Assembly: GCF_029338255.1 (NCBI RefSeq)
Contig: NZ_CP119787.1
Location: 2,619,631 to 2,683,630, forward strand
Length of the DNA stretch: 64,000 bases
Reading direction: 5' to 3'
Origin: Haloarcula halobia
GTDB lineage: Archaea > Halobacteriota > Halobacteria > Halobacteriales > Haloarculaceae
Positions 1-64,000 of the stretch are shown here, one piece after another (positions within the stretch are counted from its first letter, which is position 1; each line of letters begins with the position of its first letter). Below the pieces are notes generated by a model. That model worked only from the letters and a program-made list of their open reading frames with translations. It did not search any database and was not told the DNA's origin. Position numbers and translations under genes: made by a program.

Positions 1-297
1 TCGTGGCCGGTCCTGCTGGCACCACGCCCACGCGCGGTGAGCCCGGCGGACACCACAACAGTACAACCCCTACCGGGAACCACGTGGTTCCGACACCCAA
101 TTGCGCGGAGCGACGTCTTCGCCGCGGCGGATCGCCCATCGACGCGCAAGCCTTGGCAGCGACCGGTGGTGCGGGCTGACAGCACCGAACGCGATAGTAC
201 ATCCGAACCAGAATCCGAGCCGGATTCGAAGGGTGACGATACAGCCGAAACCAGTGCCCCTCGCGCAACTGCGGATACCCGCGGAGGTGCTCGCTGA
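1..297 (+). CDS. C-terminal tail of an unidentified protein (5' end outside window)
   Basis: The frame is open from the first base of the window to a TGA at 295-297, so the start lies upstream. About 98 residues are visible, ending in a Ser/Glu/Asp-rich disordered tail after a stretch containing TTWFRHPIARSDV. No domain is recognisable. The stop lies two bases before the ATG of the Cas7-like gene at 300, so this is almost certainly the preceding gene of the same operon. The first ATG-like start inside the window is the GTG at 37, but the open frame before it argues against a start there. Confidence 0.6.
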   Translation, partial: SWPVLLAPRPRAVSPADTTTVQPLPGTTWFRHPIARSDVFAAADRPSTRKPWQRPVVRADSTERDSTSEPESEPDSKGDDTAETSAPRATADTRGGAR

Positions 298-299
298 CG

Positions 300-1283
300 A
301 TGCACGGGGACGAAGACACGCAGGCCTTCGATGCCTCGCACCTCGACATCGACTTCGAACTCCCCCGATCCGTCGATGAGATGCTGTTCCCGGACATCTA
401 CGTCGGCCTCAATATCGATCTGCTTGCACCGGGTGATGGGATCGTCACGGACCGACATCATGCCTCAGCGGATCGGTACGAGGCGGATGATCCGCAGAAT
501 CAGATTGCGGGGCAGATTTCGCCGTTCACGTTGTCGGGGTGGCTGCGCCATGGGTGTGAGCGGGTGGTGCAGTCGGCGGGCGCGACGGCGTGCCATCCCG
601 GCGAGTCGAACGCGGATTACATGCTCGAAGACGTCTATGACCGTGATCTGGATGCGGGGTATCACGAGAAAGGCACTTGTGTTGATGGCGATGCCGACGC
701 GGGCTGTGTCATCCACGATTTGTTCGGTGGGTTCGGTGATCGGGCGGGGCGTGTTATTCGCCGGCCGGTTCGGTTCTCACCGATTCGACGGCAGGTGGAT
801 GTGACGAAGGGCGAAGCCGAGGCTCATTACCGGCAGCTCAACACGCAGGTGCGGTCGCGGAATGCTGAGGATGAGGGCCAACCACTCAGGCAGGCGACGC
901 GGGATGTCGTCGGGAATCTGGTGGGGACATGGCGACTCACGCTCCGCGAGTTGAAACCCGAATATGTGGGTCTGCTCGTCGAGGCGATCGCGTACTTGGA
1001 TGCGCATAGTGATGAGTACGCGATGCAACTGGGCGGCGCGCGAAACTTCGGTGCCGGGATTGTCGACGCCGAAGTGGTGAATCCGCTGTACACGGACGCT
1101 GAACTCCGGCGTGTCTACAATCGCGCGCAGGATGCGACGAGCGGGATGGCAACCAAGGACGATGTCTGGCGTGAGCAGTGTCGTGAGGTGTTCGTGCGGG
1201 CGTTACAGGAACGGATGGCTGCTCGTGATGGTGACCTGCCGGTGCCTGACGGTGACAGTGTGTCGGGAGGTGAGTCGGCGTGA
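300..1283 (+). CDS. Cas7-like RAMP protein (Csm3/Csf2 type), HRAMP-like locus
   Basis: A 327-aa acidic protein with the hallmarks of a Cas7 backbone subunit. FTLSGWLRHGCERVV (residues 77-90) resembles the 'G-x-LKG-x-LR' helix of Csm3/Csf2. CVIHDLFGGFGDRAGRV (136-152) resembles the 'C-x-x-x-LFG...GR' segment of that family. GGARNFGAGIV (about 245-255) is a RAMP glycine-rich loop. Cas7 proteins polymerise along a guide RNA. The gene is coupled to the next one (GTGA overlap at 1280-1283). The association with a Cas5-like gene and no cas10, cas8, cas1 or cas2 in view fits the published description of HRAMP in Halobacteria. A type III or IV remnant is the alternative. Confidence 0.75.
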   Translation: MHGDEDTQAFDASHLDIDFELPRSVDEMLFPDIYVGLNIDLLAPGDGIVTDRHHASADRYEADDPQNQIAGQISPFTLSGWLRHGCERVVQSAGATACHPGESNADYMLEDVYDRDLDAGYHEKGTCVDGDADAGCVIHDLFGGFGDRAGRVIRRPVRFSPIRRQVDVTKGEAEAHYRQLNTQVRSRNAEDEGQPLRQATRDVVGNLVGTWRLTLRELKPEYVGLLVEAIAYLDAHSDEYAMQLGGARNFGAGIVDAEVVNPLYTDAELRRVYNRAQDATSGMATKDDVWREQCREVFVRALQERMAARDGDLPVPDGDSVSGGESA

Positions 1284-1624
1284 CGGGGTCGGACGGCGGA
1301 TCGTCTGGAGCTGACGGTGGGGATGGCGACGAGGCTACGGGCGCGGATGAGGATCTTGATGGACTCCAGCCGGTTTCGACGACGCTCCGGTCGGCGCAAC
1401 ACCGAGGATCTGACGAGGATGCTGCCGGGTATGATCGAGAAGACTCGGAGCAATCGGGGCCTGATGTACCAGACCCGGACGGATTGAATGAGATTCAGCC
1501 GGTTTCGTCGGAGTTGCGTTCGGCACAGAGCCAGGCTGGTGCAGGCGATGCTGGGATGGCCGATGATGCGGGCGAAGATGATGACGTAGATGCGTCGGAT
1601 ACCGGCGGGAGTGACGATGACTGA
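1280..1624 (+). CDS. Small acidic disordered protein with a duplicated motif
   Basis: A 114-aa protein starting at a GTG that overlaps the stop of the Cas7-like gene and ending in an overlap with the next gene (ATGACTGA, 1617-1624). It is almost entirely Asp, Glu, Gly and Ser, apart from two near-identical motifs, LQPVSTTLRSAQ (residues 29-40) and IQPVSSELRSAQ (72-83), separated by an acidic linker. No domain is recognised. Conservation of two islands in otherwise low-complexity sequence suggests a bivalent adaptor that binds a partner twice, possibly one of the RAMP subunits. That is inference. Tight coupling on both sides supports it being a real member of the operon. Confidence 0.6.
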   Translation: MTGSDGGSSGADGGDGDEATGADEDLDGLQPVSTTLRSAQHRGSDEDAAGYDREDSEQSGPDVPDPDGLNEIQPVSSELRSAQSQAGAGDAGMADDAGEDDDVDASDTGGSDDD

Positions 1625-2474
1625 TTCGTCGGCGGCGACTGCGGGTGCTAGTCGTGACTCTGCTGACAGTGAGGCCGCGACGGACGTGGATCCGATGCTG
1701 GCGGTGTATCGTCACGATGTGCATAAGCTGCGGGGGCAGGCGCACGCAGCGGCTTGTGAGCGGGTTGTTGAGGTGAGAGTAAACGAGTCAGTGCCGTTGG
1801 GTGCGGATCGGGATGCGGCGCTGCTGAGCCGCCCACATGGCGAGCCGGAGCAGACGGTGGATGCGCACGCGGCTCCGTCCCGGATATCACTGTTGACTGG
1901 TGACGTGGTGATGACGGGCGCAGTGGACGCAGATGGTCGTGGGGCGGCCGTGCGGGAGTTAGTCCGGATCGAGGAGCCGGTGGCGATGCACGAGGCGTGG
2001 TTGTCGTCAGATGTGGCGGCGCTGTTCAACGAGTCGCTGTATTACCCGTACACGTCGCTGAAGTACCACACGTTGCTGGCGGCGGCGCTGCTCGATAATT
2101 ACCGCGCAGGCTTCGGGTTCGAGGAGTTGTTCCTGGCGGTCGAGGAGTCGGACGGGCCGGTGACGCCGCACCGGACGGTGCTCTCGGTACCTGGAGTTCG
2201 GCTGTGCGTGACTGGCGAGCCGGGCGATCGTCCAGCCGCCCGCCTTGGTGATGGGCCGGCGCGGTGCTTCGCGGACGTGTGGGCGCGCCTGCCGGTGCAC
2301 CCGTTCGATGTGGATGGTGAACGGGTGTGGCGGGTGTTGGATGCGCAGTTGCGGCGGATTCGGTCGTGGTCGGCGGCACTCCAGTATATCGAGGAGTTCG
2401 TTGCGGCGTACGGTGGCGGGTCGAGCGACCGTGGTGGGCGTATCGACTCAGGTGGTGATGACCGTGGTGCGTGA
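1617..2474 (+). CDS. Unrecognised 285-aa protein of the HRAMP-like operon
   Basis: The start is taken at the ATG at 1617, which overlaps the previous stop. A further ATG at 1590 would overlap it by 35 bases and is less likely. The N-terminal 25 residues are a Ser/Ala/Asp tail. The core contains a hydrophobic, aromatic stretch beginning YYPYTSLKYHTLLAAALLDN and continuing to GFGFEELFLAVEES (about 138-176), then a beta-rich region and a C-terminal helix with WSAALQYIEEFVAAYG. I do not recognise a family. HRAMP loci are described as having one conserved uncharacterised protein beside Cas5 and Cas7 homologues, and this gene holds that position. Confidence 0.65.
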   Translation: MTDSSAATAGASRDSADSEAATDVDPMLAVYRHDVHKLRGQAHAAACERVVEVRVNESVPLGADRDAALLSRPHGEPEQTVDAHAAPSRISLLTGDVVMTGAVDADGRGAAVRELVRIEEPVAMHEAWLSSDVAALFNESLYYPYTSLKYHTLLAAALLDNYRAGFGFEELFLAVEESDGPVTPHRTVLSVPGVRLCVTGEPGDRPAARLGDGPARCFADVWARLPVHPFDVDGERVWRVLDAQLRRIRSWSAALQYIEEFVAAYGGGSSDRGGRIDSGGDDRGA

Positions 2475-2928
2475 GAGAGACGCGGTCTGCGAGCGACGGC
2501 GTGCGTGTGGACGGGTGCAGCGTGGACGGGGTGATGACACTGGAAACGGGGTATGGGGGTTGTCGATGTGGCGAGTAGGGACTGTTGATGGGCCTGTGGC
2601 TGGAGCCGGGCGGTCTCCGTGGTGGGTGATCGCTGTGCCGGTGCTTGGAAACGCTGGTGTGAGACGTGCTCGCGGCTATGGCACTGGAAATAGGGTGTGT
2701 GGTCGGGTGCAGTATGGGTGTGGCGTAGAAGACACTGGAAATAGGGTGTGGGGAGGTGGATACGGTGGACATCGCTTGGCAGACTACCTCCTTGAAAATC
2801 GGGTTGACAGGCGGTTGTGCGGTGATGGCACTGGAAACGGGGTGTGTGTCGGTGACGGTTGTCGTCGTGCGCGTGGTGGGACGTATCGTTCCAGAATCTG
2901 GAGTGGAAACGGAGGGGTGTGTGAATGA
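2458..2928 (+). CDS. Possible Gly/Arg-rich repeat protein (or non-coding repeat region)
   Basis: This frame opens with an ATG overlapping the end of the previous gene by 17 bases and closes with a TGA overlapping the ATG of the next gene (ATGA, 2925-2928), exactly the coupling used elsewhere in the operon. The predicted 156-aa product is rich in Gly, Arg, Val, Trp and Cys, and repeats the motif (T/L/S)GN(R/G)V(C/W) about seven times. It is basic, unlike other proteins here. Codon use looks poor and the repeated units are as conserved at the nucleotide level as at the protein level, so a non-coding function for the same DNA is equally possible. Confidence 0.35.
   Translation: MTVVRERDAVCERRRACGRVQRGRGDDTGNGVWGLSMWRVGTVDGPVAGAGRSPWWVIAVPVLGNAGVRRARGYGTGNRVCGRVQYGCGVEDTGNRVWGGGYGGHRLADYLLENRVDRRLCGDGTGNGVCVGDGCRRARGGTYRSRIWSGNGGVCE
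2536..2922 (+). repeat. Family of about 20-nt repeats inside the HRAMP-like operon
   Basis: Four close copies of RRCACTGGAAAYRGGGTRTG lie at 2536-2555, 2680-2699, 2731-2750 and 2827-2846. Three weaker ones share the GAAA core near 2641-2660, 2789-2807 and 2899-2920. Distances between cores are 105, 39, 51, 57, 39 and 72 bases. On the minus strand the unit reads CACACCCTATTTCCAGTG. A related string, AACCCTATTTTTCAA, appears on the plus strand at 3993-4007 inside the downstream hairpin region. The spacing is irregular and the units are short, so this is not a standard CRISPR array. Confidence 0.7.
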
Positions 2929-3887
2929 GTGTCATCCAGCAGGTGTTGTTCGAGATGCAGGGATCCTACCTCGGACACCCGTATTTCGTGACGGGGAACG
3001 CGCTGTACAACGCGATTGCGCGGCGTGTTGACGAGGCGGCGCGACGGGCGTTGCACGTGAGTCACGGCGTGTTCGTTCCGGGCGAATACGGCGAGTACCC
3101 GGACGCGCATTCGAAGTCGGGGTATGCGGGGAAGCTCGGTCAGTCGCTGCCGCCGGTGGAGGCGTATGATGATTTGTTCGTGTTCCGGGATGCGGCTCAG
3201 CGGTGGTTGTTGGATTCACGGCCGCGAGATGCGCATAACACGCATGACGTGGAGCGTCATGGTGACCGGATGGCGTTTGCGCCGACGTGTTTCTTCGGGC
3301 GACCACCGGAGCAGCGGAATTCGAAGCGGTCAGTGCAGTGGTTCGTGCACTGCTACCTGCATGCTGGGCGGGGCGATGATGATGTCCTGCCGGTCTCTGG
3401 AGACGTGCTTGACGGGATCCGGGTTGGCGGGGCGCGGAACTACGGGTTCGGTGAACTGTCGCTAGCGGATTCGCAGATCGTTGATCTCGATGCGCTTGAC
3501 TACGGACGACTCACGGACACGGCGTCGGGCGCGTACGTGCTTGAACTCGTGTCACCGTACGTCCTGTCGAGCGAGTACCCCGGTGCGGATGAACAGTCGG
3601 TACCGTGGTGGTGGGACGCGAGTACGGAGTCGCCGGCGGTCGAGGCCGGGTCGGTGGCGACGGATGGGCGGCGTGATGACGGGTTGCGGCGACGGGAGAC
3701 ACGGCTCGTTGACGGTGGTGATGTCCATGAGGTAGTCACGGTTGATCACGGGCAGGTGGTGGGGTATGCGGGGAGTGACCCGGTGGCGACGGCGCGAAAC
3801 GGCGTGACGCGTGTCGGGACGCATTCGCGGTTTGGGTTCGGTGAGTTCCGTGTCCGGCCGGCTGGTGAGAGCCGTGTTCCGAAGTGA
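2925..3887 (+). CDS. Cas5-like RAMP protein of the HRAMP-like operon
   Basis: A 320-aa protein starting at the ATG that overlaps the preceding TGA. The N-terminus (GHPYFVTGNALYNAIARRVD, residues 17-36) resembles the first strand and helix of Cas5/Csm4-type RAMP proteins. Two glycine-rich loops are visible: GGARNYGFGEL (168-178) in the middle and GTHSRFGFGEF (about 298-308) near the C-terminus, implying two RRM-like folds. Cas5 proteins cap the 5' end of a crRNA in class 1 effectors. The terminal SRFGFGE loop also recalls Cas6, so an RNA-processing role is not excluded. It is the last gene of the operon. Confidence 0.7.
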   Translation: MSVIQQVLFEMQGSYLGHPYFVTGNALYNAIARRVDEAARRALHVSHGVFVPGEYGEYPDAHSKSGYAGKLGQSLPPVEAYDDLFVFRDAAQRWLLDSRPRDAHNTHDVERHGDRMAFAPTCFFGRPPEQRNSKRSVQWFVHCYLHAGRGDDDVLPVSGDVLDGIRVGGARNYGFGELSLADSQIVDLDALDYGRLTDTASGAYVLELVSPYVLSSEYPGADEQSVPWWWDASTESPAVEAGSVATDGRRDDGLRRRETRLVDGGDVHEVVTVDHGQVVGYAGSDPVATARNGVTRVGTHSRFGFGEFRVRPAGESRVPK

Positions 3888-3979
3888 GCGTGATGTGAGA
3901 GGACGCTCGCGGTAATCTATCATCTGCTGTGTGGGTGATGGTACGGGTGCGTGCGTTCTGCTTCACTCGTTAAGCCTGG

Positions 3980-4004
3980 AGGGTTTCGTGGAAACCCTAT
4001 TTTT
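3980..4004 (+). terminator. Hairpin plus T-tract after the HRAMP-like operon
   Basis: A perfect 8-bp stem, AGGGTTTC (3980-3987) and GAAACCCT (3991-3998), with a GTG loop is followed by ATTTTTC. It sits about 90 bases after the last stop codon of the operon. It would serve as a terminator, and it is also the first of three consecutive hairpins (see 3980-4062). Confidence 0.55.
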
Positions 4005-4062
4005 CAAACCGGGTCTCGTATGAGACAGTAGGTCAGTAGCGATGGCTGTCAGCCACAGACCT
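3980..4062 (+). ncRNA. Candidate structured RNA: three consecutive hairpins
   Basis: Three perfect inverted repeats follow each other without coding potential: 3980-3987/3991-3998 (loop GTG), GTCTC 4013-4017/GAGAC 4022-4026 (loop GTAT), and a nested stem AGGTC 4030-4034/GACCT 4058-4062 enclosing TGGCTG 4043-4048/CAGCCA 4050-4055. They are directly downstream of the RAMP genes. The rest of the 3888-4344 gap is AT-rich with no gene that I can support. A chance cluster or a terminator followed by an operator is possible. Strand is assigned only from the operon direction. Confidence 0.4.
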
Positions 4063-4324
4063 AAGCGGTAAGTGCTCTGTATCACGGTTCTATTGGCCAA
4101 GCATATCGCTTCGGCTCTTCTGTGCAATATTGTCAGATAGTCTGAGTAGCCCGAGGCATCGATAGCTGAACTCCCGAATATGAGGCACCGACCAGTCTCG
4201 TTTTTATCATGCCATTAAGGACGATTAAAACATGTTATATTAGATTCGAATGTGAACAACCGCTGTGTCAGAGCGATTTATATCTTTGATTAACTGTCTG
4301 AAATGTCACATAATGTTCAACACT

Positions 4325-4336
4325 TGAGTTAACTCA
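4325..4336. promoter_or_regulatory. 12-bp palindrome before the gene at 4345
   Basis: TGAGTTAACTCA is a perfect 12-bp palindrome ending eight bases before the ATG at 4345, within an AT-rich stretch. The position suits an operator that blocks transcription or initiation of the 284-aa gene. Confidence 0.4.
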
Positions 4337-4344
4337 TACAGTAT

Positions 4345-5199
4345 ATGTTTGACTCCAGGCTGTTTGATCGCATTCTTCAATTCATGTCGGGTCATGAGGG
4401 TGAGATTATCTCAAGTGCTCGAATTGATCATGAGCTCACATCTCGAAATGACGAGTCCGAGGCTGATAGCCAGGAGATAATAGGTGCAGTGCAGGACCTG
4501 ATTATGCTTGGGGAGCTGACGCTGGTCAATATACAACAGCATGCTAGGGTAATCTACACACCGTCGATCAATCCACAGAAACATGCTGAAGAGCAGACAG
4601 ATGACTTGGTGTGGCAGGCATACATCGCCGAAGGTGATCGGAAACGGCACCTTCCAGGGCTGTTCACCACAAAAGCTGCCGCTGAAGACTTTCTTAACGC
4701 TGGCTCTGGGGGTGTTGCTGACGAGTTGACACCTGTTGATGCGCTGAATTGTGTCTTCGCAACGCAAATTGGAGGGTTCGAAGGTTTTGGCGTTCAAACG
4801 GCAGTCTTGCGTTGTCAACCAGTGTGGCAGACGCTTGAGTTCGGCTATCAACGGCCAGCAGACGATGAGGATGATACGCTTGAAATTAGCGACGAAACCA
4901 GATTGCTTGTCTACCATCAGATCGAGGATGCAATCACTGACACAAACGCTCTACCTGACCTTTTGGTCAAATCTGGTGATGCTGTTGACAAAATGGCTGT
5001 CGCCAATTTGGCGACAGAGCTTTTATCCACATTAGATGAGATTAGTGTCAACGGTGAGTTTGACAAAACCCCAGCAGTTCGGCGTGAACTTCGGAAAGGA
5101 ATAAAAACACAGCTTTATAAAAGCGATGTTGAATTCACGGCGAGCCAGCGGGATCGTATTACAAACGATCTAATCGAGTTCAGCTGGAACTACTGGTGA
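4345..5199 (+). CDS. Hypothetical protein with winged-helix-like N-terminus
   Basis: A 284-aa acidic protein with lower G+C than its neighbours. The first 75 residues alternate helices and a possible wing (LFDRILQFMSGHEGEIISS, then EIIGAVQDLIMLGELTLVN), which suggests a winged-helix fold but has no diagnostic motif. The remainder is unrecognised. It is monocistronic, with its own AT-rich upstream region and a palindrome before the ATG. Its different base composition from the RAMP operon and the HNH operon suggests separate acquisition. Confidence 0.6.
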   Translation: MFDSRLFDRILQFMSGHEGEIISSARIDHELTSRNDESEADSQEIIGAVQDLIMLGELTLVNIQQHARVIYTPSINPQKHAEEQTDDLVWQAYIAEGDRKRHLPGLFTTKAAAEDFLNAGSGGVADELTPVDALNCVFATQIGGFEGFGVQTAVLRCQPVWQTLEFGYQRPADDEDDTLEISDETRLLVYHQIEDAITDTNALPDLLVKSGDAVDKMAVANLATELLSTLDEISVNGEFDKTPAVRRELRKGIKTQLYKSDVEFTASQRDRITNDLIEFSWNYW

Positions 5200-5721
5200 A
5201 AATAGCGAAGGCTGGGTCTCACAGAACTAGTAGTTCGATGAAGTGTGATCCAGTGATTGAACGGTGTGATGGATTTCAACCATGACCTGGTTTGAGGCAG
5301 TTGCGACAGCAAACTCGGCAGAACACCTGCCACTCCATTTCTGATAAATAATGTTTCGAGGCTACGGCATCGTCTCATCACATCAGTCATTGCTGGCAGC
5401 CGGTCGGTTACTGTCTCCTCCAGAATCCGTCATGGTGGTTCCCCGGCGCAACGGTATCGTGAGCGAGCGTTCGTAATGGGATTACGCTTGCTTCGCTGGT
5501 AATCAGTTCATCGAGTTCAGCGCTGCTCCTGGCCGTGACGACTTGTTGTTGGGGGACCTCGGTTTGTTAAGTAATTTTTCTGGTAGTTACTGCTCGTATC
5601 GGTGACCCAAGAGTTTAAATATATTCGGGTTTGGATGGTGTGAAAGTGCGATAATACCCGGTTTGAGGAGCAAGAAGGGCGAACAGATATAAAATACCAA
5701 AATTCAATCATTTTATATATC
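5200..5721. other. Gap without a supported gene; TATA-like box at its end
   Basis: No reading frame here has protein-like composition. At 5684-5693 GATATAAAAT lies about 28-37 bases before the ATG at 5722 and would be a normal archaeal TATA box for a leaderless transcript of the three coupled frames that follow. Nothing else is seen. Confidence 0.4.
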
Positions 5722-5937
5722 ATGGAAGCCACGATACAGGTAGTCGTGATAGTCGGTCAACAGAAGCGCTCCATCCATAATGCTGAGCATCGAGGAGATG
5801 CATACCCGGTAGTAACAGGAACAGAGAGAAGAGCCGCGATCATCGCCCGGCCACCTCACGCAACGGATACGCCAGACACCGGTCGGATAGCGCTGAATCT
5901 GTACAGAACACCGGAGAGTAACCGATGGGAACGTTAG
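5722..5937 (+). CDS. Short ORF, first frame of the HNH operon (doubtful)
   Basis: A 71-aa frame with an ATG downstream of a TATA-like box and a stop that overlaps the next start by 13 bases, which is the only argument for it. The product is neutral to basic with no recognisable motif. It may be a degraded gene or simply a transcribed leader. Confidence 0.3.
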   Translation: MEATIQVVVIVGQQKRSIHNAEHRGDAYPVVTGTERRAAIIARPPHATDTPDTGRIALNLYRTPESNRWER

Positions 5938-6338
5938 AGCAGGTGGCGCTCGACATTGAGACAACCGGGTTCGATGTCACTGTTGAGGTGACGAACGATG
6001 TGGATCTGTTCTCGGACAGTGCGGAGACAGTGATGGCGTTCGAGGACGGACAGACGACGGAGTTAGTGACGCATAACGCGGCTGACGCGTGCGTTGACGC
6101 GGCTCGCGGAGCGGTACTGCTCGAAATCGGATTTCAGAGGGAAATCGTTGACGCCGACGATACACGACACGTAGCTCCGCATAGCAGTTTGAAGCGATAC
6201 ACCATGGAGTACCGGGGAGCGCGGGAGACGACTGCGGGTTCACGATTTCGAATGAGTGAATTACAGACACGACGGTCGCGGATGCTAGGCGTATCGAGGA
6301 CGATGACAGTGCGATGTACTGAGAGGGTAGGGCTGTGA
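5925..6338 (+). pseudogene. Internally deleted RNase H-like (DnaQ/YprB-type) exonuclease
   Basis: The N-terminus LEQVALDIETTGFDV is the first exonuclease motif (D-x-E) of haloarchaeal RNase H-like proteins. After about 20 residues the sequence resembles the C-terminal part of the same family: SAETVMAFEDGQTTELVTHNAADACV, where family members have an 'AFEDG...LVLHNVADVLRT' region. The central third, which carries the other catalytic Asp, is missing. The frame is still open (137 aa) and is coupled to the HNH gene by a GTGA overlap at 6335-6338. It is therefore either a decayed gene or a non-catalytic remnant kept for coupling. Confidence 0.5.
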
Positions 6339-7186
6339 GTCGGTGGAGTCACGGGGCGGATACGGTGGATGCGGCGACGCGGGCATTGATGCTGGCTAGA
6401 CGTGGGAATCGGTGTCAGTGGTGCGGGGCGCGTGGTCCGCCGCGCGGCTGGGCGATCCTGCACGTCCACCACATTGAACGCAACCCGGATGATGTGGAGG
6501 AGGATGATCCGAAGAATTTAGCCGTGACGTGCCGCGGGTGCCATAACTGGTTTCATCACCGGCCAATGATCACGGATGCCCCGGTGCCGCTAACACATGC
6601 TGATATGCAGGTGTTGTTGCCGAATGACGTGTTATTGTTGAACGTGCTGGATGAGATCGGGCCAGCACCGTTCCGTGACGTGTTCGTGCGGATGAAAGTG
6701 TTGTTGTCGGAGCCGGCGGTACGCGAACGGTTGTGGGTGCTGATGGGGTTAGACCGGATGGTGGCGGGACGGGACGAGCAACTGGTAGATCAAGATGCGA
6801 AAAGCGGGGCGTGGGGATTCCCGGGCGATGTGGAGACGTCGGCGCGCGGGTACGTCCCGGATGACCGGGCGTTAGCGTTCCAACGCGCTGAAGACGAGTT
6901 AGTGCGCCGGGCACTCGACCGCGGGTGTAGCCGGGAGCACGTCGCATCAGTGTTTGATGTGTCGCGTCGGAACACGTTCCATAAGCAGTACCGCGCAGCT
7001 GCGTACGCGTTCCCGCTCGACGAATTCAGTCGTGGCGGGCGGCCAGTGGAACGTGATGAGGAGATGAGCGCGACTGTGCGTGAGGAGGAAGACATACCGG
7101 ATGGTGACTTGGAGCCTGTTGAAACGTGGGGTGGCGAACCTGATGAAACGAACAGTGATGTGAGTGATTTGTTGAACGGAGATTGA
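6335..7186 (+). CDS. HNH endonuclease
   Basis: A 283-aa protein starting at a GTG overlapping the previous stop. The N-terminal domain is a classic HNH nuclease. CQWCG (about residue 28) and CRGC (about 67) form the zinc knuckles, HVHHIERNPDD (about 47) supplies the first catalytic His, and NLAVTCRGCHNWFHH supplies the Asn and final His. The C-terminal half has helix-turn-helix-like helices (SREHVASVFDVSRRNTF) and an acidic tail. HRAMP loci are described with various nucleases, including HNH types, but distance and a separate promoter make the link to the RAMP operon only suggestive. Confidence 0.85.
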   Translation: MSRWSHGADTVDAATRALMLARRGNRCQWCGARGPPRGWAILHVHHIERNPDDVEEDDPKNLAVTCRGCHNWFHHRPMITDAPVPLTHADMQVLLPNDVLLLNVLDEIGPAPFRDVFVRMKVLLSEPAVRERLWVLMGLDRMVAGRDEQLVDQDAKSGAWGFPGDVETSARGYVPDDRALAFQRAEDELVRRALDRGCSREHVASVFDVSRRNTFHKQYRAAAYAFPLDEFSRGGRPVERDEEMSATVREEEDIPDGDLEPVETWGGEPDETNSDVSDLLNGD

Positions 7187-7538
7187 AGCACGTAGAGGAA
7201 CACCGCATTCGAACAGACGATGGGTGCGTGCAGTTGACCGTTTGCCTGTCCGCATCGGAACAACTCCGAATCAAATTTTTTAAGGCTGTATTGGAATCCG
7301 CAACTCCTGATAGTTTATCGTGGCCGTGTTGCATGCAGCGCGCGTATCTCGCCTGGAACCCTTGCCAGAAAACGGTAGCCCGAATTGGTCAGTACAGGGA
7401 ACCCACATACCAGTCAACCCGCCGACTTACCTAAAAACTGCCAGGAATGCCGTGCGAGATACAGAGGGTGCACCCATCACTGCTCGCTCGTTTATTTCTG
7501 GAGCTGTTCACCAACATCATCTGTTAAAACGAGACTGC

Positions 7539-7697
7539 TTACTCGTCGTTTGGGGCGCGAGTATATTGTTTAGTATCTTTATCTCGGTATCGGTTCGATT
7601 CCTCGTTGTACTCTTCGTTCGTGACTTTATTTTTGATCTTATCGACTCCGTCCTTGATTTTGTTAGAAGTCTTCTTTTCGTAGTCTTTGTCAGACAT
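7539..7697 (-). CDS. Small charged protein (52 aa)
   Basis: A short frame on the minus strand running from an ATG (complement of 7695-7697) to TAA (complement of 7539-7541). The product begins MSDKDYEKKTSNKIKDGV and is Lys/Asp/Glu/Asn-rich, with a likely single amphipathic helix. Its composition is far more protein-like than the overlapping frames of the other strand. No family is recognised. The surrounding 7187-7538 and 7698-8106 hold no supported gene. Confidence 0.5.
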   Translation of the reverse strand: MSDKDYEKKTSNKIKDGVDKIKNKVTNEEYNEESNRYRDKDTKQYTRAPNDE

Positions 7698-8106
7698 ACT
7701 CTAACCTTAGCTCTAATGTGCATTAATACTATCGGGCACACCTCATTTTGAAGAGTTTGCAACATCGGTTTAGCTCTGTACTGATCAACCCGATTATCTC
7801 AAATCTGAGGAATCCCTCTGCGAGGTACGCGCCCTGTATTGACCGCACAGAGTCGGAATGTGTCATCTTCTGAGGGGTTCAATAAAGCTGGAATTCTGTA
7901 TCGAACAACAGTTCTTGTGAATCCATTATATCGTCCTTGCCTGCTCAACTGCCGTCAGCTGATGATTGGTTTCCGATCATACGATGGACGTCGTATCATT
8001 AGGATCCGTACCCGATTCGTCCTTCTGGACATCTGCTTGCTTAGTGGACTCTAATTCATCAGGATTGCCAACCAGGAGAGTGTAAATGCCAGGAGATGGG
8101 CAAGCA
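7698..8106. other. Gap without a gene; fragment of a dispersed repeat
   Basis: I see no coding frame. GGTACGCGCCCTGTATTGACC near 7816-7836 resembles strings at 39306 and 51240 in the potassium island (GATAYGCGCCCTGT), so it may be the end of an old mobile element. Confidence 0.3.
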
Positions 8107-9399
8107 TCAGACCTTGTTGAATCCGTGTTGGCGTGGCAGGTCGTGAGAACCGAAGTCTAGCAGCGTTACTGTTTTAGTCTGGTCGTCGATTTGTACAACA
8201 AGCCGTTTGCTCCCTGTGACGTCGATGTATCGTTTGTCTTTTGGACCGAAGCTCATCCCCTTCCATGTCTGGTGCTCGAACCGGTTTCTGATGTCTTCGA
8301 TAAGATTGTCAACGTCGCGTTTCAGTGTCCCATCGGCCTTCCGATAGCTCCGCTCGAATTCGTCCGTTCGAGAGATGGGGCGTTGCTCTACATCGAGTGA
8401 GCAAGTTCCGGGTTGATTCGTGATCGTGCCGTAGTCTGAATCAGGTTCCCGTCGCGTGATGTACACCTGAATTCGGGTGGGAACACTCCGGTCGAGTCGG
8501 CGGAATGGAAGTTCATCAGCGAGGAAGCCTTCAGAATGTGTGGTGCTGATATCGAACGCTGACGAGAGCACGCTGACCTGTTGTCGATGAAGCGCCTGTG
8601 ACGATTCACTGCTGAGCTGTGAGAGTGCGTTGTCGTTGTTGTTTGTGAAAGCCGCAGTCATGCGGCGGAGGAGCGGGTCATACAGGCTAGAGGGAGCGAG
8701 ACGGCGACACGCTGCGCTACGGTCAAGTTGTCGGAGTAACCGGTACCGCGTAGCGGTTTCGTCCGCGTCAAGTCGGCGATTCTGGTCATAGTAGACATCA
8801 TACGCGACGATACCAGTGAAGTCTGCCAGATGTGTGGCGAGTAACTCTAGTTGGTGGTCAACCCACCGGTACCGGACGAGCAATTCCTCTGCGAGGTCGA
8901 ACGCTTCGGTTAGAGACTCGAACGGTGACTGGGGATTAGCATCCGTAGTGGCGTCAAGATAGATCGACTCAGGTGGGGTGTCAGGTTCCGCGGTCAGTTC
9001 TCGTGCCCAACCGTCTAGTAAATGCCCCAGACTGCGGATGCACCGCTGCGGGATGTAGACACCGTATGACTGCTCATCGGTATGGAACGGTGTGTATCCG
9101 GTGACACCGTCAAGCCCGTATGCACCGACTGCCGTATCCCACTCGGCTTCGAGAAAGTGTAAGACCTCCTCGGCACGCACCTCGTCGTCACTGGGCGTGG
9201 CGTCTTGAAGTCGGTGTTCGTACTTCTCTCGCGGGATAACGTGCCCGTCCACTGGCCAGCCGACAGTCGTTTGATGATCATTGAATACCGATGGAGGGTT
9301 GATACCATCTCGCAGAGGCCCGCCATACGGTTTGTAGCTCTCGCCAGCTGCATACCGGGAGAGGAAATCCCGACAGTCCATGAGGCGCATGTGCTCCAA
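8107..9399 (-). CDS. Hypothetical protein with RelE-like C-terminus
   Basis: A 430-aa acidic protein. The N-terminal 330 residues are mainly helical and unrecognised. The last 80 residues (GTLKRDVDNLIEDIRNRFEH, then SKRLVVQIDDQTKTVTLLDFG) follow the strand order and the 'V-x-I-D-D-x-x-x-T-V-T-I-L' edge seen in RelE/YafQ-type toxins and their relatives. The domain assignment is tentative. It is the most distal of several minus-strand genes (16.3 to 8.1 kb) that look like a nuclease or defence cluster. ATG codons at 9390 and 9381 are possible alternative starts. Confidence 0.6.
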   Translation of the reverse strand: MEHMRLMDCRDFLSRYAAGESYKPYGGPLRDGINPPSVFNDHQTTVGWPVDGHVIPREKYEHRLQDATPSDDEVRAEEVLHFLEAEWDTAVGAYGLDGVTGYTPFHTDEQSYGVYIPQRCIRSLGHLLDGWARELTAEPDTPPESIYLDATTDANPQSPFESLTEAFDLAEELLVRYRWVDHQLELLATHLADFTGIVAYDVYYDQNRRLDADETATRYRLLRQLDRSAACRRLAPSSLYDPLLRRMTAAFTNNNDNALSQLSSESSQALHRQQVSVLSSAFDISTTHSEGFLADELPFRRLDRSVPTRIQVYITRREPDSDYGTITNQPGTCSLDVEQRPISRTDEFERSYRKADGTLKRDVDNLIEDIRNRFEHQTWKGMSFGPKDKRYIDVTGSKRLVVQIDDQTKTVTLLDFGSHDLPRQHGFNKV

Positions 9400-9478
9400 T
9401 CGAATTCTGGTAACGAGTTATACCCCGTGGAAAGGGGCGATATTCTAAATTAACCAAGCAACACGCGAAATAGAATCA

Positions 9479-10276
9479 TTATGGGATGTCGTAGCGGTCA
9501 CACACGATGGAGTTGTTTTCGATGGTGAGGAGCCAGGCAATACGGTCATCCGGGTCGTTGTTTGTACTCATGTGTTCTGCTGCCCCGGTGTACATGACTG
9601 GAACATCACCCCAGTCTGTTCGGTAGGAATCATGATGGTGGCCTGCGAGGATGAAGTCGAATTGGCCTCCGAATTGGCGGTTGATACGTTCGAGGTCTAC
9701 AGTCTCTGGGCCGTGGCCGGAGAGTTGTTCGATGGTTTGGTGAAGGATTAAGATGCTGAGTGGTTCTGGAACGAGGGTTGGGAAGGCTAAGTCGTTCCAT
9801 GGAATGTTCCCGTCCTTGTGGTGATTGAGTCCGAAGATGCGGACTTGGGAATTGATCGAGACACCGCTTGGATCAAGATTGGTCACTAGATTTCCGGTTC
9901 GCTGTTGGAGAAGTTCGTCGCCTGGTGATGAGCTATGATTCCCTGTGATGTAGTAGAATGGGATATTGGCATCGGCCAATGGTTCGAAAACGTGCGTGTC
10001 AACATAGTCTGCATGGGTCGAAGTGGCGGATTCGTGGAAGATATCCCCGACGTGTATGACAGCGTCAACGTCCCGGTCAATCCCGTACTCGATCGCAATA
10101 CTAAGTGCGTGGCGAGGGCTGATTTTCTTCCCGGTCCGTGGATGTGTTGTTCGACCGATGTGCGTATCGCCAATGACAAGCAGTCGCGTGGCTGGATCAG
10201 TTGAACCAAGCGGTTCGATTTGCGTTTTCTTGCTTGGTGCCAGATCGATTTCGAATCCCTGCCCGCCTTTTTGCAC
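9479..10276 (-). CDS. Metallophosphoesterase (Mre11/SbcD-like nuclease core)
   Basis: The annotated frame of 265 aa starts at a GTG. Calcineurin-like motifs appear in order: GDTHIG (about residue 36), GDIFHES (about 77), GNHSS (about 111, with Ser where Mre11 has Asp), LILHQT (about 176) and LAGHHHD (about 211). These ligate two metals in Mre11/SbcD exonucleases. No coiled-coil partner (Rad50-like) is adjacent. The same frame continues upstream to 10504 with a convincing OB-fold-like sequence, so the true protein is probably longer (see next feature). Confidence 0.8.
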   Translation of the reverse strand: MQKGGQGFEIDLAPSKKTQIEPLGSTDPATRLLVIGDTHIGRTTHPRTGKKISPRHALSIAIEYGIDRDVDAVIHVGDIFHESATSTHADYVDTHVFEPLADANIPFYYITGNHSSSPGDELLQQRTGNLVTNLDPSGVSINSQVRIFGLNHHKDGNIPWNDLAFPTLVPEPLSILILHQTIEQLSGHGPETVDLERINRQFGGQFDFILAGHHHDSYRTDWGDVPVMYTGAAEHMSTNNDPDDRIAWLLTIENNSIVCDRYDIP

Positions 10277-10504
10277 GCCGCATCGTGAGATGCGGTACCG
10301 GTGGTTCTGCTTCCAGTCGATCGGGATATCCGCACCTTCGTAGTCAATAAGCCGAAGCGGGTTACCGGCAGTGTCGATAAGTTCAATGACTGCTCGTCGT
10401 GACTGTCCAGCTTGCCAATTGACATCGGAGACTGTAACGATGATAGGCTCAGGAAGTGACTGACCTGGGGAAAGGTCGTCAACAGTAATCAGGAGAGAAC
10501 ACCA
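10277..10504 (-). other. In-frame OB-fold-like extension of the metallophosphoesterase without a normal start
   Basis: Upstream of the GTG at 10276 the frame stays open for 76 codons back to two tandem TAG codons (complement of 10505-10510). The translation (ITVDDLSPGQSLPEPIIVTV, then AVIELIDTAGNPLRLIDYEG, then HRYRISRCGVQKGGQGFEID) has the strand spacing of an RPA-type OB fold and runs straight into the nuclease. No ATG, GTG or TTG begins it. The only candidates are CTG at 10492 or ATT at 10489. Either a rare start is used or the 5' end has been damaged by the TAG codons. Confidence 0.5.
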
Positions 10505-10651
10505 CTACTACATCCACATAGTCGCCTGTGATATGTGGATATCGAAGTTCAGTCTCGGAGGACCGGATTTCTTGAGGAGTAAGTATTTGAATCGTATCCA
10601 GACTCTCGGAAGATGGCAGTGGCAGTCTTGCCGCGGATAGCGGTGGCGCTG

Positions 10652-13165
10652 TCACGCGGTTGTTAAGGATTTGATGTCGTTGAGTTCGTTTTTAACAGTC
10701 ACTGTCAGCATTAGTGAACTCATGAGATCGTAGGTGACGAGTGCGTCTTCGGCTTGAATCACGTATTCTGCTACTGCCGAGATATCCTCCTGCGAAGTGT
10801 CTGGATGCGGTGTTGCTCCGTTGAAGAAGGCGTCTTGGTTCGCAAATCGTTGAATGAGCAGGTAGAGTAGCAGTGCTTGAATCCCGCGTCCGGATAGCTC
10901 GATTTCGCTGTCCTCGGCACCGAGTTCGACCGTGAGATTGCTGAGGAGCGTGTTCACTTGCTCGATGAGTGGTGCGCCCATCATGAGATGCTGGCCGATG
11001 TACGGGTGTATGTCTATGAAGACAACGACGAGGCGACTGGCGAGCCTGTTCTGTGAGCGGAAGACGGTGTAGCCTGAACGGTGTTCGAATTCGAGGACGA
11101 TACCGGGGTGCAGGAAGAGGATCTCGCAGAGTGATTGCCACGTTGGCTCGTCTGCGATGGGTTGGTCACGATGCCCGAATAATAGTTCTTGTACATCCGG
11201 GTTCTGCTCAGCTTGGTCGATTATCCCATTCACATGCTGAACTACCTGCGTCAGTGCTGTAAGCCATGTGTCGATCTCGGATTCGCATGCTTTGAATAGC
11301 TTCTCCGTGTTGATGCGGTCCGTGTCGAGGTGACCGAGTCGGTCGAGTGTAAAACACAGTTCAATTGTTTCCCAGAACGTCTGGGCGTGGTCGGTAAACG
11401 CGTCGAGGGTCGCTGGCTCTGGCCGGTCCGTTACTGTCAGCGCAGCCAGTGCTTGTTCACGATGGTAGGACAGGTGGTCCTCGACCAGTGAGTGCAGCGA
11501 TGGCAGCGATCGATCTCCTTCGGTGATCTTTGGCGGTGGACGTTCCCCATCGGGGTCGTTCTGTGAGCGTGTGTCGGTCTGGGGGCTGTCGTCGCCTGTT
11601 TGCTTTGCTCGTTTCTGTAATTCGGACAGGGCGATGTCGAAGACGTTGACAGCTGCAGTGTCCGGGTTCTGTAGGACCTCTCGCAATAATGTGTTTGAAC
11701 TCTGGGTGCCGGCACTCCGCGTAATTTCTCGGTACTCACGGTAATATGCCTGCATCTCTTCGACGACGCGCCGCGGATTACTGGTGGTCCCATCGACTGT
11801 GACGGTAACGACTGCGCCGGTCCACTGTTCGCGCTCATCTCCTGTGAGCAGGAGCGTCACCTCCTGGGAACTCTCATCGGCAGGGGCCTTGACGGTTTTC
11901 TCAGCCCCAGTGTCCGTATGCACCCGGATCTCGTGGTTGTCTGACAGTCCAGAGATGGTCAAAATGAGTTCGGTGTCGCCTTCAGAGCCAGGCTGAGTGA
12001 CTCGTGCATCTTCTAACCGAACTTCTCCTTTCTCGGTTGGGGTGCGTGTTTCCCAGTCTTCGTAGCTTGCCGATCGGAGGTCCAGTTCCGCTGGATTAGC
12101 GACTGGTTCTGACACGGTGAACTGGAATGCTGAGGAGTCAAAGACTGCGTCTTCCAGTGTTTCTTCATCGGTTTCCTGGGCGATGGTCACTAAGCCGGCT
12201 TCGACGTTTCCGTGTGATGCCGACGCTGTCAGCGCGGTACTGGTCATGTTCGGACTGCCGTAGAGACACGCCTGGCCCCATTCACCGTCGAGTACCATGA
12301 ATTTCGCATGCACCCATCGAGTTTCTCGGTCCGGCTGTATTCGGCGCACAGAATACTCGAATGGGGAAAGCGTCTCTGCTAACTCGTCTACAGTGAGGGC
12401 AGTGCTTTCCGGTTCGACCAGTAATTCAAGATGGGCGGCATCCAGTCGCTCTGCAAGGTCACGAAGTACAGTCGGCGACCCGAAATACGGCGCGTACAAT
12501 CGGGCTCGTTCAATCTCACGACCACCGTGTTCTGCCACTCTGTCAAGCAGCTGCGTTATGATCGGGTCGTCGAGGTTCGACACAAACCAGGTCTTCCGGT
12601 CGGTCTCATCGACAGCAGACCCCTCGATTTCGTCGAGCCATGCGAGTGTCTCTGCTGTTTCGGTGATGTAGGTGCGAGCGTCTTGCCCGGTGATGAAATC
12701 CTCGTAGTCGAGTAAGTCGGTGTAAAAATCACGGATGGATTTCGCAACGAAGTACGAATCGCCAAGCTGCGCTGTCTCGTCCTCGGAGGTGGGTTTTTGA
12801 AACCCGTCTGCGAATCCGATCTGGGCGGCCTTACAGTACTCTTCAAGCGTGAGATTTGCAGAACTCACCGAGTAGAAGACGCTTCGTTCTGACGCGAACA
12901 GATTCACTTTCGGGTGAAACACCCCTCGTGACTGAACTGGCTCCAATAGGTAGTCCGTTCCAATCGGGGCTTCACGCCAGTCAGGACTCGTGATCTCTCG
13001 CTCGTACCGGTTGCCATCGACAAGGACGAGCGGTAACTCGCAGTTCCGGCGTTGTAACCGCGGACGCACGTAGCTACTGTAGAACTGTGGATCAAACGGA
13101 TACGTCGTTTGAATCGCTTGCTGGATACTCCATCCCCGGCCATCCAGTATATCCAAGAGATTCAC
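10652..13165 (-). CDS. Phospholipase D-superfamily nuclease-like protein
   Basis: An 837-aa protein with two HxK catalytic modules: FHPKVNLF with SANLT (residues about 83-106) and WVHAKFMVL with GSPNMT about 300 residues from the N-terminus. Spacing and partner Asn/Ser residues fit the PLD nuclease fold. After this comes an Ig-like beta region and a long helical C-terminal half that I do not recognise. The first base of its ATG overlaps the TGA of the upstream gene (ATGA, 13162-13165), so the two are translated together and probably act together, as in other PLD-containing defence operons. Substrate is unknown. Confidence 0.75.
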   Translation of the reverse strand: MNLLDILDGRGWSIQQAIQTTYPFDPQFYSSYVRPRLQRRNCELPLVLVDGNRYEREITSPDWREAPIGTDYLLEPVQSRGVFHPKVNLFASERSVFYSVSSANLTLEEYCKAAQIGFADGFQKPTSEDETAQLGDSYFVAKSIRDFYTDLLDYEDFITGQDARTYITETAETLAWLDEIEGSAVDETDRKTWFVSNLDDPIITQLLDRVAEHGGREIERARLYAPYFGSPTVLRDLAERLDAAHLELLVEPESTALTVDELAETLSPFEYSVRRIQPDRETRWVHAKFMVLDGEWGQACLYGSPNMTSTALTASASHGNVEAGLVTIAQETDEETLEDAVFDSSAFQFTVSEPVANPAELDLRSASYEDWETRTPTEKGEVRLEDARVTQPGSEGDTELILTISGLSDNHEIRVHTDTGAEKTVKAPADESSQEVTLLLTGDEREQWTGAVVTVTVDGTTSNPRRVVEEMQAYYREYREITRSAGTQSSNTLLREVLQNPDTAAVNVFDIALSELQKRAKQTGDDSPQTDTRSQNDPDGERPPPKITEGDRSLPSLHSLVEDHLSYHREQALAALTVTDRPEPATLDAFTDHAQTFWETIELCFTLDRLGHLDTDRINTEKLFKACESEIDTWLTALTQVVQHVNGIIDQAEQNPDVQELLFGHRDQPIADEPTWQSLCEILFLHPGIVLEFEHRSGYTVFRSQNRLASRLVVVFIDIHPYIGQHLMMGAPLIEQVNTLLSNLTVELGAEDSEIELSGRGIQALLLYLLIQRFANQDAFFNGATPHPDTSQEDISAVAEYVIQAEDALVTYDLMSSLMLTVTVKNELNDIKSLTTA

Positions 13166-15069
13166 GCGTCATCCACCTCCACGAGCCGGGACAACACGTC
13201 GGAAGCAGCCGAGGTCGGTGCATACCCATCTTCTGTCGTCGTCAGGAGCCCGGCATCGCGGAGCAGCGTGTTCATCTCACTAAAACGGATGAGCGACGAC
13301 CGCGCAGTAAACGGTCGGGACCCGCGTTCGACATCTGCTTCCAGACACAGCCGTTCGTCTTGATCGAAGGATACGGCGCGTTTGAGGTTCCCCGGACTCA
13401 GCCGACTGTAAAATACTTCCATATGCGTTTGTACCACCTTTTCGTGCAGCACTTTTCGTGCGAATTCAGACAATGGCAGTTCCTCGTCAGTGGCTTCAAC
13501 GAACCGAGTTAGCTCTGGGAGGGATGTATACGGCGAGTCGAACCGGTTGTACGCGTAGTTGTATAGCCACTCACGATCTGATTGCACCTGTTTGAACCGA
13601 GCGACAACTAGCAAGAGTAGTGCAACTGACCGCGCTAAACTCGTTGTCCAAGATTCCAATTGGGCTTGCTCGTCATCGATCTCGTCGTGCAGTTGATTCA
13701 GTGACGAACGAAGCGATTGCCCCAGCAGGGCCTCATTCAGATTGGTCTCACCGGCTACTGCCGGTTCTGCTTTCCACCCTCTGGACACGACAGACTCAAT
13801 GTCTGCCATCGCTTCGCCGACCGTCACTGTCTCAGCGGCGGTGGCCTCAGGTACAGTAATGGACAGGTCGTTCCGTTCAGCGATTCCGTACAGCATCAAA
13901 TCACGTACCGCGTTGACTGGGTCTGCCGTCTCTTCACTCTGTGTCGTTGAAACACCGCTGGCCACTGCTGAAAATGCTGCAGACATCTTACGTTCGTCTG
14001 TCACCTCTGCCAGTAGTGTCTCATAGTCAGCCCGCGGTGGTATGCGCGCATTCAAGAATGTACACACGGCTTCTAACTGCCCCTCGATAGCGAGTCCCGC
14101 ATAACTCTGCAACCAGTACAACCGCATCAATTCTCGATACTGATTGAACCGCCTCGCATCACTTGCAGTCAGGTGCAGCTGATCGGCGTCATCAGCGGCA
14201 TATAACTTCCAGAACCGACATAGGAAACACGCATGGGCCGCTCGCATATCGTGAAACCCGCGGAAATACCGTTGATACAGCGAACTTGCCCCGGCCTCCT
14301 CGAACTCACCTTCTTCTATCGTTGTTTTCAGATGCTCAAGAACATCCAATTCAAAATTCTCAGGGAACCCATCTGCCAATTGGACCGTTCCTGATTGTTT
14401 GTTGCCGTCCCAGTTCACGAACCCGAGCATGATTTGTTGTAGTGCTCGCCGCTCTGACTCGAAGTCATCCTCCAGATACACGGACTGATTCGCAAAGCCC
14501 CGCGCGATTGCCTCAATATCACCGCGTTCAGCCCGTCTATCACGTGCGCACGCAAGGATTCGGTCCCGTTCGTCACCAACGGTCCGATCAACGATCTCTG
14601 CGAGTTCGTGTCCAGCTCCAGTCAACTCGAAATCACCTCGCTTCAACAGATAATTCTGCAGTTGATTCTGGTAGAACTGAGCGTACGCGTAGCCATCATT
14701 CTTCAACAGCTCTAACTCATCGAGATCAACCTCCTCAAACTCCTCGTGGTCAAAGTTGAACCGAGAGTTCCCGTCCATCCCGCGAAGCGCTTCTCCGCCT
14801 TGATCCGTTTCTAACTGGCGGTACCGACTAGCAAGACAGAACATCTTCTCGACGTTTTTCACCCGCTGATATCGATTGTCTGCATCCGCATCCAGTTCCT
14901 CTAATGCCCAGCAGAAAATCGACAGGTAGCGAAGTCGAAGTGTTATCGATGTAATTGATCCATGGGCGAACAAATTCCGAAATCGATTCCGTGACCGGTT
15001 CGCATTCAACGGATCCGCGGGCATTCCCCGTTCATCAATCTTCGCACTCCAGCGGGGCTCGATCAGCAT
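13162..15069 (-). CDS. Unrecognised 635-aa partner of the PLD protein
   Basis: A large, mostly helical acidic protein with no Walker, nuclease or zinc motif that I can see. It opens MLIEPRWSAKIDERGMPADP and has a possible winged-helix end (SLIRFSEMNTLLRDAGLL). It is the first gene of a two-gene unit with the PLD protein through an ATGA overlap. A length-matched partner fixed to a PLD nuclease suggests a sensor or scaffold. Function is unknown. Confidence 0.7.
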   Translation of the reverse strand: MLIEPRWSAKIDERGMPADPLNANRSRNRFRNLFAHGSITSITLRLRYLSIFCWALEELDADADNRYQRVKNVEKMFCLASRYRQLETDQGGEALRGMDGNSRFNFDHEEFEEVDLDELELLKNDGYAYAQFYQNQLQNYLLKRGDFELTGAGHELAEIVDRTVGDERDRILACARDRRAERGDIEAIARGFANQSVYLEDDFESERRALQQIMLGFVNWDGNKQSGTVQLADGFPENFELDVLEHLKTTIEEGEFEEAGASSLYQRYFRGFHDMRAAHACFLCRFWKLYAADDADQLHLTASDARRFNQYRELMRLYWLQSYAGLAIEGQLEAVCTFLNARIPPRADYETLLAEVTDERKMSAAFSAVASGVSTTQSEETADPVNAVRDLMLYGIAERNDLSITVPEATAAETVTVGEAMADIESVVSRGWKAEPAVAGETNLNEALLGQSLRSSLNQLHDEIDDEQAQLESWTTSLARSVALLLLVVARFKQVQSDREWLYNYAYNRFDSPYTSLPELTRFVEATDEELPLSEFARKVLHEKVVQTHMEVFYSRLSPGNLKRAVSFDQDERLCLEADVERGSRPFTARSSLIRFSEMNTLLRDAGLLTTTEDGYAPTSAASDVLSRLVEVDDA

Positions 15070-15349
15070 ACACTATTCTATATAATCTGGAGAGAAATAT
15101 TTTCGGAGCGTTTTCCTGGTGAATTACCACCGCTAAATGTGCCTAAGCAGAACACTCTCTAATGTGTTCGATTTTGAGAACGGGGAAGTCGACGGAAGTC
15201 AAGACGCGTTGGAGGGGGTTGACGCTGCTGTTACCGCCTGGAGAGCTTCACAGTGATGCAATCTAAAGTAAGTTTAGAACAGGGCACGGTAGTTCACAGA
15301 TGTGTCTCTCTGTGAAATATGAGCGCTGCTGCGGTGTGGAAGTCCGACG

Positions 15350-16294
15350 TTAGTTTATTTGACGACTGGGGAGTGGATTCTCGCGGTCGAGTACGTCCCG
15401 TATGTGATCGTCTGCGGCACTGAGTCCGTCTTTCAGTGGGACTCCGTCCATCCCGGTGATGGTGTCCGATGCGTACAGCGTGATGCGATGGAACTCATGT
15501 GGTCCGTATGGGTCCTCATCGAAGTGGAAATCGTACCGATGGCCATGGTAGGTGATGGCGTCGGTTTCCGTGATGATGTCCGGGAGTTCCTCTTGTGCGG
15601 CTGTGTGGGCGGTAATGTGGAGGGTTCCGGTTTCGAGGCTCTGACGGTGGATCGCAAGTTGCGCGACGTTGTCCTGACCACGATCATCAAGATAGCCCCG
15701 CGCGAAGTCTTCGAGTGATCGTCGCGTTTCCGTTTCGTCAAGGAGGCGCGTAGTGACGTCGTCGAGTGTGTTCTCGTTGGGCTGGCACCGTCTCTGGAGC
15801 CGGTGGCCTGTCTGTGAGTCGAGCCACACCAGCTTTGGACTGCTGAGGGCTTCTTCCCGATTGGGGAAGGTGACTGCTCCGAGGGTTTCCTCCGCTTCTT
15901 CGATCTTCTGCTTCGCGGCCGCCTTGTGTTCTTGTATCTCTTCGCTCGTCACTGGGTCGCAGATGATGAAATCTACATCAAGTTTCCAGCCGCCGTTGAA
16001 TCCGGCACTATTGGTGGAGAGGATGAGCGCTGCTGCGTCTTCGGTGAGGACGTAGTTGTGTTCGTCAACAGTTTCGGTGAGTGTCCACACCTCGGCTTCG
16101 CGTCGGGTGAAGGTCGTGTTGGCGACGAGGGTTTCAAGATGGTCTTCGAGTTGGTTACTCAGGGCTTGGCCGAGGTTCTGTACGTCACTCGTTGAGATGC
16201 CGTCGGGGTATTCGCCTTGCTCTGTCCAATGTTCGGCTATGATGTTTAACTGTGCTCGCTCTGTCTGCTCGTCTAAGTTGGTGTTTCGTACCAT
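15350..16294 (-). CDS. Hypothetical protein
   Basis: A 314-aa acidic protein. I place the start at the ATG at 16294 (MVRNTNLDEQ), because the longer frame to 16384 adds a basic, low-complexity leader. The N-terminal 100 residues look helical with a wing-like turn (TFTRREAEVWTLTETVDEHN), the middle has a coiled-coil helix (EEIQEHKAAAKQKIEEAEET), and the rest is beta-rich. No family is recognised. The AT-rich 16295-16639 gap upstream shows no gene. Confidence 0.6.
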   Translation of the reverse strand: MVRNTNLDEQTERAQLNIIAEHWTEQGEYPDGISTSDVQNLGQALSNQLEDHLETLVANTTFTRREAEVWTLTETVDEHNYVLTEDAAALILSTNSAGFNGGWKLDVDFIICDPVTSEEIQEHKAAAKQKIEEAEETLGAVTFPNREEALSSPKLVWLDSQTGHRLQRRCQPNENTLDDVTTRLLDETETRRSLEDFARGYLDDRGQDNVAQLAIHRQSLETGTLHITAHTAAQEELPDIITETDAITYHGHRYDFHFDEDPYGPHEFHRITLYASDTITGMDGVPLKDGLSAADDHIRDVLDRENPLPSRQIN

Positions 16295-16639
16295 TGTTTG
16301 TGGTTCTGTGGATGTACCGTCCGGGTTGCTGTGTCGTCGCGGAGTAGCGCTTCGCGCTGTGTGGCCGCGGGTGAGATCGATCACCCACCGTTTTGCCCTG
16401 CGTTGTCGTCAATTTCAGACGGCACCCCTTCTATGAGAGACACTGGTATAAACGTCAGTAAATTAGGCCCGCTAGTCAGGCTATAGGCTCTAAAAACCTC
16501 TCTGAAGCGCTAATTTTCTATATCTGCCCCGTCGCTTGGTGACGGTTTTACAGATTCCATTGTTACTGGCCAGTTGTGGAGTGGCAGCTCTCACCCACGA
16601 TAATATTAATGTGTGGTGAGCATATATCTATACTTGATT

Positions 16640-16996
16640 ATGCTCAAGGGGCATTTCGGGTCGGCGGGGGCGAGTATCGAATACGGGGATGCTGGCTGCC
16701 TCTTCCCAGTTGATGAACTGGATGCGACGGTGCTCCAGTATCGAGATGCCCAACTCGCGCTTAGCGAGGTTAATGGCTCGAACGTCATCCTCGTTGCTCC
16801 GACGAGCCTCGCAACCAGTTACTTCCTCACCCAGCACGCACTCACCGCAATTCCCGTCGACAGTCTCCCCGCTGCGGTGCAGACCCAGGTCGCCGACGAG
16901 CTTGACGGCTCCCTTGATACGTTCGAATTCATCCAGATTGGTAAGTGGAACTGTGACAGTCCAAACCATTCGCTCGCCGAATTCACGAACGCCTGA
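16640..16996 (+). CDS. Hypothetical protein (118 aa)
   Basis: The start is taken at the ATG at 16640 (MLKGHFGSAG). A GTG at 16613 in frame would add nine hydrophobic residues. The product has a Rossmann-like alternation (VNGSNVILVAPTSLATSY) but no diagnostic motif. AT-rich TATA-like strings lie just upstream (16600-16636). It is followed by a frameshifted small gene. Function is unknown. Confidence 0.5.
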   Translation: MLKGHFGSAGASIEYGDAGCLFPVDELDATVLQYRDAQLALSEVNGSNVILVAPTSLATSYFLTQHALTAIPVDSLPAAVQTQVADELDGSLDTFEFIQIGKWNCDSPNHSLAEFTNA

Positions 16997-17052
16997 CCCC
17001 TGGCCGTTGGACGCACGGAATCAAACAAGCCCAGCAGCACACGACCCCCCTA

Positions 17053-17321
17053 ATGACTGAGCCACTCGCCGACAAGTATCCGGAGGCCGCCCGTACATCG
17101 AAGAAGCCGTCGACGAACACGGCGAAGGCTGGGTGTTGGAGAATTACTACCAGCAACTCTACCCGCTCGGGCAGCTCATGGCAATGCCAGAAAAGGACGA
17201 ACTCCCGTTCTACGATCCGGACGAGCACGACACGATAACCGAGGAAGAACGAGTGGAAATGTACCAAGCGTGGGCCGAGTACCGGGAGAACCTTCGCACC
17301 GGAGCGGAACCTGATGAGTGA
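17053..17321 (+). pseudogene. Small acidic gene with a one-base frameshift
   Basis: The ATG at 17053 opens MTEPLADKYPEA. After about 12 codons the protein-like frame shifts: the same strand read one frame over gives RPYIEEAVDEHGEGWVLENY and continues acidic to the TGA at 17319-17321. One missing base near 17086-17092 explains both halves. An internal GTG at 17130 or TTG at 17133 could still start a 62-aa product. No family is recognised. Confidence 0.45.
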
Positions 17322-17461
17322 CTGTCTCTCTACATTGTTGTCAGACGGCTTTCTCACCGAGGTTTTGACTTTCTCTGTGGCGTTGCGACAATAGAGAGGG
17401 GGCTCTGGTTAGTGTGGGCTTACGAGTATGTGCGGGTGACTGGCAACACGCCTATGTGGCT

Positions 17462-17483
17462 GTACATACAACGTACGTACAAC
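17462..17483. promoter_or_regulatory. Tandem direct repeat operator of the toxin-antitoxin pair
   Basis: GTACATACAAC (17462-17472) is followed immediately by GTACGTACAAC (17473-17483), one base before the antitoxin ATG at 17485. Direct repeats of this length are usual operators for ribbon-helix-helix antitoxins, so autoregulation is likely. Confidence 0.5.
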
Positions 17484-17484
17484 G

Positions 17485-17787
17485 ATGAGCACGAAGCGAG
17501 TGAATTTCCGGCTTCCGGAGGAATTGATCGCTCAAGCGGACGTCGCTGCGGAAGTTACGCACAAAAACCGGACCGAGATCCTGGTCGAAGCGTTACGGCA
17601 GTATCTTGAACAGAAGGAATCTGATGAGAGCTTCCGAGAGGCGGTCGTGGAGTTGTATCTCGACGATCAGATCGAGTTTGAGAAGCTCGCAGACGTTATT
17701 GGTCGGCAGGATGCCGAGTCAGTACGGGCGTCAAAACACGTGCTGGATCGGGGCGAGGAACTCGCTGACGATCTCGCAGAGTTGTGA
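17485..17787 (+). CDS. Ribbon-helix-helix antitoxin
   Basis: A 100-aa protein. The first 45 residues (KRVNFRLPEELIAQADVAAE, then NRTEILVEALRQYL) are a clear ribbon-helix-helix DNA-binding domain. The acidic C-terminus (LYLDDQIEFEKLADVIG and after) would wrap the toxin. The TGA overlaps the GTG of the PIN toxin gene. It lies behind a direct-repeat operator. Confidence 0.85.
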   Translation: MSTKRVNFRLPEELIAQADVAAEVTHKNRTEILVEALRQYLEQKESDESFREAVVELYLDDQIEFEKLADVIGRQDAESVRASKHVLDRGEELADDLAEL

Positions 17788-18278
17788 CTGTCGTCATCGA
17801 TACGAGCGCGCTCATTTCACTCGCTGTTGGTGGTGTACTCGATCAGACGTTGGCAGCGTTCGACGCCGTCACGACGCCGACGGTTATTGAGGAACTCGAA
17901 GAGACGGCTGAGTACGATGATCGGCACGGCACAGCGGCGACCACCGTACTCCAATGGACGGACACACTGACGGTGCAAGACGCTGACGGCGCGCCGTTCG
18001 AAACGAGTCGTGTCGATGCCGGAGAAGCGAGTTGCGTTGCCGTAGCCCGCGATGTTGACGCTGCGTTCCTTGTGACGGACGATTATCGAGCACTGCCCGA
18101 ACTACAGGGGCTGGTCGATGCGGAGGTTGCGGTGTCACCGATCGTACTCCGAGCGCTCGTCAAGCGTGATGCGCTCAGTTCCGAGGACGCGGAAACCGCG
18201 TTCGAAACAATCGCTTCCGGTAGGGATTGGCTTGACGCGCCGATTTACCGGTACGCGCGCCAACTGTTCGGCGAGTGA
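17784..18278 (+). CDS. PIN-domain toxin (VapC-like ribonuclease)
   Basis: A 164-aa protein starting at a GTG that overlaps the antitoxin stop. PIN-domain acidic residues are present: VVIDTSALISLA (Asp near residue 5), PTVIEELEE (Glu near 38), DAGEASCVAVARDVDAAFLVTDDYRA (Asp/Glu near 75 and Asp-Asp near 97). PIN toxins cut tRNA or rRNA when free of antitoxin. The operon has the normal antitoxin-then-toxin order. Confidence 0.85.
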   Translation: MTVVIDTSALISLAVGGVLDQTLAAFDAVTTPTVIEELEETAEYDDRHGTAATTVLQWTDTLTVQDADGAPFETSRVDAGEASCVAVARDVDAAFLVTDDYRALPELQGLVDAEVAVSPIVLRALVKRDALSSEDAETAFETIASGRDWLDAPIYRYARQLFGE

Positions 18279-18319
18279 TTGCCACCTACATTCTTCTTGA
18301 CGGTAATCGTTGGTGACGT

Positions 18320-19228
18320 ATGGATTTGGATCAGGCCCGTGGGATCTTACTCGGGTTAGCGTGTGGGGATGCGCTTGGACGGCCAGTTGAGTTTGCGTCT
18401 GCGTCGGGGATCAGTGCTGAACACGGGCGGCTTGACGAGATGGTCGGGTACGGAACGTGGAACCAGCCCGCTGGGACGATTACAGACGACACTGAACAGG
18501 CGCTGTGTATCGCACGAAGTCTGGTAGAGCACCAAACGTTCGATCCTGCTGATGTCGCTGACCGGTTCGTCGCGTGGTACGATAGTGGCCCCTTCGACAT
18601 TGGTGGGATGACAAGGCGGTCGATCAGCCGTCTCCAACGCGGCGATGCGTGGGACGAGGCAGGCCAGTACATCTGGGAGAACAGTCCGGAAGGGCAGAAC
18701 GCGGGGAATGGGAGTGTGATGCGGTGTCCGCCGCTCGCCATCCCGTACGCGAGTGACTGGGATCGACTCGCGGACGTGAGTCGGCAGTCCTCGCAGAGCA
18801 CGCACGCTGACCCGCGGTGTACCGAAGGCTGCTCGGTACTGAACGTCACGGTGGCTGGTCTGCTTGAGGACGCTGACACGCCGTTGCAGGACGCGCTTGA
18901 TTATGTGGGTGCGGACGCGCCCGATGAGCTTCTGGCGGCAATTCGACCGCTTGCTCGCGGTGAGTCACCCGACACGCTGGCGACGTCGGGATATGTCGTG
19001 CATTCGTTGCAGACGGCACTCCACGATGGGTTATTCGCGGAGAGTGCTGAGGAAGCGATTGTGACGGCCGTGAACCGCGGTGGTGATACGGACACGATTG
19101 GTGCGATTGCGGGTGCGGTCGCTGGGGCGCGGTTCGGAGCGTCACAGCTTCCGGATCGATGGCTGAATGCTATCGACGAGACCGATGAGCTCGAAGTGCT
19201 GGCTGAGCGACTCGTGGAGGTGGCGTGA
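18320..19228 (+). CDS. ADP-ribosylglycohydrolase (DraG family)
   Basis: A 302-aa protein with all signature motifs: GLACGDALGRPVEF near the start, ITDDTEQAL (metal-binding TDDT, about residue 55), NGSVMRCPPLAIPYA (about 133) and GGDTDTIGAIAGAVAGARFG (about 254). These proteins remove ADP-ribose from proteins or nucleic acids using two metal ions. The stop overlaps the start of the next gene, a HEAT-repeat protein, so the two are probably co-translated. Confidence 0.9.
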   Translation: MDLDQARGILLGLACGDALGRPVEFASASGISAEHGRLDEMVGYGTWNQPAGTITDDTEQALCIARSLVEHQTFDPADVADRFVAWYDSGPFDIGGMTRRSISRLQRGDAWDEAGQYIWENSPEGQNAGNGSVMRCPPLAIPYASDWDRLADVSRQSSQSTHADPRCTEGCSVLNVTVAGLLEDADTPLQDALDYVGADAPDELLAAIRPLARGESPDTLATSGYVVHSLQTALHDGLFAESAEEAIVTAVNRGGDTDTIGAIAGAVAGARFGASQLPDRWLNAIDETDELEVLAERLVEVA

Positions 19229-20949
19229 TGTACGTGTTGGCGTTCGACCGGGACTGGACGGTGGACGTGAATTCGCATCCTCGGCGAGAAGCGGTGCCGT
19301 TGGAGTGGGTGCGGTACTGGGCGCACGAGGCTGGTCACGAGGTGTGGGCGATCGGGAATCAGGACCTTGTCGAGGAAGCAGATATTCCGGGCACGGTGGA
19401 GTCGATTCGGCAGCGTGACGGGCACGTCGATGCGCTCGGTGAGCAAGACGAGTACGGGTATTACGAGTGGTGGCCTGAACGCGAGGAGCGCCTCCGGATT
19501 CTCTCGGGGTTGTTCCCGACCGCCGACGGGTACATCGCCGTTGATGATCTCGATTTGGGGCACGTCGATGGCTGGGACCACTACCACGCGTGGGACTTCG
19601 TCGAGTATGTCCGACAAGGAGAACTCGGGCTGTCAGCACCGCCCTCAACTGATCTGAGCCCGGACGGCGGGTTTGAATCCAGTGACGCAGTTCGAGACAT
19701 TCTTGCCGACGGGTACGTGTTCGAACTCACACACCGGACGGACGGTGAACAGAAGACGCATCTCGTCACACATTTCGAACCGGACCGCCCGTCGATGACT
19801 CCATTGAAAGGCCCGCCGACGTTCTGGTTCGAGACTGTCGGGAACGACGACCGGTTTTCTGTTCGGCTCCCCGAGATTGAAGCGTTACATCCGGTCCCGT
19901 ACGACCGCCTCGCTGACCCGATAGCTGGGGCGGCGTTCGCGGCAGTTCGAACGCACCTCGAAGATGACCCTACGTCGGTGGATGAGGAACTGCTCCGGAC
20001 GATGCTGTCTGATGCGGCAGCGGCTGGGACGAACGTGGATCGCCGTGAAGCGCTCCGCCTGGCGATGACCGCGGTGAAACACCGTGCTGACGCTCGAAAA
20101 GTCGCTGTCGATGCGACTGTCGCGTTACTGGCTGACGAGCCCTCAGCGCTTGACCGCGCGGCGCTCCAAGCACTTCACGAGGCCGCGACGGACTATCCAG
20201 CGGTGCTAAACGATCACGTGGGAGACCTGGCGGCGTATGCGAGTCAGGACTCGATGTACCAGACAGCCGCGACGCGTTGCTTGATGGAGTTGGCGGAAAC
20301 TGACCCGGCAGGCGTGCTCGACGCCGTCCCTGCTCTGGAAGCCGCCGCGACGGCAGAGACGGAGGCAACACAGAGTTACGCGGTGTACGCACTGTCCAGT
20401 ATCGCCGCAACGTATCCTGAAGAAGTGTACCCCGCGATAGACGCCTTGATCGAGGCGATAAAGAGTGAAAATGAGACGACGCAGACGAATGCGTTAGCGG
20501 CGCTCGGGAAGATCGCGTCGAACTACCCGGACGCCGCGGAACCCATCGTGGACGAGCTAGTGGCAGTACTGGACGCCGACACGAAACGTGTTCGAAATAA
20601 TGCGGTCGGGTTGCTCGGTGACCTCGCACAGGAACATCCGGCGGTCGTGATTGAGTACGCTGATCAGATTGCGGCCCGTCTTGAGGATAACAATATTCAG
20701 GCGCGTGTCAACGCGTCAATCGCACTCCAGCGAGCAGGTGAGGCAGACCCGACTGCGATTCGAGCGCAGAAGGACCAGTTAGTGGCTGCGTTGCAGGATC
20801 CGAGTCCAGAAGTCCGGGCGAATACGTGCTTGCTGATCGGGAATGCGAACGTAAGTGTGCGTATCAAGACACTTGAAGAACTGAAAGAAAACGATCTGGA
20901 CGAGACAGTGCGCGACCGAGCGGGATGGGCGATTTCACGTCTGGACTGA
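19228..20949 (+). CDS. HEAT-repeat protein with N-terminal HAD-like segment
   Basis: About 573 aa. The ATG at 19228 shares its A with the previous TGA, and a GTG at 19225 is an alternative start. Residues 1-130 begin VLAFDRDWTVDVNSHP, resembling a HAD motif I in which the second Asp of DxD is replaced by Trp, so catalysis is doubtful. From about residue 230 there are tandem HEAT/PBS-type helical repeats (for example ALAALGKIASNYPDAAEPIV and AVGLLGDLAQEHPAVVIEYA), giving a solenoid for protein or nucleic-acid binding. It is coupled to the ADP-ribosylglycohydrolase. Confidence 0.75.
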   Translation: MYVLAFDRDWTVDVNSHPRREAVPLEWVRYWAHEAGHEVWAIGNQDLVEEADIPGTVESIRQRDGHVDALGEQDEYGYYEWWPEREERLRILSGLFPTADGYIAVDDLDLGHVDGWDHYHAWDFVEYVRQGELGLSAPPSTDLSPDGGFESSDAVRDILADGYVFELTHRTDGEQKTHLVTHFEPDRPSMTPLKGPPTFWFETVGNDDRFSVRLPEIEALHPVPYDRLADPIAGAAFAAVRTHLEDDPTSVDEELLRTMLSDAAAAGTNVDRREALRLAMTAVKHRADARKVAVDATVALLADEPSALDRAALQALHEAATDYPAVLNDHVGDLAAYASQDSMYQTAATRCLMELAETDPAGVLDAVPALEAAATAETEATQSYAVYALSSIAATYPEEVYPAIDALIEAIKSENETTQTNALAALGKIASNYPDAAEPIVDELVAVLDADTKRVRNNAVGLLGDLAQEHPAVVIEYADQIAARLEDNNIQARVNASIALQRAGEADPTAIRAQKDQLVAALQDPSPEVRANTCLLIGNANVSVRIKTLEELKENDLDETVRDRAGWAISRLD

Positions 20950-21035
20950 GACACGTGCGAATCGAGTCAGACATCGGCGACGGTTCGAGACTCCATGCGA
21001 TACCGCGTCAAGTTGTCCTATACTGTCAGGGTGAA

Positions 21036-22079
21036 CTATAGCCACGAGAGACCAGTGTTGAGTTCTTCGAGGAAGGATGGCCGGATCTGAACAGTGGGCG
21101 GGAACGAGAGTTGTTCGCCTTCCCGGTCAAGGATTGTTTCGCGGAGGAACGGATGGGCTGGGTCGAATGAGGGGCTTGCTTGGATGCGATAATCGCTGTC
21201 GATGGTGAACAGCGCGGCGTCGAATGCGCGGTGGTGCAGCGAATTCAATACGAGAACGTTCTCCGGATGTTCGGCGAGATCGGGATGTTGACTCCGTGGC
21301 AGGATGTGCGCGAGATCCAACAGCTCATCTTCTCGAATACCGGTCAGGGTACACGCGTGGTCATAGCGGTCAAGTGTGTCTGCACGGAAGGCGTCGCTCA
21401 CGGTGATTTCGGACGTTTCGTAGCGGCGAATCCGACCGCTCGAATCGAGCGGTTCGCCGGTCGGCCACTGAGCAACCTCCCCGGTCTGGACCCAGTCCCG
21501 CCAAACGTCCGGTGCTTCGCTGTCGTCGTTCTGCTGGGCGCGGTCGTGCAGCCACGTGACGGGGACGGCGTTAGTGTTGAGTATTGAGAAGTGGAACTGG
21601 TAATTCGGGATCTGTGTCCCGTCATCGGCCTGGTACGCGTGGACTTCGAAGTGGTCGGGAACGCAGAGCCCGCAGAACTCGACGACCCCTGATTCGGGTT
21701 TGCGGAAAACGAGGACGGGCGGGACGTCCTCGCGCCGCCCGGCCGCAGCGTTGTCGAAGGCGGCCTTGATTTTCTGGTTCTGCGCGGACTCCTCGTAGGG
21801 GTTCGAGGCCTTCGCGTCGCCCCAGTAACTGATGTACCCGGCGTTGACGGCGAGCGTGTCCTCCCACGGGTCGTCGTGCTGGGAGATGCCGCTGTCGTTG
21901 GAGACGAGCACGAGCGCCGCGGGCGTATCAGACCGATTCGCACCGAGATCACGAATCCCACCAGTGTTTTTGATACCGGTGTCAAGCGAGCCACGGATCC
22001 ATCGCAGAAACTGGTCGTCCGAGTCGCGGTAACTCCCGGTGTCGCGGTATTGTTGCCCGACCCGAAACGCGTGTCGCAT
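21036..22079 (-). CDS. HNH endonuclease with SRA/McrA-like N-terminal domain
   Basis: A 347-aa protein. The C-terminus has an HNH core: CTLTGIREDELLDLAHILPR, then NVLVLNSLHHRAFD. The N-terminal two thirds (FRVGQQYRDTGSY, then WEDTLAVNAGYISYWGDAK) resemble the modified-base-reading domain of McrA-type, modification-dependent restriction enzymes. It stands alone with no methyltransferase nearby, as expected for type IV restriction. The domain reading is by resemblance only. Confidence 0.7.
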   Translation of the reverse strand: MRHAFRVGQQYRDTGSYRDSDDQFLRWIRGSLDTGIKNTGGIRDLGANRSDTPAALVLVSNDSGISQHDDPWEDTLAVNAGYISYWGDAKASNPYEESAQNQKIKAAFDNAAAGRREDVPPVLVFRKPESGVVEFCGLCVPDHFEVHAYQADDGTQIPNYQFHFSILNTNAVPVTWLHDRAQQNDDSEAPDVWRDWVQTGEVAQWPTGEPLDSSGRIRRYETSEITVSDAFRADTLDRYDHACTLTGIREDELLDLAHILPRSQHPDLAEHPENVLVLNSLHHRAFDAALFTIDSDYRIQASPSFDPAHPFLRETILDREGEQLSFPPTVQIRPSFLEELNTGLSWL

Positions 22080-22145
22080 AATATCACGGCATTACGTCTG
22101 ACAGTCAATAAATACCTGCGTGACGCGCTCTGCCCGTTGTCCACT

Positions 22146-22418
22146 TCAGCCGGGGGTTGAGGGCTTGAACGCACTGACCTGGTCACCTAGCTGCTCTCGG
22201 AAGTCGTCCGTTGACGTTACTTGGATGCTTCCCGGTATCGGGCCGTAGTCATCCCAGTTCGAGGTGTATCGAACGACGCGCGAGTGAAGCTCCCCGCTTC
22301 CGGTTTCGAGGTCGTACTCGTCGAAGACGTGGTATACGTTGGTGACAAGTCTCCATCGCCGTGTTTGAAACGCTTGAGGACTGCACCGATTCGCTGGTAG
22401 ACGAGAGCAGTCAAACAA
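22146..22418 (-). pseudogene. Truncated small gene beside the transposase
   Basis: The C-terminal part (VYHVFDEYDLETGSGELHSR, ending STDDFREQLGDQVSAF) looks like a genuine acidic haloarchaeal protein, but the upstream part is basic and Cys/Arg-rich and no start precedes the good segment. It probably lost its 5' end when the neighbouring transposon region arrived. Confidence 0.35.
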
Positions 22419-22483
22419 GGCGTATTCAACCAGTGGACGCCCAATTCGACAGTTTATTCGGGGAGCACCTGACGGCTGAGTGC

Positions 22484-24526
22484 TTACGAGAAGGCCACGT
22501 CCTGAATCGCTTTGAGCAGTTCCGAGTGAGTTACGTCCAGCCGGTATCCGAGTTCTGGCGACCGAGCCCGATTGATCATGGTGTGCCAGTTCTGGAAGAG
22601 TACAGCGGCGTTGATGCCGTACCGGCGAATCTTCGGGTTGGAACCGCCTAATGCGGGCATGAAGTCGTTCGAAACCTGGTTGATCGACTCCTCAATCGCC
22701 CACCGCTGGAAGTAATCAGCACGAACCCCGTTCGCTGACCGATCTGGCAGTTCCCGGCCCGTGAAGAACGCAACGTGCGTGTCCATCACCCCAACGCCCT
22801 TCATTCCTGCAGGATCCGAGAATTCTCCCCGGAATGACGGGAGAGGAAACGCACTCGTGAGCGAGGGGTCCGAGGAATCGTCCGCGTCGGAATCTCTCTC
22901 CCAGTCATCCAAGGTACGTGTCTGTAACTCAGTTTCCTCGGGGTTTTGGTACGTCTTGATTGTCTCCTTATCAATCTCCGGGTTCTCGATCTCGCCAGCG
23001 GTAACCTCAATTACGTCCGGGTTTGTCGCCTCCTTCGGATACACCACCAAATTCGGTTTCGGGACTGTCCCCGCCTTCACTCCCTCGGCGTACCCGACGT
23101 ATCCTTCCGGAGTGAGTCCTTTGAGCGTCTTGACTGGGGGTCTATCGGGTGCGCTAACTATCCAGTCCCCATCAGCGACGCGCCGAGCAACGCCAAGGAG
23201 TTCACCGGGAACCATCCCTGCATCCGCCAGCATCATCTCGACGTCCAAGAGTTGAGTTGGTCCAGACAGGATGTCTCTCACGCTACCGGGGTACTCGGAC
23301 TTCTCTTCGAGGAGCCTGACTCCAAGGGTGAACCGATTCTCGTTGTCGATGATGCTGACGATCGAGAACGTCCACTCCTCCGTAACATCGTTCATCCGTT
23401 TCCCGTACCGGCTAATGGTCGGTGCTTCACCACCGGTCCACTCGATTTCAAGGAGATCTGATGCGATCGAAACCGGGTCGGTGAAGAACCCCATGTCGTT
23501 TGCCACGCTCATCGTCTGTTGATGGACCTCTGTGAACTGCTCATCGACAGTCGGCACATCTGTATCGGTGTACGAATCGAATCCCGTCGACTCGGGGAGT
23601 TCGTTTGCGATGTATTTCGGGAGGGCAGTCCCCTTCGGGACTTGTTCGTAATTGTAATCCCACAAGGCGACGTCGGCCGCAGTTTCTAAACCAGCGCCGT
23701 CACGTGCCGAAGCCGCAAGCAAGCCGATGAAATCAAACACGGTGAACTGTGGGTCGTCCCGTCCGAACGTTAGCGGATCAAGTGTCTCTCGCTTCAACAA
23801 TCGAACCCAGTTACGGAGTGCCTCACGCTCATCAGCCCGCGTAAGCGTCTTCTCCGAGAACGCCGGGGTTAACGCGTTCAGTCCGTACGCTTCTCGAACT
23901 GATTCCGGAGGCACGAGACCGTTTCGATACGCTGCGTACGCCGCGCGCACAGCCGCGTTCTCGAACGCTGCTTCGAACCCTTGCTCTTCGTCGAAGACTT
24001 CAGGCGGGATTTCCGAGTGAAGATTGCTGACGGTGCTGTAACTCGGAAGCGCCTGTGGAGTATCATACCCAAGGGCTTCACAGACCGCGGGACTATTTTC
24101 CAGATGCCTGTAGTACCGGCTTTGATTCGACACACACCGACATTTTTCGAGAAATGCGACTTTGAGACGTCGGTTGAGTATGGATGACGATGGGAGTTCG
24201 AGGCTTTCTTCAGCGAGAGCCGTCTCCGCGACCTCAAGCACGGCTAGGCTGTAAAGCGTTGATCCGTCGTTAGGATGATCGAGGTCAGCCCACTTGCACC
24301 GGTTCCGCTGATGGAGTTGGGCAGCTAAGTGCTTCTTGCTGTGTAATGTTCCGACGGACTCAACGGCAGCTGAGTATTCAACTTCGACCCCGCGTAACCG
24401 GATGGGCCCGTAGGATTCTTCGTTCGGATGGTTCTCGTACTTTATCGGAGCTGTGTACTCCTCGTCTACTCGCTCGTTATTCGGGCGAATAGCGTCCTGA
24501 AACTCGAATTGTGAGATTTTGGACAT
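22484..24526 (-). CDS. DDE transposase (680 aa), family not assigned
   Basis: The C-terminal 450 residues have an RNase H-type DDE arrangement: strands ending in VEMMLADAGMVPGELL (central Asp) and the RWAIEESINQVSNDFMPALG helix (final Glu), followed by INAAVLFQNWHTMIN as in IS4-like enzymes. The first Asp is probably in the TFSIVSIIDNENRF strand. The N-terminal 300 residues are helical and may bind DNA. No convincing terminal inverted repeats or target duplication were found in 22419-22483 or 24527-24911, so the ends of the element remain undefined. Confidence 0.7.
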   Translation of the reverse strand: MSKISQFEFQDAIRPNNERVDEEYTAPIKYENHPNEESYGPIRLRGVEVEYSAAVESVGTLHSKKHLAAQLHQRNRCKWADLDHPNDGSTLYSLAVLEVAETALAEESLELPSSSILNRRLKVAFLEKCRCVSNQSRYYRHLENSPAVCEALGYDTPQALPSYSTVSNLHSEIPPEVFDEEQGFEAAFENAAVRAAYAAYRNGLVPPESVREAYGLNALTPAFSEKTLTRADEREALRNWVRLLKRETLDPLTFGRDDPQFTVFDFIGLLAASARDGAGLETAADVALWDYNYEQVPKGTALPKYIANELPESTGFDSYTDTDVPTVDEQFTEVHQQTMSVANDMGFFTDPVSIASDLLEIEWTGGEAPTISRYGKRMNDVTEEWTFSIVSIIDNENRFTLGVRLLEEKSEYPGSVRDILSGPTQLLDVEMMLADAGMVPGELLGVARRVADGDWIVSAPDRPPVKTLKGLTPEGYVGYAEGVKAGTVPKPNLVVYPKEATNPDVIEVTAGEIENPEIDKETIKTYQNPEETELQTRTLDDWERDSDADDSSDPSLTSAFPLPSFRGEFSDPAGMKGVGVMDTHVAFFTGRELPDRSANGVRADYFQRWAIEESINQVSNDFMPALGGSNPKIRRYGINAAVLFQNWHTMINRARSPELGYRLDVTHSELLKAIQDVAFS

Positions 24527-24911
24527 TCGTTCATATAAGATTGTTAGCTTGGTGCGGGATAAATCCTCGCTGGCAAATAATCTAATTCAGAGGAACATCG
24601 TGAGCAATATCCCATATCATATCTGATGTGTTTCTGAATACCGGGGCGATTCGGAGTCACAGGAACGAACTATGTCGGATTGTTGCCTCGAAACACCAGA
24701 ACCCCTAGATCACCCATCAACAGGCCGCGTTTGACGGCACCCACCGAACTCGCGCTGTTCGAGCGATGTATTCGCCACCTCTTGTGAACCTGTACACACC
24801 GATAGGAAGACACCCTGTAAGCCTAAAATCGTTATTAAGGGGTGTTTCCCCGATGGTTGAGGTAGAAAAACTACACCCTCGACTTATGTGGCCTACTGCT
24901 TTTGTCGACAC
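24527..24911. other. Gap upstream of the transposase, no gene seen
   Basis: The sequence is AT-rich near the transposase start and contains no protein-like frame. It presumably carries the right end of the element, but I could not identify it. Confidence 0.3.
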
Positions 24912-25850
24912 ATGACCGTCGACGAATCATTTGATCCTCCGGTGTTGAACGAGGAGACACCATCGTTTGATGCGCCCGTTGCTGTGGAGTGGTGGCATGG
25001 CTTCCAAGATAATAGGGAGCCAGAACTCGATACTCATCATGGCTTCCATGATGCCGCGCACGTCGGCGATGGAACCCCTCCGACGGTTCAGGACGGCGAG
25101 TTCATGACTGCGTCGGGTGCACGTGTAACCGCCAACAGCCAACCTGGAGATATGCGGGAGTCGCGGTATCTCTATACCACTCATCGGGAAGCGCTCTCGC
25201 GTGATATCAGACCGTGCGTCGAGTGCTTTCCCAGATACGCCACTGACCGGCGACTGGAGAAAGTACGAGAAGAAGGCGGGATTCTCACTGAAGCCGGCGT
25301 GGAGGGGGCGGTGTTTCCGGTGTGGATCCGGGCTGACAAGGAATCTGGGTGGGATCTTGACTCGGTCCATAATTCGTACACGTCTCTCCTCTATCGATCG
25401 TTTGCGATCCGAAACTACGCGGGGTCAGTCGGGGGACGACTCCGATACTCATTACAACCGATTCGCAAGTGTGAGTACTCGTCGTACGAGGAAGCTGCTG
25501 CCGTTGACCCCGCGATGGCACATGTCTCCACTCTCAGGACGATCCAGCCGGAGGAGCTGCCGGAAGTCAGAGAGCGCCTCGGCGACGAACCTCTCTCGAT
25601 CCCAGTTGAGCACGAGCACCGATCCACGGACACAGGAGAGACACGTGCGTCTCTGGTACACCGCGCGGAAAATCCGCCGTGTGGATATGAACGCGAGACA
25701 CCGTTCGGGCCGTTAGATGATGTCGATGATGAATTTCAGGAAGAGTTGGATTCGGAACGGCAATCGGTTGCCGATGTCATAGAACGCGGGACCGTCGTCG
25801 AGTTCTGCGAGGCCTGTTTCCCCGAACTTGCTGAATTCACGGATGCCTGA
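24912..25850 (+). CDS. Hypothetical protein with two CxxC pairs
   Basis: The start is placed at the ATG at 24912 (MTVDESFDPP), because the longer frame from 24888 adds a Cys-rich leader. The 312-aa product contains CVECFPRY and, near the C-terminus, FCEACFPEL, two CxxC pairs that could bind one zinc. His-rich segments lie near the N-terminus. No family is recognised. It ends about 110 bases before an integrase gene and may be cargo of that element. Confidence 0.6.
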   Translation: MTVDESFDPPVLNEETPSFDAPVAVEWWHGFQDNREPELDTHHGFHDAAHVGDGTPPTVQDGEFMTASGARVTANSQPGDMRESRYLYTTHREALSRDIRPCVECFPRYATDRRLEKVREEGGILTEAGVEGAVFPVWIRADKESGWDLDSVHNSYTSLLYRSFAIRNYAGSVGGRLRYSLQPIRKCEYSSYEEAAAVDPAMAHVSTLRTIQPEELPEVRERLGDEPLSIPVEHEHRSTDTGETRASLVHRAENPPCGYERETPFGPLDDVDDEFQEELDSERQSVADVIERGTVVEFCEACFPELAEFTDA

Positions 25851-25958
25851 GCACTGACCCGTGGACACACGTAGTCAAACAGCATCTAAATCAAGTCATG
25901 GTGTCAGCGCGGCAAAAGATTAGGCCGTTCTGATTTCTAAAGCTCGTTCGGTGCGCCA

Positions 25959-27146
25959 ATGACAAAGAACGCCGACGGTCAACTCAAGACGCTTCGAGAG
26001 AAAATCCGAAACGACGAACGGGATCTGGACGAAGCAAATCGTGATGCACTGCTTGAGTTCAGTAACGGACTCTTCCTCATTCCCAGTCAAGTCGGAGACC
26101 AACGGCATCTCAAGCTGCTCCGGCACAATGTGAGGATGGCCGAACACGCTGGTAGCCTTGTCGAAGCACTTGAAGATGAGAATGCTGCGAAGGAGATCGT
26201 CCGCTGGATTCACCGTACGTACGACAATGCGGAGACAAACCGTGATTACCGCGTCGCGCTGAAGCAGTTCGGACGGCGTGTCACTGACCAGAACGGAGAT
26301 GATCCGCCCCAGTCGATGGAGTGGATTCCATCGAATACTCCGAGTACGTACGATCCCGCCCCGGAACCTAGTAACATGCTTCAGTGGAAGGAAGACGTCC
26401 TCCCCCTAATCAATGCTACTCGAAACCCTCGTGATGCAGCACTCATCGCGGTTGGGTGGGATGCAGGTGCTCGTTCCGGTGAACTTCGCGCTCTCACGGT
26501 CGGTGATGTGACGGACTACGAGCACGGGTACCAGATCACGGTACAGGGAAAGATGGGTCAGCGGACCGTTCCCCTTATTCCGAGTGTTCCGTTTCTCCAA
26601 CGTTGGCTTGCTGCTCACCCGAGCGATGATCCTGCAGCACCGCTCTGGAGTAAACTGACTGAGCCGGAGGCTCCGAGTTACAATGCACTTCGAACGGCCG
26701 TGAAGGATGCTGCCGACAGAGCAGGGGTCGAGAAGCCAGTGACGTTTACGAACCTCCGCAAATCCAGCGCATCTCACTTGGCTTCTCGCGGACTGAATCA
26801 GGCCCACATCGAGGATCATCATGGCTGGACTCGTGGAAGCGACGTCGCTTCCCGGTACGTATCCGTGTTTGCAGACGATACGGGTCGAGAAGTCGCTCGT
26901 GTCCACGGCTTAGAAATCGACGAAGAGGAAGAACCGGATGCGACTGCTCCGGTCGAATGTCCGCGGTGTCATCAACAAACGCCACGAGAAATGGATCACT
27001 GCCTTCACTGCCGACAGACGATCAATATGGAGGCCGCGCTTCGGCGAGAACAGACCTGTGAGTGGTGTGGATCCTCAATCTCATCTTACTCTGAACACAT
27101 ACCGAACTGCACCGACATCAGGGTGCATCAGGGTGAACCACAGTGA
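25959..27146 (+). CDS. Tyrosine recombinase with C-terminal zinc ribbons
   Basis: A 395-aa integrase. The catalytic domain shows ARSGELRALTVGD (first Arg), the GKMGQR beta-hairpin Lys, TFTNLRKSSASHLAS (second Arg), the HHGW motif and SRYVSVF (nucleophile Tyr). The N-terminal 120 residues form the core-binding domain. The last 70 residues add two zinc-binding modules (CPRCHQQ with CLHC, then CEWCG with an HxxxC pair), a common addition in haloarchaeal integrases. It implies that a mobile element starts or ends nearby, but no attachment-site repeat was found. Confidence 0.85.
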   Translation: MTKNADGQLKTLREKIRNDERDLDEANRDALLEFSNGLFLIPSQVGDQRHLKLLRHNVRMAEHAGSLVEALEDENAAKEIVRWIHRTYDNAETNRDYRVALKQFGRRVTDQNGDDPPQSMEWIPSNTPSTYDPAPEPSNMLQWKEDVLPLINATRNPRDAALIAVGWDAGARSGELRALTVGDVTDYEHGYQITVQGKMGQRTVPLIPSVPFLQRWLAAHPSDDPAAPLWSKLTEPEAPSYNALRTAVKDAADRAGVEKPVTFTNLRKSSASHLASRGLNQAHIEDHHGWTRGSDVASRYVSVFADDTGREVARVHGLEIDEEEEPDATAPVECPRCHQQTPREMDHCLHCRQTINMEAALRREQTCEWCGSSISSYSEHIPNCTDIRVHQGEPQ

Positions 27147-27188
27147 CCCATGACTAACCGTCGAAATTACTGGAAGTCCTACTGTTCA

Positions 27189-28577
27189 CTAGTCACTGTC
27201 AGTAGTGATCAGATCGGACAGCTCGAAGAGTCGGACGTCATCGCGCGTGTCAGCGACGTTTTTGAGATCGGCGGTGTATCCGGAGCGGCTGAACAAGACG
27301 TACAGCGTCTCTCCGTCTGCTGGCTCTTCTGACCATCGGACTTCTTCCGTGGTTCGTTCGAGATTAGAGAGCACGCCTTCGCTCACGGGTTTCGATGTGA
27401 ACTTACACTCGCCGGCGACGAGACCATCGCCGGTGAGACCGAGGGCGTCCAGTTCGTGTTCTTTGAACCACCACTGCCCGATGTCACGGAACTGCCGGTC
27501 GATGAGATCTGGAAGCGCTTGCTGGCAGAGGCGTTCGAACAACGGACTCACGTAATCTGCCAGTTCAGGCGCAACGAGTTCGTCGTACGCGTCGTCGCCG
27601 AGCATCCGAAGCTGATCTTGGTTCCCGTAGACGAACCGGAACCAGAACCGGAATAGCGGCGCGGCGATGCGGTACCGGCCGCGTTTCGAGGCTGTCGGTG
27701 ATTCGGTGACCGGGATGTGGCGTTCGACAAGGCGGAGTCGACGGAGCTTCTGGAGGTACGTGCTGAGCGATCCTGAATCCACGCCAGCCATCCCCGCAAT
27801 CTCGTTCGGAGTGCGACGCCCGTGTGCGAGCGCGCGGAGAATGCTGAAGTACGTGTTCGGCTGTCGGAGTTCGGTACGGAGGAGGAACTCTGGCTCAGAG
27901 TACAGGAGGCCACGCTCCGAGAGGATCGACTGCTGGACGTTCATGCCTAACGGCTGGTCAGGATCGATGGTTTGGAGGTAGTACGGCGTGCCACCGTAGA
28001 TGGACCATGCAGTGATTGCGGTTTCGGGATCGTAGTTTGGGAAGAACTGGCGAGCATCGGTCACTTCGAGGGGCTTGAGGTCAATCGTTGCGGTCCGCCG
28101 ACCGTACAGCGGCGCGCTCCCGGAGAGGACCTTATCTTCCATCACGCTGATCGAGGAGCCGACGAGCACGAGCGTCATCCCCGTCTCTTGTAGCTCCATG
28201 TCCCATACTCGCTGGATCCGTGAGGGGAGCGATTCGTCCTCTTCGATGAGGAACGGGAACTCGTCGATAACGACGACTGCATCTTGGTCGCCGAGTGTTT
28301 CGAGAAGTACCTCCCAGTCGCGGCGGACGTTCTGTAGTGAAGGGAACTGTGCGGTGGCGGTGTCGACGAACTGTTCGAGTTGGTTCTGTGCTGTGGACTC
28401 GACTGCCTGGTAGTAGACGGCGTCGTCCCGATCGGCGATGGACTGGCGGACGAGCTCGCTTTTGCCGAGGCGGCGACGGCCGTAGATAACGACGAAGTCA
28501 GCAGTCTCGGACTCGTAACAGTCCGTGAGTTGATCGAGTTCGACGTCCCGATCAACGAATTGCTCCATACCACCCAT
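27189..28577 (-). CDS. AAA ATPase of the archaeal DUF234 type with C-terminal nuclease-like domain
   Basis: The start is taken at the ATG at 28577 (MGGMEQFVDRD) or 28568. The longer frame to 28835 runs through the operator region. The protein has Walker A YGRRRLGKSELV, Walker B VVVIDEFPFL, a sensor strand (LVLVGSSISVM), a winged helix (ALAHGRRTPNEIAGMAG) and a C-terminal DUF234-like domain whose LVAGECKF strand matches a PD-(D/E)xK core. Such ATPases are frequent, variable accessory genes in archaea with unclear roles. It reads toward the integrase at 25959 and divergently from the one at 28937. Confidence 0.85.
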   Translation of the reverse strand: MGGMEQFVDRDVELDQLTDCYESETADFVVIYGRRRLGKSELVRQSIADRDDAVYYQAVESTAQNQLEQFVDTATAQFPSLQNVRRDWEVLLETLGDQDAVVVIDEFPFLIEEDESLPSRIQRVWDMELQETGMTLVLVGSSISVMEDKVLSGSAPLYGRRTATIDLKPLEVTDARQFFPNYDPETAITAWSIYGGTPYYLQTIDPDQPLGMNVQQSILSERGLLYSEPEFLLRTELRQPNTYFSILRALAHGRRTPNEIAGMAGVDSGSLSTYLQKLRRLRLVERHIPVTESPTASKRGRYRIAAPLFRFWFRFVYGNQDQLRMLGDDAYDELVAPELADYVSPLFERLCQQALPDLIDRQFRDIGQWWFKEHELDALGLTGDGLVAGECKFTSKPVSEGVLSNLERTTEEVRWSEEPADGETLYVLFSRSGYTADLKNVADTRDDVRLFELSDLITTDSD

Positions 28578-28609
28578 AGCTGCTCTCCTCAAATAGAACT
28601 TCTGATTTT

Positions 28610-28640
28610 GGAAATCGTAGTTTCCGAAATCGTGATTTCG
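28610..28640. promoter_or_regulatory. Two adjacent palindromes in the ATPase promoter
   Basis: GGAAATCGTAGTTTCC (28610-28625) and CGAAATCGTGATTTCG (28625-28640) share the same pattern, GAAATCGTxxTTTC, 15 bases apart and overlapping by one base. They begin 33 bases upstream of the ATPase start. This looks like a double operator for a dimeric regulator, possibly the ATPase's own winged-helix domain. Confidence 0.5.
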
Positions 28641-28936
28641 TCTCTCGGAAGTCTGGAGCAGAAGTTGGTAGTGATATCTGCCAGTTGACAGTTGGAGGGA
28701 ACCACCAACTCGTATTCCGAACTGTAGCGCACGTTTATATACTTGATTACTGGGAAGGCTCTGGACGACGTCCATGGTACGATGATTTTGTAACCGCGTG
28801 ACTACGAGGCGATACACAGGTCTAATCCGACTCAAGAGCTCGGGAAAACGGGGATTCCCAGACGGGCCCTTTATATATTATCGGCTTAGGGCCAGTCATT
28901 AAATACACCTGTGTAATATGCCGGTGTACCTGAAAG

Positions 28937-30499
28937 ATGATAGAACACACGCTAGAACCAATCACTCCACAGAAAACTAAAGAGATGTATCTGAAAGAGC
29001 GGGAGAACGCCAGGTACGCGACTCGACGGACCATCGAAGACGTCCTCGAAATCTTCGTCGAGTGGGCGGAGGAAGACGAGATCGAGGACATGAACGATGT
29101 TAGGGGCCGCCAGCTTCGGCGGTTCAAGAATTGGTGTCAGAACACCTCCGACAATAACACTGTGAGCCTCAACGGGATCATGAGTGTCGTACGTCGGTTT
29201 CTGGTCTTCTGTGTCAAGGTCGAGGCGGTCTATCCGGGCGTGCCGGACAAGACACCGATACCGAACGTCCCTGATGATGAAGACGTGTCCGACGAGAAAC
29301 CGAGTGACGAGCTCGTCGAAGCAGTGCTCGAATACTTGGAGACCCACGAACCGACCTCGCGTCGTCACGTTGAGTACCGAGCGATCAAGGAACTCGGTAA
29401 CCGGGTCGGTGCTATTCGCGCAATCGACGTTCGAGATGTTGACACAGACGAACAGGTGATTCGGCTTCGACATCGTCCTGAGAGAGAGTTCCCGGACGAG
29501 CGAGGAACGCCACTCAAGAACGGCAAGGACGGGGAACGTAATCAGAACATCTCGAAAGAGCTCGCCGAGCTGATTGACCAGTATAAAAATAATCCGGACC
29601 GTCATGACGTGGAGGACAGGTTCGGACGGAAACCGCTGCTGACCACCAAGGATGGTCGGCCGGATATCACGACGATTCGGCGTGACCTATATAAGCTCAC
29701 ACGTCCCTGCAAGTTCTCGAACGGGTGCCCACACGATCGGGATATTGACTCGTGCAAAGCCACGAAGAGTCGGCACGCCTCGACTTGCCCGTCCAGTCAT
29801 AGTCCACATCCACTCCGGCGCTGGTCGATAGAAGACCAGATCGAGAGCGGCGTGTCGAAGGAACTTCTCGCCGACCGCGTTGACGTGTCAGTCCCAGTGC
29901 TGAACAAGCACTACGATAGGCGGTCCGAAGAGCGGAAGCGGAAGCACCGACTGGAGTTACTGGAGAAAATCTTCGACGGGTACGGCGACCCTGACGCGAC
30001 TATTGACGCAGGGGTGCTCGTGGACTTGTTCGTCAACAGCGACGGAACCGTGGACACGGAAGCGCTCATGGAATTCAACGCGGACGGAGAGAACAGCGCT
30101 TCGAAAAAGTCGAAGACAGAAGAGATGCAGGTGACAAACGAGGAATCCGAGCAAGGGGCGGAAGAATCGTCACCCGAGGATCAGGTGACAAAGAAACAGT
30201 CCGACCAAGAGCCCGAAGAGTCCCCGCATGAGGATCAGGCGACGTTCGAACGATTCTCCGACGGGGTCACGAGTCCATTGCATCCGGCACTCGTTCCGGT
30301 GTTTGCTGGACTCGCTGCTAGTGGGCTGACGTTTCGTCGCCTTCGTCGGGAATTTGAAGCGCTGACCTCCAGCCCCGGGACGGCGCTTCGACCGAGCCGC
30401 GGCCGAGTAGCAAAAGGTGCGACCGCTTACACGCTGTTCGTCGGGCTGATAGCGTTCAACCTCGTGAACCTCAGTCTGATTCCCAGCGGAGTGCTCTAA
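28937..30499 (+). CDS. Tyrosine recombinase with disordered, membrane-anchored tail
   Basis: A 520-aa protein. Residues 1-340 are a haloarchaeal phage-type integrase: SAM-like helical domain, ELGNRVGAIRAIDV (Arg box I, RVGAIR), a Cys cluster (RPCKFSNGCPHD, then CKAT) before HPLRRWSIEDQI (HxxR) and LNKHYDRRSEE (Tyr). It is followed by an acidic tail with repeated EE/ED-Q motifs and two hydrophobic segments (VPVFAGLAASGLTF and TLFVGLIAFNLVNLSLI), which suggests membrane anchoring. It is related to the integrase at 51351, which lacks this tail. Confidence 0.8.
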   Translation: MIEHTLEPITPQKTKEMYLKERENARYATRRTIEDVLEIFVEWAEEDEIEDMNDVRGRQLRRFKNWCQNTSDNNTVSLNGIMSVVRRFLVFCVKVEAVYPGVPDKTPIPNVPDDEDVSDEKPSDELVEAVLEYLETHEPTSRRHVEYRAIKELGNRVGAIRAIDVRDVDTDEQVIRLRHRPEREFPDERGTPLKNGKDGERNQNISKELAELIDQYKNNPDRHDVEDRFGRKPLLTTKDGRPDITTIRRDLYKLTRPCKFSNGCPHDRDIDSCKATKSRHASTCPSSHSPHPLRRWSIEDQIESGVSKELLADRVDVSVPVLNKHYDRRSEERKRKHRLELLEKIFDGYGDPDATIDAGVLVDLFVNSDGTVDTEALMEFNADGENSASKKSKTEEMQVTNEESEQGAEESSPEDQVTKKQSDQEPEESPHEDQATFERFSDGVTSPLHPALVPVFAGLAASGLTFRRLRREFEALTSSPGTALRPSRGRVAKGATAYTLFVGLIAFNLVNLSLIPSGVL

Positions 30500-30614
30500 C
30501 TAGCGCCCGAAGCGACTGAGCTCTGGGACTCAGTCACGGGATGACGTCAGATCACAGGAGGGTGAAGCGGTTCGGATCGGTGGACGGGACCATCGTAATG
30601 CTCTGAGTGTGCGG

Positions 30615-30959
30615 TTACTGCCGTGACTTCCGAATCCGGCGCTTGGCCCTGTGTTCCAGTATTCGACGAGCGTAGAAGGAGTCGTCCCGGTCACCGTCTG
30701 CAACTTTTTCGAACGTCTTGCGAGAGATTTGCTTGGTCAGTAACTCACCGTCTTCGATCGTCCAGGCGAACGGTTCGTCGGGATCAAGTCCTTGCTCCCG
30801 CAGCATCGGTCCGTCCACTCGTAGCGACATCACGAGCTCGTCGCCGTACTCGGCCGCTTGTTCGCGGCTCAGCACGATGTTATCGAAATAGCCGTTCCCA
30901 TTCGACTTAGGCGTAGCCCACTCGACAGACCAATCGGGGCCAAGATCGGTTGGTGACAT
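30615..30959 (-). CDS. Hypothetical acidic protein (114 aa)
   Basis: The start is taken at the ATG at 30959 (MSPTDLGPDWSVEW). The longer frame upstream is Cys/Pro-rich and unlikely. The product has a beta-rich core and a basic C-terminus (RRILEHRAKRRIRKSRQ) that could bind nucleic acid. No family is recognised. The 30960-31319 gap shows no other gene. Confidence 0.55.
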   Translation of the reverse strand: MSPTDLGPDWSVEWATPKSNGNGYFDNIVLSREQAAEYGDELVMSLRVDGPMLREQGLDPDEPFAWTIEDGELLTKQISRKTFEKVADGDRDDSFYARRILEHRAKRRIRKSRQ

Positions 30960-31319
30960 AGGCAGACACCAGTCCCAGGGGCAAAAGAACCCGTCTGATG
31001 ACTCACAACGTTTTGGTGGGGGTAGACGGACTCGAAGCGGATACGGCGGTTCACTACCCGAATTGCGTATCATAGAACGGGTCACACAGCCTCTTTTCAA
31101 GGATTGTGGGACGAATCAGCCGCTCTATAGCACGTGCGTATCTTGCGCAGAAGAACCGCCAGATTAGGTCGGTAATACAGTTGAAGTCGTGAGCACGTCA
31201 GTCAGACTGAGACACCGACAAATATCTGTTCCACTCAGAACAGAAGTCCTTCTAAACATATGGTATGCAACAGATTCAGTATTGTCGGCATCCTACTGTT
31301 TTTACGTGGAAGATTTGTT

Positions 31320-31475
31320 ATGGCAAAAAACGTAACGTGCTCGCACTGTGGAGAGCAAATGAAACAAAAAGGCGCTACCGATAACTCTAATCGCCTTTCT
31401 AAGAGCTATATGTTCCTCTGTACGAATGACTCCTGTCCGAATATTTCAACGATTAGTATCTCAAATAGTGAGTAG
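31320..31475 (+). CDS. Zinc-ribbon mini-protein (51 aa)
   Basis: The start is at the ATG at 31320 (MAKNVTCSHCGEQM). TCSHCGEQMKQKG and FLCTNDSCPN give a CxxC...CxxxxC zinc-binding pattern. It is Lys/Asn/Ser-rich and AT-rich compared with its surroundings. An ATG 60 bases upstream is in frame but adds a hydrophobic leader. Similar one-domain zinc proteins are common in haloarchaea, with mostly unknown roles. Confidence 0.5.
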   Translation: MAKNVTCSHCGEQMKQKGATDNSNRLSKSYMFLCTNDSCPNISTISISNSE

Positions 31476-31624
31476 TATTCTGACTACCAACTGTTCCCTA
31501 ATTCAATAGTCCAATACTGGTAGCAGCTTTCGTATTCTGAGGCACCCACTCAGGCAGTTTAGAGATTGCAATGCTATCAGGAATCCTTTTTACACACCCA
31601 AAAGTAAGATGCTACCACTTCCCA

Positions 31625-33310
31625 ATGGTTGACCTTCCGGAACAGTTGTCTGATATCCAGCTTTCTCGACGAAATCGGATTGTCGTGTATTATCTCTCGG
31701 GTCTTGTGGTACTCGTCAGCGTGTACGCGTTGGCCTACAACGTCGCAATGGCACAGCTGGAAGGAGTCAACCAGTCGATATTTGCGTCGCTGGAGTTCGT
31801 CGTGCAGACGATGACCACGACCGGGTATGGGCAAGACGCGGGTTATTGGAGTCATCCGTTGATGTTTCTATTGGTCACGGTGACCCAAATTTCCGGCATA
31901 GCGATCGGCTTCTTTACGCTCCGGCTCATAATCATCCCGCTATTCACTGGCGCAGAGGTCAACCTCGACAACCGACTCACGGCAAAACAGGACCATGTCA
32001 TCATCTGCGAATACCGACGCGACTCTGCCGTGCTCCTTGAGGAGCTCAAAGAGCTTGGTATAGACTACGTCTTGATTTCCTCGTCCGAAGAAAACGCCAA
32101 GGACCTCTCCGACGACGGGTACTCCGTTATTCATGGCTCCCCACAGGACACGACAGCATTCGAGCGGGCTAGCATAGAGACGGCACAGGCGGTAATCACA
32201 GACGCCGGGAGTGCGAACGTTAATACCATCTTGACAGTTCGGTCGATCGACCCGGATATTGATATTATCACGCTTACTGATGACAGCGATATGCGAGATA
32301 TCCTGTTGGATACGGGCGCAGATACCGTTTTGTCCCCGCACGGTGTGCTCGGTCAACGGCTCGCCGAGAAGGCGGTCTCGTCGTTCAGCTCGGAGTTGAC
32401 GGACACGATCGACCTTGGTGGTGAAATAGAGGTTTCAGAAATCCCGGTCCAGCAGGGGAACCCGCTGATAGGGACACGAATCCGCAACTCGAAAATCAGA
32501 GAGGAGACCGGCGCAAACATCATCGGCGCGTGGATAGATGGGGAACTGCAACTCCCACCAAATCCGGACGCGATTATCCGCTCGAACACCGTGTTGCTCG
32601 TCTCCGGTGCACACGACGACCTAGAGGCGTTCAGTGATTTCATCCAACCGGCCCGCACACTCCGCAGACACGAGCGCATCATCATCGCGGGGCAAGGTGA
32701 AGTCGGCGAGGCCGCATTGGACGTGGTGTCTGAGGCTGGACTCGATGTCGTAACTATCGACGTCAATGACGGGGACAACGTGGATATCGTCGGGGATGCA
32801 GGGGCTAACGAGACGTTGGAAGAAGCCGGGATAGAGACCGCTGGCGCGATCATCGTCGGCCTTCCGAACGACTCGGACTCGCTCTTGACAACAGTGTTAG
32901 CACGGTCGCTGAACTCCGACATCGAGATACTCGCTCGGGTGAGTGACACTGACGCGACGCGGAAGGCGCTGAGTGCAGGTGCGGATTACGTGCTGTCAGT
33001 ACCACGGGTGAGCGCTCGGATGGTCGCCAGAGAGCTTCGGGGAGAGGATGTCCTCGCACCGGCGAGTCAAATTCGGTTGCTCCGCGTCCCCGCAACGCCC
33101 CTGGCAGGGTCGACACTCGCGGAGTCGGGCATTTACGAAAATACCGGCTGTCGTGTCATCGCTGTCGAAGACGATTCGGGCTTTACGAGTACGATCGACC
33201 CGCAACGGCGGTTCACCGGAGATGAACGAATCGTCCTCGTCGGCTCCGACGAGGCGGTCCAACAGTTCAGAAAGCGATTCGAGGATTCACCGGTGGAATC
33301 GGAGACCTGA
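31625..33310 (+). CDS. Potassium channel with two RCK (TrkA-type) domains
   Basis: The start is at the ATG at 31625 (MVDLPEQLSD), about 560 aa. TM1 is around VVYYLSGLVVLVSVYALAY. A pore helix and filter TMTTTGYGQ follow at about residue 70, and TM2 is around LMFLLVTVTQISGIAIGFFT. Then come two RCK units. The first has a degenerate dinucleotide loop (VIICEYRRDSA). The second has a good one (IIIAGQGEVGEAAL), and TrkA-C-like domains lie between and after them. It resembles MthK-type ligand-gated channels. It is convergent with the APC permease gene and opens the potassium island. Confidence 0.85.
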   Translation: MVDLPEQLSDIQLSRRNRIVVYYLSGLVVLVSVYALAYNVAMAQLEGVNQSIFASLEFVVQTMTTTGYGQDAGYWSHPLMFLLVTVTQISGIAIGFFTLRLIIIPLFTGAEVNLDNRLTAKQDHVIICEYRRDSAVLLEELKELGIDYVLISSSEENAKDLSDDGYSVIHGSPQDTTAFERASIETAQAVITDAGSANVNTILTVRSIDPDIDIITLTDDSDMRDILLDTGADTVLSPHGVLGQRLAEKAVSSFSSELTDTIDLGGEIEVSEIPVQQGNPLIGTRIRNSKIREETGANIIGAWIDGELQLPPNPDAIIRSNTVLLVSGAHDDLEAFSDFIQPARTLRRHERIIIAGQGEVGEAALDVVSEAGLDVVTIDVNDGDNVDIVGDAGANETLEEAGIETAGAIIVGLPNDSDSLLTTVLARSLNSDIEILARVSDTDATRKALSAGADYVLSVPRVSARMVARELRGEDVLAPASQIRLLRVPATPLAGSTLAESGIYENTGCRVIAVEDDSGFTSTIDPQRRFTGDERIVLVGSDEAVQQFRKRFEDSPVESET

Positions 33311-33322
33311 TAATCCAGCTTT

Positions 33323-35554
33323 CTACTTCGGTTCTACTGTCTCGACAGGTTCCGTTTTCGTCGATGTACTGTCGTAGGGGCCCCGGACAATCCCAACGTT
33401 ACCCGTCGCCTGTTGACTGATTTGTTCAGCAATCGTACCGAATCGGAGTCGAGCTGCTTCGCCGCGTTCGGAGAGTCCGACGCAGATCGTGTCGTAGTCA
33501 CGTACTGCATCGAGAATAGTGTCTTCGATGTCATCGCTGACCAGAACCTTCGTTTCGAACTCGTCGGTCCTGATTCCTGCCCGTTCAGCGACGGCTGTGA
33601 TTGTCTCCTCACCGCGTGCGATTGGGTCGGCACTGGCGGTCGAACTCTGGACGTTCAGCAGTGTCGGGACTGTGTTGTCGAGGGTCGCAAACTCGACGGC
33701 TCTCCGGGCCGCTACAGGTGCGTGTGGTCCGGGTCCTGCCAGTGCAATGGGGCTGCCGATTCTCTCGTTGTGCAGCGTCACGAGTGACACTTCACACGGG
33801 GCCTGCTCGACGACGGGGTCGAGATTCGGCCCGAATACGGCCTCGTCTTTGGTGAGCGAGCCTTGCCAGCCGAGCAGGACCTGGTCGGCATCTTCCTCGA
33901 TGAGTGTTTCCAGAATCGTCTCTCCGACGTTCTGGCCGGTCACTGCGCGTGTCTGCAGCCTCACGTCCATCTCCGTCGCGTGCTGTTGGGCGGCTTCGAG
34001 CAGTTCCCGCTGGTGGGTGAGCCGCTCGGCTGCGACGTTCTGTTGTGGTGATTGGTCCGCGACCTGGATGACGTTGACAGCGACCAGTTCCGGTGTTCCA
34101 TCATTTGTGTGGGCCTTCGCCGTCGCTGCTCCGAGTCGGATGAGATCCTGTTGCGTGTCGGGGTTCGAAATCGGCACGACGACGCGATACGCGTCGGATA
34201 TATCAGGTTCCAACGCTTCCGTTATGAGTCCCGTCTCGAATCCCTGGTCTCTGGCGTAGACGATGTACCAGCCGGCTCCGAGCGCGACGATTCCGAGGCC
34301 AAGCAGAATGATGACGGTCGCCATCTGTGAGATGACGAGTACTGTCAGTAGTATCCCCAACACCGGAACGGCGGGGTAGAGCAGGTCCGGAATCCGGAAC
34401 GATGGGTCGTACGCGTCGGGGTCGGCACGTCGGAAGACGACGAGTGCGACGTGAACGAGCGAATACGAGACGAGGAAGCTGAAACTCGCCACCTCGGCCA
34501 GGAGAGAAACGATTGTTTCGACACCGAGGCCGGCGGTAACGAGCAACCCCGTGACAGCCCCGGTGACGATAATCGCCCGGTGTGGCGTCCCGAACCGGTC
34601 GTGCGTGACGTTCAGGTGCTCGCTCATGAGGTCGTCACGCCCCATGGCGAAATTGACCCGGGCCGCTGCGAGAATCGACGAGTTCGAACTCGAAATCGCT
34701 GCAATCGCGGCGGCAGCTACGATTGCGACCACGCCTATCGAACCGAGATAGACGACGGCGACATCTGAAACTGGGACGAGCGAATCGCCCAACGAATCGT
34801 AGGGGAGAACTCCAGTGCTGACGAGCATCACCAGCGCGTAGAGGATAGTCACCAGCACGACGGAGAGAAGCATCGTCAACGGAATGTTTCGACTCGGGTC
34901 TTTGACTTCGCCGGCGACCGTAGCGATAATTTCGAAACCGAGGAACGAGACGAACACGATGCCAGTCGTGGCGATAATCCCGCTCGGGCCAGTCGGAGCG
35001 AACGGCTCAAGATTCGCCGGGTCGATGAAGAACAGTCCGACAGCGACGTAGATCAGGACGATGACGGTTTCGGCCCCGATCATGACGTTCTGGAGTTGGC
35101 TGGATTCCTCCGTGCCGTAGTAGTTGACGCCGACTATCAGTGCGAGGCCGACGAGTCCAAGCAGGACGATGAACAGGCGGCCGTCGAGGAACGGTATCGG
35201 CGCGACGAGATACTGCCCGAAACCGATCATGTAGAACGCGCTCGCAAACATCAGGCCGCTCCACATTCCCCATCCGACGATACTCCCGAAGAACCCTCCG
35301 AGCGCCTGGTTGACGTAGTGGTAACTCCCACCGGCAATGGGCATCCCAGTAGCGAGTTCAGACAGTGAGAGAGCTGCAAGCAGGGCGACAAACCCCGCAA
35401 TCACGAACGAGAGCGAACTTGCGGGGCCAGCGCCCTCCGCTGCAATGCCAGGCAGGATGAAGATTCCAGCCCCGATCATCGTCCCGCCGCCGAGCGTCAT
35501 CGCTTCCAGGAAACCGATATTTCGTTCTAGTTCACCGCTACTACCGCCTGTCAT
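33323..35554 (-). CDS. APC-family permease with C-terminal UspA domains
   Basis: A 743-aa protein. The N-terminal 450 residues are a 12-helix APC (amino acid/polyamine/cation) transporter with GGGTMIGAGIFILPG in the first broken helix, ASAFYMIGFGQYL and NSSILAAARVNFAMGRDDLM. The rest comprises two UspA-like domains (starting YRVVVPISNPDTQQ and IGSPIALAGPGPHAP). A close architectural relative is encoded at 48720. Substrate cannot be told from sequence. The genomic setting suggests K+ or osmotic adaptation, perhaps with nucleotide sensing by the UspA part. Confidence 0.9.
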   Translation of the reverse strand: MTGGSSGELERNIGFLEAMTLGGGTMIGAGIFILPGIAAEGAGPASSLSFVIAGFVALLAALSLSELATGMPIAGGSYHYVNQALGGFFGSIVGWGMWSGLMFASAFYMIGFGQYLVAPIPFLDGRLFIVLLGLVGLALIVGVNYYGTEESSQLQNVMIGAETVIVLIYVAVGLFFIDPANLEPFAPTGPSGIIATTGIVFVSFLGFEIIATVAGEVKDPSRNIPLTMLLSVVLVTILYALVMLVSTGVLPYDSLGDSLVPVSDVAVVYLGSIGVVAIVAAAAIAAISSSNSSILAAARVNFAMGRDDLMSEHLNVTHDRFGTPHRAIIVTGAVTGLLVTAGLGVETIVSLLAEVASFSFLVSYSLVHVALVVFRRADPDAYDPSFRIPDLLYPAVPVLGILLTVLVISQMATVIILLGLGIVALGAGWYIVYARDQGFETGLITEALEPDISDAYRVVVPISNPDTQQDLIRLGAATAKAHTNDGTPELVAVNVIQVADQSPQQNVAAERLTHQRELLEAAQQHATEMDVRLQTRAVTGQNVGETILETLIEEDADQVLLGWQGSLTKDEAVFGPNLDPVVEQAPCEVSLVTLHNERIGSPIALAGPGPHAPVAARRAVEFATLDNTVPTLLNVQSSTASADPIARGEETITAVAERAGIRTDEFETKVLVSDDIEDTILDAVRDYDTICVGLSERGEAARLRFGTIAEQISQQATGNVGIVRGPYDSTSTKTEPVETVEPK

Positions 35555-35587
35555 GCCGTTCGAATGGAAACTATATTCATTAGAATC

Positions 35588-36307
35588 TCAGTCGATATCT
35601 CGGACGATAATCGTTGGTTTGTCGATTTTGTCGAGGACCGGGGTCAACACAGTCCCGATAATCCGCTCTCGAAGTGTTGGCTCCGTCTCACCGAGGATGA
35701 CCAGATCGTACTCGGCAGCCAGATTGACGATAGCCGACGTCGGGTCGTCGTCTTCTGCGAGGGTCCAATCAATCCGTTCGGGGTCCACGCCGTCTTCGGA
35801 GAGTCGATCGGCAGCACCACGGAGCATGAACTCACCCTGACTCGGGTCGGCTCCCGTAGAGCTAGCGTGAAAGAGGGTGACTGTCGCATCGTTCATCCGG
35901 AGTAGGTCACCGACGAGTGAGATGATTCGCTCCAGATTGACATCTCCCCGGAGCGGGACGAGAATTCGCTCTATCGAGCCGATTTCGTTCGGAACAAGCA
36001 CCGCACCACAGTCGTGTTGGTCTGCGACGCGGTCGATTGTGTCCTCGCGGTCTTTCGTGAACACGAGAACGCCCTCTACTTCGTGACCAGCACTGTCGAA
36101 CTGATTGACGATATCGTCCAGCCGCGATGCCGCCTCGGATTCGTGGTCAGCTTGGAGATGGGCCGGTGCTGTCTGTTTGGGAACCGGGTAGTACCCAAGG
36201 ACGACAACGTTGACCGGTCTGAGAAGCTGGAGAATCCCCTGGTCTGGTGGGTCTGTCACAGAGACATCCACCGGAACGAGAATCGTTGAATCACCGCTGA
36301 GGGGCAT
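35588..36307 (-). CDS. Universal stress protein, tandem UspA-like
   Basis: A 239-aa protein. The first half (TILVPVDVSVTDPPD) is a divergent UspA unit and the second (IERILVPLRGDVNLERIISL, ending LVILGETEPTLRERIIGTVL, then KPTIIVRDI) is a clearer one with the ATP-binding G-x2-G-x9-G(S/T) region altered. It lies upstream of, and in the same direction as, the APC permease gene (34-base gap), so it is probably co-transcribed. Confidence 0.8.
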   Translation of the reverse strand: MPLSGDSTILVPVDVSVTDPPDQGILQLLRPVNVVVLGYYPVPKQTAPAHLQADHESEAASRLDDIVNQFDSAGHEVEGVLVFTKDREDTIDRVADQHDCGAVLVPNEIGSIERILVPLRGDVNLERIISLVGDLLRMNDATVTLFHASSTGADPSQGEFMLRGAADRLSEDGVDPERIDWTLAEDDDPTSAIVNLAAEYDLVILGETEPTLRERIIGTVLTPVLDKIDKPTIIVRDID

Positions 36308-36713
36308 ATATAGCTGTATTCAGACGAGTGGCTTCATTGTTTGTGTCCAGACATGGTTTGTGCAGTTTCGTTCTCGTAGCCAGCGTGTGATTAGGTGAAA
36401 ACAGTCTTAATATCGCCCAAAAAATAGATGTACCGTCTCTTCAGGCTCAAAACGATGGAGGACACCAGATTACGGGTAGCCAGTGCGGACACATTCGTTG
36501 GGCTCTTTTCAAGAGTAGCCCGACTAGTTTCTTTGAATAACGATAGCGTGTCATAGAAACGTTCACAGCCGATTTGTTGCGGTGCAAGCGGGTGGAGAAA
36601 CATGCTGGATCGAGTATGATTACAGAAGGTAGTGCAAGATATAGAGGATAGATGCAGCACGGTCGCCATCGACTGTGGAGGCTCCGTGACGACCCGCCCG
36701 TAGTTGGAGGCAG

Positions 36714-36831
36714 CACTGGCACGTGCAGGCGGTAGGGGGACCGATGGTAGAGACACTACCCAGTCATCGGCACGAAATCTCTCGGCTGTCGCTTGACCGA
36801 TACCAGGTGAACAGCCGGTGTTGAGGACCGG
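36714..36831 (-). pseudogene. Fragment of a short-chain dehydrogenase
   Basis: About 35 residues, PVLNTGCSPGIGQATAERF followed by RADDWVVSLPSVP, match the N-terminal NAD(P)-binding segment (TGxxxGIG) of SDR enzymes. Nothing of the rest of the enzyme follows, and the sequence around it has no coding character. It is a remnant. Confidence 0.45.
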
Positions 36832-36901
36832 CCGGGACACGTCTACTGTCCGTCGCCCCGGATAATAGGAATGCCGGTGACAGTGACCCACATCTGGTTC
36901 C

Positions 36902-37321
36902 TTATTTGGATGGTTTTTTCGAGATTACTTCTGGCGCTGGCTCCAGTGGGACGTGGTCCTGGGTATTCCGTCGTCGGAATGCGTCCATATTCGACCCGGG
37001 TAGGTAGAATATGTCGACGAATGACTCGGGCACAGTCTTGAACTCTTGTTCGCCACGCTCCTGAAACACCGTGTTGAGGAACTGTTCGATACGGCCTGGA
37101 TCTGTCGAGAACTGATACATCGCTGGCGTATAGAACTCTTTGGTGGGTTCCTCAGAGACAATCCTCGCCTCTAAGTCGCCCCCACGCTCGTGGAACAGTC
37201 CAACAAGTATGCGCTCGATTCTGCCAGGTTCTGGCGAGAACTGGAACGTCGCCGGGACGTAGAACTCGGGTGATGACGCCTCTTTGCTCGTTGGGTTTGT
37301 CTCTTCAGTTGCCATTGACAA
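36902..37321 (-). CDS. Hypothetical protein with three internal repeats
   Basis: A 139-aa protein containing EFYVPATFQFSPEPGRIERI and EFYTPAMYQFSTDPGRIEQF, each followed by a similar helix (LVGLFHERG, LNTVFQERG), then a diverged third unit starting DIFYLPGSNMDAFRR. No family is recognised. Its 5' end lies 38 bases from the target duplication of an IS6-type element, so its promoter may have been altered by the insertion. Confidence 0.6.
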   Translation of the reverse strand: MSMATEETNPTSKEASSPEFYVPATFQFSPEPGRIERILVGLFHERGGDLEARIVSEEPTKEFYTPAMYQFSTDPGRIEQFLNTVFQERGEQEFKTVPESFVDIFYLPGSNMDAFRRRNTQDHVPLEPAPEVISKKPSK

Positions 37322-37366
37322 TCTCTGTGTAATAAGTTCTCTGAGTTGATATAATTATGTTTATTT

Positions 37367-38109
37367 GGCACTGTCTAGTTCTGAACCTCCTCCGCTGGCG
37401 TTCGTCCGTCGAGTGCCTGGTTCGGTCGTTCGTGGTTGTAGTGGTGTCTAAAGCGTCGTATCCACTGTTTCGCGCTGGATTGACTGCCCCTCCAGAAGGA
37501 ATGGAAGCGGTCGATTCGCATGGTCACAGTCTGGAACCACTTTTCGATGTGGTTCCGGATTCGGTAGTCAAGCCGACCGCTCAAATCGTGACGTGAGAGG
37601 GCAGTCAGGTAGCCGCCAGCATCGACGAGAAACTCTGTCTCGGCGACATCGTGTTTCTCGGTGAGCCGATGCAGGAACGCCGCCGCGGGGTCAGTCCCGC
37701 GGCGGCTGAACACGTCAACTTCGAGCAGCAGTTTTGATTCGGTGTCGACAGCGGCGTACAACCACTTTTTCTCGCCGTCAACCTCGATCTGTTTCTCATC
37801 GACCGCGACCCGCGACGGCGACGCCGTCGGCGGGTCGCTCTGAGCCTCGGACAGCGTATGCACCCAGTTCCAGACCGCACCGTGAGAGCGATCGACACCC
37901 AGCAGGTCTAAGATCGCCACCGTCTCCCTGATCGACAGCCCCGCCGTGTGGAGACGCACTCCAAATCGCCGGACGGGTGTCGGGGTGCGCTCGTTCTCCC
38001 AAACGTCTTGACTGTCCTCCTCTAACGTTTCTCTGAGCAGGTCTGCGAGTGACATGAACACCTCTCGCTACGGCCTGCTCACTTCTCAATCCCTCAACTA
38101 GACAGTGCC
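37367..38109 (-). mobile_element. Intact IS6-type insertion sequence with 8-bp target duplication
   Basis: A 743-bp element bounded by perfect 14-bp inverted repeats, GGCACTGTCTAGTT (37367-37380) and AACTAGACAGTGCC (38096-38109). The flanks carry the same 8 bases, GTTTATTT, at 37359-37366 and 38110-38117. An 8-bp duplication and a single transposase ORF are typical of the IS6 family. Positions on the left end may be off by one base. The perfect ends and duplication imply recent insertion. Confidence 0.85.
37375..38061 (-). CDS. IS6-family transposase
   Basis: A 228-aa DDE transposase. SRVAVDEKQIEVDGEKKWLY gives the first Asp, ETEFLVDAGGYLTAL the second. The C-terminal helix (RNHIEKWFQTVTMRIDRFHS, then RRFRHHYNHERPNQALDGRT) holds the final Glu and the usual HYNxxRPxxxL motif. 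The N-terminal segment (TAGLSIRETVAILDLLGVDR) is a helix-turn-helix. The stop codon lies inside the left inverted repeat. The length is normal for haloarchaeal IS6 enzymes. Confidence 0.9.
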   Translation of the reverse strand: MFMSLADLLRETLEEDSQDVWENERTPTPVRRFGVRLHTAGLSIRETVAILDLLGVDRSHGAVWNWVHTLSEAQSDPPTASPSRVAVDEKQIEVDGEKKWLYAAVDTESKLLLEVDVFSRRGTDPAAAFLHRLTEKHDVAETEFLVDAGGYLTALSRHDLSGRLDYRIRNHIEKWFQTVTMRIDRFHSFWRGSQSSAKQWIRRFRHHYNHERPNQALDGRTPAEEVQN

Positions 38110-38344
38110 GTTTATTTCATATTATCACAAAACTTGATATACAGTCTCGACTAAGTGTGTGGGCTTCGGATGCATGAAGCACTCAAAGCGGGTGCCGCTG
38201 CCGTTCGAGACATTCCCCGGTGACTTCCATGCTCTCGTCAGTGACTCTGACAGTCACCTCGTAGCGGGCACAGGTGTCGGTGTTCTATCTACTTCTCTGT
38301 ATCTCGCACGCCCCACGATGACCTACCGAGAAACCATCAAAAAA

Positions 38345-38532
38345 GTGGCTGTTGAATACAGAGTGTCAGCCTTGTTTAGACGCGGTGCATATCGTCCTCT
38401 ACGGCTTGTACCCAAACACCGAAACCGAGTCGAGAGGCACTCCCGGGCTGGTTCTGTTTGCCCGATACAGACACTAACCGACGCCTTCAGGTGCGTCTAA
38501 ACAAGGCCCAGAGGGTGTATTCAGCAGGGGCT
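38345..38532. repeat. MITE-like element with imperfect inverted ends of about 39 bp
   Basis: The two ends pair over about 39 bases, including the perfect 15-mers GCCTTGTTTAGACGC (38369-38383) and GCGTCTAAACAAGGC (38493-38507) and the outer strings TTGAATACA and TGTATTCAG. The interior of about 110 bp has no gene. The ends suggest a non-autonomous derivative of an insertion sequence. No target duplication is evident. The rest of 38118-38600 holds no supported gene. Confidence 0.55.
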
Positions 38533-38600
38533 ATTTTCGAGTCACGGAGAATAATCCGTATGTGATGGTATCTCATAGGTTCTTGTAGCATTCATCAGAG

Positions 38601-39227
38601 TCATTCGTCGGGATACTCCAACAGTAGATCCCCGACGAAGACATACGGGTGATCGAAGGCGCTTACTTCACCGAAGGTGACCGGCTCATCCGGTGGCTGG
38701 ACTGCTCCGAGCGACCTGCCATCCATTCGTGCAGTCGCCCGTGTAACGACGCGTACCCTCGGCGTCTTGAGATGGCCAAACTTCCCGGTTTCCGTGTGTC
38801 GCCCAAACATCCGTCTGTGCAGCGGCTCGGGGAGAGACCGTTGCATAAGTGTCAATACTCGGCTCATCACGGAGTCATCAACTGTCCCCTCGAGTTCGAT
38901 GGTTGCCCCCTCACTCACGTTGACGGTAATGTCGATGTGGTCGGTGGTCCATTCCCACTCCATCTCGGCCATTATTGACCGACTCCAATCGTGGAAGGCG
39001 GCAATTTCAGCATCGGCACCTTCTGTGTCATAATAGAGGATCCGCGTGTCGTCTGGTTCGACGACCCAGAACTCCCTGTATCCGCCGAGGTCGGTCGGCG
39101 TCGATTCGAAGTCGTACAACCAGATACTGTGTCCGCTCTCGAAGCAGATACCTGGTAATATCCGTCCACTGAATGGCTGGAGAGATTCGTCGCTGAGACG
39201 TTGATCGATGGTAGTATTTTGTGCCAT
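38601..39227 (-). CDS. Hypothetical acidic protein (208 aa)
   Basis: No family is recognised. The protein is soluble, with a beta-rich N-terminal half (DLGGYREFWVVEPDDTRILY) and an amphipathic central helix (AFHDWSRSIMAEMEW). An Arg-rich segment (RVRVVTRATARMDGRS) precedes the C-terminus. It stands alone between a MITE-like repeat and the broken cyclase gene. Confidence 0.55.
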   Translation of the reverse strand: MAQNTTIDQRLSDESLQPFSGRILPGICFESGHSIWLYDFESTPTDLGGYREFWVVEPDDTRILYYDTEGADAEIAAFHDWSRSIMAEMEWEWTTDHIDITVNVSEGATIELEGTVDDSVMSRVLTLMQRSLPEPLHRRMFGRHTETGKFGHLKTPRVRVVTRATARMDGRSLGAVQPPDEPVTFGEVSAFDHPYVFVGDLLLEYPDE

Positions 39228-39302
39228 GGTATCATACTACGATGAAAAACCAAATTAAGTTTCTGACTCGATTTGGAAGCCTGTCACCTCTCGTATATGG
39301 TT

Positions 39303-39392
39303 GGCCGATATGCGCCCTGTCTCTTCCACGCGAGTCCTGACAGGACTTGGATAGACAGTGCGTGCGAAGCTTTCTATGACACGCTCTAACGA
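39303..39392. repeat. Dispersed repeat end, related to 51238-51310
   Basis: This stretch begins CGATATGCGCCCTGT and ends TTTCTATGACACGCTCT. A shorter related copy at 51238-51310 has CGATACGCGCCCTGT and ATTCTATGACACGCTCT. Reverse-oriented GTGTCATAGAA strings lie at 36546 and 42567. These look like terminal pieces of one mobile element family. Confidence 0.45.
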
Positions 39393-39442
39393 TCGAACTC
39401 CCTCTCTGGCGGCAGTAATCTCAGAAAACAGGATGGATTCTC

Positions 39443-40004
39443 GTGACTAAGCCAGATCCGTTACGCGTAGAGTACATAACCGTAGACGAACTCATCGATT
39501 TCATCACGTATGCGGTCGAGAGTATCAGTCTCGGATTCGATCGATGGGGTGATGACCACATCCGTGGGCCAGGGCTGTATTTTGTCATTGTCACTGGCGT
39601 GCACTCCGGCGAATATGCCGACCCGATGAGTGGCAGTCACTGGCCGACCGAGGACTGCCACGTCGTGACTGAAGATCTCGACAGGTTTGTCACGTCAGCC
39701 CGAGCGGTCGGGCACACAAACGACGGTGCAGTCATAATCAGTACGGATGGAACCATCCAGGAGCAAATGGTCCGCATCAAAAGCCAGAGCGGCAATGGGA
39801 CTACAGACAAAAAGCCAGGCTATCGAGTACGCCGACTGGATGGGTACAAAACACATGAGCGCAATCGAGGTCTCCGTCCGTGAAGAGGTGGTAGCCACGG
39901 TTACACTCAGCGAAGAGAACGGCCGAATGTCCATATTCAAGGACGGTGACTACGACGACTATCTACGCGAAAAATTGGGTGGTGTCTGGCGGTCGAGAGA
40001 GTGA
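39443..40004 (+). pseudogene. Frameshifted diadenylate cyclase (DacZ/DisA_N-type)
   Basis: Starting at GTG 39443, the first frame contains SISLGFDRWGDDHIRGPGLY and DGAVIISTDGTIQEQMVRIK, the DGA motif region of DisA_N cyclases. About position 39785-39795 the family sequence moves to the next frame, which gives IEYADWMGTKHMSAIEVSVR and continues to the TGA at 40002-40004. The GT(K/R)H segment is the second nucleotide-binding motif. One missing base explains the split. The product would make c-di-AMP, known to control K+ transporters. At about 187 aa it also appears shorter than typical archaeal DacZ. A sequencing error or programmed frameshift is possible. Confidence 0.7.
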
Positions 40005-40077
40005 ATGTATGCCGCCTATAGCTATCCTTCAGACTGGAGAGGGTCTTTATGAGCAAGTCTATCGAAGCGGTAGTATG

Positions 40078-40354
40078 GGAGGAGACGACGATCAGGGTCT
40101 TACAACGGACGACATTTATTACGAATAGGTTTTTGAGCCATACACTGCGGGGGAACTCGTCTCGTCTTTTGATGTCCCGAAAGACTGCGTTCGCAAGCTT
40201 ATGCAACGGCTCTCTAGCTCGGGGAAGCTTCCAAAAAAGAAATCCAAGCCAAACCAGGCCATCTGGATTCGAGACGCATCAGTTCAAGAGTGTGCAAACT
40301 GCAGGTACAAATATGAAGTCAAATTTCATCACCCGGTGTGGAGAACAGGTATAG
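40078..40354 (+). pseudogene. Broken copy of the HTH-zinc-ribbon regulator at 42143
   Basis: In one frame the translation reads MGGDDDQGLTTDDIYYE, an in-frame TAG at 40126-40128, then VFEPYTAGELVSSFDVPKDC and SSGKLPKKKSKPNQAIWIRD, CANCRYKYEVKFHHP. This parallels the intact protein at 42143 (VPYTTQELADRIGTS, CPHCDYEFEVKFLHP). The last CxxC pair is lost through a small deletion: the other frame supplies RCGEQV and a stop. A nonsense codon plus a 3' deletion make it a pseudogene. Confidence 0.55.
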
Positions 40355-40372
40355 CGAGGGAGACTCCCACTC

Positions 40373-40798
40373 ATGAACGTCCTTGTTCCCGTCCGATATC
40401 CGCTCACAGAGACCAACAAACAGGCGATCCGGCGAGGGATTGCGCTTGTAGATGCCGATGACGATTCGGAACTCCTCATTTTCCACATGAACGAGGTGCA
40501 GAAAGATCAGCGTATCAATCGACAGTCGTTACGCGACGCCGTTGAATCCGCGTTCGACGGACTTACTGCAAGTTACGTCGTGCGCGACGGGTTTTTTGCT
40601 GAAGAGGCGATTATCGAAGCGGCGATCCAGTTCGACACGGATTGTATTGTCCTGAGCAAATATCGTCGTGACCGGTGGAAACAGCTTCTCGAAAAGATTC
40701 TCGACCTGGATCATGATCCTGAACAACTCATTCACGAAACGACGGGAATCACAATCGAAGTCATTACTGAGAGCGACCACGCGTCCAGCAACGCATGA
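40373..40798 (+). CDS. Universal stress protein (UspA-like)
   Basis: A 141-aa single UspA domain beginning MNVLVPVRYPLTETNKQAIR. AAIQFDTDCIVLSKYRRDRW occupies the position of the ATP-binding loop, but the classic GxxG is absent, so nucleotide binding is doubtful. Its TGA overlaps the ATG of the potassium channel gene at 40795. Close coupling suggests that it modulates the channel or reports on its state. Confidence 0.75.
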   Translation: MNVLVPVRYPLTETNKQAIRRGIALVDADDDSELLIFHMNEVQKDQRINRQSLRDAVESAFDGLTASYVVRDGFFAEEAIIEAAIQFDTDCIVLSKYRRDRWKQLLEKILDLDHDPEQLIHETTGITIEVITESDHASSNA

Positions 40799-41994
40799 GT
40801 ACGTCACTACTGTCACGAGTACGGGATCACTGGATTGGCTGGCAAGCCCTCGGACTCCGTGTGACTATCACCCTTACTGCTGCTGTCGCATTACTGTCCG
40901 TTGTGACGGGAATCGCAAATATCAGTGCGCAGTCTGTTGCCGGTCCTATCGCCGAATTCATCCCACCCGCAATCCAGCGCACGGCTGGATTTACCGGGGC
41001 ATTAACCGGTTTTCTCATGATCGGGAGTGCCTACGGAATGCGTCGCAGGCTTCGAATTGCCTGGTACTCGACTGTCATTCTATTGCCTGTCACGGCACTC
41101 CAGGGCGTGTTGCAGTCGAGTCCGCTCTCGGTGCCACTGATCGTTCTCTCCATCCTGGCGATGCCGAACGTCCTGTACAATCGCCGGCAATTCGACCGAG
41201 CGGTGGAACTGACGACTGGTCAAATCGCTGCCGGGATGGCGATCATCGGAGCACAGGTATATGGAACCGCTGGAGCCTACGCGCTCCGCGAAGATTTCAC
41301 TAATGTCAGTACACTCGTGGACGCGTTCTACTACACGCTGGTTACCGCCAGTACGGTCGGATACGGTGATGCTGCGCCGACATCACAGGTAGCACGGCTG
41401 TTCGGGATGTCCGTCGTCATCATCGGAACAGCCAGTTTCGCGGTTGCACTCGGAACACTCTTGGGGCCACTCATCCAAGCACGCTTTGCGAAAGCACTCG
41501 GGAGAATGTCTGAAGACGAACTTGGACTCCTCAACGATCATATACTCATCCTCGGATACAGTGATATCGTTCAGGTGATTCTCGACGACATCCAGAACCG
41601 TGGCGATGTACTCGTCGTCTCGCCCGACAGAGAGGCTGTGCGCGAACTAACTGATCGGGGCGTTAATGCACTCACTGCGGAGCCAGATGATGAGGATTCT
41701 CTCCATCAGGCCGGCGTTGAGCGTGCCCGGACAGTTATTGTCGCAACAAACGACGACGCAGCCGATGCGTTGACAATACTGACCGTTCGACAACTCAATC
41801 CCGAGATTGATATCCTCGCTATTGCCACCAACCGCGAGAACATGAAGAAACTGGAACGTGCAGGTGCGAATACCGTCATTAGTCCGGCAGTCATCGCCGC
41901 ACAGCAACTCGTGGAATCAGCTCTCGGAGTCGATTCCGATACCGGATTTGACCTTCTGAATGAGCAGCGTGATGATGAGCCAGATTCCTCATGA
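40795..41994 (+). CDS. Voltage-gated-type potassium channel with RCK domain
   Basis: A 399-aa protein. About five hydrophobic segments precede the pore (for example FTGALTGFLMIGSAYGM and GQIAAGMAIIGAQVYGTAGA). The selectivity filter is ASTVGYGDAAPTS (about residue 190), followed by a last helix (MSVVIIGTASFAVALGTLLG). The cytosolic part is one RCK/TrkA-N domain (HILILGYSDIVQVILDD, with the Gly-rich loop partly altered). It therefore resembles six-helix K+ channels rather than the two-helix channel at 31625. It overlaps the UspA gene by four bases. Confidence 0.85.
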   Translation: MSTSLLSRVRDHWIGWQALGLRVTITLTAAVALLSVVTGIANISAQSVAGPIAEFIPPAIQRTAGFTGALTGFLMIGSAYGMRRRLRIAWYSTVILLPVTALQGVLQSSPLSVPLIVLSILAMPNVLYNRRQFDRAVELTTGQIAAGMAIIGAQVYGTAGAYALREDFTNVSTLVDAFYYTLVTASTVGYGDAAPTSQVARLFGMSVVIIGTASFAVALGTLLGPLIQARFAKALGRMSEDELGLLNDHILILGYSDIVQVILDDIQNRGDVLVVSPDREAVRELTDRGVNALTAEPDDEDSLHQAGVERARTVIVATNDDAADALTILTVRQLNPEIDILAIATNRENMKKLERAGANTVISPAVIAAQQLVESALGVDSDTGFDLLNEQRDDEPDSS

Positions 41995-41999
41995 CCCCA

Positions 42000-42100
42000 T
42001 CAGAAAATTTTGCTAAGGATTGAGTGCGCTGTAGGGAGCGTACCACGGAGCAGTGCTCCACCGAACCCGAGACTGATGAGTCCCATCATAACGGCGAACT
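42000..42100 (-). pseudogene. C-terminal fragment of a paralogue of the membrane protein at 47721
   Basis: The minus strand reads QFAVMMGLISLGFGGALLRG and TLPTAHSILSKIF before a stop. The intact protein at 47721 ends QFTVLWGFISLGFGGALLRI and TLPPAIQLVSTVI. An upstream in-frame stop leaves only about 33 codons, so this is a relic of a duplicated gene. Confidence 0.6.
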
Positions 42101-42142
42101 GTGATCATCTCACTCTCCAACCTCACCTACCTTATTCGAGAC

Positions 42143-42484
42143 TTACTGGATGTTATTCACTTGCCTGCCACAGTTTGGACAATACCTGACAGAAGATAAT
42201 ACGGGGTGGAGAAACTTCACTTCGAATTCGTAGTCACAGTGTGGACAGGTATTATCGGGCGGTTCACGCATCCAAATTCGGAGATTGGGTTCCGGTTCCT
42301 TCTTTCGAACCTTCCCCGCCCCGGCGAGACGTCGAAGTATCGACCACATATTACCGAGAGACGTTCCGATACGGTCTGCCAGTTCTTGCGTGGTATAGGG
42401 TACGAACGGTTCCATCTCCTCGTAGACTGTTTCCTCTGAGGGCTGGTCGGAATCCCGATTGTCCGTTGGTGGGTCTGTAGGCAT
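42143..42484 (-). CDS. Winged-helix and zinc-ribbon regulator
   Basis: A 113-aa protein. An acidic N-terminal arm is followed by a helix-turn-helix (FVPYTTQELADRIGTSLGNM, then RRLAGAGKVRKKEPEP as the wing) and a C-terminal zinc ribbon with CPHCDYEFEVKF and YCPNCGRQ. The composition is that of a small haloarchaeal transcriptional regulator. A decayed copy is at 40078. Its position among potassium genes suggests local regulation, but no target is visible. Confidence 0.7.
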   Translation of the reverse strand: MPTDPPTDNRDSDQPSEETVYEEMEPFVPYTTQELADRIGTSLGNMWSILRRLAGAGKVRKKEPEPNLRIWMREPPDNTCPHCDYEFEVKFLHPVLSSVRYCPNCGRQVNNIQ

Positions 42485-42871
42485 TTGCTAATAATACGCT
42501 CTGGTCCGTTGTTAAACCACTTCTATTCTGTAACCGAATCGAATTCAGGTTATACACATGATTAGGGTGTCATAGAACAGTTCACGAGGTAGTTTGTTTC
42601 AGGATTTTTGAAGAAGAACTATCTTCTCAGTACATCTGCTTATCCATCGATAGGCGGTGGTGCAGAATACGTTTCAAGGTCTAACTCGGCGGATTTCAGT
42701 TTGAGTTGACCTCATCAGTGACCGGTTAATTAGCGAAGATTTGTTTCCGATTCCTGAAGAGCAGTCAAGTGACATTATAAATCGAGATCTGGCGGTAGAG
42801 GGTCTGTGAAGACTTCTGCACCACCGCCCATCGATAGTGAAACTCTGGTCGAAAGAGATAGTACCAGTCGG
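42485..42871. other. Gap without a gene; contains a GTGTCATAGAA repeat
   Basis: I see no coding frame. AGGGTGTCATAGAACAGTTC at about 42564-42583 matches the dispersed repeat ends at 36542, 39392 and 51310. Confidence 0.35.
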
Positions 42872-43288
42872 TCACCCATCAGCGTCAGCATCCCCACCGT
42901 CAGCATCTGCGTCAGCGTCTCTTCCATCCGAATCAGCGTCACCATCGTCACTATCGGAATCGCTGTCCTCGTCATCGCTATCTATGTCGGTAACCGAACT
43001 TGGCTTCGAATCGGTTTGGACGGTAGCCGAGTTCGATGAGTTCGAAGTTTTCCCGGCGTCAGCGCCAATACTGTAGAGAAAAAGAGGGGGGCAGATATAT
43101 GCGGCAATTGCCAGCACCACAAAGAGCCGGTCGATGAAGATGAGCAGCCCAAAGGCGGTAAGCGCCGCCGCTGAAGCTGTATGAATCGCAGTATGGGTGT
43201 ATTCACGGTAATACTTCCACAATCCGTCCAGCCATTGTGCTGTTGCTGATACTGGCCCCTCTCCGGCTGCTATCAGAGGCATACACAA
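42872..43288 (-). CDS. Membrane protein with Asp/Ser-repeat tail
   Basis: A 138-aa protein. A central hydrophobic region (ASAAALTAFGLLIFIDRLFV, then LAIAAYICPPLFLYSIG) forms two membrane helices. The C-terminal 45 residues are DSD, DAD and DGD repeats, giving an extremely acidic disordered tail, possibly cation-binding. It is monocistronic in the potassium island. No family is recognised. Confidence 0.55.
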   Translation of the reverse strand: MCMPLIAAGEGPVSATAQWLDGLWKYYREYTHTAIHTASAAALTAFGLLIFIDRLFVVLAIAAYICPPLFLYSIGADAGKTSNSSNSATVQTDSKPSSVTDIDSDDEDSDSDSDDGDADSDGRDADADADGGDADADG

Positions 43289-43474
43289 CCGTTAGTGATT
43301 CAAGACTAAAACCCTCAGCTTTATCTCGATATTAACTGCACGCTCTGTACTGACCAACTCGAAGATGCGAAGACCGGGTATGAGAAACGTTGTATGACAC
43401 CCTACACATGATGGCTGCACGAACGGTTTTGATATCGGTGTCGTCCGAACAATAATTACGATGCTCGGTCCAAC

Positions 43475-43963
43475 ATGGGTATGAAGATTTTTGAGACACA
43501 GCTTCCCGGCGTCGGACGGCGTTACGAGGTTTCATTTCCCGACGGAGGGACGTTCACAATCGTTATCCACAACGACGGAACACGAACGGCGTTTTGGCAA
43601 GATGACCCGGACGGCGACGGCGAAAAACTGTTCACGACGAGTGAGCGCGATGCTGAGAAAATTGCGGAAATCTTCGAAGGCGTCTTTTTCCAGCCCGTCT
43701 CCGACGAGCTCGACGACGCGCTCTCGGGCGCTCGTATCAAATGGGTGGCTATCCCAACGGGTTCACCGGTCACTGGACAGACGATCGGTGATGTCGGTAT
43801 CCGAACGAGGACGGGAATCTCTGTCCTCGCTGTCGAACGCGATGACCAGATAATCGCAAACCCGACCCCGAACACGCAGCTATTAGCGGATGACGTTCTC
43901 GTCGTCGTCGGTGATGACGATGCACATCAAGCGCTTGAAGAGCTGCTCTCGAAACTCGAATAG
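43475..43963 (+). CDS. KhtT-like regulatory subunit (RCK_C/TrkA-C domain)
   Basis: A 162-aa protein; an ATG at 43481 is an equally good start. The N-terminal half (ETQLPGVGRRYEVSFPDGGT) is the KhtT-type N-domain. The C-terminal half (IGDVGIRTRTGISVLAVERD, then LLADDVLVVVGDDDAHQALE) is an RCK_C ligand-binding domain. In Bacillus, KhtT controls the K+/H+ antiporter KhtU and binds c-di-AMP. The next gene in the same direction, 59 bases on, is a CPA2 antiporter, so this pair is a KhtTU-like system. Confidence 0.8.
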   Translation: MGMKIFETQLPGVGRRYEVSFPDGGTFTIVIHNDGTRTAFWQDDPDGDGEKLFTTSERDAEKIAEIFEGVFFQPVSDELDDALSGARIKWVAIPTGSPVTGQTIGDVGIRTRTGISVLAVERDDQIIANPTPNTQLLADDVLVVVGDDDAHQALEELLSKLE

Positions 43964-44022
43964 GCTATGGCACGCGAGCCACCACCGGAACAATAATTCA
44001 CCTGTAGATACCTGTCACATCC

Positions 44023-45222
44023 GTGGCTTCGACGAGTCTCATACTTTCGGCCGGTGTATTTCTTACAGTTCTTACGTTGGGCGGCTTGATTGCCGTTCGA
44101 ATCGGCCAATCGGTCATTCCGGCGTACATTCTCGTCGGTGTTCTCATCGGTCCCTTTGCACCCTCAATTGGTGGCGTCTCTCTCACCGTCGTGGACTCGA
44201 CGGAGTTCATTCGGCTGTTGGCCGACCTAGGTGTGATATTTCTGTTGTTCTTTGTCGGCCTGGAGTTGAGCCTGACGTCATTACTCCAGAAACGCTCGCA
44301 GTTCCTCCGAGCTGGAGCAATCGACATCGGCGTCAGTTTCCCACTCGGTATCATTGTCGGTTTTCTCTTCGGGTTCACGCTTCTCGAATCACTGTTCATC
44401 GGCCTCATCGCGTTCAATTCCTCAACGGTCATTATCGCTAAATCCCTCCTTGATTTAGAATGGATCGTCAATACAGAGAGCGAGGCGATTCTCGGTGTGA
44501 TCGTCATCGAGGACATACTCACTGCTGCCGTATTCGCCGTTCTTTCGGCAGTTCTGCTTGGCGCTGCCGACATTGCTTCACTCGGTCGGACACTCGGACA
44601 GGCAGCAGTTGTGTTGGTGGCACTGTCGCTGTTCGCCTACTACGGTGGGGAGTACCTCGACCGAGCGTTCGACATCCAGTCGAGTGAACTGTTCCTCCTC
44701 GGCGTCCTCGGTCTGACAGCGCTCGTCGCGGGACTCGGCTTCGCCGCCGGCGTCAGTGACGCCATCGTGGCGTTCCTCGTCGGCCTGGCGTTCGGACAGA
44801 CGTCCCACGTCGAGCGAATCGAGACCAAACTCGCTCCGAGTCGTGACCTCTTCGCGGCAGTGTTCTTCTTCGTCATCGGCCTCCAGACCGACCCTCGGCT
44901 CGTGCTCTCGGTCGCGGGATTCGTTCTCGTTGCCGTTATGGTCACGGTGGTTGGACAGATCCTGAGCGGGTTCTTCGCCGGTCGGAGTTTCGGCCTCTCG
45001 ATCGAGCAGGCATCGCGGATGGCGAGTGCGCTCGTTCCCCGTGGAGAGTTCTCGCTGGTGATTGCAGCATTTCTCGTCACTACGGGGACCACTGACGCTC
45101 TCAGGGAGACGATTCCAGCGTTCACTGTCGGCTACGTCTTGCTCACGAGTATCCTTGGTACGATACTAATGCGGAACGCACATCTCATCGAACAGGTTGC
45201 ACGAACATTCTCGCCAGAGTGA
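44023..45222 (+). CDS. CPA2-type K+/H+ antiporter (KhtU/KefB-like)
   Basis: A 399-aa polytopic membrane protein starting at a GTG. About 12 hydrophobic segments are visible. GVLIGPFAPSIGGVSL, LGVIFLLFFVGLELSL and VIVIEDILTAAVFAVLS are the conserved segments of CPA2 antiporters, with acidic residues in the transport core. There is no soluble C-terminal domain; the separate KhtT-like protein upstream fills that role. It would expel K+ (or Na+) in exchange for protons under osmotic or pH stress. Confidence 0.85.
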   Translation: MASTSLILSAGVFLTVLTLGGLIAVRIGQSVIPAYILVGVLIGPFAPSIGGVSLTVVDSTEFIRLLADLGVIFLLFFVGLELSLTSLLQKRSQFLRAGAIDIGVSFPLGIIVGFLFGFTLLESLFIGLIAFNSSTVIIAKSLLDLEWIVNTESEAILGVIVIEDILTAAVFAVLSAVLLGAADIASLGRTLGQAAVVLVALSLFAYYGGEYLDRAFDIQSSELFLLGVLGLTALVAGLGFAAGVSDAIVAFLVGLAFGQTSHVERIETKLAPSRDLFAAVFFFVIGLQTDPRLVLSVAGFVLVAVMVTVVGQILSGFFAGRSFGLSIEQASRMASALVPRGEFSLVIAAFLVTTGTTDALRETIPAFTVGYVLLTSILGTILMRNAHLIEQVARTFSPE

Positions 45223-45230
45223 CGACGTTG

Positions 45231-45716
45231 TCACGTGCCGCTTTGGATCAACTCATTCAGCGCTGCGTGTTCCTCTCGTGTTCCGATGGCGACGAGGATG
45301 TCCTCGCTGTTGAGTTCGAAATCAGATGCTGGATTCGGTATTGTTTCAGTGTCCCGCTGGACGGCGATTACCGTCGTGCCTGTGTGGCTTTTGATTTTGC
45401 TTTCCTCTAGTGTCTGTCCTGCGATAGGGGAGTCCACTGAGATGTCGATCCATTCGATGATGGCATCACCGAGCGGGACTGTTAGTTCGTTCACGTTCAC
45501 CGACTCGAAGTACGCCCCTTCGAGAATCGACCCGAGCTTGTTCGCTTCATCTCCCGCCAGATCAAGGAGTTTCTCACCGTTCGCTTCTCGGTTGGTTCGT
45601 CTGTAGAGTTCACAGCGCCCATCATGATGGACGACGACCGATGCAAGGCTGTCATCGGCTAGTTCGAGATCGAATTTACGGCCGACCCCCGGGAGGTCAG
45701 TCTCGTAGACGGTCAT
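45231..45716 (-). CDS. Second KhtT-like regulatory protein
   Basis: A 161-aa protein with the same layout as the one at 43475: ETDLPGVGRKFDLELADDSL at the N-terminus and LEESKIKSHTGTTVIAVQRD, then LNSEDILVAIGTREEHAALN at the C-terminus. It is convergent with the antiporter gene. Two regulators flanking one antiporter suggest either a hetero-oligomer or a second, distant transporter target. Confidence 0.75.
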   Translation of the reverse strand: MTVYETDLPGVGRKFDLELADDSLASVVVHHDGRCELYRRTNREANGEKLLDLAGDEANKLGSILEGAYFESVNVNELTVPLGDAIIEWIDISVDSPIAGQTLEESKIKSHTGTTVIAVQRDTETIPNPASDFELNSEDILVAIGTREEHAALNELIQSGT

Positions 45717-46174
45717 ACCAACTGTCGGTCAGCCTTCCGAATAATACTGTGGCTTCTCTTCGCTATGTCGTGGGCTTGAGATAGCATCGGAAACACGTGC
45801 GACGCACGAATGCACGGAACACTCCTGCCTTCCGTTATTCGAGCCAGGTGTGCCTTGATAGTGGCTTCGTCTGAATCAGATGAGTCAATTCGGTCACATC
45901 AAGCACCGAAGTGATGGCCGGTACGCGCGTTCTATACAGCAGGAGGGCCATTAGTTGTAGGTCGCTTGGCGACATTCTCATACCGGACCGCCACACTCGT
46001 GTGAGTTGAGTTCTCACTTTACTGGACCAGGTTGGTACTCATCTCCAGAGTTTACTAACTGTACTAAATGACCCAATTCAGCCGTTCGAACGGTTTTAGC
46101 CGCTATACAGAAATGATATACTCAGATATAATATGACCCGCCTTATTAAATCACGTTCATTTTGTGAGACTTCT
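45717..46174. other. Gap with only a doubtful small ORF
   Basis: A minus-strand frame of 48-60 codons (45835-45981 or to 46017; MRMSPSDLQLMALLLYRTRV) has partly protein-like composition but no motif. It could be a gene fragment. Nothing else is seen. Confidence 0.25.
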
Positions 46175-47512
46175 TCAAAGGGCGTTCAGGACCTCCGAGA
46201 CGATATTAGTTCTCACAAAGAGCACAACGTGGTCGCCGGTCTCAATTATGGTATCTCCTCGGGGGACAACGAATTCATGGTCGCGGGTAACTGCCCCAAT
46301 GACGACGGCGGATGGAAGGTCAGCGACGCTCTCTTCGATTGGACGATTAGTGAGAACACTTTCTTCGCCGATTTCGATCTCGATAACCTCTGCCTGGCGA
46401 CCTTCGATGAGCGAGAGATTTTCGATCTCCCCCTCCTGAGTAAAGCGAATAATCTCTTCGGCAGTTACTTTTCGGGGGTTGACTGCAACGTCGACGCCAA
46501 CCGCCTCAAACAATGTTGCGTATTCCCCGTCTTCAACGATTGCGACCGTCCGCTGAACACCGATATTCTCGGCTAGTAAGGTAACCAGGAGATTCTTCTC
46601 ATCACTGTCTGTCGCTGCGATGAGTGTTCCAGCCTGGTCAATATTTTCGTTGAAGAGGAACTCTGCATCAGTTGCATCGTGGTTGAGTATCAAGGTGTGC
46701 TGTAATGTCTCGGCCAGCTCCTGAGCCCGATCTGCATCCTGTTCGATCAACCGTGGCTCGATATTCTGTTCTTCCAGTCGGTTTGCGGTATAATATCCGA
46801 TATCGCTGCCGCCGACGATGACAATATCGTCGCTCCCGTCTGGAAGATTCGGTGAGGCAGCCGTTCTCGAAAAAGCCTGAATGCTTGTCGGCTCACCGAT
46901 GACGATTACCCTATCTCCGGCCTTGATAGCGGTATCTCCGTCCGGGATTATGATGTTCCCATCTCGGGCGAGCGCAGCAAAAGTCAGTGCTTCGAATCGG
47001 TCGGCCTCCGCAACAGTTTGACCGACAAGTTCGTTGTCTCCGGTAAGCTCAAACTCAGCCATCTGGACAAGGCCACTGGCGAATGTCTCAGCATCAATTG
47101 CGGATGGCAGTCCAATGATACGAGCGACGTTGTCTGCTGTCTGGAGATTCGTCGAGACCATGAAGTTGACACCGAAAGCTCCCTCGTACTGCTTCCACGT
47201 CTTGAAAAACGTCTTATCACGAACTCTGGCAATTGTAAAGGCGTCACTGACAGTTTTCGCTGTTCCACACGTGACTAGGTTCGTCTTGTCGTTGTCAGTA
47301 CTCGCAACCAGCATATCCGCCTCTGTTATATTGGCTTGTTGTAGTGTCTCCAGAGAACTCCCATCTCCTTTGATCGGCAGCACATCTGTAGAATAGGTGA
47401 GTTGTTCGACCTTTTCCGGGTTGGTGTCAATAACGACGACATCGTGGTCTGCAGCAAGACTCGTAGCGATATTCGCTCCGACCTCGCCAGCGCCGACGAT
47501 TACTACTCGCAT
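46175..47512 (-). CDS. trkA: TrkA, potassium uptake regulatory protein
   Basis: About 445 aa with the start at the ATG at 47512 (MRVVIVGAGEVGANIATSLA); an ATG at 47533 is in frame seven codons upstream. It has two TrkA-N Rossmann domains, VVIVGAGEVG at the start and IVIVGGSDIGYYTANRL at about residue 226, each followed by a TrkA-C domain (ELVGQTVAEADRFEALTFAA and TNRPIEESVADLPSAVVIG). This is the normal TrkA layout of archaea. It binds NAD(H)/ATP and gates TrkH-type K+ uptake. No trkH gene lies in this window, so its partner must be elsewhere. Confidence 0.9.
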   Translation of the reverse strand: MRVVIVGAGEVGANIATSLAADHDVVVIDTNPEKVEQLTYSTDVLPIKGDGSSLETLQQANITEADMLVASTDNDKTNLVTCGTAKTVSDAFTIARVRDKTFFKTWKQYEGAFGVNFMVSTNLQTADNVARIIGLPSAIDAETFASGLVQMAEFELTGDNELVGQTVAEADRFEALTFAALARDGNIIIPDGDTAIKAGDRVIVIGEPTSIQAFSRTAASPNLPDGSDDIVIVGGSDIGYYTANRLEEQNIEPRLIEQDADRAQELAETLQHTLILNHDATDAEFLFNENIDQAGTLIAATDSDEKNLLVTLLAENIGVQRTVAIVEDGEYATLFEAVGVDVAVNPRKVTAEEIIRFTQEGEIENLSLIEGRQAEVIEIEIGEESVLTNRPIEESVADLPSAVVIGAVTRDHEFVVPRGDTIIETGDHVVLFVRTNIVSEVLNAL

Positions 47513-47720
47513 CGACTCCCGGGAACCGTTCATACGTGACTAATAGATGACTTCTCCTAAAGGGTGTTCCGCACGTATCGCTAGTGGAGAGGGATTTCCC
47601 GCTCCTGAACGTACTGTCCAAACACTGAACAGGTGCCCGTGAACCACCTCAAATCAATCCCTGAGGCACTTGGCTTGCTCCGCCTGTAGAGTTCTCCACC
47701 GCTACAAGTGATGAGCCAGA

Positions 47721-48134
47721 TCAAATCACTGTCGAGACCAACTGAATCGCTGGCGGGAGGGTAATCCGGAGCAGTGCCCCACCGAAGCCGAGACTGATGA
47801 AGCCCCACAGGACAGTGAACTGCGATTTGTCGTCTTCTACTCCCATCAAGAGATGATACAAAACGAGCGATCCGGAAGTCTGGACGAGAAACAGTCCAAC
47901 AAGTGCCCCACTACTGACGAAGAACGGATCTGATTCGAGCGAAAGGATTGGATACGATAGCTCGGGCCAGCCGAATAGAATCGCAGAGATGGCTATGCCG
48001 AGGTATAGCAGGAACACGGTAGTCACGAGGATAGTACCACGAATACCGACAAAAAATGAGAGTTTGAGATACGACTCAAGAAGGACTGCCATCCTCGCCA
48101 GGCGTGATTGGGACGGGTTCAATGTATCAGTCAC
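47721..48134 (-). CDS. Small polytopic membrane protein
   Basis: A 137-aa protein with four hydrophobic segments (RGTILVTTVFLLYLGIAISA, then FVSSGALVGLFLVQTSGSLV, FTVLWGFISLGFGGALL and the C-terminal helix). No family is recognised. A C-terminal relic of a second copy is at 42000-42100. It lies between TrkA and the UspA/APC pair and is transcribed away from the latter. Confidence 0.6.
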   Translation of the reverse strand: MTDTLNPSQSRLARMAVLLESYLKLSFFVGIRGTILVTTVFLLYLGIAISAILFGWPELSYPILSLESDPFFVSSGALVGLFLVQTSGSLVLYHLLMGVEDDKSQFTVLWGFISLGFGGALLRITLPPAIQLVSTVI

Positions 48135-48291
48135 GGACTTCTTCTTTCGGTATTAGTAAGGAACGGATATTAATATACTGGAGAAGTAGGTAATATTCTT
48201 CTCTCCGAACTCAAAGATAGAGAAGTACGCTAGTGGTCTGTACTATCCGGTAGATACACACTCTTAACAGATAGTGGCTGTACTGACCAGT

Positions 48292-48723
48292 ATGAGCAGT
48301 GAGTCTACGGACGAGGAACTCCTCGCACACGTGCTTCTTCCCGTCGCTAACGAGGATGACGCGTTGGCAACGGCGGAGGCTCTCAAACCCTACGGACCGA
48401 ATCATGTGACAGCCCTCCATGTCGTAGAGAAAGGGGGTGGTGTACCGGATAAGTCACCAGTCGAACAATCCGAACAACTGGCCGCGGAATCGTACGATGC
48501 CGTCCGGTCCGTATTCCCCGACGCCAACGACCACACCGCCTACGGGCGGGACGTAGCCGACGAGATCTTCAAAGCTGCCGACGAGGTTGATGCCAGTGCT
48601 ATTGCTTATCGAGCCCGTGGCGGGAACCGGCTTATGGATTTTCTCTCCGGTGACATTTCACTGAAGCTGGTCACAAAGGCTGACCGCCCCGTCATTGCCC
48701 TTCCCCGTGAGGAGGAAAAATGA
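48292..48723 (+). CDS. Universal stress protein (UspA-like)
   Basis: The start is taken at the ATG at 48292 (MSSESTDEELLAH). The 143-aa UspA domain has HVLLPVANEDDALATAEALK and ends with GGNRLMDFLSGDISLKLVTK, followed by ADRPVIALPR. The ATP-loop GxxG is replaced. The stop overlaps the ATG of the APC permease gene, so the two are translationally coupled, paralleling the UspA/APC pair at 35588/33323. Confidence 0.8.
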   Translation: MSSESTDEELLAHVLLPVANEDDALATAEALKPYGPNHVTALHVVEKGGGVPDKSPVEQSEQLAAESYDAVRSVFPDANDHTAYGRDVADEIFKAADEVDASAIAYRARGGNRLMDFLSGDISLKLVTKADRPVIALPREEEK

Positions 48724-50957
48724 GCGACGAAGACCTCGCCAAGGACCTCGGACCACTGGCGGCCCTGACCATCGGCGTCGGAACGATGATCGGGGCAGGC
48801 ATATTCGTCCTTCCCGGGGAGGCTATCCTCAAGGCTGGATCATTCGCATCTGTAGCGTTCATCCTCGGCGGCGTGATTGCCATGTTCACGGCGCTGTCAG
48901 CCAGCGAACTCGGCACCGCAATGCCCCGATCGGGTGGGGCGTACTACTATGTCAATCACGCTCTCGGCCCCATGTTTGGCTCAGTCGCCGGATGGGCCAA
49001 CTGGCTTGGACTGGCCTTCGCCAGCGCCTTCTACATGGTCGGATTCGGCCGCTACATTGCCCGTATCTTCGGACTCTCCGGTAGTGTCGGCGTCGGTCCG
49101 ATATCGATTACCGTGGTGAAATTGATAGCGCTTGTCGGTGGGGCCTTCTTCGTCCTCATCAATTACGTGGGGGCGAAGGAAACCGGCCGATTACAGAACA
49201 TCATCGTTGTCTTGCTTATCGGTATCCTCACTGTGTTCACGTTCCTCGGGACGCTTAGAGCCGAGCCGTCGAACCTCCCGGCTGCTACTGACGTCGTCAC
49301 TACGCTGGAAACCACGGGACTCATCTTCGTCTCCTATCTCGGCTTCGTCCAGATTACGAGCGTGGCCGAGGAGATCAAAGACCCCGGAAAGAACCTGCCG
49401 CGGGCGGTCATCGGCAGCGTCGTCATCGTGACCGTCATCTACGCTCTCGTGCTGGTGATCATGAGCGCGGCCGTCCCACAGGGATTCATCGCGGACATCA
49501 TCAGTTCTGACGCCGAGAACCCCATCGCCGTCGTCGAGGTTGGTAACTACATCCAAGGGGCCGCAATGGGGGGTGCACTCCTGTTCGGCGGCTTGCTCGC
49601 TACCGCTTCCAGTGCGAACGCCTCCATCCTCGCGTCCTCGCGTATCAACTTCGCCATGGGCCGTGACCGGATCGTCACACCAGCACTCAACGAGATACAC
49701 CCGAAGTACGGGACACCATACAGAGCAATTGGCATCACCGGCGGGCTCATTCTCCTCTTCATCATCATCGGGGACCTGACACTGCTCTCGGGTGCTGCAT
49801 CGGGACTACACCTCATCATCTACGGGTTGCTGAATCTTGCACTCATCGTCATGCGTTACGTGAACCCCGATGAGTACACTCCAGATTTCGTGGTTCCGCT
49901 GTATCCCCTGATGCCGATTCTCGGTGTCGTTCTCTCCTTTGCGTTGCTAGTGTTCGTCGCCGGCGACGCCCTGTTGCTCTCCTTTGGCATTGCTGCCGCA
50001 GCAGTGCTGTGGTACGCACTCTACGCCCGTTCACGAACCGAAAAACAGGGTATCTTGTCGAAGCACATCATCTCACGGTCCGGAGAGATGCCCGACGCGG
50101 CTGTCAGCGCGGCCACTGGAGTCCAGCCGGACGGCGGGCAGTACCGCGTGATGGTGCCACTGGCCAACCCTGCACATGAGACGGACCTCATCACACTGGC
50201 CAGCGCTATCGCCAAACAGCGCGGCGGGAAGGTGGTTGCTACCCACATTGTCACGGTGCCCGACCAGACGGCGCTCTCGGCCGCGGCCGACCGGTCCGAC
50301 GAGATAGACAAGAGCTCACAGCACTTACTCAACAACGCCCGCGAGGACGCTGAAACGTTCGGCGTCGATGTCGAGACACACACTATCCTGTCACACAAAT
50401 CCTACGAGGCCATCTTTGACGCCGCCCGCACACATACCGCCGACCTCGTCGTGATGGGATGGGGGCCGGACTCACACGGATCACCAGGACGGGCCGAATC
50501 GGCAATGGACGAACTGACCGAGGCAGTCCCCTGTGACTTCCTGGTCCTCCGTGACCGCGGGTTCGACCCCTCGCGCATCCTGCTTCCCACAGCTGGCGGT
50601 CCTGACTCTGAGCTGTCAGCCGACATTGCGAAGCTGCTCCAGTCCGAATACGACTCCGAGGTGACGCTGCTCAACGTCAACGACGACCGTGAGGCAGGCG
50701 AGCAGTTCCTCCAAGATTGGGCGGCCGACCAGGAATTAGAGGACGCCGAACTCCTCGTCAAATCCGGTGACATCGAGACGGCGATCCAGAACGCATCTCA
50801 TGACGCCACACTCCTGCTCATCGGCGCGACCGAGGAGGGGCTACTTCGCCGACTCGTCTCCAGATCGCTCGTGCTGGACATCGTTGACGACGTGGAGTGT
50901 TCGGTCCTACTCGCGGAGAAACACCGCAACCGTGGACTGCTCGAACGGCTATTCTGA
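48720..50957 (+). CDS. APC-family permease with C-terminal UspA domains
   Basis: A 745-aa protein. The 12-helix transporter part has GVGTMIGAGIFVLPGEAILK, then ASAFYMVGFGRYIARI and NASILASSRINFAMGRDRIV. It is followed by two UspA-like domains (QYRVMVPLANPAHETDLITL and PSRILLPTAGGPDSELSADI). Domain order and length match the protein at 33323, although the sequences differ enough to be old paralogues. Substrate is unknown. It probably contributes to osmotic or K+-linked transport with UspA-based sensing. Confidence 0.9.
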   Translation: MSDEDLAKDLGPLAALTIGVGTMIGAGIFVLPGEAILKAGSFASVAFILGGVIAMFTALSASELGTAMPRSGGAYYYVNHALGPMFGSVAGWANWLGLAFASAFYMVGFGRYIARIFGLSGSVGVGPISITVVKLIALVGGAFFVLINYVGAKETGRLQNIIVVLLIGILTVFTFLGTLRAEPSNLPAATDVVTTLETTGLIFVSYLGFVQITSVAEEIKDPGKNLPRAVIGSVVIVTVIYALVLVIMSAAVPQGFIADIISSDAENPIAVVEVGNYIQGAAMGGALLFGGLLATASSANASILASSRINFAMGRDRIVTPALNEIHPKYGTPYRAIGITGGLILLFIIIGDLTLLSGAASGLHLIIYGLLNLALIVMRYVNPDEYTPDFVVPLYPLMPILGVVLSFALLVFVAGDALLLSFGIAAAAVLWYALYARSRTEKQGILSKHIISRSGEMPDAAVSAATGVQPDGGQYRVMVPLANPAHETDLITLASAIAKQRGGKVVATHIVTVPDQTALSAAADRSDEIDKSSQHLLNNAREDAETFGVDVETHTILSHKSYEAIFDAARTHTADLVVMGWGPDSHGSPGRAESAMDELTEAVPCDFLVLRDRGFDPSRILLPTAGGPDSELSADIAKLLQSEYDSEVTLLNVNDDREAGEQFLQDWAADQELEDAELLVKSGDIETAIQNASHDATLLLIGATEEGLLRRLVSRSLVLDIVDDVECSVLLAEKHRNRGLLERLF

Positions 50958-51350
50958 GACTGGACATAACCATCTTCGGCAGCGAGAGGCTTGATGGGTC
51001 TCCCTTCTGACCGAACGATCACCCTCACCGTCACGCCAAGAGTGACTGTTCCGATGGATGAGGCTGTCTATGCGATCCTCCGACCGCGGGCGAAGAGAAA
51101 CCAGAAGAACGGAGAGTGGTCTCTTGATACGCACCCCGCTCTCGGTTGGCGGGAAAACGAGGTATCGGTGTTCGGGTGATGAATACAACCTCTGTATTGG
51201 CCGGTTTGCAACTCCACGTTTCAACGGAAGACCGCTGACCGATACGCGCCCTGTACGTACCGGCCGCTGGATGTTCGAGGAGTGCGTGAATGATTCTATG
51301 ACACGCTCTACCCGAAAGGAATCGAAGGAGGTTCGTGAGGCCGCTACCCT
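50958..51350. other. Gap with dispersed repeat copy at 51238-51310
   Basis: No gene is supported. The stretch CGATACGCGCCCTGT through ATTCTATGACACGCTCT (51238-51310) matches the one at 39303-39392. It lies just before the 3' end of the integrase gene and may mark the edge of the potassium island. Confidence 0.4.
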
Positions 51351-52349
51351 TCAGACTTCGTCAAGGTATCCGCGGCGCTGTTCCAGCTTCACCTCCGCGG
51401 ACCGCTTGTCGTAGTGCTTATCGAGCACTTTCCGGCTCACGTTCATTCGGTCGCTAACCACCTCGACCGGCACGTCCTCCGTGAGGAAGTGCGTGATGCT
51501 GCCGCGCCGAATCGCGTGGGGACTGACTGCTTTCGGGCACTTCTTGTCGGTGCCCTGCTCGCAGTCCGGGCACGGGTCGTTAATGTAGCACGGAGCGGTG
51601 GCCTGGTTGATCTTCCTTCTGATGGTGGTTCGACGCATCCGGCCGTACTCCGTAGTAATGAGCGGTTCTCTACCGTAATCGTCGGTGACGTCGTGCCGGA
51701 TCGCGTCAACGTGATCTTCCAGCGCTTCCGTCAGCTCCGTGGACAGCGCTATGAGTCGCTCACCGGTTGTCCCGTTTTTCAGTGTCGTCCCCTGATCGGG
51801 TCGATGGACGAGTTCGACGCAATCCTCGTCGAAGTCCACGTCCACCAGATCGAGGGAGAACGCGGCTCCCATTCGCATCCCGGTCTCCCAGAGAAGCGCA
51901 AGCAACACGTGATGTGTCGACGCGTACTCGTACCGTGAGAGGTACTCAAGGATTTTCTCTGCCCGTTCGGTTTCGAGAATCTTCTCGCTGCTCTGTTCAC
52001 TCCGCCGGACGCGAGGGATCATCAGCTTCGAGTAGAGATTCTCCGGAACCGCCTCCACTGAGCCGGCCCATTTGAGAAAGACGCGGAAGCCGGACATCAG
52101 ATTCTTCATCGTGAGCGCGTTGACATCGTCGTCGTCGGCAATCCAGAGCCGGAACCGCTGAACGTCACGGCCCGACAGGTCGTTCAGGTTATCGATGTCC
52201 TCAGCGTCGCACCAGTTCAGAAATTTCTTCATCCGGTATCGATGGTTCCGGACGGTCGATTCTGTGCAGTCGGTCGCCTTGTGTTCGAGGAACAGCTCGA
52301 CCCCGGTCTCGGGATCGAGCGGTTCGAGATCGTCTTTGTCCGTGTGCAT
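51351..52349 (-). CDS. Tyrosine recombinase (haloarchaeal phage-type integrase)
   Basis: The start is at the ATG at 52349 (MHTDKDDLEPLDP); the longer frame to 52442 adds a Trp/Cys/Arg-rich leader. About 332 aa. It has an N-terminal SAM-like domain, ETGMRMGAAFSLDLVD (Arg I), the Cys set CPDCEQGTDKKCP before SPHAIRRGSITHFL (HxxR) and VLDKHYDKRSAEVK (Tyr). It is related to the integrase at 28937 but has no membrane tail. The rise in G+C beyond this gene suggests that it sits at an island boundary. Confidence 0.85.
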   Translation of the reverse strand: MHTDKDDLEPLDPETGVELFLEHKATDCTESTVRNHRYRMKKFLNWCDAEDIDNLNDLSGRDVQRFRLWIADDDDVNALTMKNLMSGFRVFLKWAGSVEAVPENLYSKLMIPRVRRSEQSSEKILETERAEKILEYLSRYEYASTHHVLLALLWETGMRMGAAFSLDLVDVDFDEDCVELVHRPDQGTTLKNGTTGERLIALSTELTEALEDHVDAIRHDVTDDYGREPLITTEYGRMRRTTIRRKINQATAPCYINDPCPDCEQGTDKKCPKAVSPHAIRRGSITHFLTEDVPVEVVSDRMNVSRKVLDKHYDKRSAEVKLEQRRGYLDEV

Positions 52350-52721
52350 TGTTCTCACGGACCGCCAGTAGAGAGCGTCTCCGGCCCGCGAACGGCAGCG
52401 AAGGGTCGGTACGTACCACGAACCCTGTCCGCCCCAACCCACTTCTGATATCTCGCAAGGACGAGCGGAGCGAGAACTCCGCGAGATCGAAACGGGTCGT
52501 CGGATTCGGACTCTGCAAGGCGAGCAGCGAGCCGTTCTCCGATGAGAATCCGCCCCAATCCATACCGAACCCCGTGAGCGACTGGTCCGAGTCGTCTACA
52601 TTGAACCTTGCGAGACGAACGGCGTGCGTCTCGCTCCGGCGAGCCCCCATGCTGGTCCATCGCTGCCACCGCCCACCGAGAGGGAAGGCGACGGACAGGT
52701 ACCGACCGGTCACGAGCCGTG
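52350..52721. other. G+C-rich gap with short inverted repeats, no gene
   Basis: No protein-like frame. GCGAGACG and CGTCTCGC around 52609-52633 and ATCTCGC/GCGAGAT around 52460-52493 can form hairpins. No tRNA or clear attachment site was found. Confidence 0.3.
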
Positions 52722-52931
52722 TCACTCGGGGTCGGCGTGCAACGAGAGGGTGACACCGGTGACGGAAATCGAGGCGCCCAGGACAGTCAAGCCGAGGTAC
52801 GCGAACGCGATCGACCCCATGTCCTGGATGGCCGCGTGGTACTCGCTGGTCGTATGCAGGAGCAGCAACAGGGTGCCTGCGACACTGGTGAGGAGTCCTG
52901 CCACGGTGACCCAGAGGCCGAACTTCGCCAT
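52722..52931 (-). CDS. Small membrane protein (69 aa)
   Basis: The start is at the ATG at 52931 (MAKFGLWVTVAGLLTSVAGT). Two hydrophobic helices are seen, one at the N-terminus and one around IAFAYLGLTVLGASISVTGV. No family is recognised. The longer frame to 53063 runs into the palindromic element and is unlikely. Confidence 0.5.
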   Translation of the reverse strand: MAKFGLWVTVAGLLTSVAGTLLLLLHTTSEYHAAIQDMGSIAFAYLGLTVLGASISVTGVTLSLHADPE

Positions 52932-52971
52932 AGTGTCAGCTCTGTCGCACCGCGTAAAAATAACACGCCAG

Positions 52972-53302
52972 CAGTGCGGGTAGTGTTTAGTTACGAGATT
53001 CAGGTCGTGAACAGCCAGAAAGCCCCGGCTGGCTGAACTCGGGGGCCTCGCTGCGGTCCTCACTCACTCTGTTCGTTGCGGTCCTTGCTTCGTCCGCCAT
53101 CGTTCAGCCAGCCGCCCCTTTCAGTCCCGCCCGTAGCCGAGTGGTCCGCCGGCCTGGGCGGGACTGAAAGGGGCCGTGCTATCGGCGAACCCCGACGACG
53201 CAAGCACCTACCGGAGCGCAGCGAGTCGCGGGAGCCGATAGCACGGGGGCTTTCTGGCTCTCAAAAACGATTGCTGCGAAAGTAAACACTGCCGCAGTGC
53301 GC
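52972..53302. repeat. Palindromic element able to form a cloverleaf
   Basis: Four perfect inverted repeats are arranged almost without gaps: 53013-53026/53246-53259 (14 bp, outer), 53027-53038/53104-53115 (12 bp), 53114-53132/53156-53174 (19 bp) and 53174-53186/53234-53246 (13 bp). Together they give a closed four-way junction. Further out, CAGTGCGGGTAGTGTTTA (from about 52971) roughly mirrors TAAACACTGCCGCAGTG (to about 53298), which suggests terminal inverted repeats. There is no coding frame. A non-autonomous mobile element or a structured RNA are the main possibilities. The flanking 53303-53507 is non-coding. Confidence 0.65.
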
Positions 53303-53507
53303 TCACCGGCCGCACCAGCCTGTGGTACTGGGTCGCGACAGCCACCGCGTCCGCCGGCCGTTCGACGTCGCTGGCGGTGGGCATCGGTACGAGTGCCCCT
53401 CGCCGGGCAAATTTCTCCTCGGGAGCAGGACCCGGTTCACTTTCACTTTCACTTTCACTCTCCACCCGTGGCTCGCCCCTTTCTAGCGCGGCGCCGAGGG
53501 TGGGGGT

Positions 53508-53708
53508 ATGCCCACGCAACCGAATCAGACCACGCCCGACTCGACGACCGTCCGGCACCTGACGACCGTCGTCCTCGAAGAACGGCCGGACGGTGGCTGG
53601 GTCGCGACACAGAGCGGGATTCCAGTCGAGGGACGCGGCGGGACCGCCGCCGAAGCCGCCACGAACTACTGCCGGCAGATCGACGGCCGTGCCCGTGACG
53701 ATGCGTAG
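53508..53708 (+). CDS. HicB-like small protein
   Basis: A 66-aa protein. TTVVLEERPDGGWVATQSGI followed by PVEGRGGTAAEAATNY matches the HicB antitoxin core (beta-beta-alpha with 'P-G..G.G.T..EA'). There is no C-terminal DNA-binding domain and no HicA-like double-stranded RNA-binding toxin next to it, so an independent role is likely. The following zinc protein gene overlaps it by eight bases. Confidence 0.65.
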   Translation: MPTQPNQTTPDSTTVRHLTTVVLEERPDGGWVATQSGIPVEGRGGTAAEAATNYCRQIDGRARDDA

Positions 53709-53853
53709 AGCGACCGACGAGGTGAAGATCGAGTATCGGTGTCGTGGCTGTGACTACGCCTTCAGCGAGGCACTGGCCGGTGTCGTCGCCTGCCCGCGGT
53801 GGCACGCAATCGACGACCACGCGCGACACAGCCGCGGCCCGGCTGGGGGGTGA
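53701..53853 (+). CDS. Zinc-ribbon-like mini-protein (50 aa)
   Basis: An ATG at 53701 overlaps the end of the HicB-like gene. YRCRGCDYAFSEALAGVVAC provides one CxxC and a later Cys; the second pair is CPRW instead of CxxC, so metal binding may be weakened. It is probably one unit with its neighbours. Confidence 0.45.
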   Translation: MRRATDEVKIEYRCRGCDYAFSEALAGVVACPRWHAIDDHARHSRGPAGG

Positions 53854-53856
53854 CCC

Positions 53857-54057
53857 GTGCCCGGTGAGCGAGACGTGGGATCCGCCGACAGGTGGCGGAT
53901 CCGGTGTCCGAACGGTCACGTCGACCTCCAGGACCAGCGCGGTCCGTCGGCGTATTGCAAGACCTGCGGGACCGCCTATCCGTACGACGACCTCGTCGAC
54001 GCGCGCGAGTCGAGCGAGGTCACGCTGGTGGGACCCGCAGGTGACGCGGACTCGTAG
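53857..54057 (+). CDS. Zinc-ribbon mini-protein (66 aa)
   Basis: Starts at GTG 53857, three bases after the previous stop. RIRCPNGHVDLQ and YCKTCGTAYPYDDLV give a CxxxH/CxxC zinc ribbon with an acidic tail. It is part of a run of tiny zinc proteins typical of haloarchaea; the target is unknown. Confidence 0.5.
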   Translation: MPGERDVGSADRWRIRCPNGHVDLQDQRGPSAYCKTCGTAYPYDDLVDARESSEVTLVGPAGDADS

Positions 54058-54090
54058 GGTCGACCGTCGGCGGCCCGACCGCCGGGCCGT

Positions 54091-54644
54091 GTGCCGACCA
54101 CGTTCTCCCCGCAGACGTGGCCGGCGGCCATCCCGACGCTCGCCCACGGTCTCCCCACGTCGAGCCTGGTTCCGGTCGCGTTCGATGTCGAGAGGGCCGG
54201 CCTCACGGACGACGCCGTCGTCACCGTCGCTGGCTTCGCTCACGAGCCCGGTACCGTACAGGTCCGCAACGTCGAGGGACGCGATGGGGTCCGCGACGCG
54301 CTCGTCGACGTGCTGAACGCGACCCGTGAAGGGGCGTCAAGTTGACCGTGGCCGACGGCGAGCGGGAGCTGCTCGAGAACTTCGGGTCGGTCGCGACCGA
54401 GCGCACCGACGGCGACACGCACTACCTGACCGCGTTCGACCGGGGCGAACGAGACCTGATCCGCCTGCACAACCTGGCGGACGTCCGGCGGACGCGCCGG
54501 CTCGCACTCCTCGCGAGCGAGTTCGTGCCACGGAGCGAGTGCAGGGTGAACGACCGCGGGTCGCCGGGGCGGTCGAGGCGAGCCGGACGGAGGACCGCCG
54601 GCGTTCCGTGCCCGTCCGTGGGGGCCAGGCGACACCGCCTGTAG
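54091..54644 (+). pseudogene. Split, shortened RNase H-like exonuclease
   Basis: The first frame (GTG 54091 to TGA 54343-54345) contains LVPVAFDVERAGLTDDAVVT, an altered first exonuclease motif (DVE in place of DIE). The second frame (TTG 54342 to 54644) contains AFDRGERDLIRLHNLADVRR, matching the C-terminal 'LHNxADVxRT' region of the same haloarchaeal family. The middle is missing and the halves are in different frames. The remnant at 5925 has lost the same region. Confidence 0.45.
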
Positions 54645-54738
54645 CGGTGTCGAACGGGAGAGTGTGTCCGTTGCAGCGTGGGTACCCACCCGCCCCGGGG
54701 CTGTGTCCCCGTCGATAACGGTCGGTGAGCGCCGGCCC

Positions 54739-55434
54739 TCAGAACGGCCTCCAGATACGACGATCGGTGTCCAGCAGCGTCTCGGCACCGGCTACGAGCA
54801 GGAGCGTCACCAGGAGGGTGCCGGCGGTGAACGGGACCGCCGCCGACAGGACGCCGGGGTCGAGGCCGAGGAGGGTTGTCGCCGGATTGCTCGGGCCGTC
54901 GTTCGCCCAGACCGGGAGCAGCAACGTCGAGAAGAACCCGGGAACCAGGACCAGCGCACCGTACGCGACGGTGCGCTCTACGAACCCGGCGTGGGCCGTA
55001 TCGGTCGGTGGGGCCGTGTCCGCGGTCGGCCCGGAGCCGGCCTTCCAGACGTGTTCGGCGGTCTCGTGACCCCGCGTGTATGCCCCCCAGTCGACGCTCT
55101 CGGCGCCAGCGCCGGACTGGCGCTGCTGGCCCGCACCACGTCCCGTGGCGTCGCGGGCGGTCCGGTCGCGCCGGTAGGCGTCGCCGGTGTCGGTCCCGCC
55201 GTGCTGGCGGTCCGCCAGGTACTGTTCGTGCCCGAGCTCGTCGTAGCGAGCCCGTTCCTCGGGGTCCGAGAGCACGTCGTAGGCCTCCTTGATCTGGATG
55301 AACTGCTGCTGGGCGTCGGAGTCGTCGTTGTGGTCCGGGTGTTTCTCCTTGACCGCCCGCTGCCAGGCCTGCTTGATGGCCGACCGGTCGGCCCCCTGCG
55401 AGACGCCGAGGCGGTCGTAGTAGGTCTCAGTCAT
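54739..55434 (-). CDS. Membrane-anchored DnaJ-domain protein
   Basis: A 231-aa protein. The N-terminal J domain (TYYDRLGVSQGADRSAIKQA, with the KHPDHN tripeptide at about residue 31 and YDVLSDPEERARYDELG) can stimulate an Hsp70 ATPase. A Gln/Gly-rich linker follows, then two membrane helices (VAYGALVLVPGFFSTLLLPV and AAVPFTAGTLLVTLLLVAGA). There is no zinc domain, so it is a type III J-protein. Its start overlaps the end of the HEAT-HNH gene. Two Hsp70-like genes lie 4 kb away. Confidence 0.85.
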   Translation of the reverse strand: MTETYYDRLGVSQGADRSAIKQAWQRAVKEKHPDHNDDSDAQQQFIQIKEAYDVLSDPEERARYDELGHEQYLADRQHGGTDTGDAYRRDRTARDATGRGAGQQRQSGAGAESVDWGAYTRGHETAEHVWKAGSGPTADTAPPTDTAHAGFVERTVAYGALVLVPGFFSTLLLPVWANDGPSNPATTLLGLDPGVLSAAVPFTAGTLLVTLLLVAGAETLLDTDRRIWRPF

Positions 55435-56566
55435 CGAACAGCCTCCCGTGGCGGGCCTCGTGGCACGACCGACACAGCGTCCGGAGGTTCATCGGGTGGT
55501 CGACCCCGTCCCGACTGCGCGGGTACTGGTGGTCGACGTGGAGCTCGGTGTCGCCGTCGCGAGGGCCGCCCAGCGCGCCGCAGTTGCGACACTGGTGGCC
55601 GTCGCGCTGACGGACCAGCGTCGCCAGCGTCGCCCAGTCGTCCGGGTACGGCGGCGTCTCTCGCAGTTTCGCCTTCGTGGGCGTCGTCCCGGCGAACCAC
55701 GGTACCAGCCGCGTCGGCGTCACCAGGAACGACCGGCGCGCGTAGAGTCGCGCCCGCGACGGCGGCCACAGGAAAAACACCTTGGCGAGCGTGTCCATGC
55801 ACATGTGCGCGAAGACGTAGATGGCGTCGGCGGCGTTTCGCGCCCCGTGTGGCCGGTAGGTGCGCGCGTGCTTCCAGAGTCGGTACAGCCAGGTGAACAC
55901 AGAGAGTGTCAGCAACGGACTCCACAGGAGGGCCGTGATGCCGACCCGGGCCGGCTTGCTCAACGGGGCCCGCTTCCCGCTGGGGACGAGGTCGTCCTCG
56001 AGGGGGCGACTCGCCATGTCGCCACCAGCGAGCGCCCGGAGCGCCCCGTCGAGCTGGTCCGACTCGAGGAAGAAGTCCTCCGTCTCGTCCAGCGAGTCCG
56101 CCTCGCGGACCCGCTGGAGTCCCGCTCGCGCCGCCTCCCGCGGCGTCACCAGGTCCGGCCGGTAGTAGGCGAGTTTGGTCAGCGCCGCCGCGGCTACCAC
56201 GCGCTCGTCTCTGTCCGCCGACCGCAGCGACTCGACCATCAGGTCCGTCCCGTCCCCGAAGTCCTGTGGGTACCACGTCGCCAGGTTCGCGATGGTCACC
56301 AGGACGTTGTGCCGGACGTTCGGGTCGACGTCGTCGAGTCGCGCGAGGATCGCCTCGCTCGTCGAACGCAGCTCCAGCGGGTGGTGGATAGACAGCTCGA
56401 CGAGGACGCTCGTCGCCTGGGCCCGCACGGTCGGGTCCGGTGCGGTCAGCAACGGCGGGAGGTCAGAGAGATGTCCGAGTGCCGCCCCCGGGTCCGACTG
56501 GGCGAGATCCAGTAACCGTGTCGCGTGGGCCGACGGGTCTTTCTTTCGTCGTTCGTCACCTTCCAT
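55427..56566 (-). CDS. HEAT-repeat, membrane and HNH-domain protein
   Basis: A 379-aa protein with three parts: N-terminal HEAT-like helices (PTVRAQATSVLVELSIHHPL, then PNVRHNVLVTIANLATWYPQ), a hydrophobic middle (VGITALLWSPLLTLSVFTWL and a second segment near AIYVFAHMCM), and a C-terminal HNH domain (CRNCGALGG, HVDHQYPRSRDGVDHP, NLRTLCRSCHEARHG) with all zinc and catalytic positions. The fusion of solenoid, membrane segment and HNH is unusual. It is coupled to the J-protein by an eight-base overlap. Confidence 0.8.
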   Translation of the reverse strand: MEGDERRKKDPSAHATRLLDLAQSDPGAALGHLSDLPPLLTAPDPTVRAQATSVLVELSIHHPLELRSTSEAILARLDDVDPNVRHNVLVTIANLATWYPQDFGDGTDLMVESLRSADRDERVVAAAALTKLAYYRPDLVTPREAARAGLQRVREADSLDETEDFFLESDQLDGALRALAGGDMASRPLEDDLVPSGKRAPLSKPARVGITALLWSPLLTLSVFTWLYRLWKHARTYRPHGARNAADAIYVFAHMCMDTLAKVFFLWPPSRARLYARRSFLVTPTRLVPWFAGTTPTKAKLRETPPYPDDWATLATLVRQRDGHQCRNCGALGGPRDGDTELHVDHQYPRSRDGVDHPMNLRTLCRSCHEARHGRLFDD

Positions 56567-56739
56567 TTACACTGGCCGATGCTCGGGAACTGGACATAAA
56601 TTGTCGGTTTCCATTTCAGCTGGCGATAAAGCGCGGGGCCACACACAACACCGGGTGGACGTCCCCGGACCGCGCTCCCCGCGGACGTCGACCCGTCCGA
56701 CCAGTATTACTATAGTTCGCTACCCGCTGTGGAAAATAT

Positions 56740-57315
56740 ATGGGGCTTGCACGCGCGAACCAACTGGGGCGTCAAGGACTCCTCACGCTCGCGTCGATGG
56801 CGGTCACGGCCGTCTGCGGGGCGGCGTGGGTCGCGGTCCTCGTGACGCAGTCGGGGTGGCACGGCCTGGTCGAGCCGGTACTGAAACTCTCGCTGGCGGT
56901 GACCGGTCTACTGGTCGGGTTCGTCCCCTGGACGCTCCGGCGGACGGAGACGGTTACGTGCACGAACGTCCTCCGGGTATTCACCGTCGTCGCGGCCAGC
57001 GCCGTCGCGGTCGGCGTCTGGGCGAACGGGGTCACGGCGCCGGCGAGTCTCGTCTGCTACGGGATGGTCGTGGTCGGCGCGGTAGTCGGCGGTGCCAGCG
57101 AGGCTCTCGTCGCGAGCAAGGTGGGTCAGCTGGTGCTGACGTGGAACCTGATCTTGGTCCTGTACCTCACGGCACTGGTGGGCGTGGCGAGTCCAGCACT
57201 CGCCGGCGACCTGCCACGGCCCGTCGTCTCGGCCGTCGTCGCGACGCTGACCGTCGTCGGCCTCCACGGCGCGTTCGTCAGGGAACGGCGGGCGCTGACC
57301 ACGGGGGTGCAGTGA
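56740..57315 (+). CDS. Polytopic membrane protein
   Basis: A 191-aa protein with about five hydrophobic segments (LASMAVTAVCGAAWVAVLVT, LSLAVTGLLVGFVPWTL, VVAASAVAVGVWAN, VCYGMVVVGAVVGG, LTWNLILVLYLTALVGVA). The family is unknown. The TATA-like AATATATG region abuts the start. It is followed after three bases by another membrane protein gene and probably forms an operon with it. Confidence 0.65.
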   Translation: MGLARANQLGRQGLLTLASMAVTAVCGAAWVAVLVTQSGWHGLVEPVLKLSLAVTGLLVGFVPWTLRRTETVTCTNVLRVFTVVAASAVAVGVWANGVTAPASLVCYGMVVVGAVVGGASEALVASKVGQLVLTWNLILVLYLTALVGVASPALAGDLPRPVVSAVVATLTVVGLHGAFVRERRALTTGVQ

Positions 57316-57318
57316 CCC

Positions 57319-58221
57319 GTGGCTGGACTCATCGTGGAGGCGATCGCGGGGACGAAACGGTCGCTATCGGTCGTCCTCAACGAACTGGTCGTCCTGATCG
57401 CGCTGGGTATGCTCTTCGCCATCCTGAAAGTCGCCGTCGTCGTCACCGGCCTCGTCGTCTTGCTCGTCGGCTTCGTCGTCGATCTCGTTGCCTCGTCGCT
57501 GGGCGGGGTGCTGTACTCGCTGGGGGCCCTCCTCATGGTGTCCTCGGCCCTGGTCTCGGGCATAGCCGCATTCGAGGCGTTCAGGACCGAACTCGCCCAG
57601 AGCGCCTCGGACCGGGAGTTCCTCCCGACCAGACAGCAGATTCCCGAGAACCCGGTCGTACTGTTCCTCGTGCCACTCGCCGTCGCCGGGGCCACGGCTG
57701 TCGCGGCGCCGGGACTCCTCTTCGGGACCGGCGCGCTCGCCTACGCCGTGACGGGCTACGTCGCCCTGAGCGTGCTCTACCGAGCAAACGCCGTCTGTGC
57801 CCACTACAGCGATCAGCAGCAGCAGTGGTGGGTCACCGACCCGCCGCCCTACCGGGAGGCGCTGTTGGAGTGGGGGGCACCGCTGACGCAGATTGCCACC
57901 GGCATCGGCGTCGCCGCGGTCCTGCTGGGCGTCGAGGGCGCGCTGTTCGACTTCGTCTGGGCAGCCATCGCGCGACAGCTGGTCGCGTGGGCGCGGACGC
58001 TACCGCTGGTCTCCGGAGCGGCCGTAGACGCACTGTGGCTGGCCGGCGGCCTCGCCGTCGTGGTGCTGCTCCACTGGCTCGCGTACGCGTTCTTCCCCCA
58101 GTTGCGGACCGCCCGGCAGACGCTGGTGGAACTGGGCGCGCTCGGTCTCGACCTGCTGGCAGCCCTCTACGTGCGAGTGCGGGCGCTGGCGGCCCACGTG
58201 TTCCTCCTGCACCCGCGGTGA
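57319..58221 (+). CDS. Polytopic membrane protein
   Basis: A 300-aa protein starting at GTG 57319. There are about six hydrophobic segments (for example VLIALGMLFAILKVAVVVTG, VALVFLVPLAVAGATA-like region around residue 115, and WLAGGLAVVVLLHWLAYAFF). No family is recognised. It sits in the middle of the chaperone-linked membrane gene cluster. Confidence 0.65.
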   Translation: MAGLIVEAIAGTKRSLSVVLNELVVLIALGMLFAILKVAVVVTGLVVLLVGFVVDLVASSLGGVLYSLGALLMVSSALVSGIAAFEAFRTELAQSASDREFLPTRQQIPENPVVLFLVPLAVAGATAVAAPGLLFGTGALAYAVTGYVALSVLYRANAVCAHYSDQQQQWWVTDPPPYREALLEWGAPLTQIATGIGVAAVLLGVEGALFDFVWAAIARQLVAWARTLPLVSGAAVDALWLAGGLAVVVLLHWLAYAFFPQLRTARQTLVELGALGLDLLAALYVRVRALAAHVFLLHPR

Positions 58222-58340
58222 CGGGGGTGGCGTCCGGGGGCCCCCGACAGCGCACGCCGACGAATGTTCCCGCACCTGTCGACGCTGAACCAGCGGCCTC
58301 GGCGTAACAATTAGATAATCGGTCCACGAAACAAACACCA

Positions 58341-58751
58341 ATGGCCGCGCTGGTTCAGGTGTTGGGGACGCTCGCGGTGCTGGTGACGCTCAGTGGCAGC
58401 TATCGACTGTTCTCTTTTTTCTTCGACGACCCGCTGTTCAGCGGGCTGGTCGCCGCGGCGGTGACCGTCGCGTTCATGATCGCCTTCCCGGTGGTGACGA
58501 CGGCGCTGGGCCTCGCGGTGCTCGTCGCCCCGTTCGTGGTCGCCTATCGGTACCGTGACCGCCTCCCGTCGACGCCGGCCCTGCCGGCCCTGCCAGCCCT
58601 GCCGGACCTGTCGGGGCTGTTCGACGGAGGCCTCAGTTCGTCGACCGGCGAGACGGGGGGACAGCGGTGTCCGAACTGCGGTGCGAAAAACGACCAGCTG
58701 AACCGACACTGTGACGACTGCGGGGCGCTCCTCGTCGGGGGTGACGCCTGA
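58341..58751 (+). CDS. Membrane protein with C-terminal zinc ribbon
   Basis: A 136-aa protein. Three hydrophobic stretches (LVQVLGTLAVLVTLSGSYRL, VAAAVTVAFMIAFPVV, TALGLAVLVAPFVVAY) are followed by a PALPALPALPDL repeat and a zinc ribbon (CPNCGAKND, then HCDDCGALL). It shares its stop with the start of the next gene (TGATG). The role is unknown. Confidence 0.65.
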   Translation: MAALVQVLGTLAVLVTLSGSYRLFSFFFDDPLFSGLVAAAVTVAFMIAFPVVTTALGLAVLVAPFVVAYRYRDRLPSTPALPALPALPDLSGLFDGGLSSSTGETGGQRCPNCGAKNDQLNRHCDDCGALLVGGDA

Positions 58752-59176
58752 TGCCCGGGCCGCTCCAGGCTGGCGGGGTGGGACCGACCTTCTTCAACCT
58801 GCTGGCGATAGCGATACTGCTGTTCTACGCGTACCACCACGTCGAGTACCGGCGGGCCAGCGACGCGAGGGTCAAGCGGACGGCGAGACAGCGCGCGACG
58901 GCGTCGCTGATGGGCTTTTGCTTCTATGCCGTGCTGGTGGCGGCTTACGGCCCGTCGGGGACCTGGGTCAAGCCCATCGGGTGGGCAGTCAACTCCTACT
59001 TCCGGCGGGTGGCGGAGGGTCTGGTGACGACGGGCACCACCGAGAGCGGCGGGTCCACGCTGCTCGCCGGTATCAAGGTACTCGGTCTGATGACCTACGT
59101 GGTGCTGTTCTCGGTCCTGACCGTCTCGAACGGGGTGGTAAAGCGCATCTGGAACGGTGTTTCCGACCGGATCTGA
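58751..59176 (+). CDS. Membrane protein, coupled to the previous gene
   Basis: A 141-aa protein whose ATG (58751) overlaps the previous TGA. An N-terminal helix (FFNLLAIAILLFYAYHHVEY), a second around LMGFCFYAVLVAAYG and a third near LGLMTYVVLFSVLTVSNGVV are visible. The family is unknown. It lies immediately upstream of the Hsp70 gene but is separated from it by a promoter-like region. Confidence 0.6.
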   Translation: MPGPLQAGGVGPTFFNLLAIAILLFYAYHHVEYRRASDARVKRTARQRATASLMGFCFYAVLVAAYGPSGTWVKPIGWAVNSYFRRVAEGLVTTGTTESGGSTLLAGIKVLGLMTYVVLFSVLTVSNGVVKRIWNGVSDRI

Positions 59177-59219
59177 CATAATAGATATCTGCCATGTGGT
59201 TCAGATAATTTACCTGTTG

Positions 59220-59233
59220 CCAAAATTTTAAGC
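59220..59233 (+). promoter_or_regulatory. TATA-like box of the Hsp70 gene
   Basis: CCAAAATTTTAAGC lies 26-39 bases before the ATG at 59259, in an otherwise G+C-rich region. The distance is right for a leaderless or very short-leader transcript in haloarchaea. Confidence 0.5.
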
Positions 59234-59258
59234 GCGTTCTGTCAGAGTTCATGGTGAG

Positions 59259-60791
59259 ATGGTTTTCAACATCGGAATCGACCTGGGGACGACGAACAGC
59301 GCGATGGCCGTCTACGACGACGAGTCGGAGTCGGTGCAGATGGTGGAGAACTACAGCGGCGACCCGACGACGCCGTCGGTCGTCCAGGTACTCGAGGACG
59401 ACGTCATCGTCGGCAAGGACGCGCTGGCGAACCAGGAGCGATACCCCGACCGGACACTCGCGCGGACGAAACGCGACATGGGGAGCGACACGACCTACGA
59501 GATAGACGGGACCGAGTATCCACCCGAGCGCGTCGCCGGCTACATCCTCCAGAAGCTGAAAGAGGACGCCGGGGAGAGCGAGTTCGGCGGCGACGTCGAC
59601 GGGGCAGTCATCACGGTGCCGTACTACTTCGGCGGGTCCGCCCGGCAGGCCACGGAGGACGCCGGGACGAAGTTCGCCGACCTCAGCGTCTACCGCCTGA
59701 TGAACGAACCCACCGCGGCGTGTTACGCCTACGGCTACCAGGAGGAGAGCGACGAGACGCTCTTCGTCTACGACCTGGGTGGTGGCACCTTCGACGCGAC
59801 GCTCGTCGAGGTGGCGAAGGACGACATCGACGTCATCGACTCCAACGGCGACGACGAACTCGGCGGGGAGAACTTCGACGACAAGCTCTACGAGTTCGCC
59901 CGCGAGGAGCTGGTCGACCGGGGCGCCAGCGACCCCGACGAGTCGAAACACACCAAGGCGACGCTCCGAGAGACGGTCAAAGAGACCAAAGAACAGCTCT
60001 CGGGACGCGAGGACGCCGCCATCGCCTACCAGGCCGACGATTTCTACGAGGTCGAGCTGTCGCGGTCTGAGTTCCACGACCTGACCCAGGACTTAGTCGA
60101 CAAGACGATCTCGCTCACCGAGGAGCTGTTCGATGACGGCGACTACGAGGTCGACGACGTCGACAACGTCCTCCTTGTCGGCGGGAGCACCCGGATGCAC
60201 CACGTCCAGGACGCCGTCGAGGAGTTCTTCGGGATGGAACCGTCGACGGACACCAACCCGGACCAGGTGGTCGCGAAGGGCGCAGCCCTCGAGGCAGCCC
60301 AGTACGACCCCGAGGGTGGGAACCTCCCGACCCAGAGCATCACGGACATCCTCTCGCACTCGCTGGGCGTCGAGACCCACAACGACGACGGCCCGAACCA
60401 GTTCGACCCGATTCTCGAACAGGGCGCGGACCTCCCGAGCCGTGAGACAAAGCCCTACGGGAACCCAGACGACACGGAGCAGAACCTCATCGTCAACGTC
60501 ATCCAGGGCGAGTCGGACGAGGCCAATCACGATGACAACGAAGAACTGGGCCGGTTCGTCCTCGAGGACGTCCCGGGCGATACGAAACTGAACGTCGAGT
60601 TCACCGTCAAAGAGGACGCGACCCTCGACGTGACCGCCGAGGCAGAGAACCGGGACATCGAGGGCGGCATCAACATCTCCGACGGCATCGGTCTGACCCA
60701 GGAGGAGGCCGGGATCATCAATGAGGATACCCAAGATTTCACCTCGAAGGCCGTCCAGGGTCGCGAGGCGGACGCCGATACCGACGACTGA
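59259..60791 (+). CDS. Hsp70-family chaperone (DnaK-like, shortened)
   Basis: A 510-aa protein with an intact Hsp70 ATPase: GIDLGTTNSAMAVYDDE (phosphate 1), VPYYFGGSARQATEDAG, YRLMNEPTAACYAYGY (connect), VYDLGGGTFDATLVEV (phosphate 2) and NVLLVGGSTRMHHVQDAV (adenosine). The substrate-binding domain is present (LSHSLGVETHNDDGPNQFDP, then TLDVTAEAENRD), but the helical lid is largely missing, making it about 100 residues shorter than DnaK. It is therefore a second, specialised Hsp70. Partners nearby are a J-protein at 54739 and the GrpE-like tail encoded at 60869. Confidence 0.9.
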   Translation: MVFNIGIDLGTTNSAMAVYDDESESVQMVENYSGDPTTPSVVQVLEDDVIVGKDALANQERYPDRTLARTKRDMGSDTTYEIDGTEYPPERVAGYILQKLKEDAGESEFGGDVDGAVITVPYYFGGSARQATEDAGTKFADLSVYRLMNEPTAACYAYGYQEESDETLFVYDLGGGTFDATLVEVAKDDIDVIDSNGDDELGGENFDDKLYEFAREELVDRGASDPDESKHTKATLRETVKETKEQLSGREDAAIAYQADDFYEVELSRSEFHDLTQDLVDKTISLTEELFDDGDYEVDDVDNVLLVGGSTRMHHVQDAVEEFFGMEPSTDTNPDQVVAKGAALEAAQYDPEGGNLPTQSITDILSHSLGVETHNDDGPNQFDPILEQGADLPSRETKPYGNPDDTEQNLIVNVIQGESDEANHDDNEELGRFVLEDVPGDTKLNVEFTVKEDATLDVTAEAENRDIEGGINISDGIGLTQEEAGIINEDTQDFTSKAVQGREADADTDD

Positions 60792-60868
60792 AGCCCGGAC
60801 CCGGACGTTTCGACTCCCGAGAGACGGCTCTTCGGCTCTCGCCGGCATCATCGCGGATGTGACAAGCA

Positions 60869-62773
60869 ATGGATCTCAGTATTCGACTGGATACCGACCG
60901 AGCAGTGTTCAGGGACAGCAGCGGGACGAGCGAAACGTTCGAAGTCGTCCCCTCACGCATCGCGCCGACGACGGCGGGCGTCGTCGTGGGGGATCGGGCG
61001 GTCGCGCGGGGCGGCCAGCCGGTCCTTGACCCGGGGACGCTCGTCGTCCCCGAGGACGCGGCGGCCGACAGTGGGCCCGCCCAGCTCCCGGTCGGCGTCT
61101 TCCTGGCGGAATGCGTCGGGGAGTTCTGCGGTGACCTCGAGTCCGGGGAGAGGGGACCGAGCGTCGACGGTGAGCCGACGGACGGCGGACAGGCCGACGG
61201 GAGTGGGGTGAGCGCCACCGTTTCCGTACCCGGGTGGCTCGATGCCGACCAGCGAGCGACCGTCCGGCGGGCGGCACGGTCCGCCCACCTCCCCGAGTGT
61301 CGCGTGGTCTGTCGACCTACCCAGGTGGCCGCGGCGCTCGCGTCGGACCGGGACTCGGCGCTCCCTCGACTGACCCCGGGCGCACTGGCGCTCGTCGTCG
61401 ACGTCGGCGACAGGAGCGCCGACCTGGGCGTGTACGCGGCGACGGAGGCGGGCCTGCGCGCACGCCGGCGGACGAACGTCGAGGGCCTCGGGAGCGCCGA
61501 CTGGAGCCGCGCCGTCGCGACCACGCTCCTGACACAGGCCGGCGAGGCCCGCGACGTGACCGTCGAGTACACTGATGGCGCGCTCGCCGAGCTCTCTGAG
61601 GTCGTCCGCGAGGCGGTCGGCGGCGCCTCGACCCTCCCGGTGTCGATCGAGCTGGAACTGGCCGACGGCGTCACCCTCACCGCGGGCGACCACACGCTCT
61701 CGGAGTCGCTCGAACTGGACCGGGAGGTAACGACCGGACTCCTGCACGCGGCCCTCGAGGACTACGCCACGGAACTGGCGGCCGCCGCCACGGACGTACT
61801 CGCGGACGCAGACGTCGCCCCGGACGACCTGTCGACGGTGGTACTCGCCGGGGACGGCGCGGACCTCGAACCGGTGCGGAACGCGCTCGCCGGCCACGTC
61901 GGCGAGGCGACGACGGTCGTCCAGTACCCGCTGGGCGGGGCCGAGGACCCGGCACCATCGGCCGACACGGGCACGGTGACGGACACGCTCGACGGCGCCG
62001 TCCGCGTGGTCGCGAAGGACGGCGAGGACCTGGCGGCGACGCCGACCGGCGACTCGCTGGCCGGGGTCGACACGGTCCAGCAGGTGTCGGTCACCACCCA
62101 GACCCCCGAGGGACAGCACGGGCGCCTCGACGTCGAGATCGGTGACCCGGCGACCGGGGAGCCACGGGTCACGGCGTCGTTCACCGTGTCCGGGTTCCCG
62201 GCGGTCGCCGGCGACGAGCAGGCGGCGACGACGCTCGTGGTCTCGGTGACCGGCGACCCGCCGGTGAGCGCCGACGACATCGAGCTCGATGTCCTCGAAT
62301 CGGCGGGTGAGACGACCCCGACCGTCGACCGCGAGACCTACGACGACGGCACCTGGCTCCAGTTTGCCGACGAGGGCGAGCTCACGGCCGTCCCCGACAG
62401 GGCGCGGACACCGGTGGCGACCTACGCGCGACAGCGTGACGACCGGGGTCCGGACCGCCCCGACCCGAAGGCGGTCATCGAGGCGATCCACAGCGTCAGG
62501 ACGGACCTCTGGCAGTGGGGCATCGTCAAGGAGAACCCCCTGGACCCGGAGAACGTCGAGATTATCCTCCGGCAGCTCGACCAGAAGCTCGAACAGCAGC
62601 GCATCGAGTTTTTCGTCCCGGACGTCGGGACCGAGGCCGGGCCGCGGCGTCACTACATCAGGGAACAGCGGGCGGCCGACGAACCCGAGGGGACGATCCT
62701 CGAAGTGCTCGAACCCGGCGTGGAGGTCGACGGGGTCATCACGAAGAAGGCCATCGTCGCCATCGCCGGCTAG
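60869..62773 (+). CDS. Pseudo-Hsp70 fused to a GrpE-like C-terminal domain
   Basis: A 634-aa protein. The first 400 residues follow the Hsp70 fold with key motifs eroded: LSIRLDTDRAVFRDSSG in place of the phosphate-1 loop, LVVDVGDRSADLGVYAA in place of DLGGGTFD, and TVVLAGDGADLEPVRNAL in place of the VGGSTR loop, so ATP hydrolysis is unlikely. A beta-rich segment follows (QVSVTTQTPEGQHGRLDVEI). The last 120 residues (EIILRQLDQKLEQQRIEFFV, then EGTILEVLEPGVEVDGVITK and KAIVAIAG) resemble the helix and beta-wing of GrpE. It follows the Hsp70 gene by 77 bases in the same direction. Confidence 0.65.
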   Translation: MDLSIRLDTDRAVFRDSSGTSETFEVVPSRIAPTTAGVVVGDRAVARGGQPVLDPGTLVVPEDAAADSGPAQLPVGVFLAECVGEFCGDLESGERGPSVDGEPTDGGQADGSGVSATVSVPGWLDADQRATVRRAARSAHLPECRVVCRPTQVAAALASDRDSALPRLTPGALALVVDVGDRSADLGVYAATEAGLRARRRTNVEGLGSADWSRAVATTLLTQAGEARDVTVEYTDGALAELSEVVREAVGGASTLPVSIELELADGVTLTAGDHTLSESLELDREVTTGLLHAALEDYATELAAAATDVLADADVAPDDLSTVVLAGDGADLEPVRNALAGHVGEATTVVQYPLGGAEDPAPSADTGTVTDTLDGAVRVVAKDGEDLAATPTGDSLAGVDTVQQVSVTTQTPEGQHGRLDVEIGDPATGEPRVTASFTVSGFPAVAGDEQAATTLVVSVTGDPPVSADDIELDVLESAGETTPTVDRETYDDGTWLQFADEGELTAVPDRARTPVATYARQRDDRGPDRPDPKAVIEAIHSVRTDLWQWGIVKENPLDPENVEIILRQLDQKLEQQRIEFFVPDVGTEAGPRRHYIREQRAADEPEGTILEVLEPGVEVDGVITKKAIVAIAG

Positions 62774-62789
62774 CCCCGGCCGCAGGTCC

Positions 62790-64000
62790 TCACTCCTCGC
62801 CAGCCCGCTCGTAGGCTTTCGACTGCCGGAGGTCCTCGACCCGGTCCAGCACCTCCCGTGCCAGCTGTTGCTGACTGTTGTCGCTGAACTCCGCGAGGTC
62901 GGCCCTGAGGTCCGCAAGTATCTCCTCGTACTTGGCGGCAAACCCCTCCTTGATCTCCTCGACGAGGACCGTCTCGAGGACGTGCTGGGCTTCCGCATCG
63001 CTCACCTCGTCCAGATCCAGATTCTCGAGTGCCCGGTCGATCTCGTCGTCGTCGCCACCGCCGACGACGCTCGTCACCTGCTTGAACGGGTCGAACCGCC
63101 CGCCGCTCTCCGAGGCCTCCAGGTCGGCGTCCCCCTCGGCGAGCTCCAGGAACAGCTCCGCCGACTCCCTGGTGGACTCCCGGAGCGCCGTCTCGAGTTC
63201 CGACTGGCGGCGCTCGATGATGTTGTCGAGGTTCTCGAACAGCATGTCGGCGGACTTGAGCTTCCTCGCCTGGGACCGCTTCAGCTCGTCGAGCTCGTCC
63301 CGGTAGCGCGGGAGGTTCGAGACGGAGAGGGCCCCCTCCTGGTCGAGCGACTCGATGTGGGACACGAGGTCGAAGTCCCCGAGTTCGACCCGCCCGACCG
63401 GGTCGCCGATGACGACGTCGAACTTGTCCGTCTCCTTTCGCTGGTGGGAGACACATCTGAGCGCCCGGAGCGTGCCGTCGACGGCGTAGGCGAACCGGTC
63501 GACCTGGGTGAGCGACGCGTACATCTGGAAGTCCTGGCGGCGGTACTGCTCCCAGAACTGCGCGAGGTACTCGCTGTCCGGCGGCGTGACGCCCGAGTCC
63601 CGGCCGCCCGCGGTGGCTGCCGTCGGGCGGTCCCCCTCGGGCCTATGGTCCGGGGAAGGCGGTTCCGCCGAGTCGGTACCGGGGTCGTCGGGTGAGGTAT
63701 CGTCGTCGGGTGAGGTATCGTCGTCGGGTGAGGTATCGTCGGCGGTCGGGTCACCGGGGGCGCCGTCGTCGGCACGCAGGTCGTCGACGTCGACGAACTC
63801 GTCGTCGCCACCGGACCCGCTGTCGGATTCGGCCGGCGGCTGCTCGGGCCGGTCCGACCGGGACGTGACATCGCCCTCGAACCGCGTCGTCCGGGAGTCG
63901 TCTCGCTGGCGAACGCCGTCGGACCCGGGCCCGATGCGGGCGTCGAGCCGCCGGAGGTGGACGGTGGCTGACCCGTCGATGTCGGCGGTGAACGAGCGGC
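62790..64000 (-). CDS. Coiled-coil protein with acidic linker (5' end outside window)
   Basis: The frame is open from the window end to the stop at 62790, giving at least 403 residues. N-terminal visible part: TADIDGSATVHLRRLDARIG. Then comes a long Asp/Pro/Thr-rich linker containing three DDTSPD repeats encoded by direct repeats at about 63691-63740. After this a globular part (SEYLAQFWEQYRRQDFQMYA) leads into long helices (ERRQSELETALRESTRESAE and EEIKEGFAAKYEEILADLRA). An ATG at 63524 is internal, because good protein sequence precedes it. It converges on the pseudo-Hsp70 gene and may be its partner. The family is unknown. Confidence 0.65.
   Translation of the reverse strand, partial: RSFTADIDGSATVHLRRLDARIGPGSDGVRQRDDSRTTRFEGDVTSRSDRPEQPPAESDSGSGGDDEFVDVDDLRADDGAPGDPTADDTSPDDDTSPDDDTSPDDPGTDSAEPPSPDHRPEGDRPTAATAGGRDSGVTPPDSEYLAQFWEQYRRQDFQMYASLTQVDRFAYAVDGTLRALRCVSHQRKETDKFDVVIGDPVGRVELGDFDLVSHIESLDQEGALSVSNLPRYRDELDELKRSQARKLKSADMLFENLDNIIERRQSELETALRESTRESAELFLELAEGDADLEASESGGRFDPFKQVTSVVGGGDDDEIDRALENLDLDEVSDAEAQHVLETVLVEEIKEGFAAKYEEILADLRADLAEFSDNSQQQLAREVLDRVEDLRQSKAYERAGEE

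Follow-up and report, generated by a model that had tools for sequence, protein, structure and literature searches.

A short haloarchaeal diadenylate cyclase gene, probably a recent pseudogene, in a potassium island of Haloarcula halobia

Between 39443 and 40004 on the forward strand of the 64,000-nucleotide stretch of Haloarcula halobia DNA analysed here (the window, part of the chromosome-size haloarchaeal contig G000:C1 of 3,354,654 bases), a single diadenylate cyclase (DAC) protein is encoded as two halves, split over two reading frames and surrounded by genes for potassium transport. The question raised by this locus is whether the gene is dead, miscounted in the assembly, read through a frameshift or expressed as two chains, and to which kind of DAC it belongs. 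With good confidence, we regard it as a recent pseudogene of a short haloarchaeal DAC that belongs to a mobile K+ island; in its intact form the gene is most likely a K+-linked source of c-di-AMP.

Against a short-DAC profile built from seven intact relatives, the first frame gave E 2e-55 and the second E 3e-31, with the two matches meeting at ~39802/39807; such a two-half match to a single DAC profile is far above chance and largely bears out the sequence-only reading, in which the DGA and GTKH segments were placed in different frames.

39443..39883, forward strand: broken short DAC, first half; opened by a GTG, homologous as far as ~39802, DGA motif, profile positions 2-120
39747..40004, forward strand: second half of the broken short DAC; +1 frame, own ATG at 39747, homology from ~39807, WMGTKH motif, profile positions 121-184
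39796..39825, forward strand: frame-step zone in the variable linker; includes a run of five A

In the first half the codons begin at 2 mod 3, in the second at 0 mod 3, so the net step is +1 (equally -2) and not the one missing base that had been proposed; it also lies slightly downstream of 39785-39795, the site first suggested, being located between ~39796 and ~39825 in a linker that varies within the family. Further stops are absent from both halves. With the Pfam DAC model (PF02457) the second half scored 24 bits against a cut-off of 27 and the first half was unmatched; the DGA and GTRH-type motifs of this model are both present, though in two frames. As the copy lacks one uninterrupted DAC reading frame, it is filed as a pseudogene of the family. 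When the halves were compared with six relatives, the differences fell mainly at third codon positions, as they do between working copies, which indicates that the loss is recent. The idea of strongly relaxed evolution was dropped because its signs were slight: changes at conserved sites number 4 in 40 columns in the window copy, where intact copies average 1.4 and reach up to 6, and unique residues 9 in 100 against 0-9 in the seven relatives. So slight an excess speaks against a pseudogene.

The seven intact relatives are plasmid-borne, single-frame proteins of 183-191 residues, annotated as diadenylate cyclases, and in the aligned intact copies the DGA and GTRH-type motifs are conserved, with variants. 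All seven match Pfam DAC (at best with E 1.9e-9; 26.6 bits for the first), some of them only near the cut-off, and some other short DACs pass the cut-off of 27 (34.9, 33.1 and 27.6 bits). The DacZ model NF041371 has a cut-off of 430 bits, whereas the short relative L003 scored 16.2 bits and the best of the seven reached E 0.00082; the short family thus falls outside this model, and by sequence it is a family of ~185 residues distinct from DacZ. The family profile finds matches in 161 of 391 Halobacteria genomes and in 41 of 86 genera (E 1e-10, fragments counted, each genome thus holding at least part of the gene), and, within the host's genus, in 7 of 32 genomes (E 1e-3); the family is patchy, partly on plasmids, and poorly covered, its detection by Pfam being weak. 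A search of viral contigs with the 85-residue second half confirmed no relatives. Eight loci (L017, L018, L019, L022, L026, L028, L037 and L041) hold adjacent or fused pairs of short DACs, and in all eight the upstream member keeps DGA but shows WMSAK(H/Q) where WMGTKH would be expected, which suggests an asymmetric pair of one catalytic and one degenerate member.

To view the fold, the AlphaFold model of an intact relative, L014 from Halobaculum gomorrense, was used to stand in for the broken protein; L014 is the closest intact relative, sharing 77% identity with the window halves across 175 columns, and its model has a mean pLDDT of 86. The model matches CdaA and DisA (Foldseek, best E 1.7e-6), and VIA-align against DAC-domain structures gave Z values up to 12.9 (138 residues, rmsd 3.4), the first non-DAC rows in its list standing at Z 3.1. 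A DAC fold is thus predicted for the closest intact relative. The resemblance to the DAC domains of bacterial CdaA, DacM/CdaM and DisA lies in this predicted fold (Z 12.9 and 12.1) and in the motif region GTRH...SEE.G, which the profile aligns; identity in the structural alignments is 14-21%, and in the 185-residue frame of the short family neither a CdaA-type membrane part nor a DisA C-terminal part is seen. With DacZ (HVO_1660 of Haloferax volcanii; NF041371), which according to the available part of PMC6741144 produces c-di-AMP in vitro, the short family shares a DAC domain, DGA, a GxRH-type motif and a haloarchaeal host. However, DacZ extends over 270 positions with an N-terminal part and is near-universal, with matches in 388 of 391 Halobacteria genomes (E 1e-60), in contrast to the patchy and partly plasmid-borne short family. 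The same text reports that the dacZ gene is located with mscS, an arrangement also visible by eye in L001. DacV to DacY are likewise archaeal DACs; the portion of PMC6741144 available lists methanogens or unnamed Euryarchaeota as representatives of DacV to DacX and gives DacY/CdaZ an N-terminal PK_C domain; going by these descriptions, the short family may be distinct from them. In the open-licence literature, including the accessible parts of PMC6741144, PMC8305020 and PMC10243994, a second, short DAC of haloarchaea was not found described.

The host genome holds an intact short DAC at C1:655441-655989, recovered by the family profile and flanked by genes for a tRNA methyltransferase and a histidine kinase, and an intact DacZ at C1:2328469-2329278. 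The intact second copy for which the sequence-only reading had proposed to look is thus present in the genome. The window gene is not an additional copy of the housekeeping DAC but a member of the separate short family. Pfam alone was abandoned for the survey of host DACs, as it missed the intact short copy.

The surroundings of the gene agree with the K+ island in which the sequence-only reading had placed a DAC, perhaps "now silenced", and both points are supported by homologues, fold and context.

31571..33310, forward strand: protein of the island K+ channel type; TrkA_N and TrkA_C domains, two of each
33323..35554, reverse strand: amino-acid permease with USP domains
35588..36307, reverse strand: universal stress protein
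37375..38061, reverse strand: IS6-type (ISH17-like) transposase
40075..40354, forward strand: winged-helix/zinc-ribbon relic; in-frame TAG at 40126-40128, zinc-ribbon end damaged
40373..40798, forward strand: full-length small protein resembling USP; matched weakly by Pfam Usp
40795..41994, forward strand: K+ channel with TrkA_N (RCK) domain; 92% identity to the Halosimplex carlsbadense copy (L013)
42143..42484, reverse strand: intact winged-helix/zinc-ribbon gene; 82-88% identity to copies in three other K+ islands
43475..43963, forward strand: TrkA_C (RCK_C) protein
44023..45222, forward strand: cation:proton antiporter
45231..45716, reverse strand: second TrkA_C (RCK_C) protein
46175..47533, reverse strand: TrkA
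48274..48723, forward strand: universal stress protein
48720..50957, forward strand: amino-acid permease with USP domain; 95.6% identity to the Haloarcula hispanica plasmid copy (L004)

The transposase thus lies upstream of the broken DAC, RCK_C (TrkA_C) domains occur in four proteins of the island, and USP domains in four with a weak fifth. Four of the five K+ gene classes counted (TrkA, TrkH, RCK channel, TrkA_C and antiporter) are present within 10 kb; TrkA is there, but TrkH went undetected around the DAC (29700-49700), and in this L003, L004 and L013 differ. Of 17 other ORFs of the island region, 13 found homologues among 11 relatives, with 92-96% identity for the best, and 4, the transposase among them, were unmatched. 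ORFs at 36902-37321, 38601-39227 and 42872-43282 have neither a Pfam match (E 0.001) nor a counterpart in the 11 relatives, and to the left of the island a long ORF (28937-30499) has a weak match, just under the cut-off, to a phage-integrase N-terminal domain. No tRNA genes were found in the window. In the winged-helix/zinc-ribbon relic the part after the stop is still recognisable (E 9.6e-14), and its orthologue in L013 (Halosimplex carlsbadense; 4983-5345) is open. Small proteins of this type recur in the K+ islands L003, L004, L005, L012, L013 and L081, and the protein is a candidate island regulator.

In a tree of 72 rows the window DAC falls inside a clade of 8 rows (support 100/98), and this clade lies mostly in plasmid or island clusters of K+ genes. 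At least two K+ classes within 10 kb were counted in 9 of 10 clade rows, or, with identical DAC proteins counted once (L003 = L012, L004 = L081), around 7 of 8 distinct proteins, a count that includes the window. Only L014, the nearest relative of the window DAC, departs from this: its locus has no counted class, which speaks against the island reading. Among 50 further short-DAC loci spanning 12 kb or more (48 distinct DAC sets) none had two or more classes and 7 had one, and the corresponding counts for 31 random control regions, drawn from five genomes of the genus including the host, were none and one. The K+ reference proteins came from L001, L003-L008 and the window, which leaves L012-L015 as the clade loci that contributed none; three of these four have at least two classes, although L012 shares its DAC protein with L003. 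Three further plasmid islands agree by annotation. In L155, a Halorientalis marina plasmid, a short DAC of another clade lies among K+ genes by annotation, and the K+ link is thus not exclusive to the window clade; this DAC (~7644-8171) is itself unannotated and broken by an in-frame stop.

The strongest competitor of the pseudogene, although a good deal less probable, is a sequencing or assembly error, the gene being intact in the organism and the step a base-count error in the linker. There is a single frame step between the halves, which counts against a pseudogene, the coding character of both halves is kept, and the five-A run in the zone makes a miscount possible. However, the neighbouring relic has both a stop within its frame and damage at its end, independent lesions beyond one miscount which make an error in the DAC less likely; in addition, all 13 comparable island genes are essentially full length and the genome is 99.97% complete. 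Programmed +1 frameshifting to yield the full-length enzyme, an option raised in the sequence-only reading, could draw on the conservation of both halves and their freedom from further stops, yet we consider it very improbable. A codon-by-codon comparison found the seven closest relatives to be single-frame through the linker, so that the shift site is not kept; the first frame has no stop codon at the junction, and a slip on the A run would more readily be -1, into the third frame. Comparison with homologous islands, a course the earlier reading had favoured, did reveal intact DACs there, but none of the copies seen has the same step. This includes the other disrupted ones, whose breaks lie at other sites or are due to a stop: L052 combines an in-frame stop near the same linker with a different frame change, L060 and L066 change frame near position 41, L010 and L159 lack the 5' part, and L086 and L087 are fragments. 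Equally improbable is a split enzyme whose two ORFs give chains that assemble, since for all that the second ORF has its own ATG and each half one motif, none of the relatives examined is split in this way and each ORF has an out-of-frame tail where the two meet.

In the pseudogene reading, a short stand-alone DAC would have arrived with the mobile K+ island and the window copy would have been lost through one frame step in the linker, beside an IS6-type element and another gene that is likewise broken, while the host retained its intact short paralogue elsewhere and its housekeeping DacZ. From sequence and predicted fold, the short family probably makes c-di-AMP, and the intact gene would most likely do so near the RCK_C (TrkA_C) and USP domains of island proteins, the putative receptors being channels, TrkA, antiporters and permeases; K+ uptake and efflux could thereby be coupled to the messenger. 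Bacterial c-di-AMP receptors listed in the available part of PMC10243994 include RCK_C and USP domains, TrkA, TrkH, KtrA, KdpD and the antiporter CpaA, and the island resembles the bacterial control of KtrA, TrkA, CpaA and KdpD in having RCK_C and USP domains of receptor type; by analogy, we infer that its archaeal RCK_C and USP proteins may bind c-di-AMP. Unlike in bacterial K+ control, the synthase gene itself adjoins the putative receptors. Overexpressed DacZ kills Haloferax volcanii, as stated in the part of PMC6741144 available, and this offers a possible reason for the loss of an extra synthase.

Whether a short DAC could stand in for DacZ is brought into focus by one genome. DacZ was over the cut-off in 44 of 45 chosen genomes with a short-DAC match (a set that includes G005, which has a short-DAC relic only), and no match over the cut-off was found in G152, a single contig of 2,656,678 bases which is 98% complete. 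G152 holds two short DACs (L164 and L165), each at most ~3 kb from sodium/proton-exchanger proteins with TrkA_N, and one of them also adjoins a USP gene. At E 1e-60 a DacZ match is also missing from the drafts G329 and G385 (89 and 92% complete), in which no convincing short DAC was found; G152 is a single case, and a short DAC occurs in 41% of genomes regardless. It is conceivable, and we put this forward tentatively, that the plasmids and islands of haloarchaea carry their own short c-di-AMP synthase, able to replace the essential DacZ, together with RCK_C and USP proteins of receptor type, so that a mobile K+ island would bring its own messenger circuit; excess c-di-AMP being harmful, the synthase would be silenced after transfer, as in the window and in Halorientalis marina, and the transporters kept, and in some genomes the class would have become a tandem pair in which one DAC is normal and the other has an altered motif.

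The broken copy is in itself ordinary, and the wider interest lies in the intact family, which is apparently undescribed and would constitute a mobile second source of c-di-AMP beside receptor-type proteins. The single contig of G152, with no DacZ match, makes the replacement of an essential enzyme by the short class testable, and, if the short family does make c-di-AMP, the islands would provide a test bed for archaeal TrkA, channel, antiporter and USP receptors.
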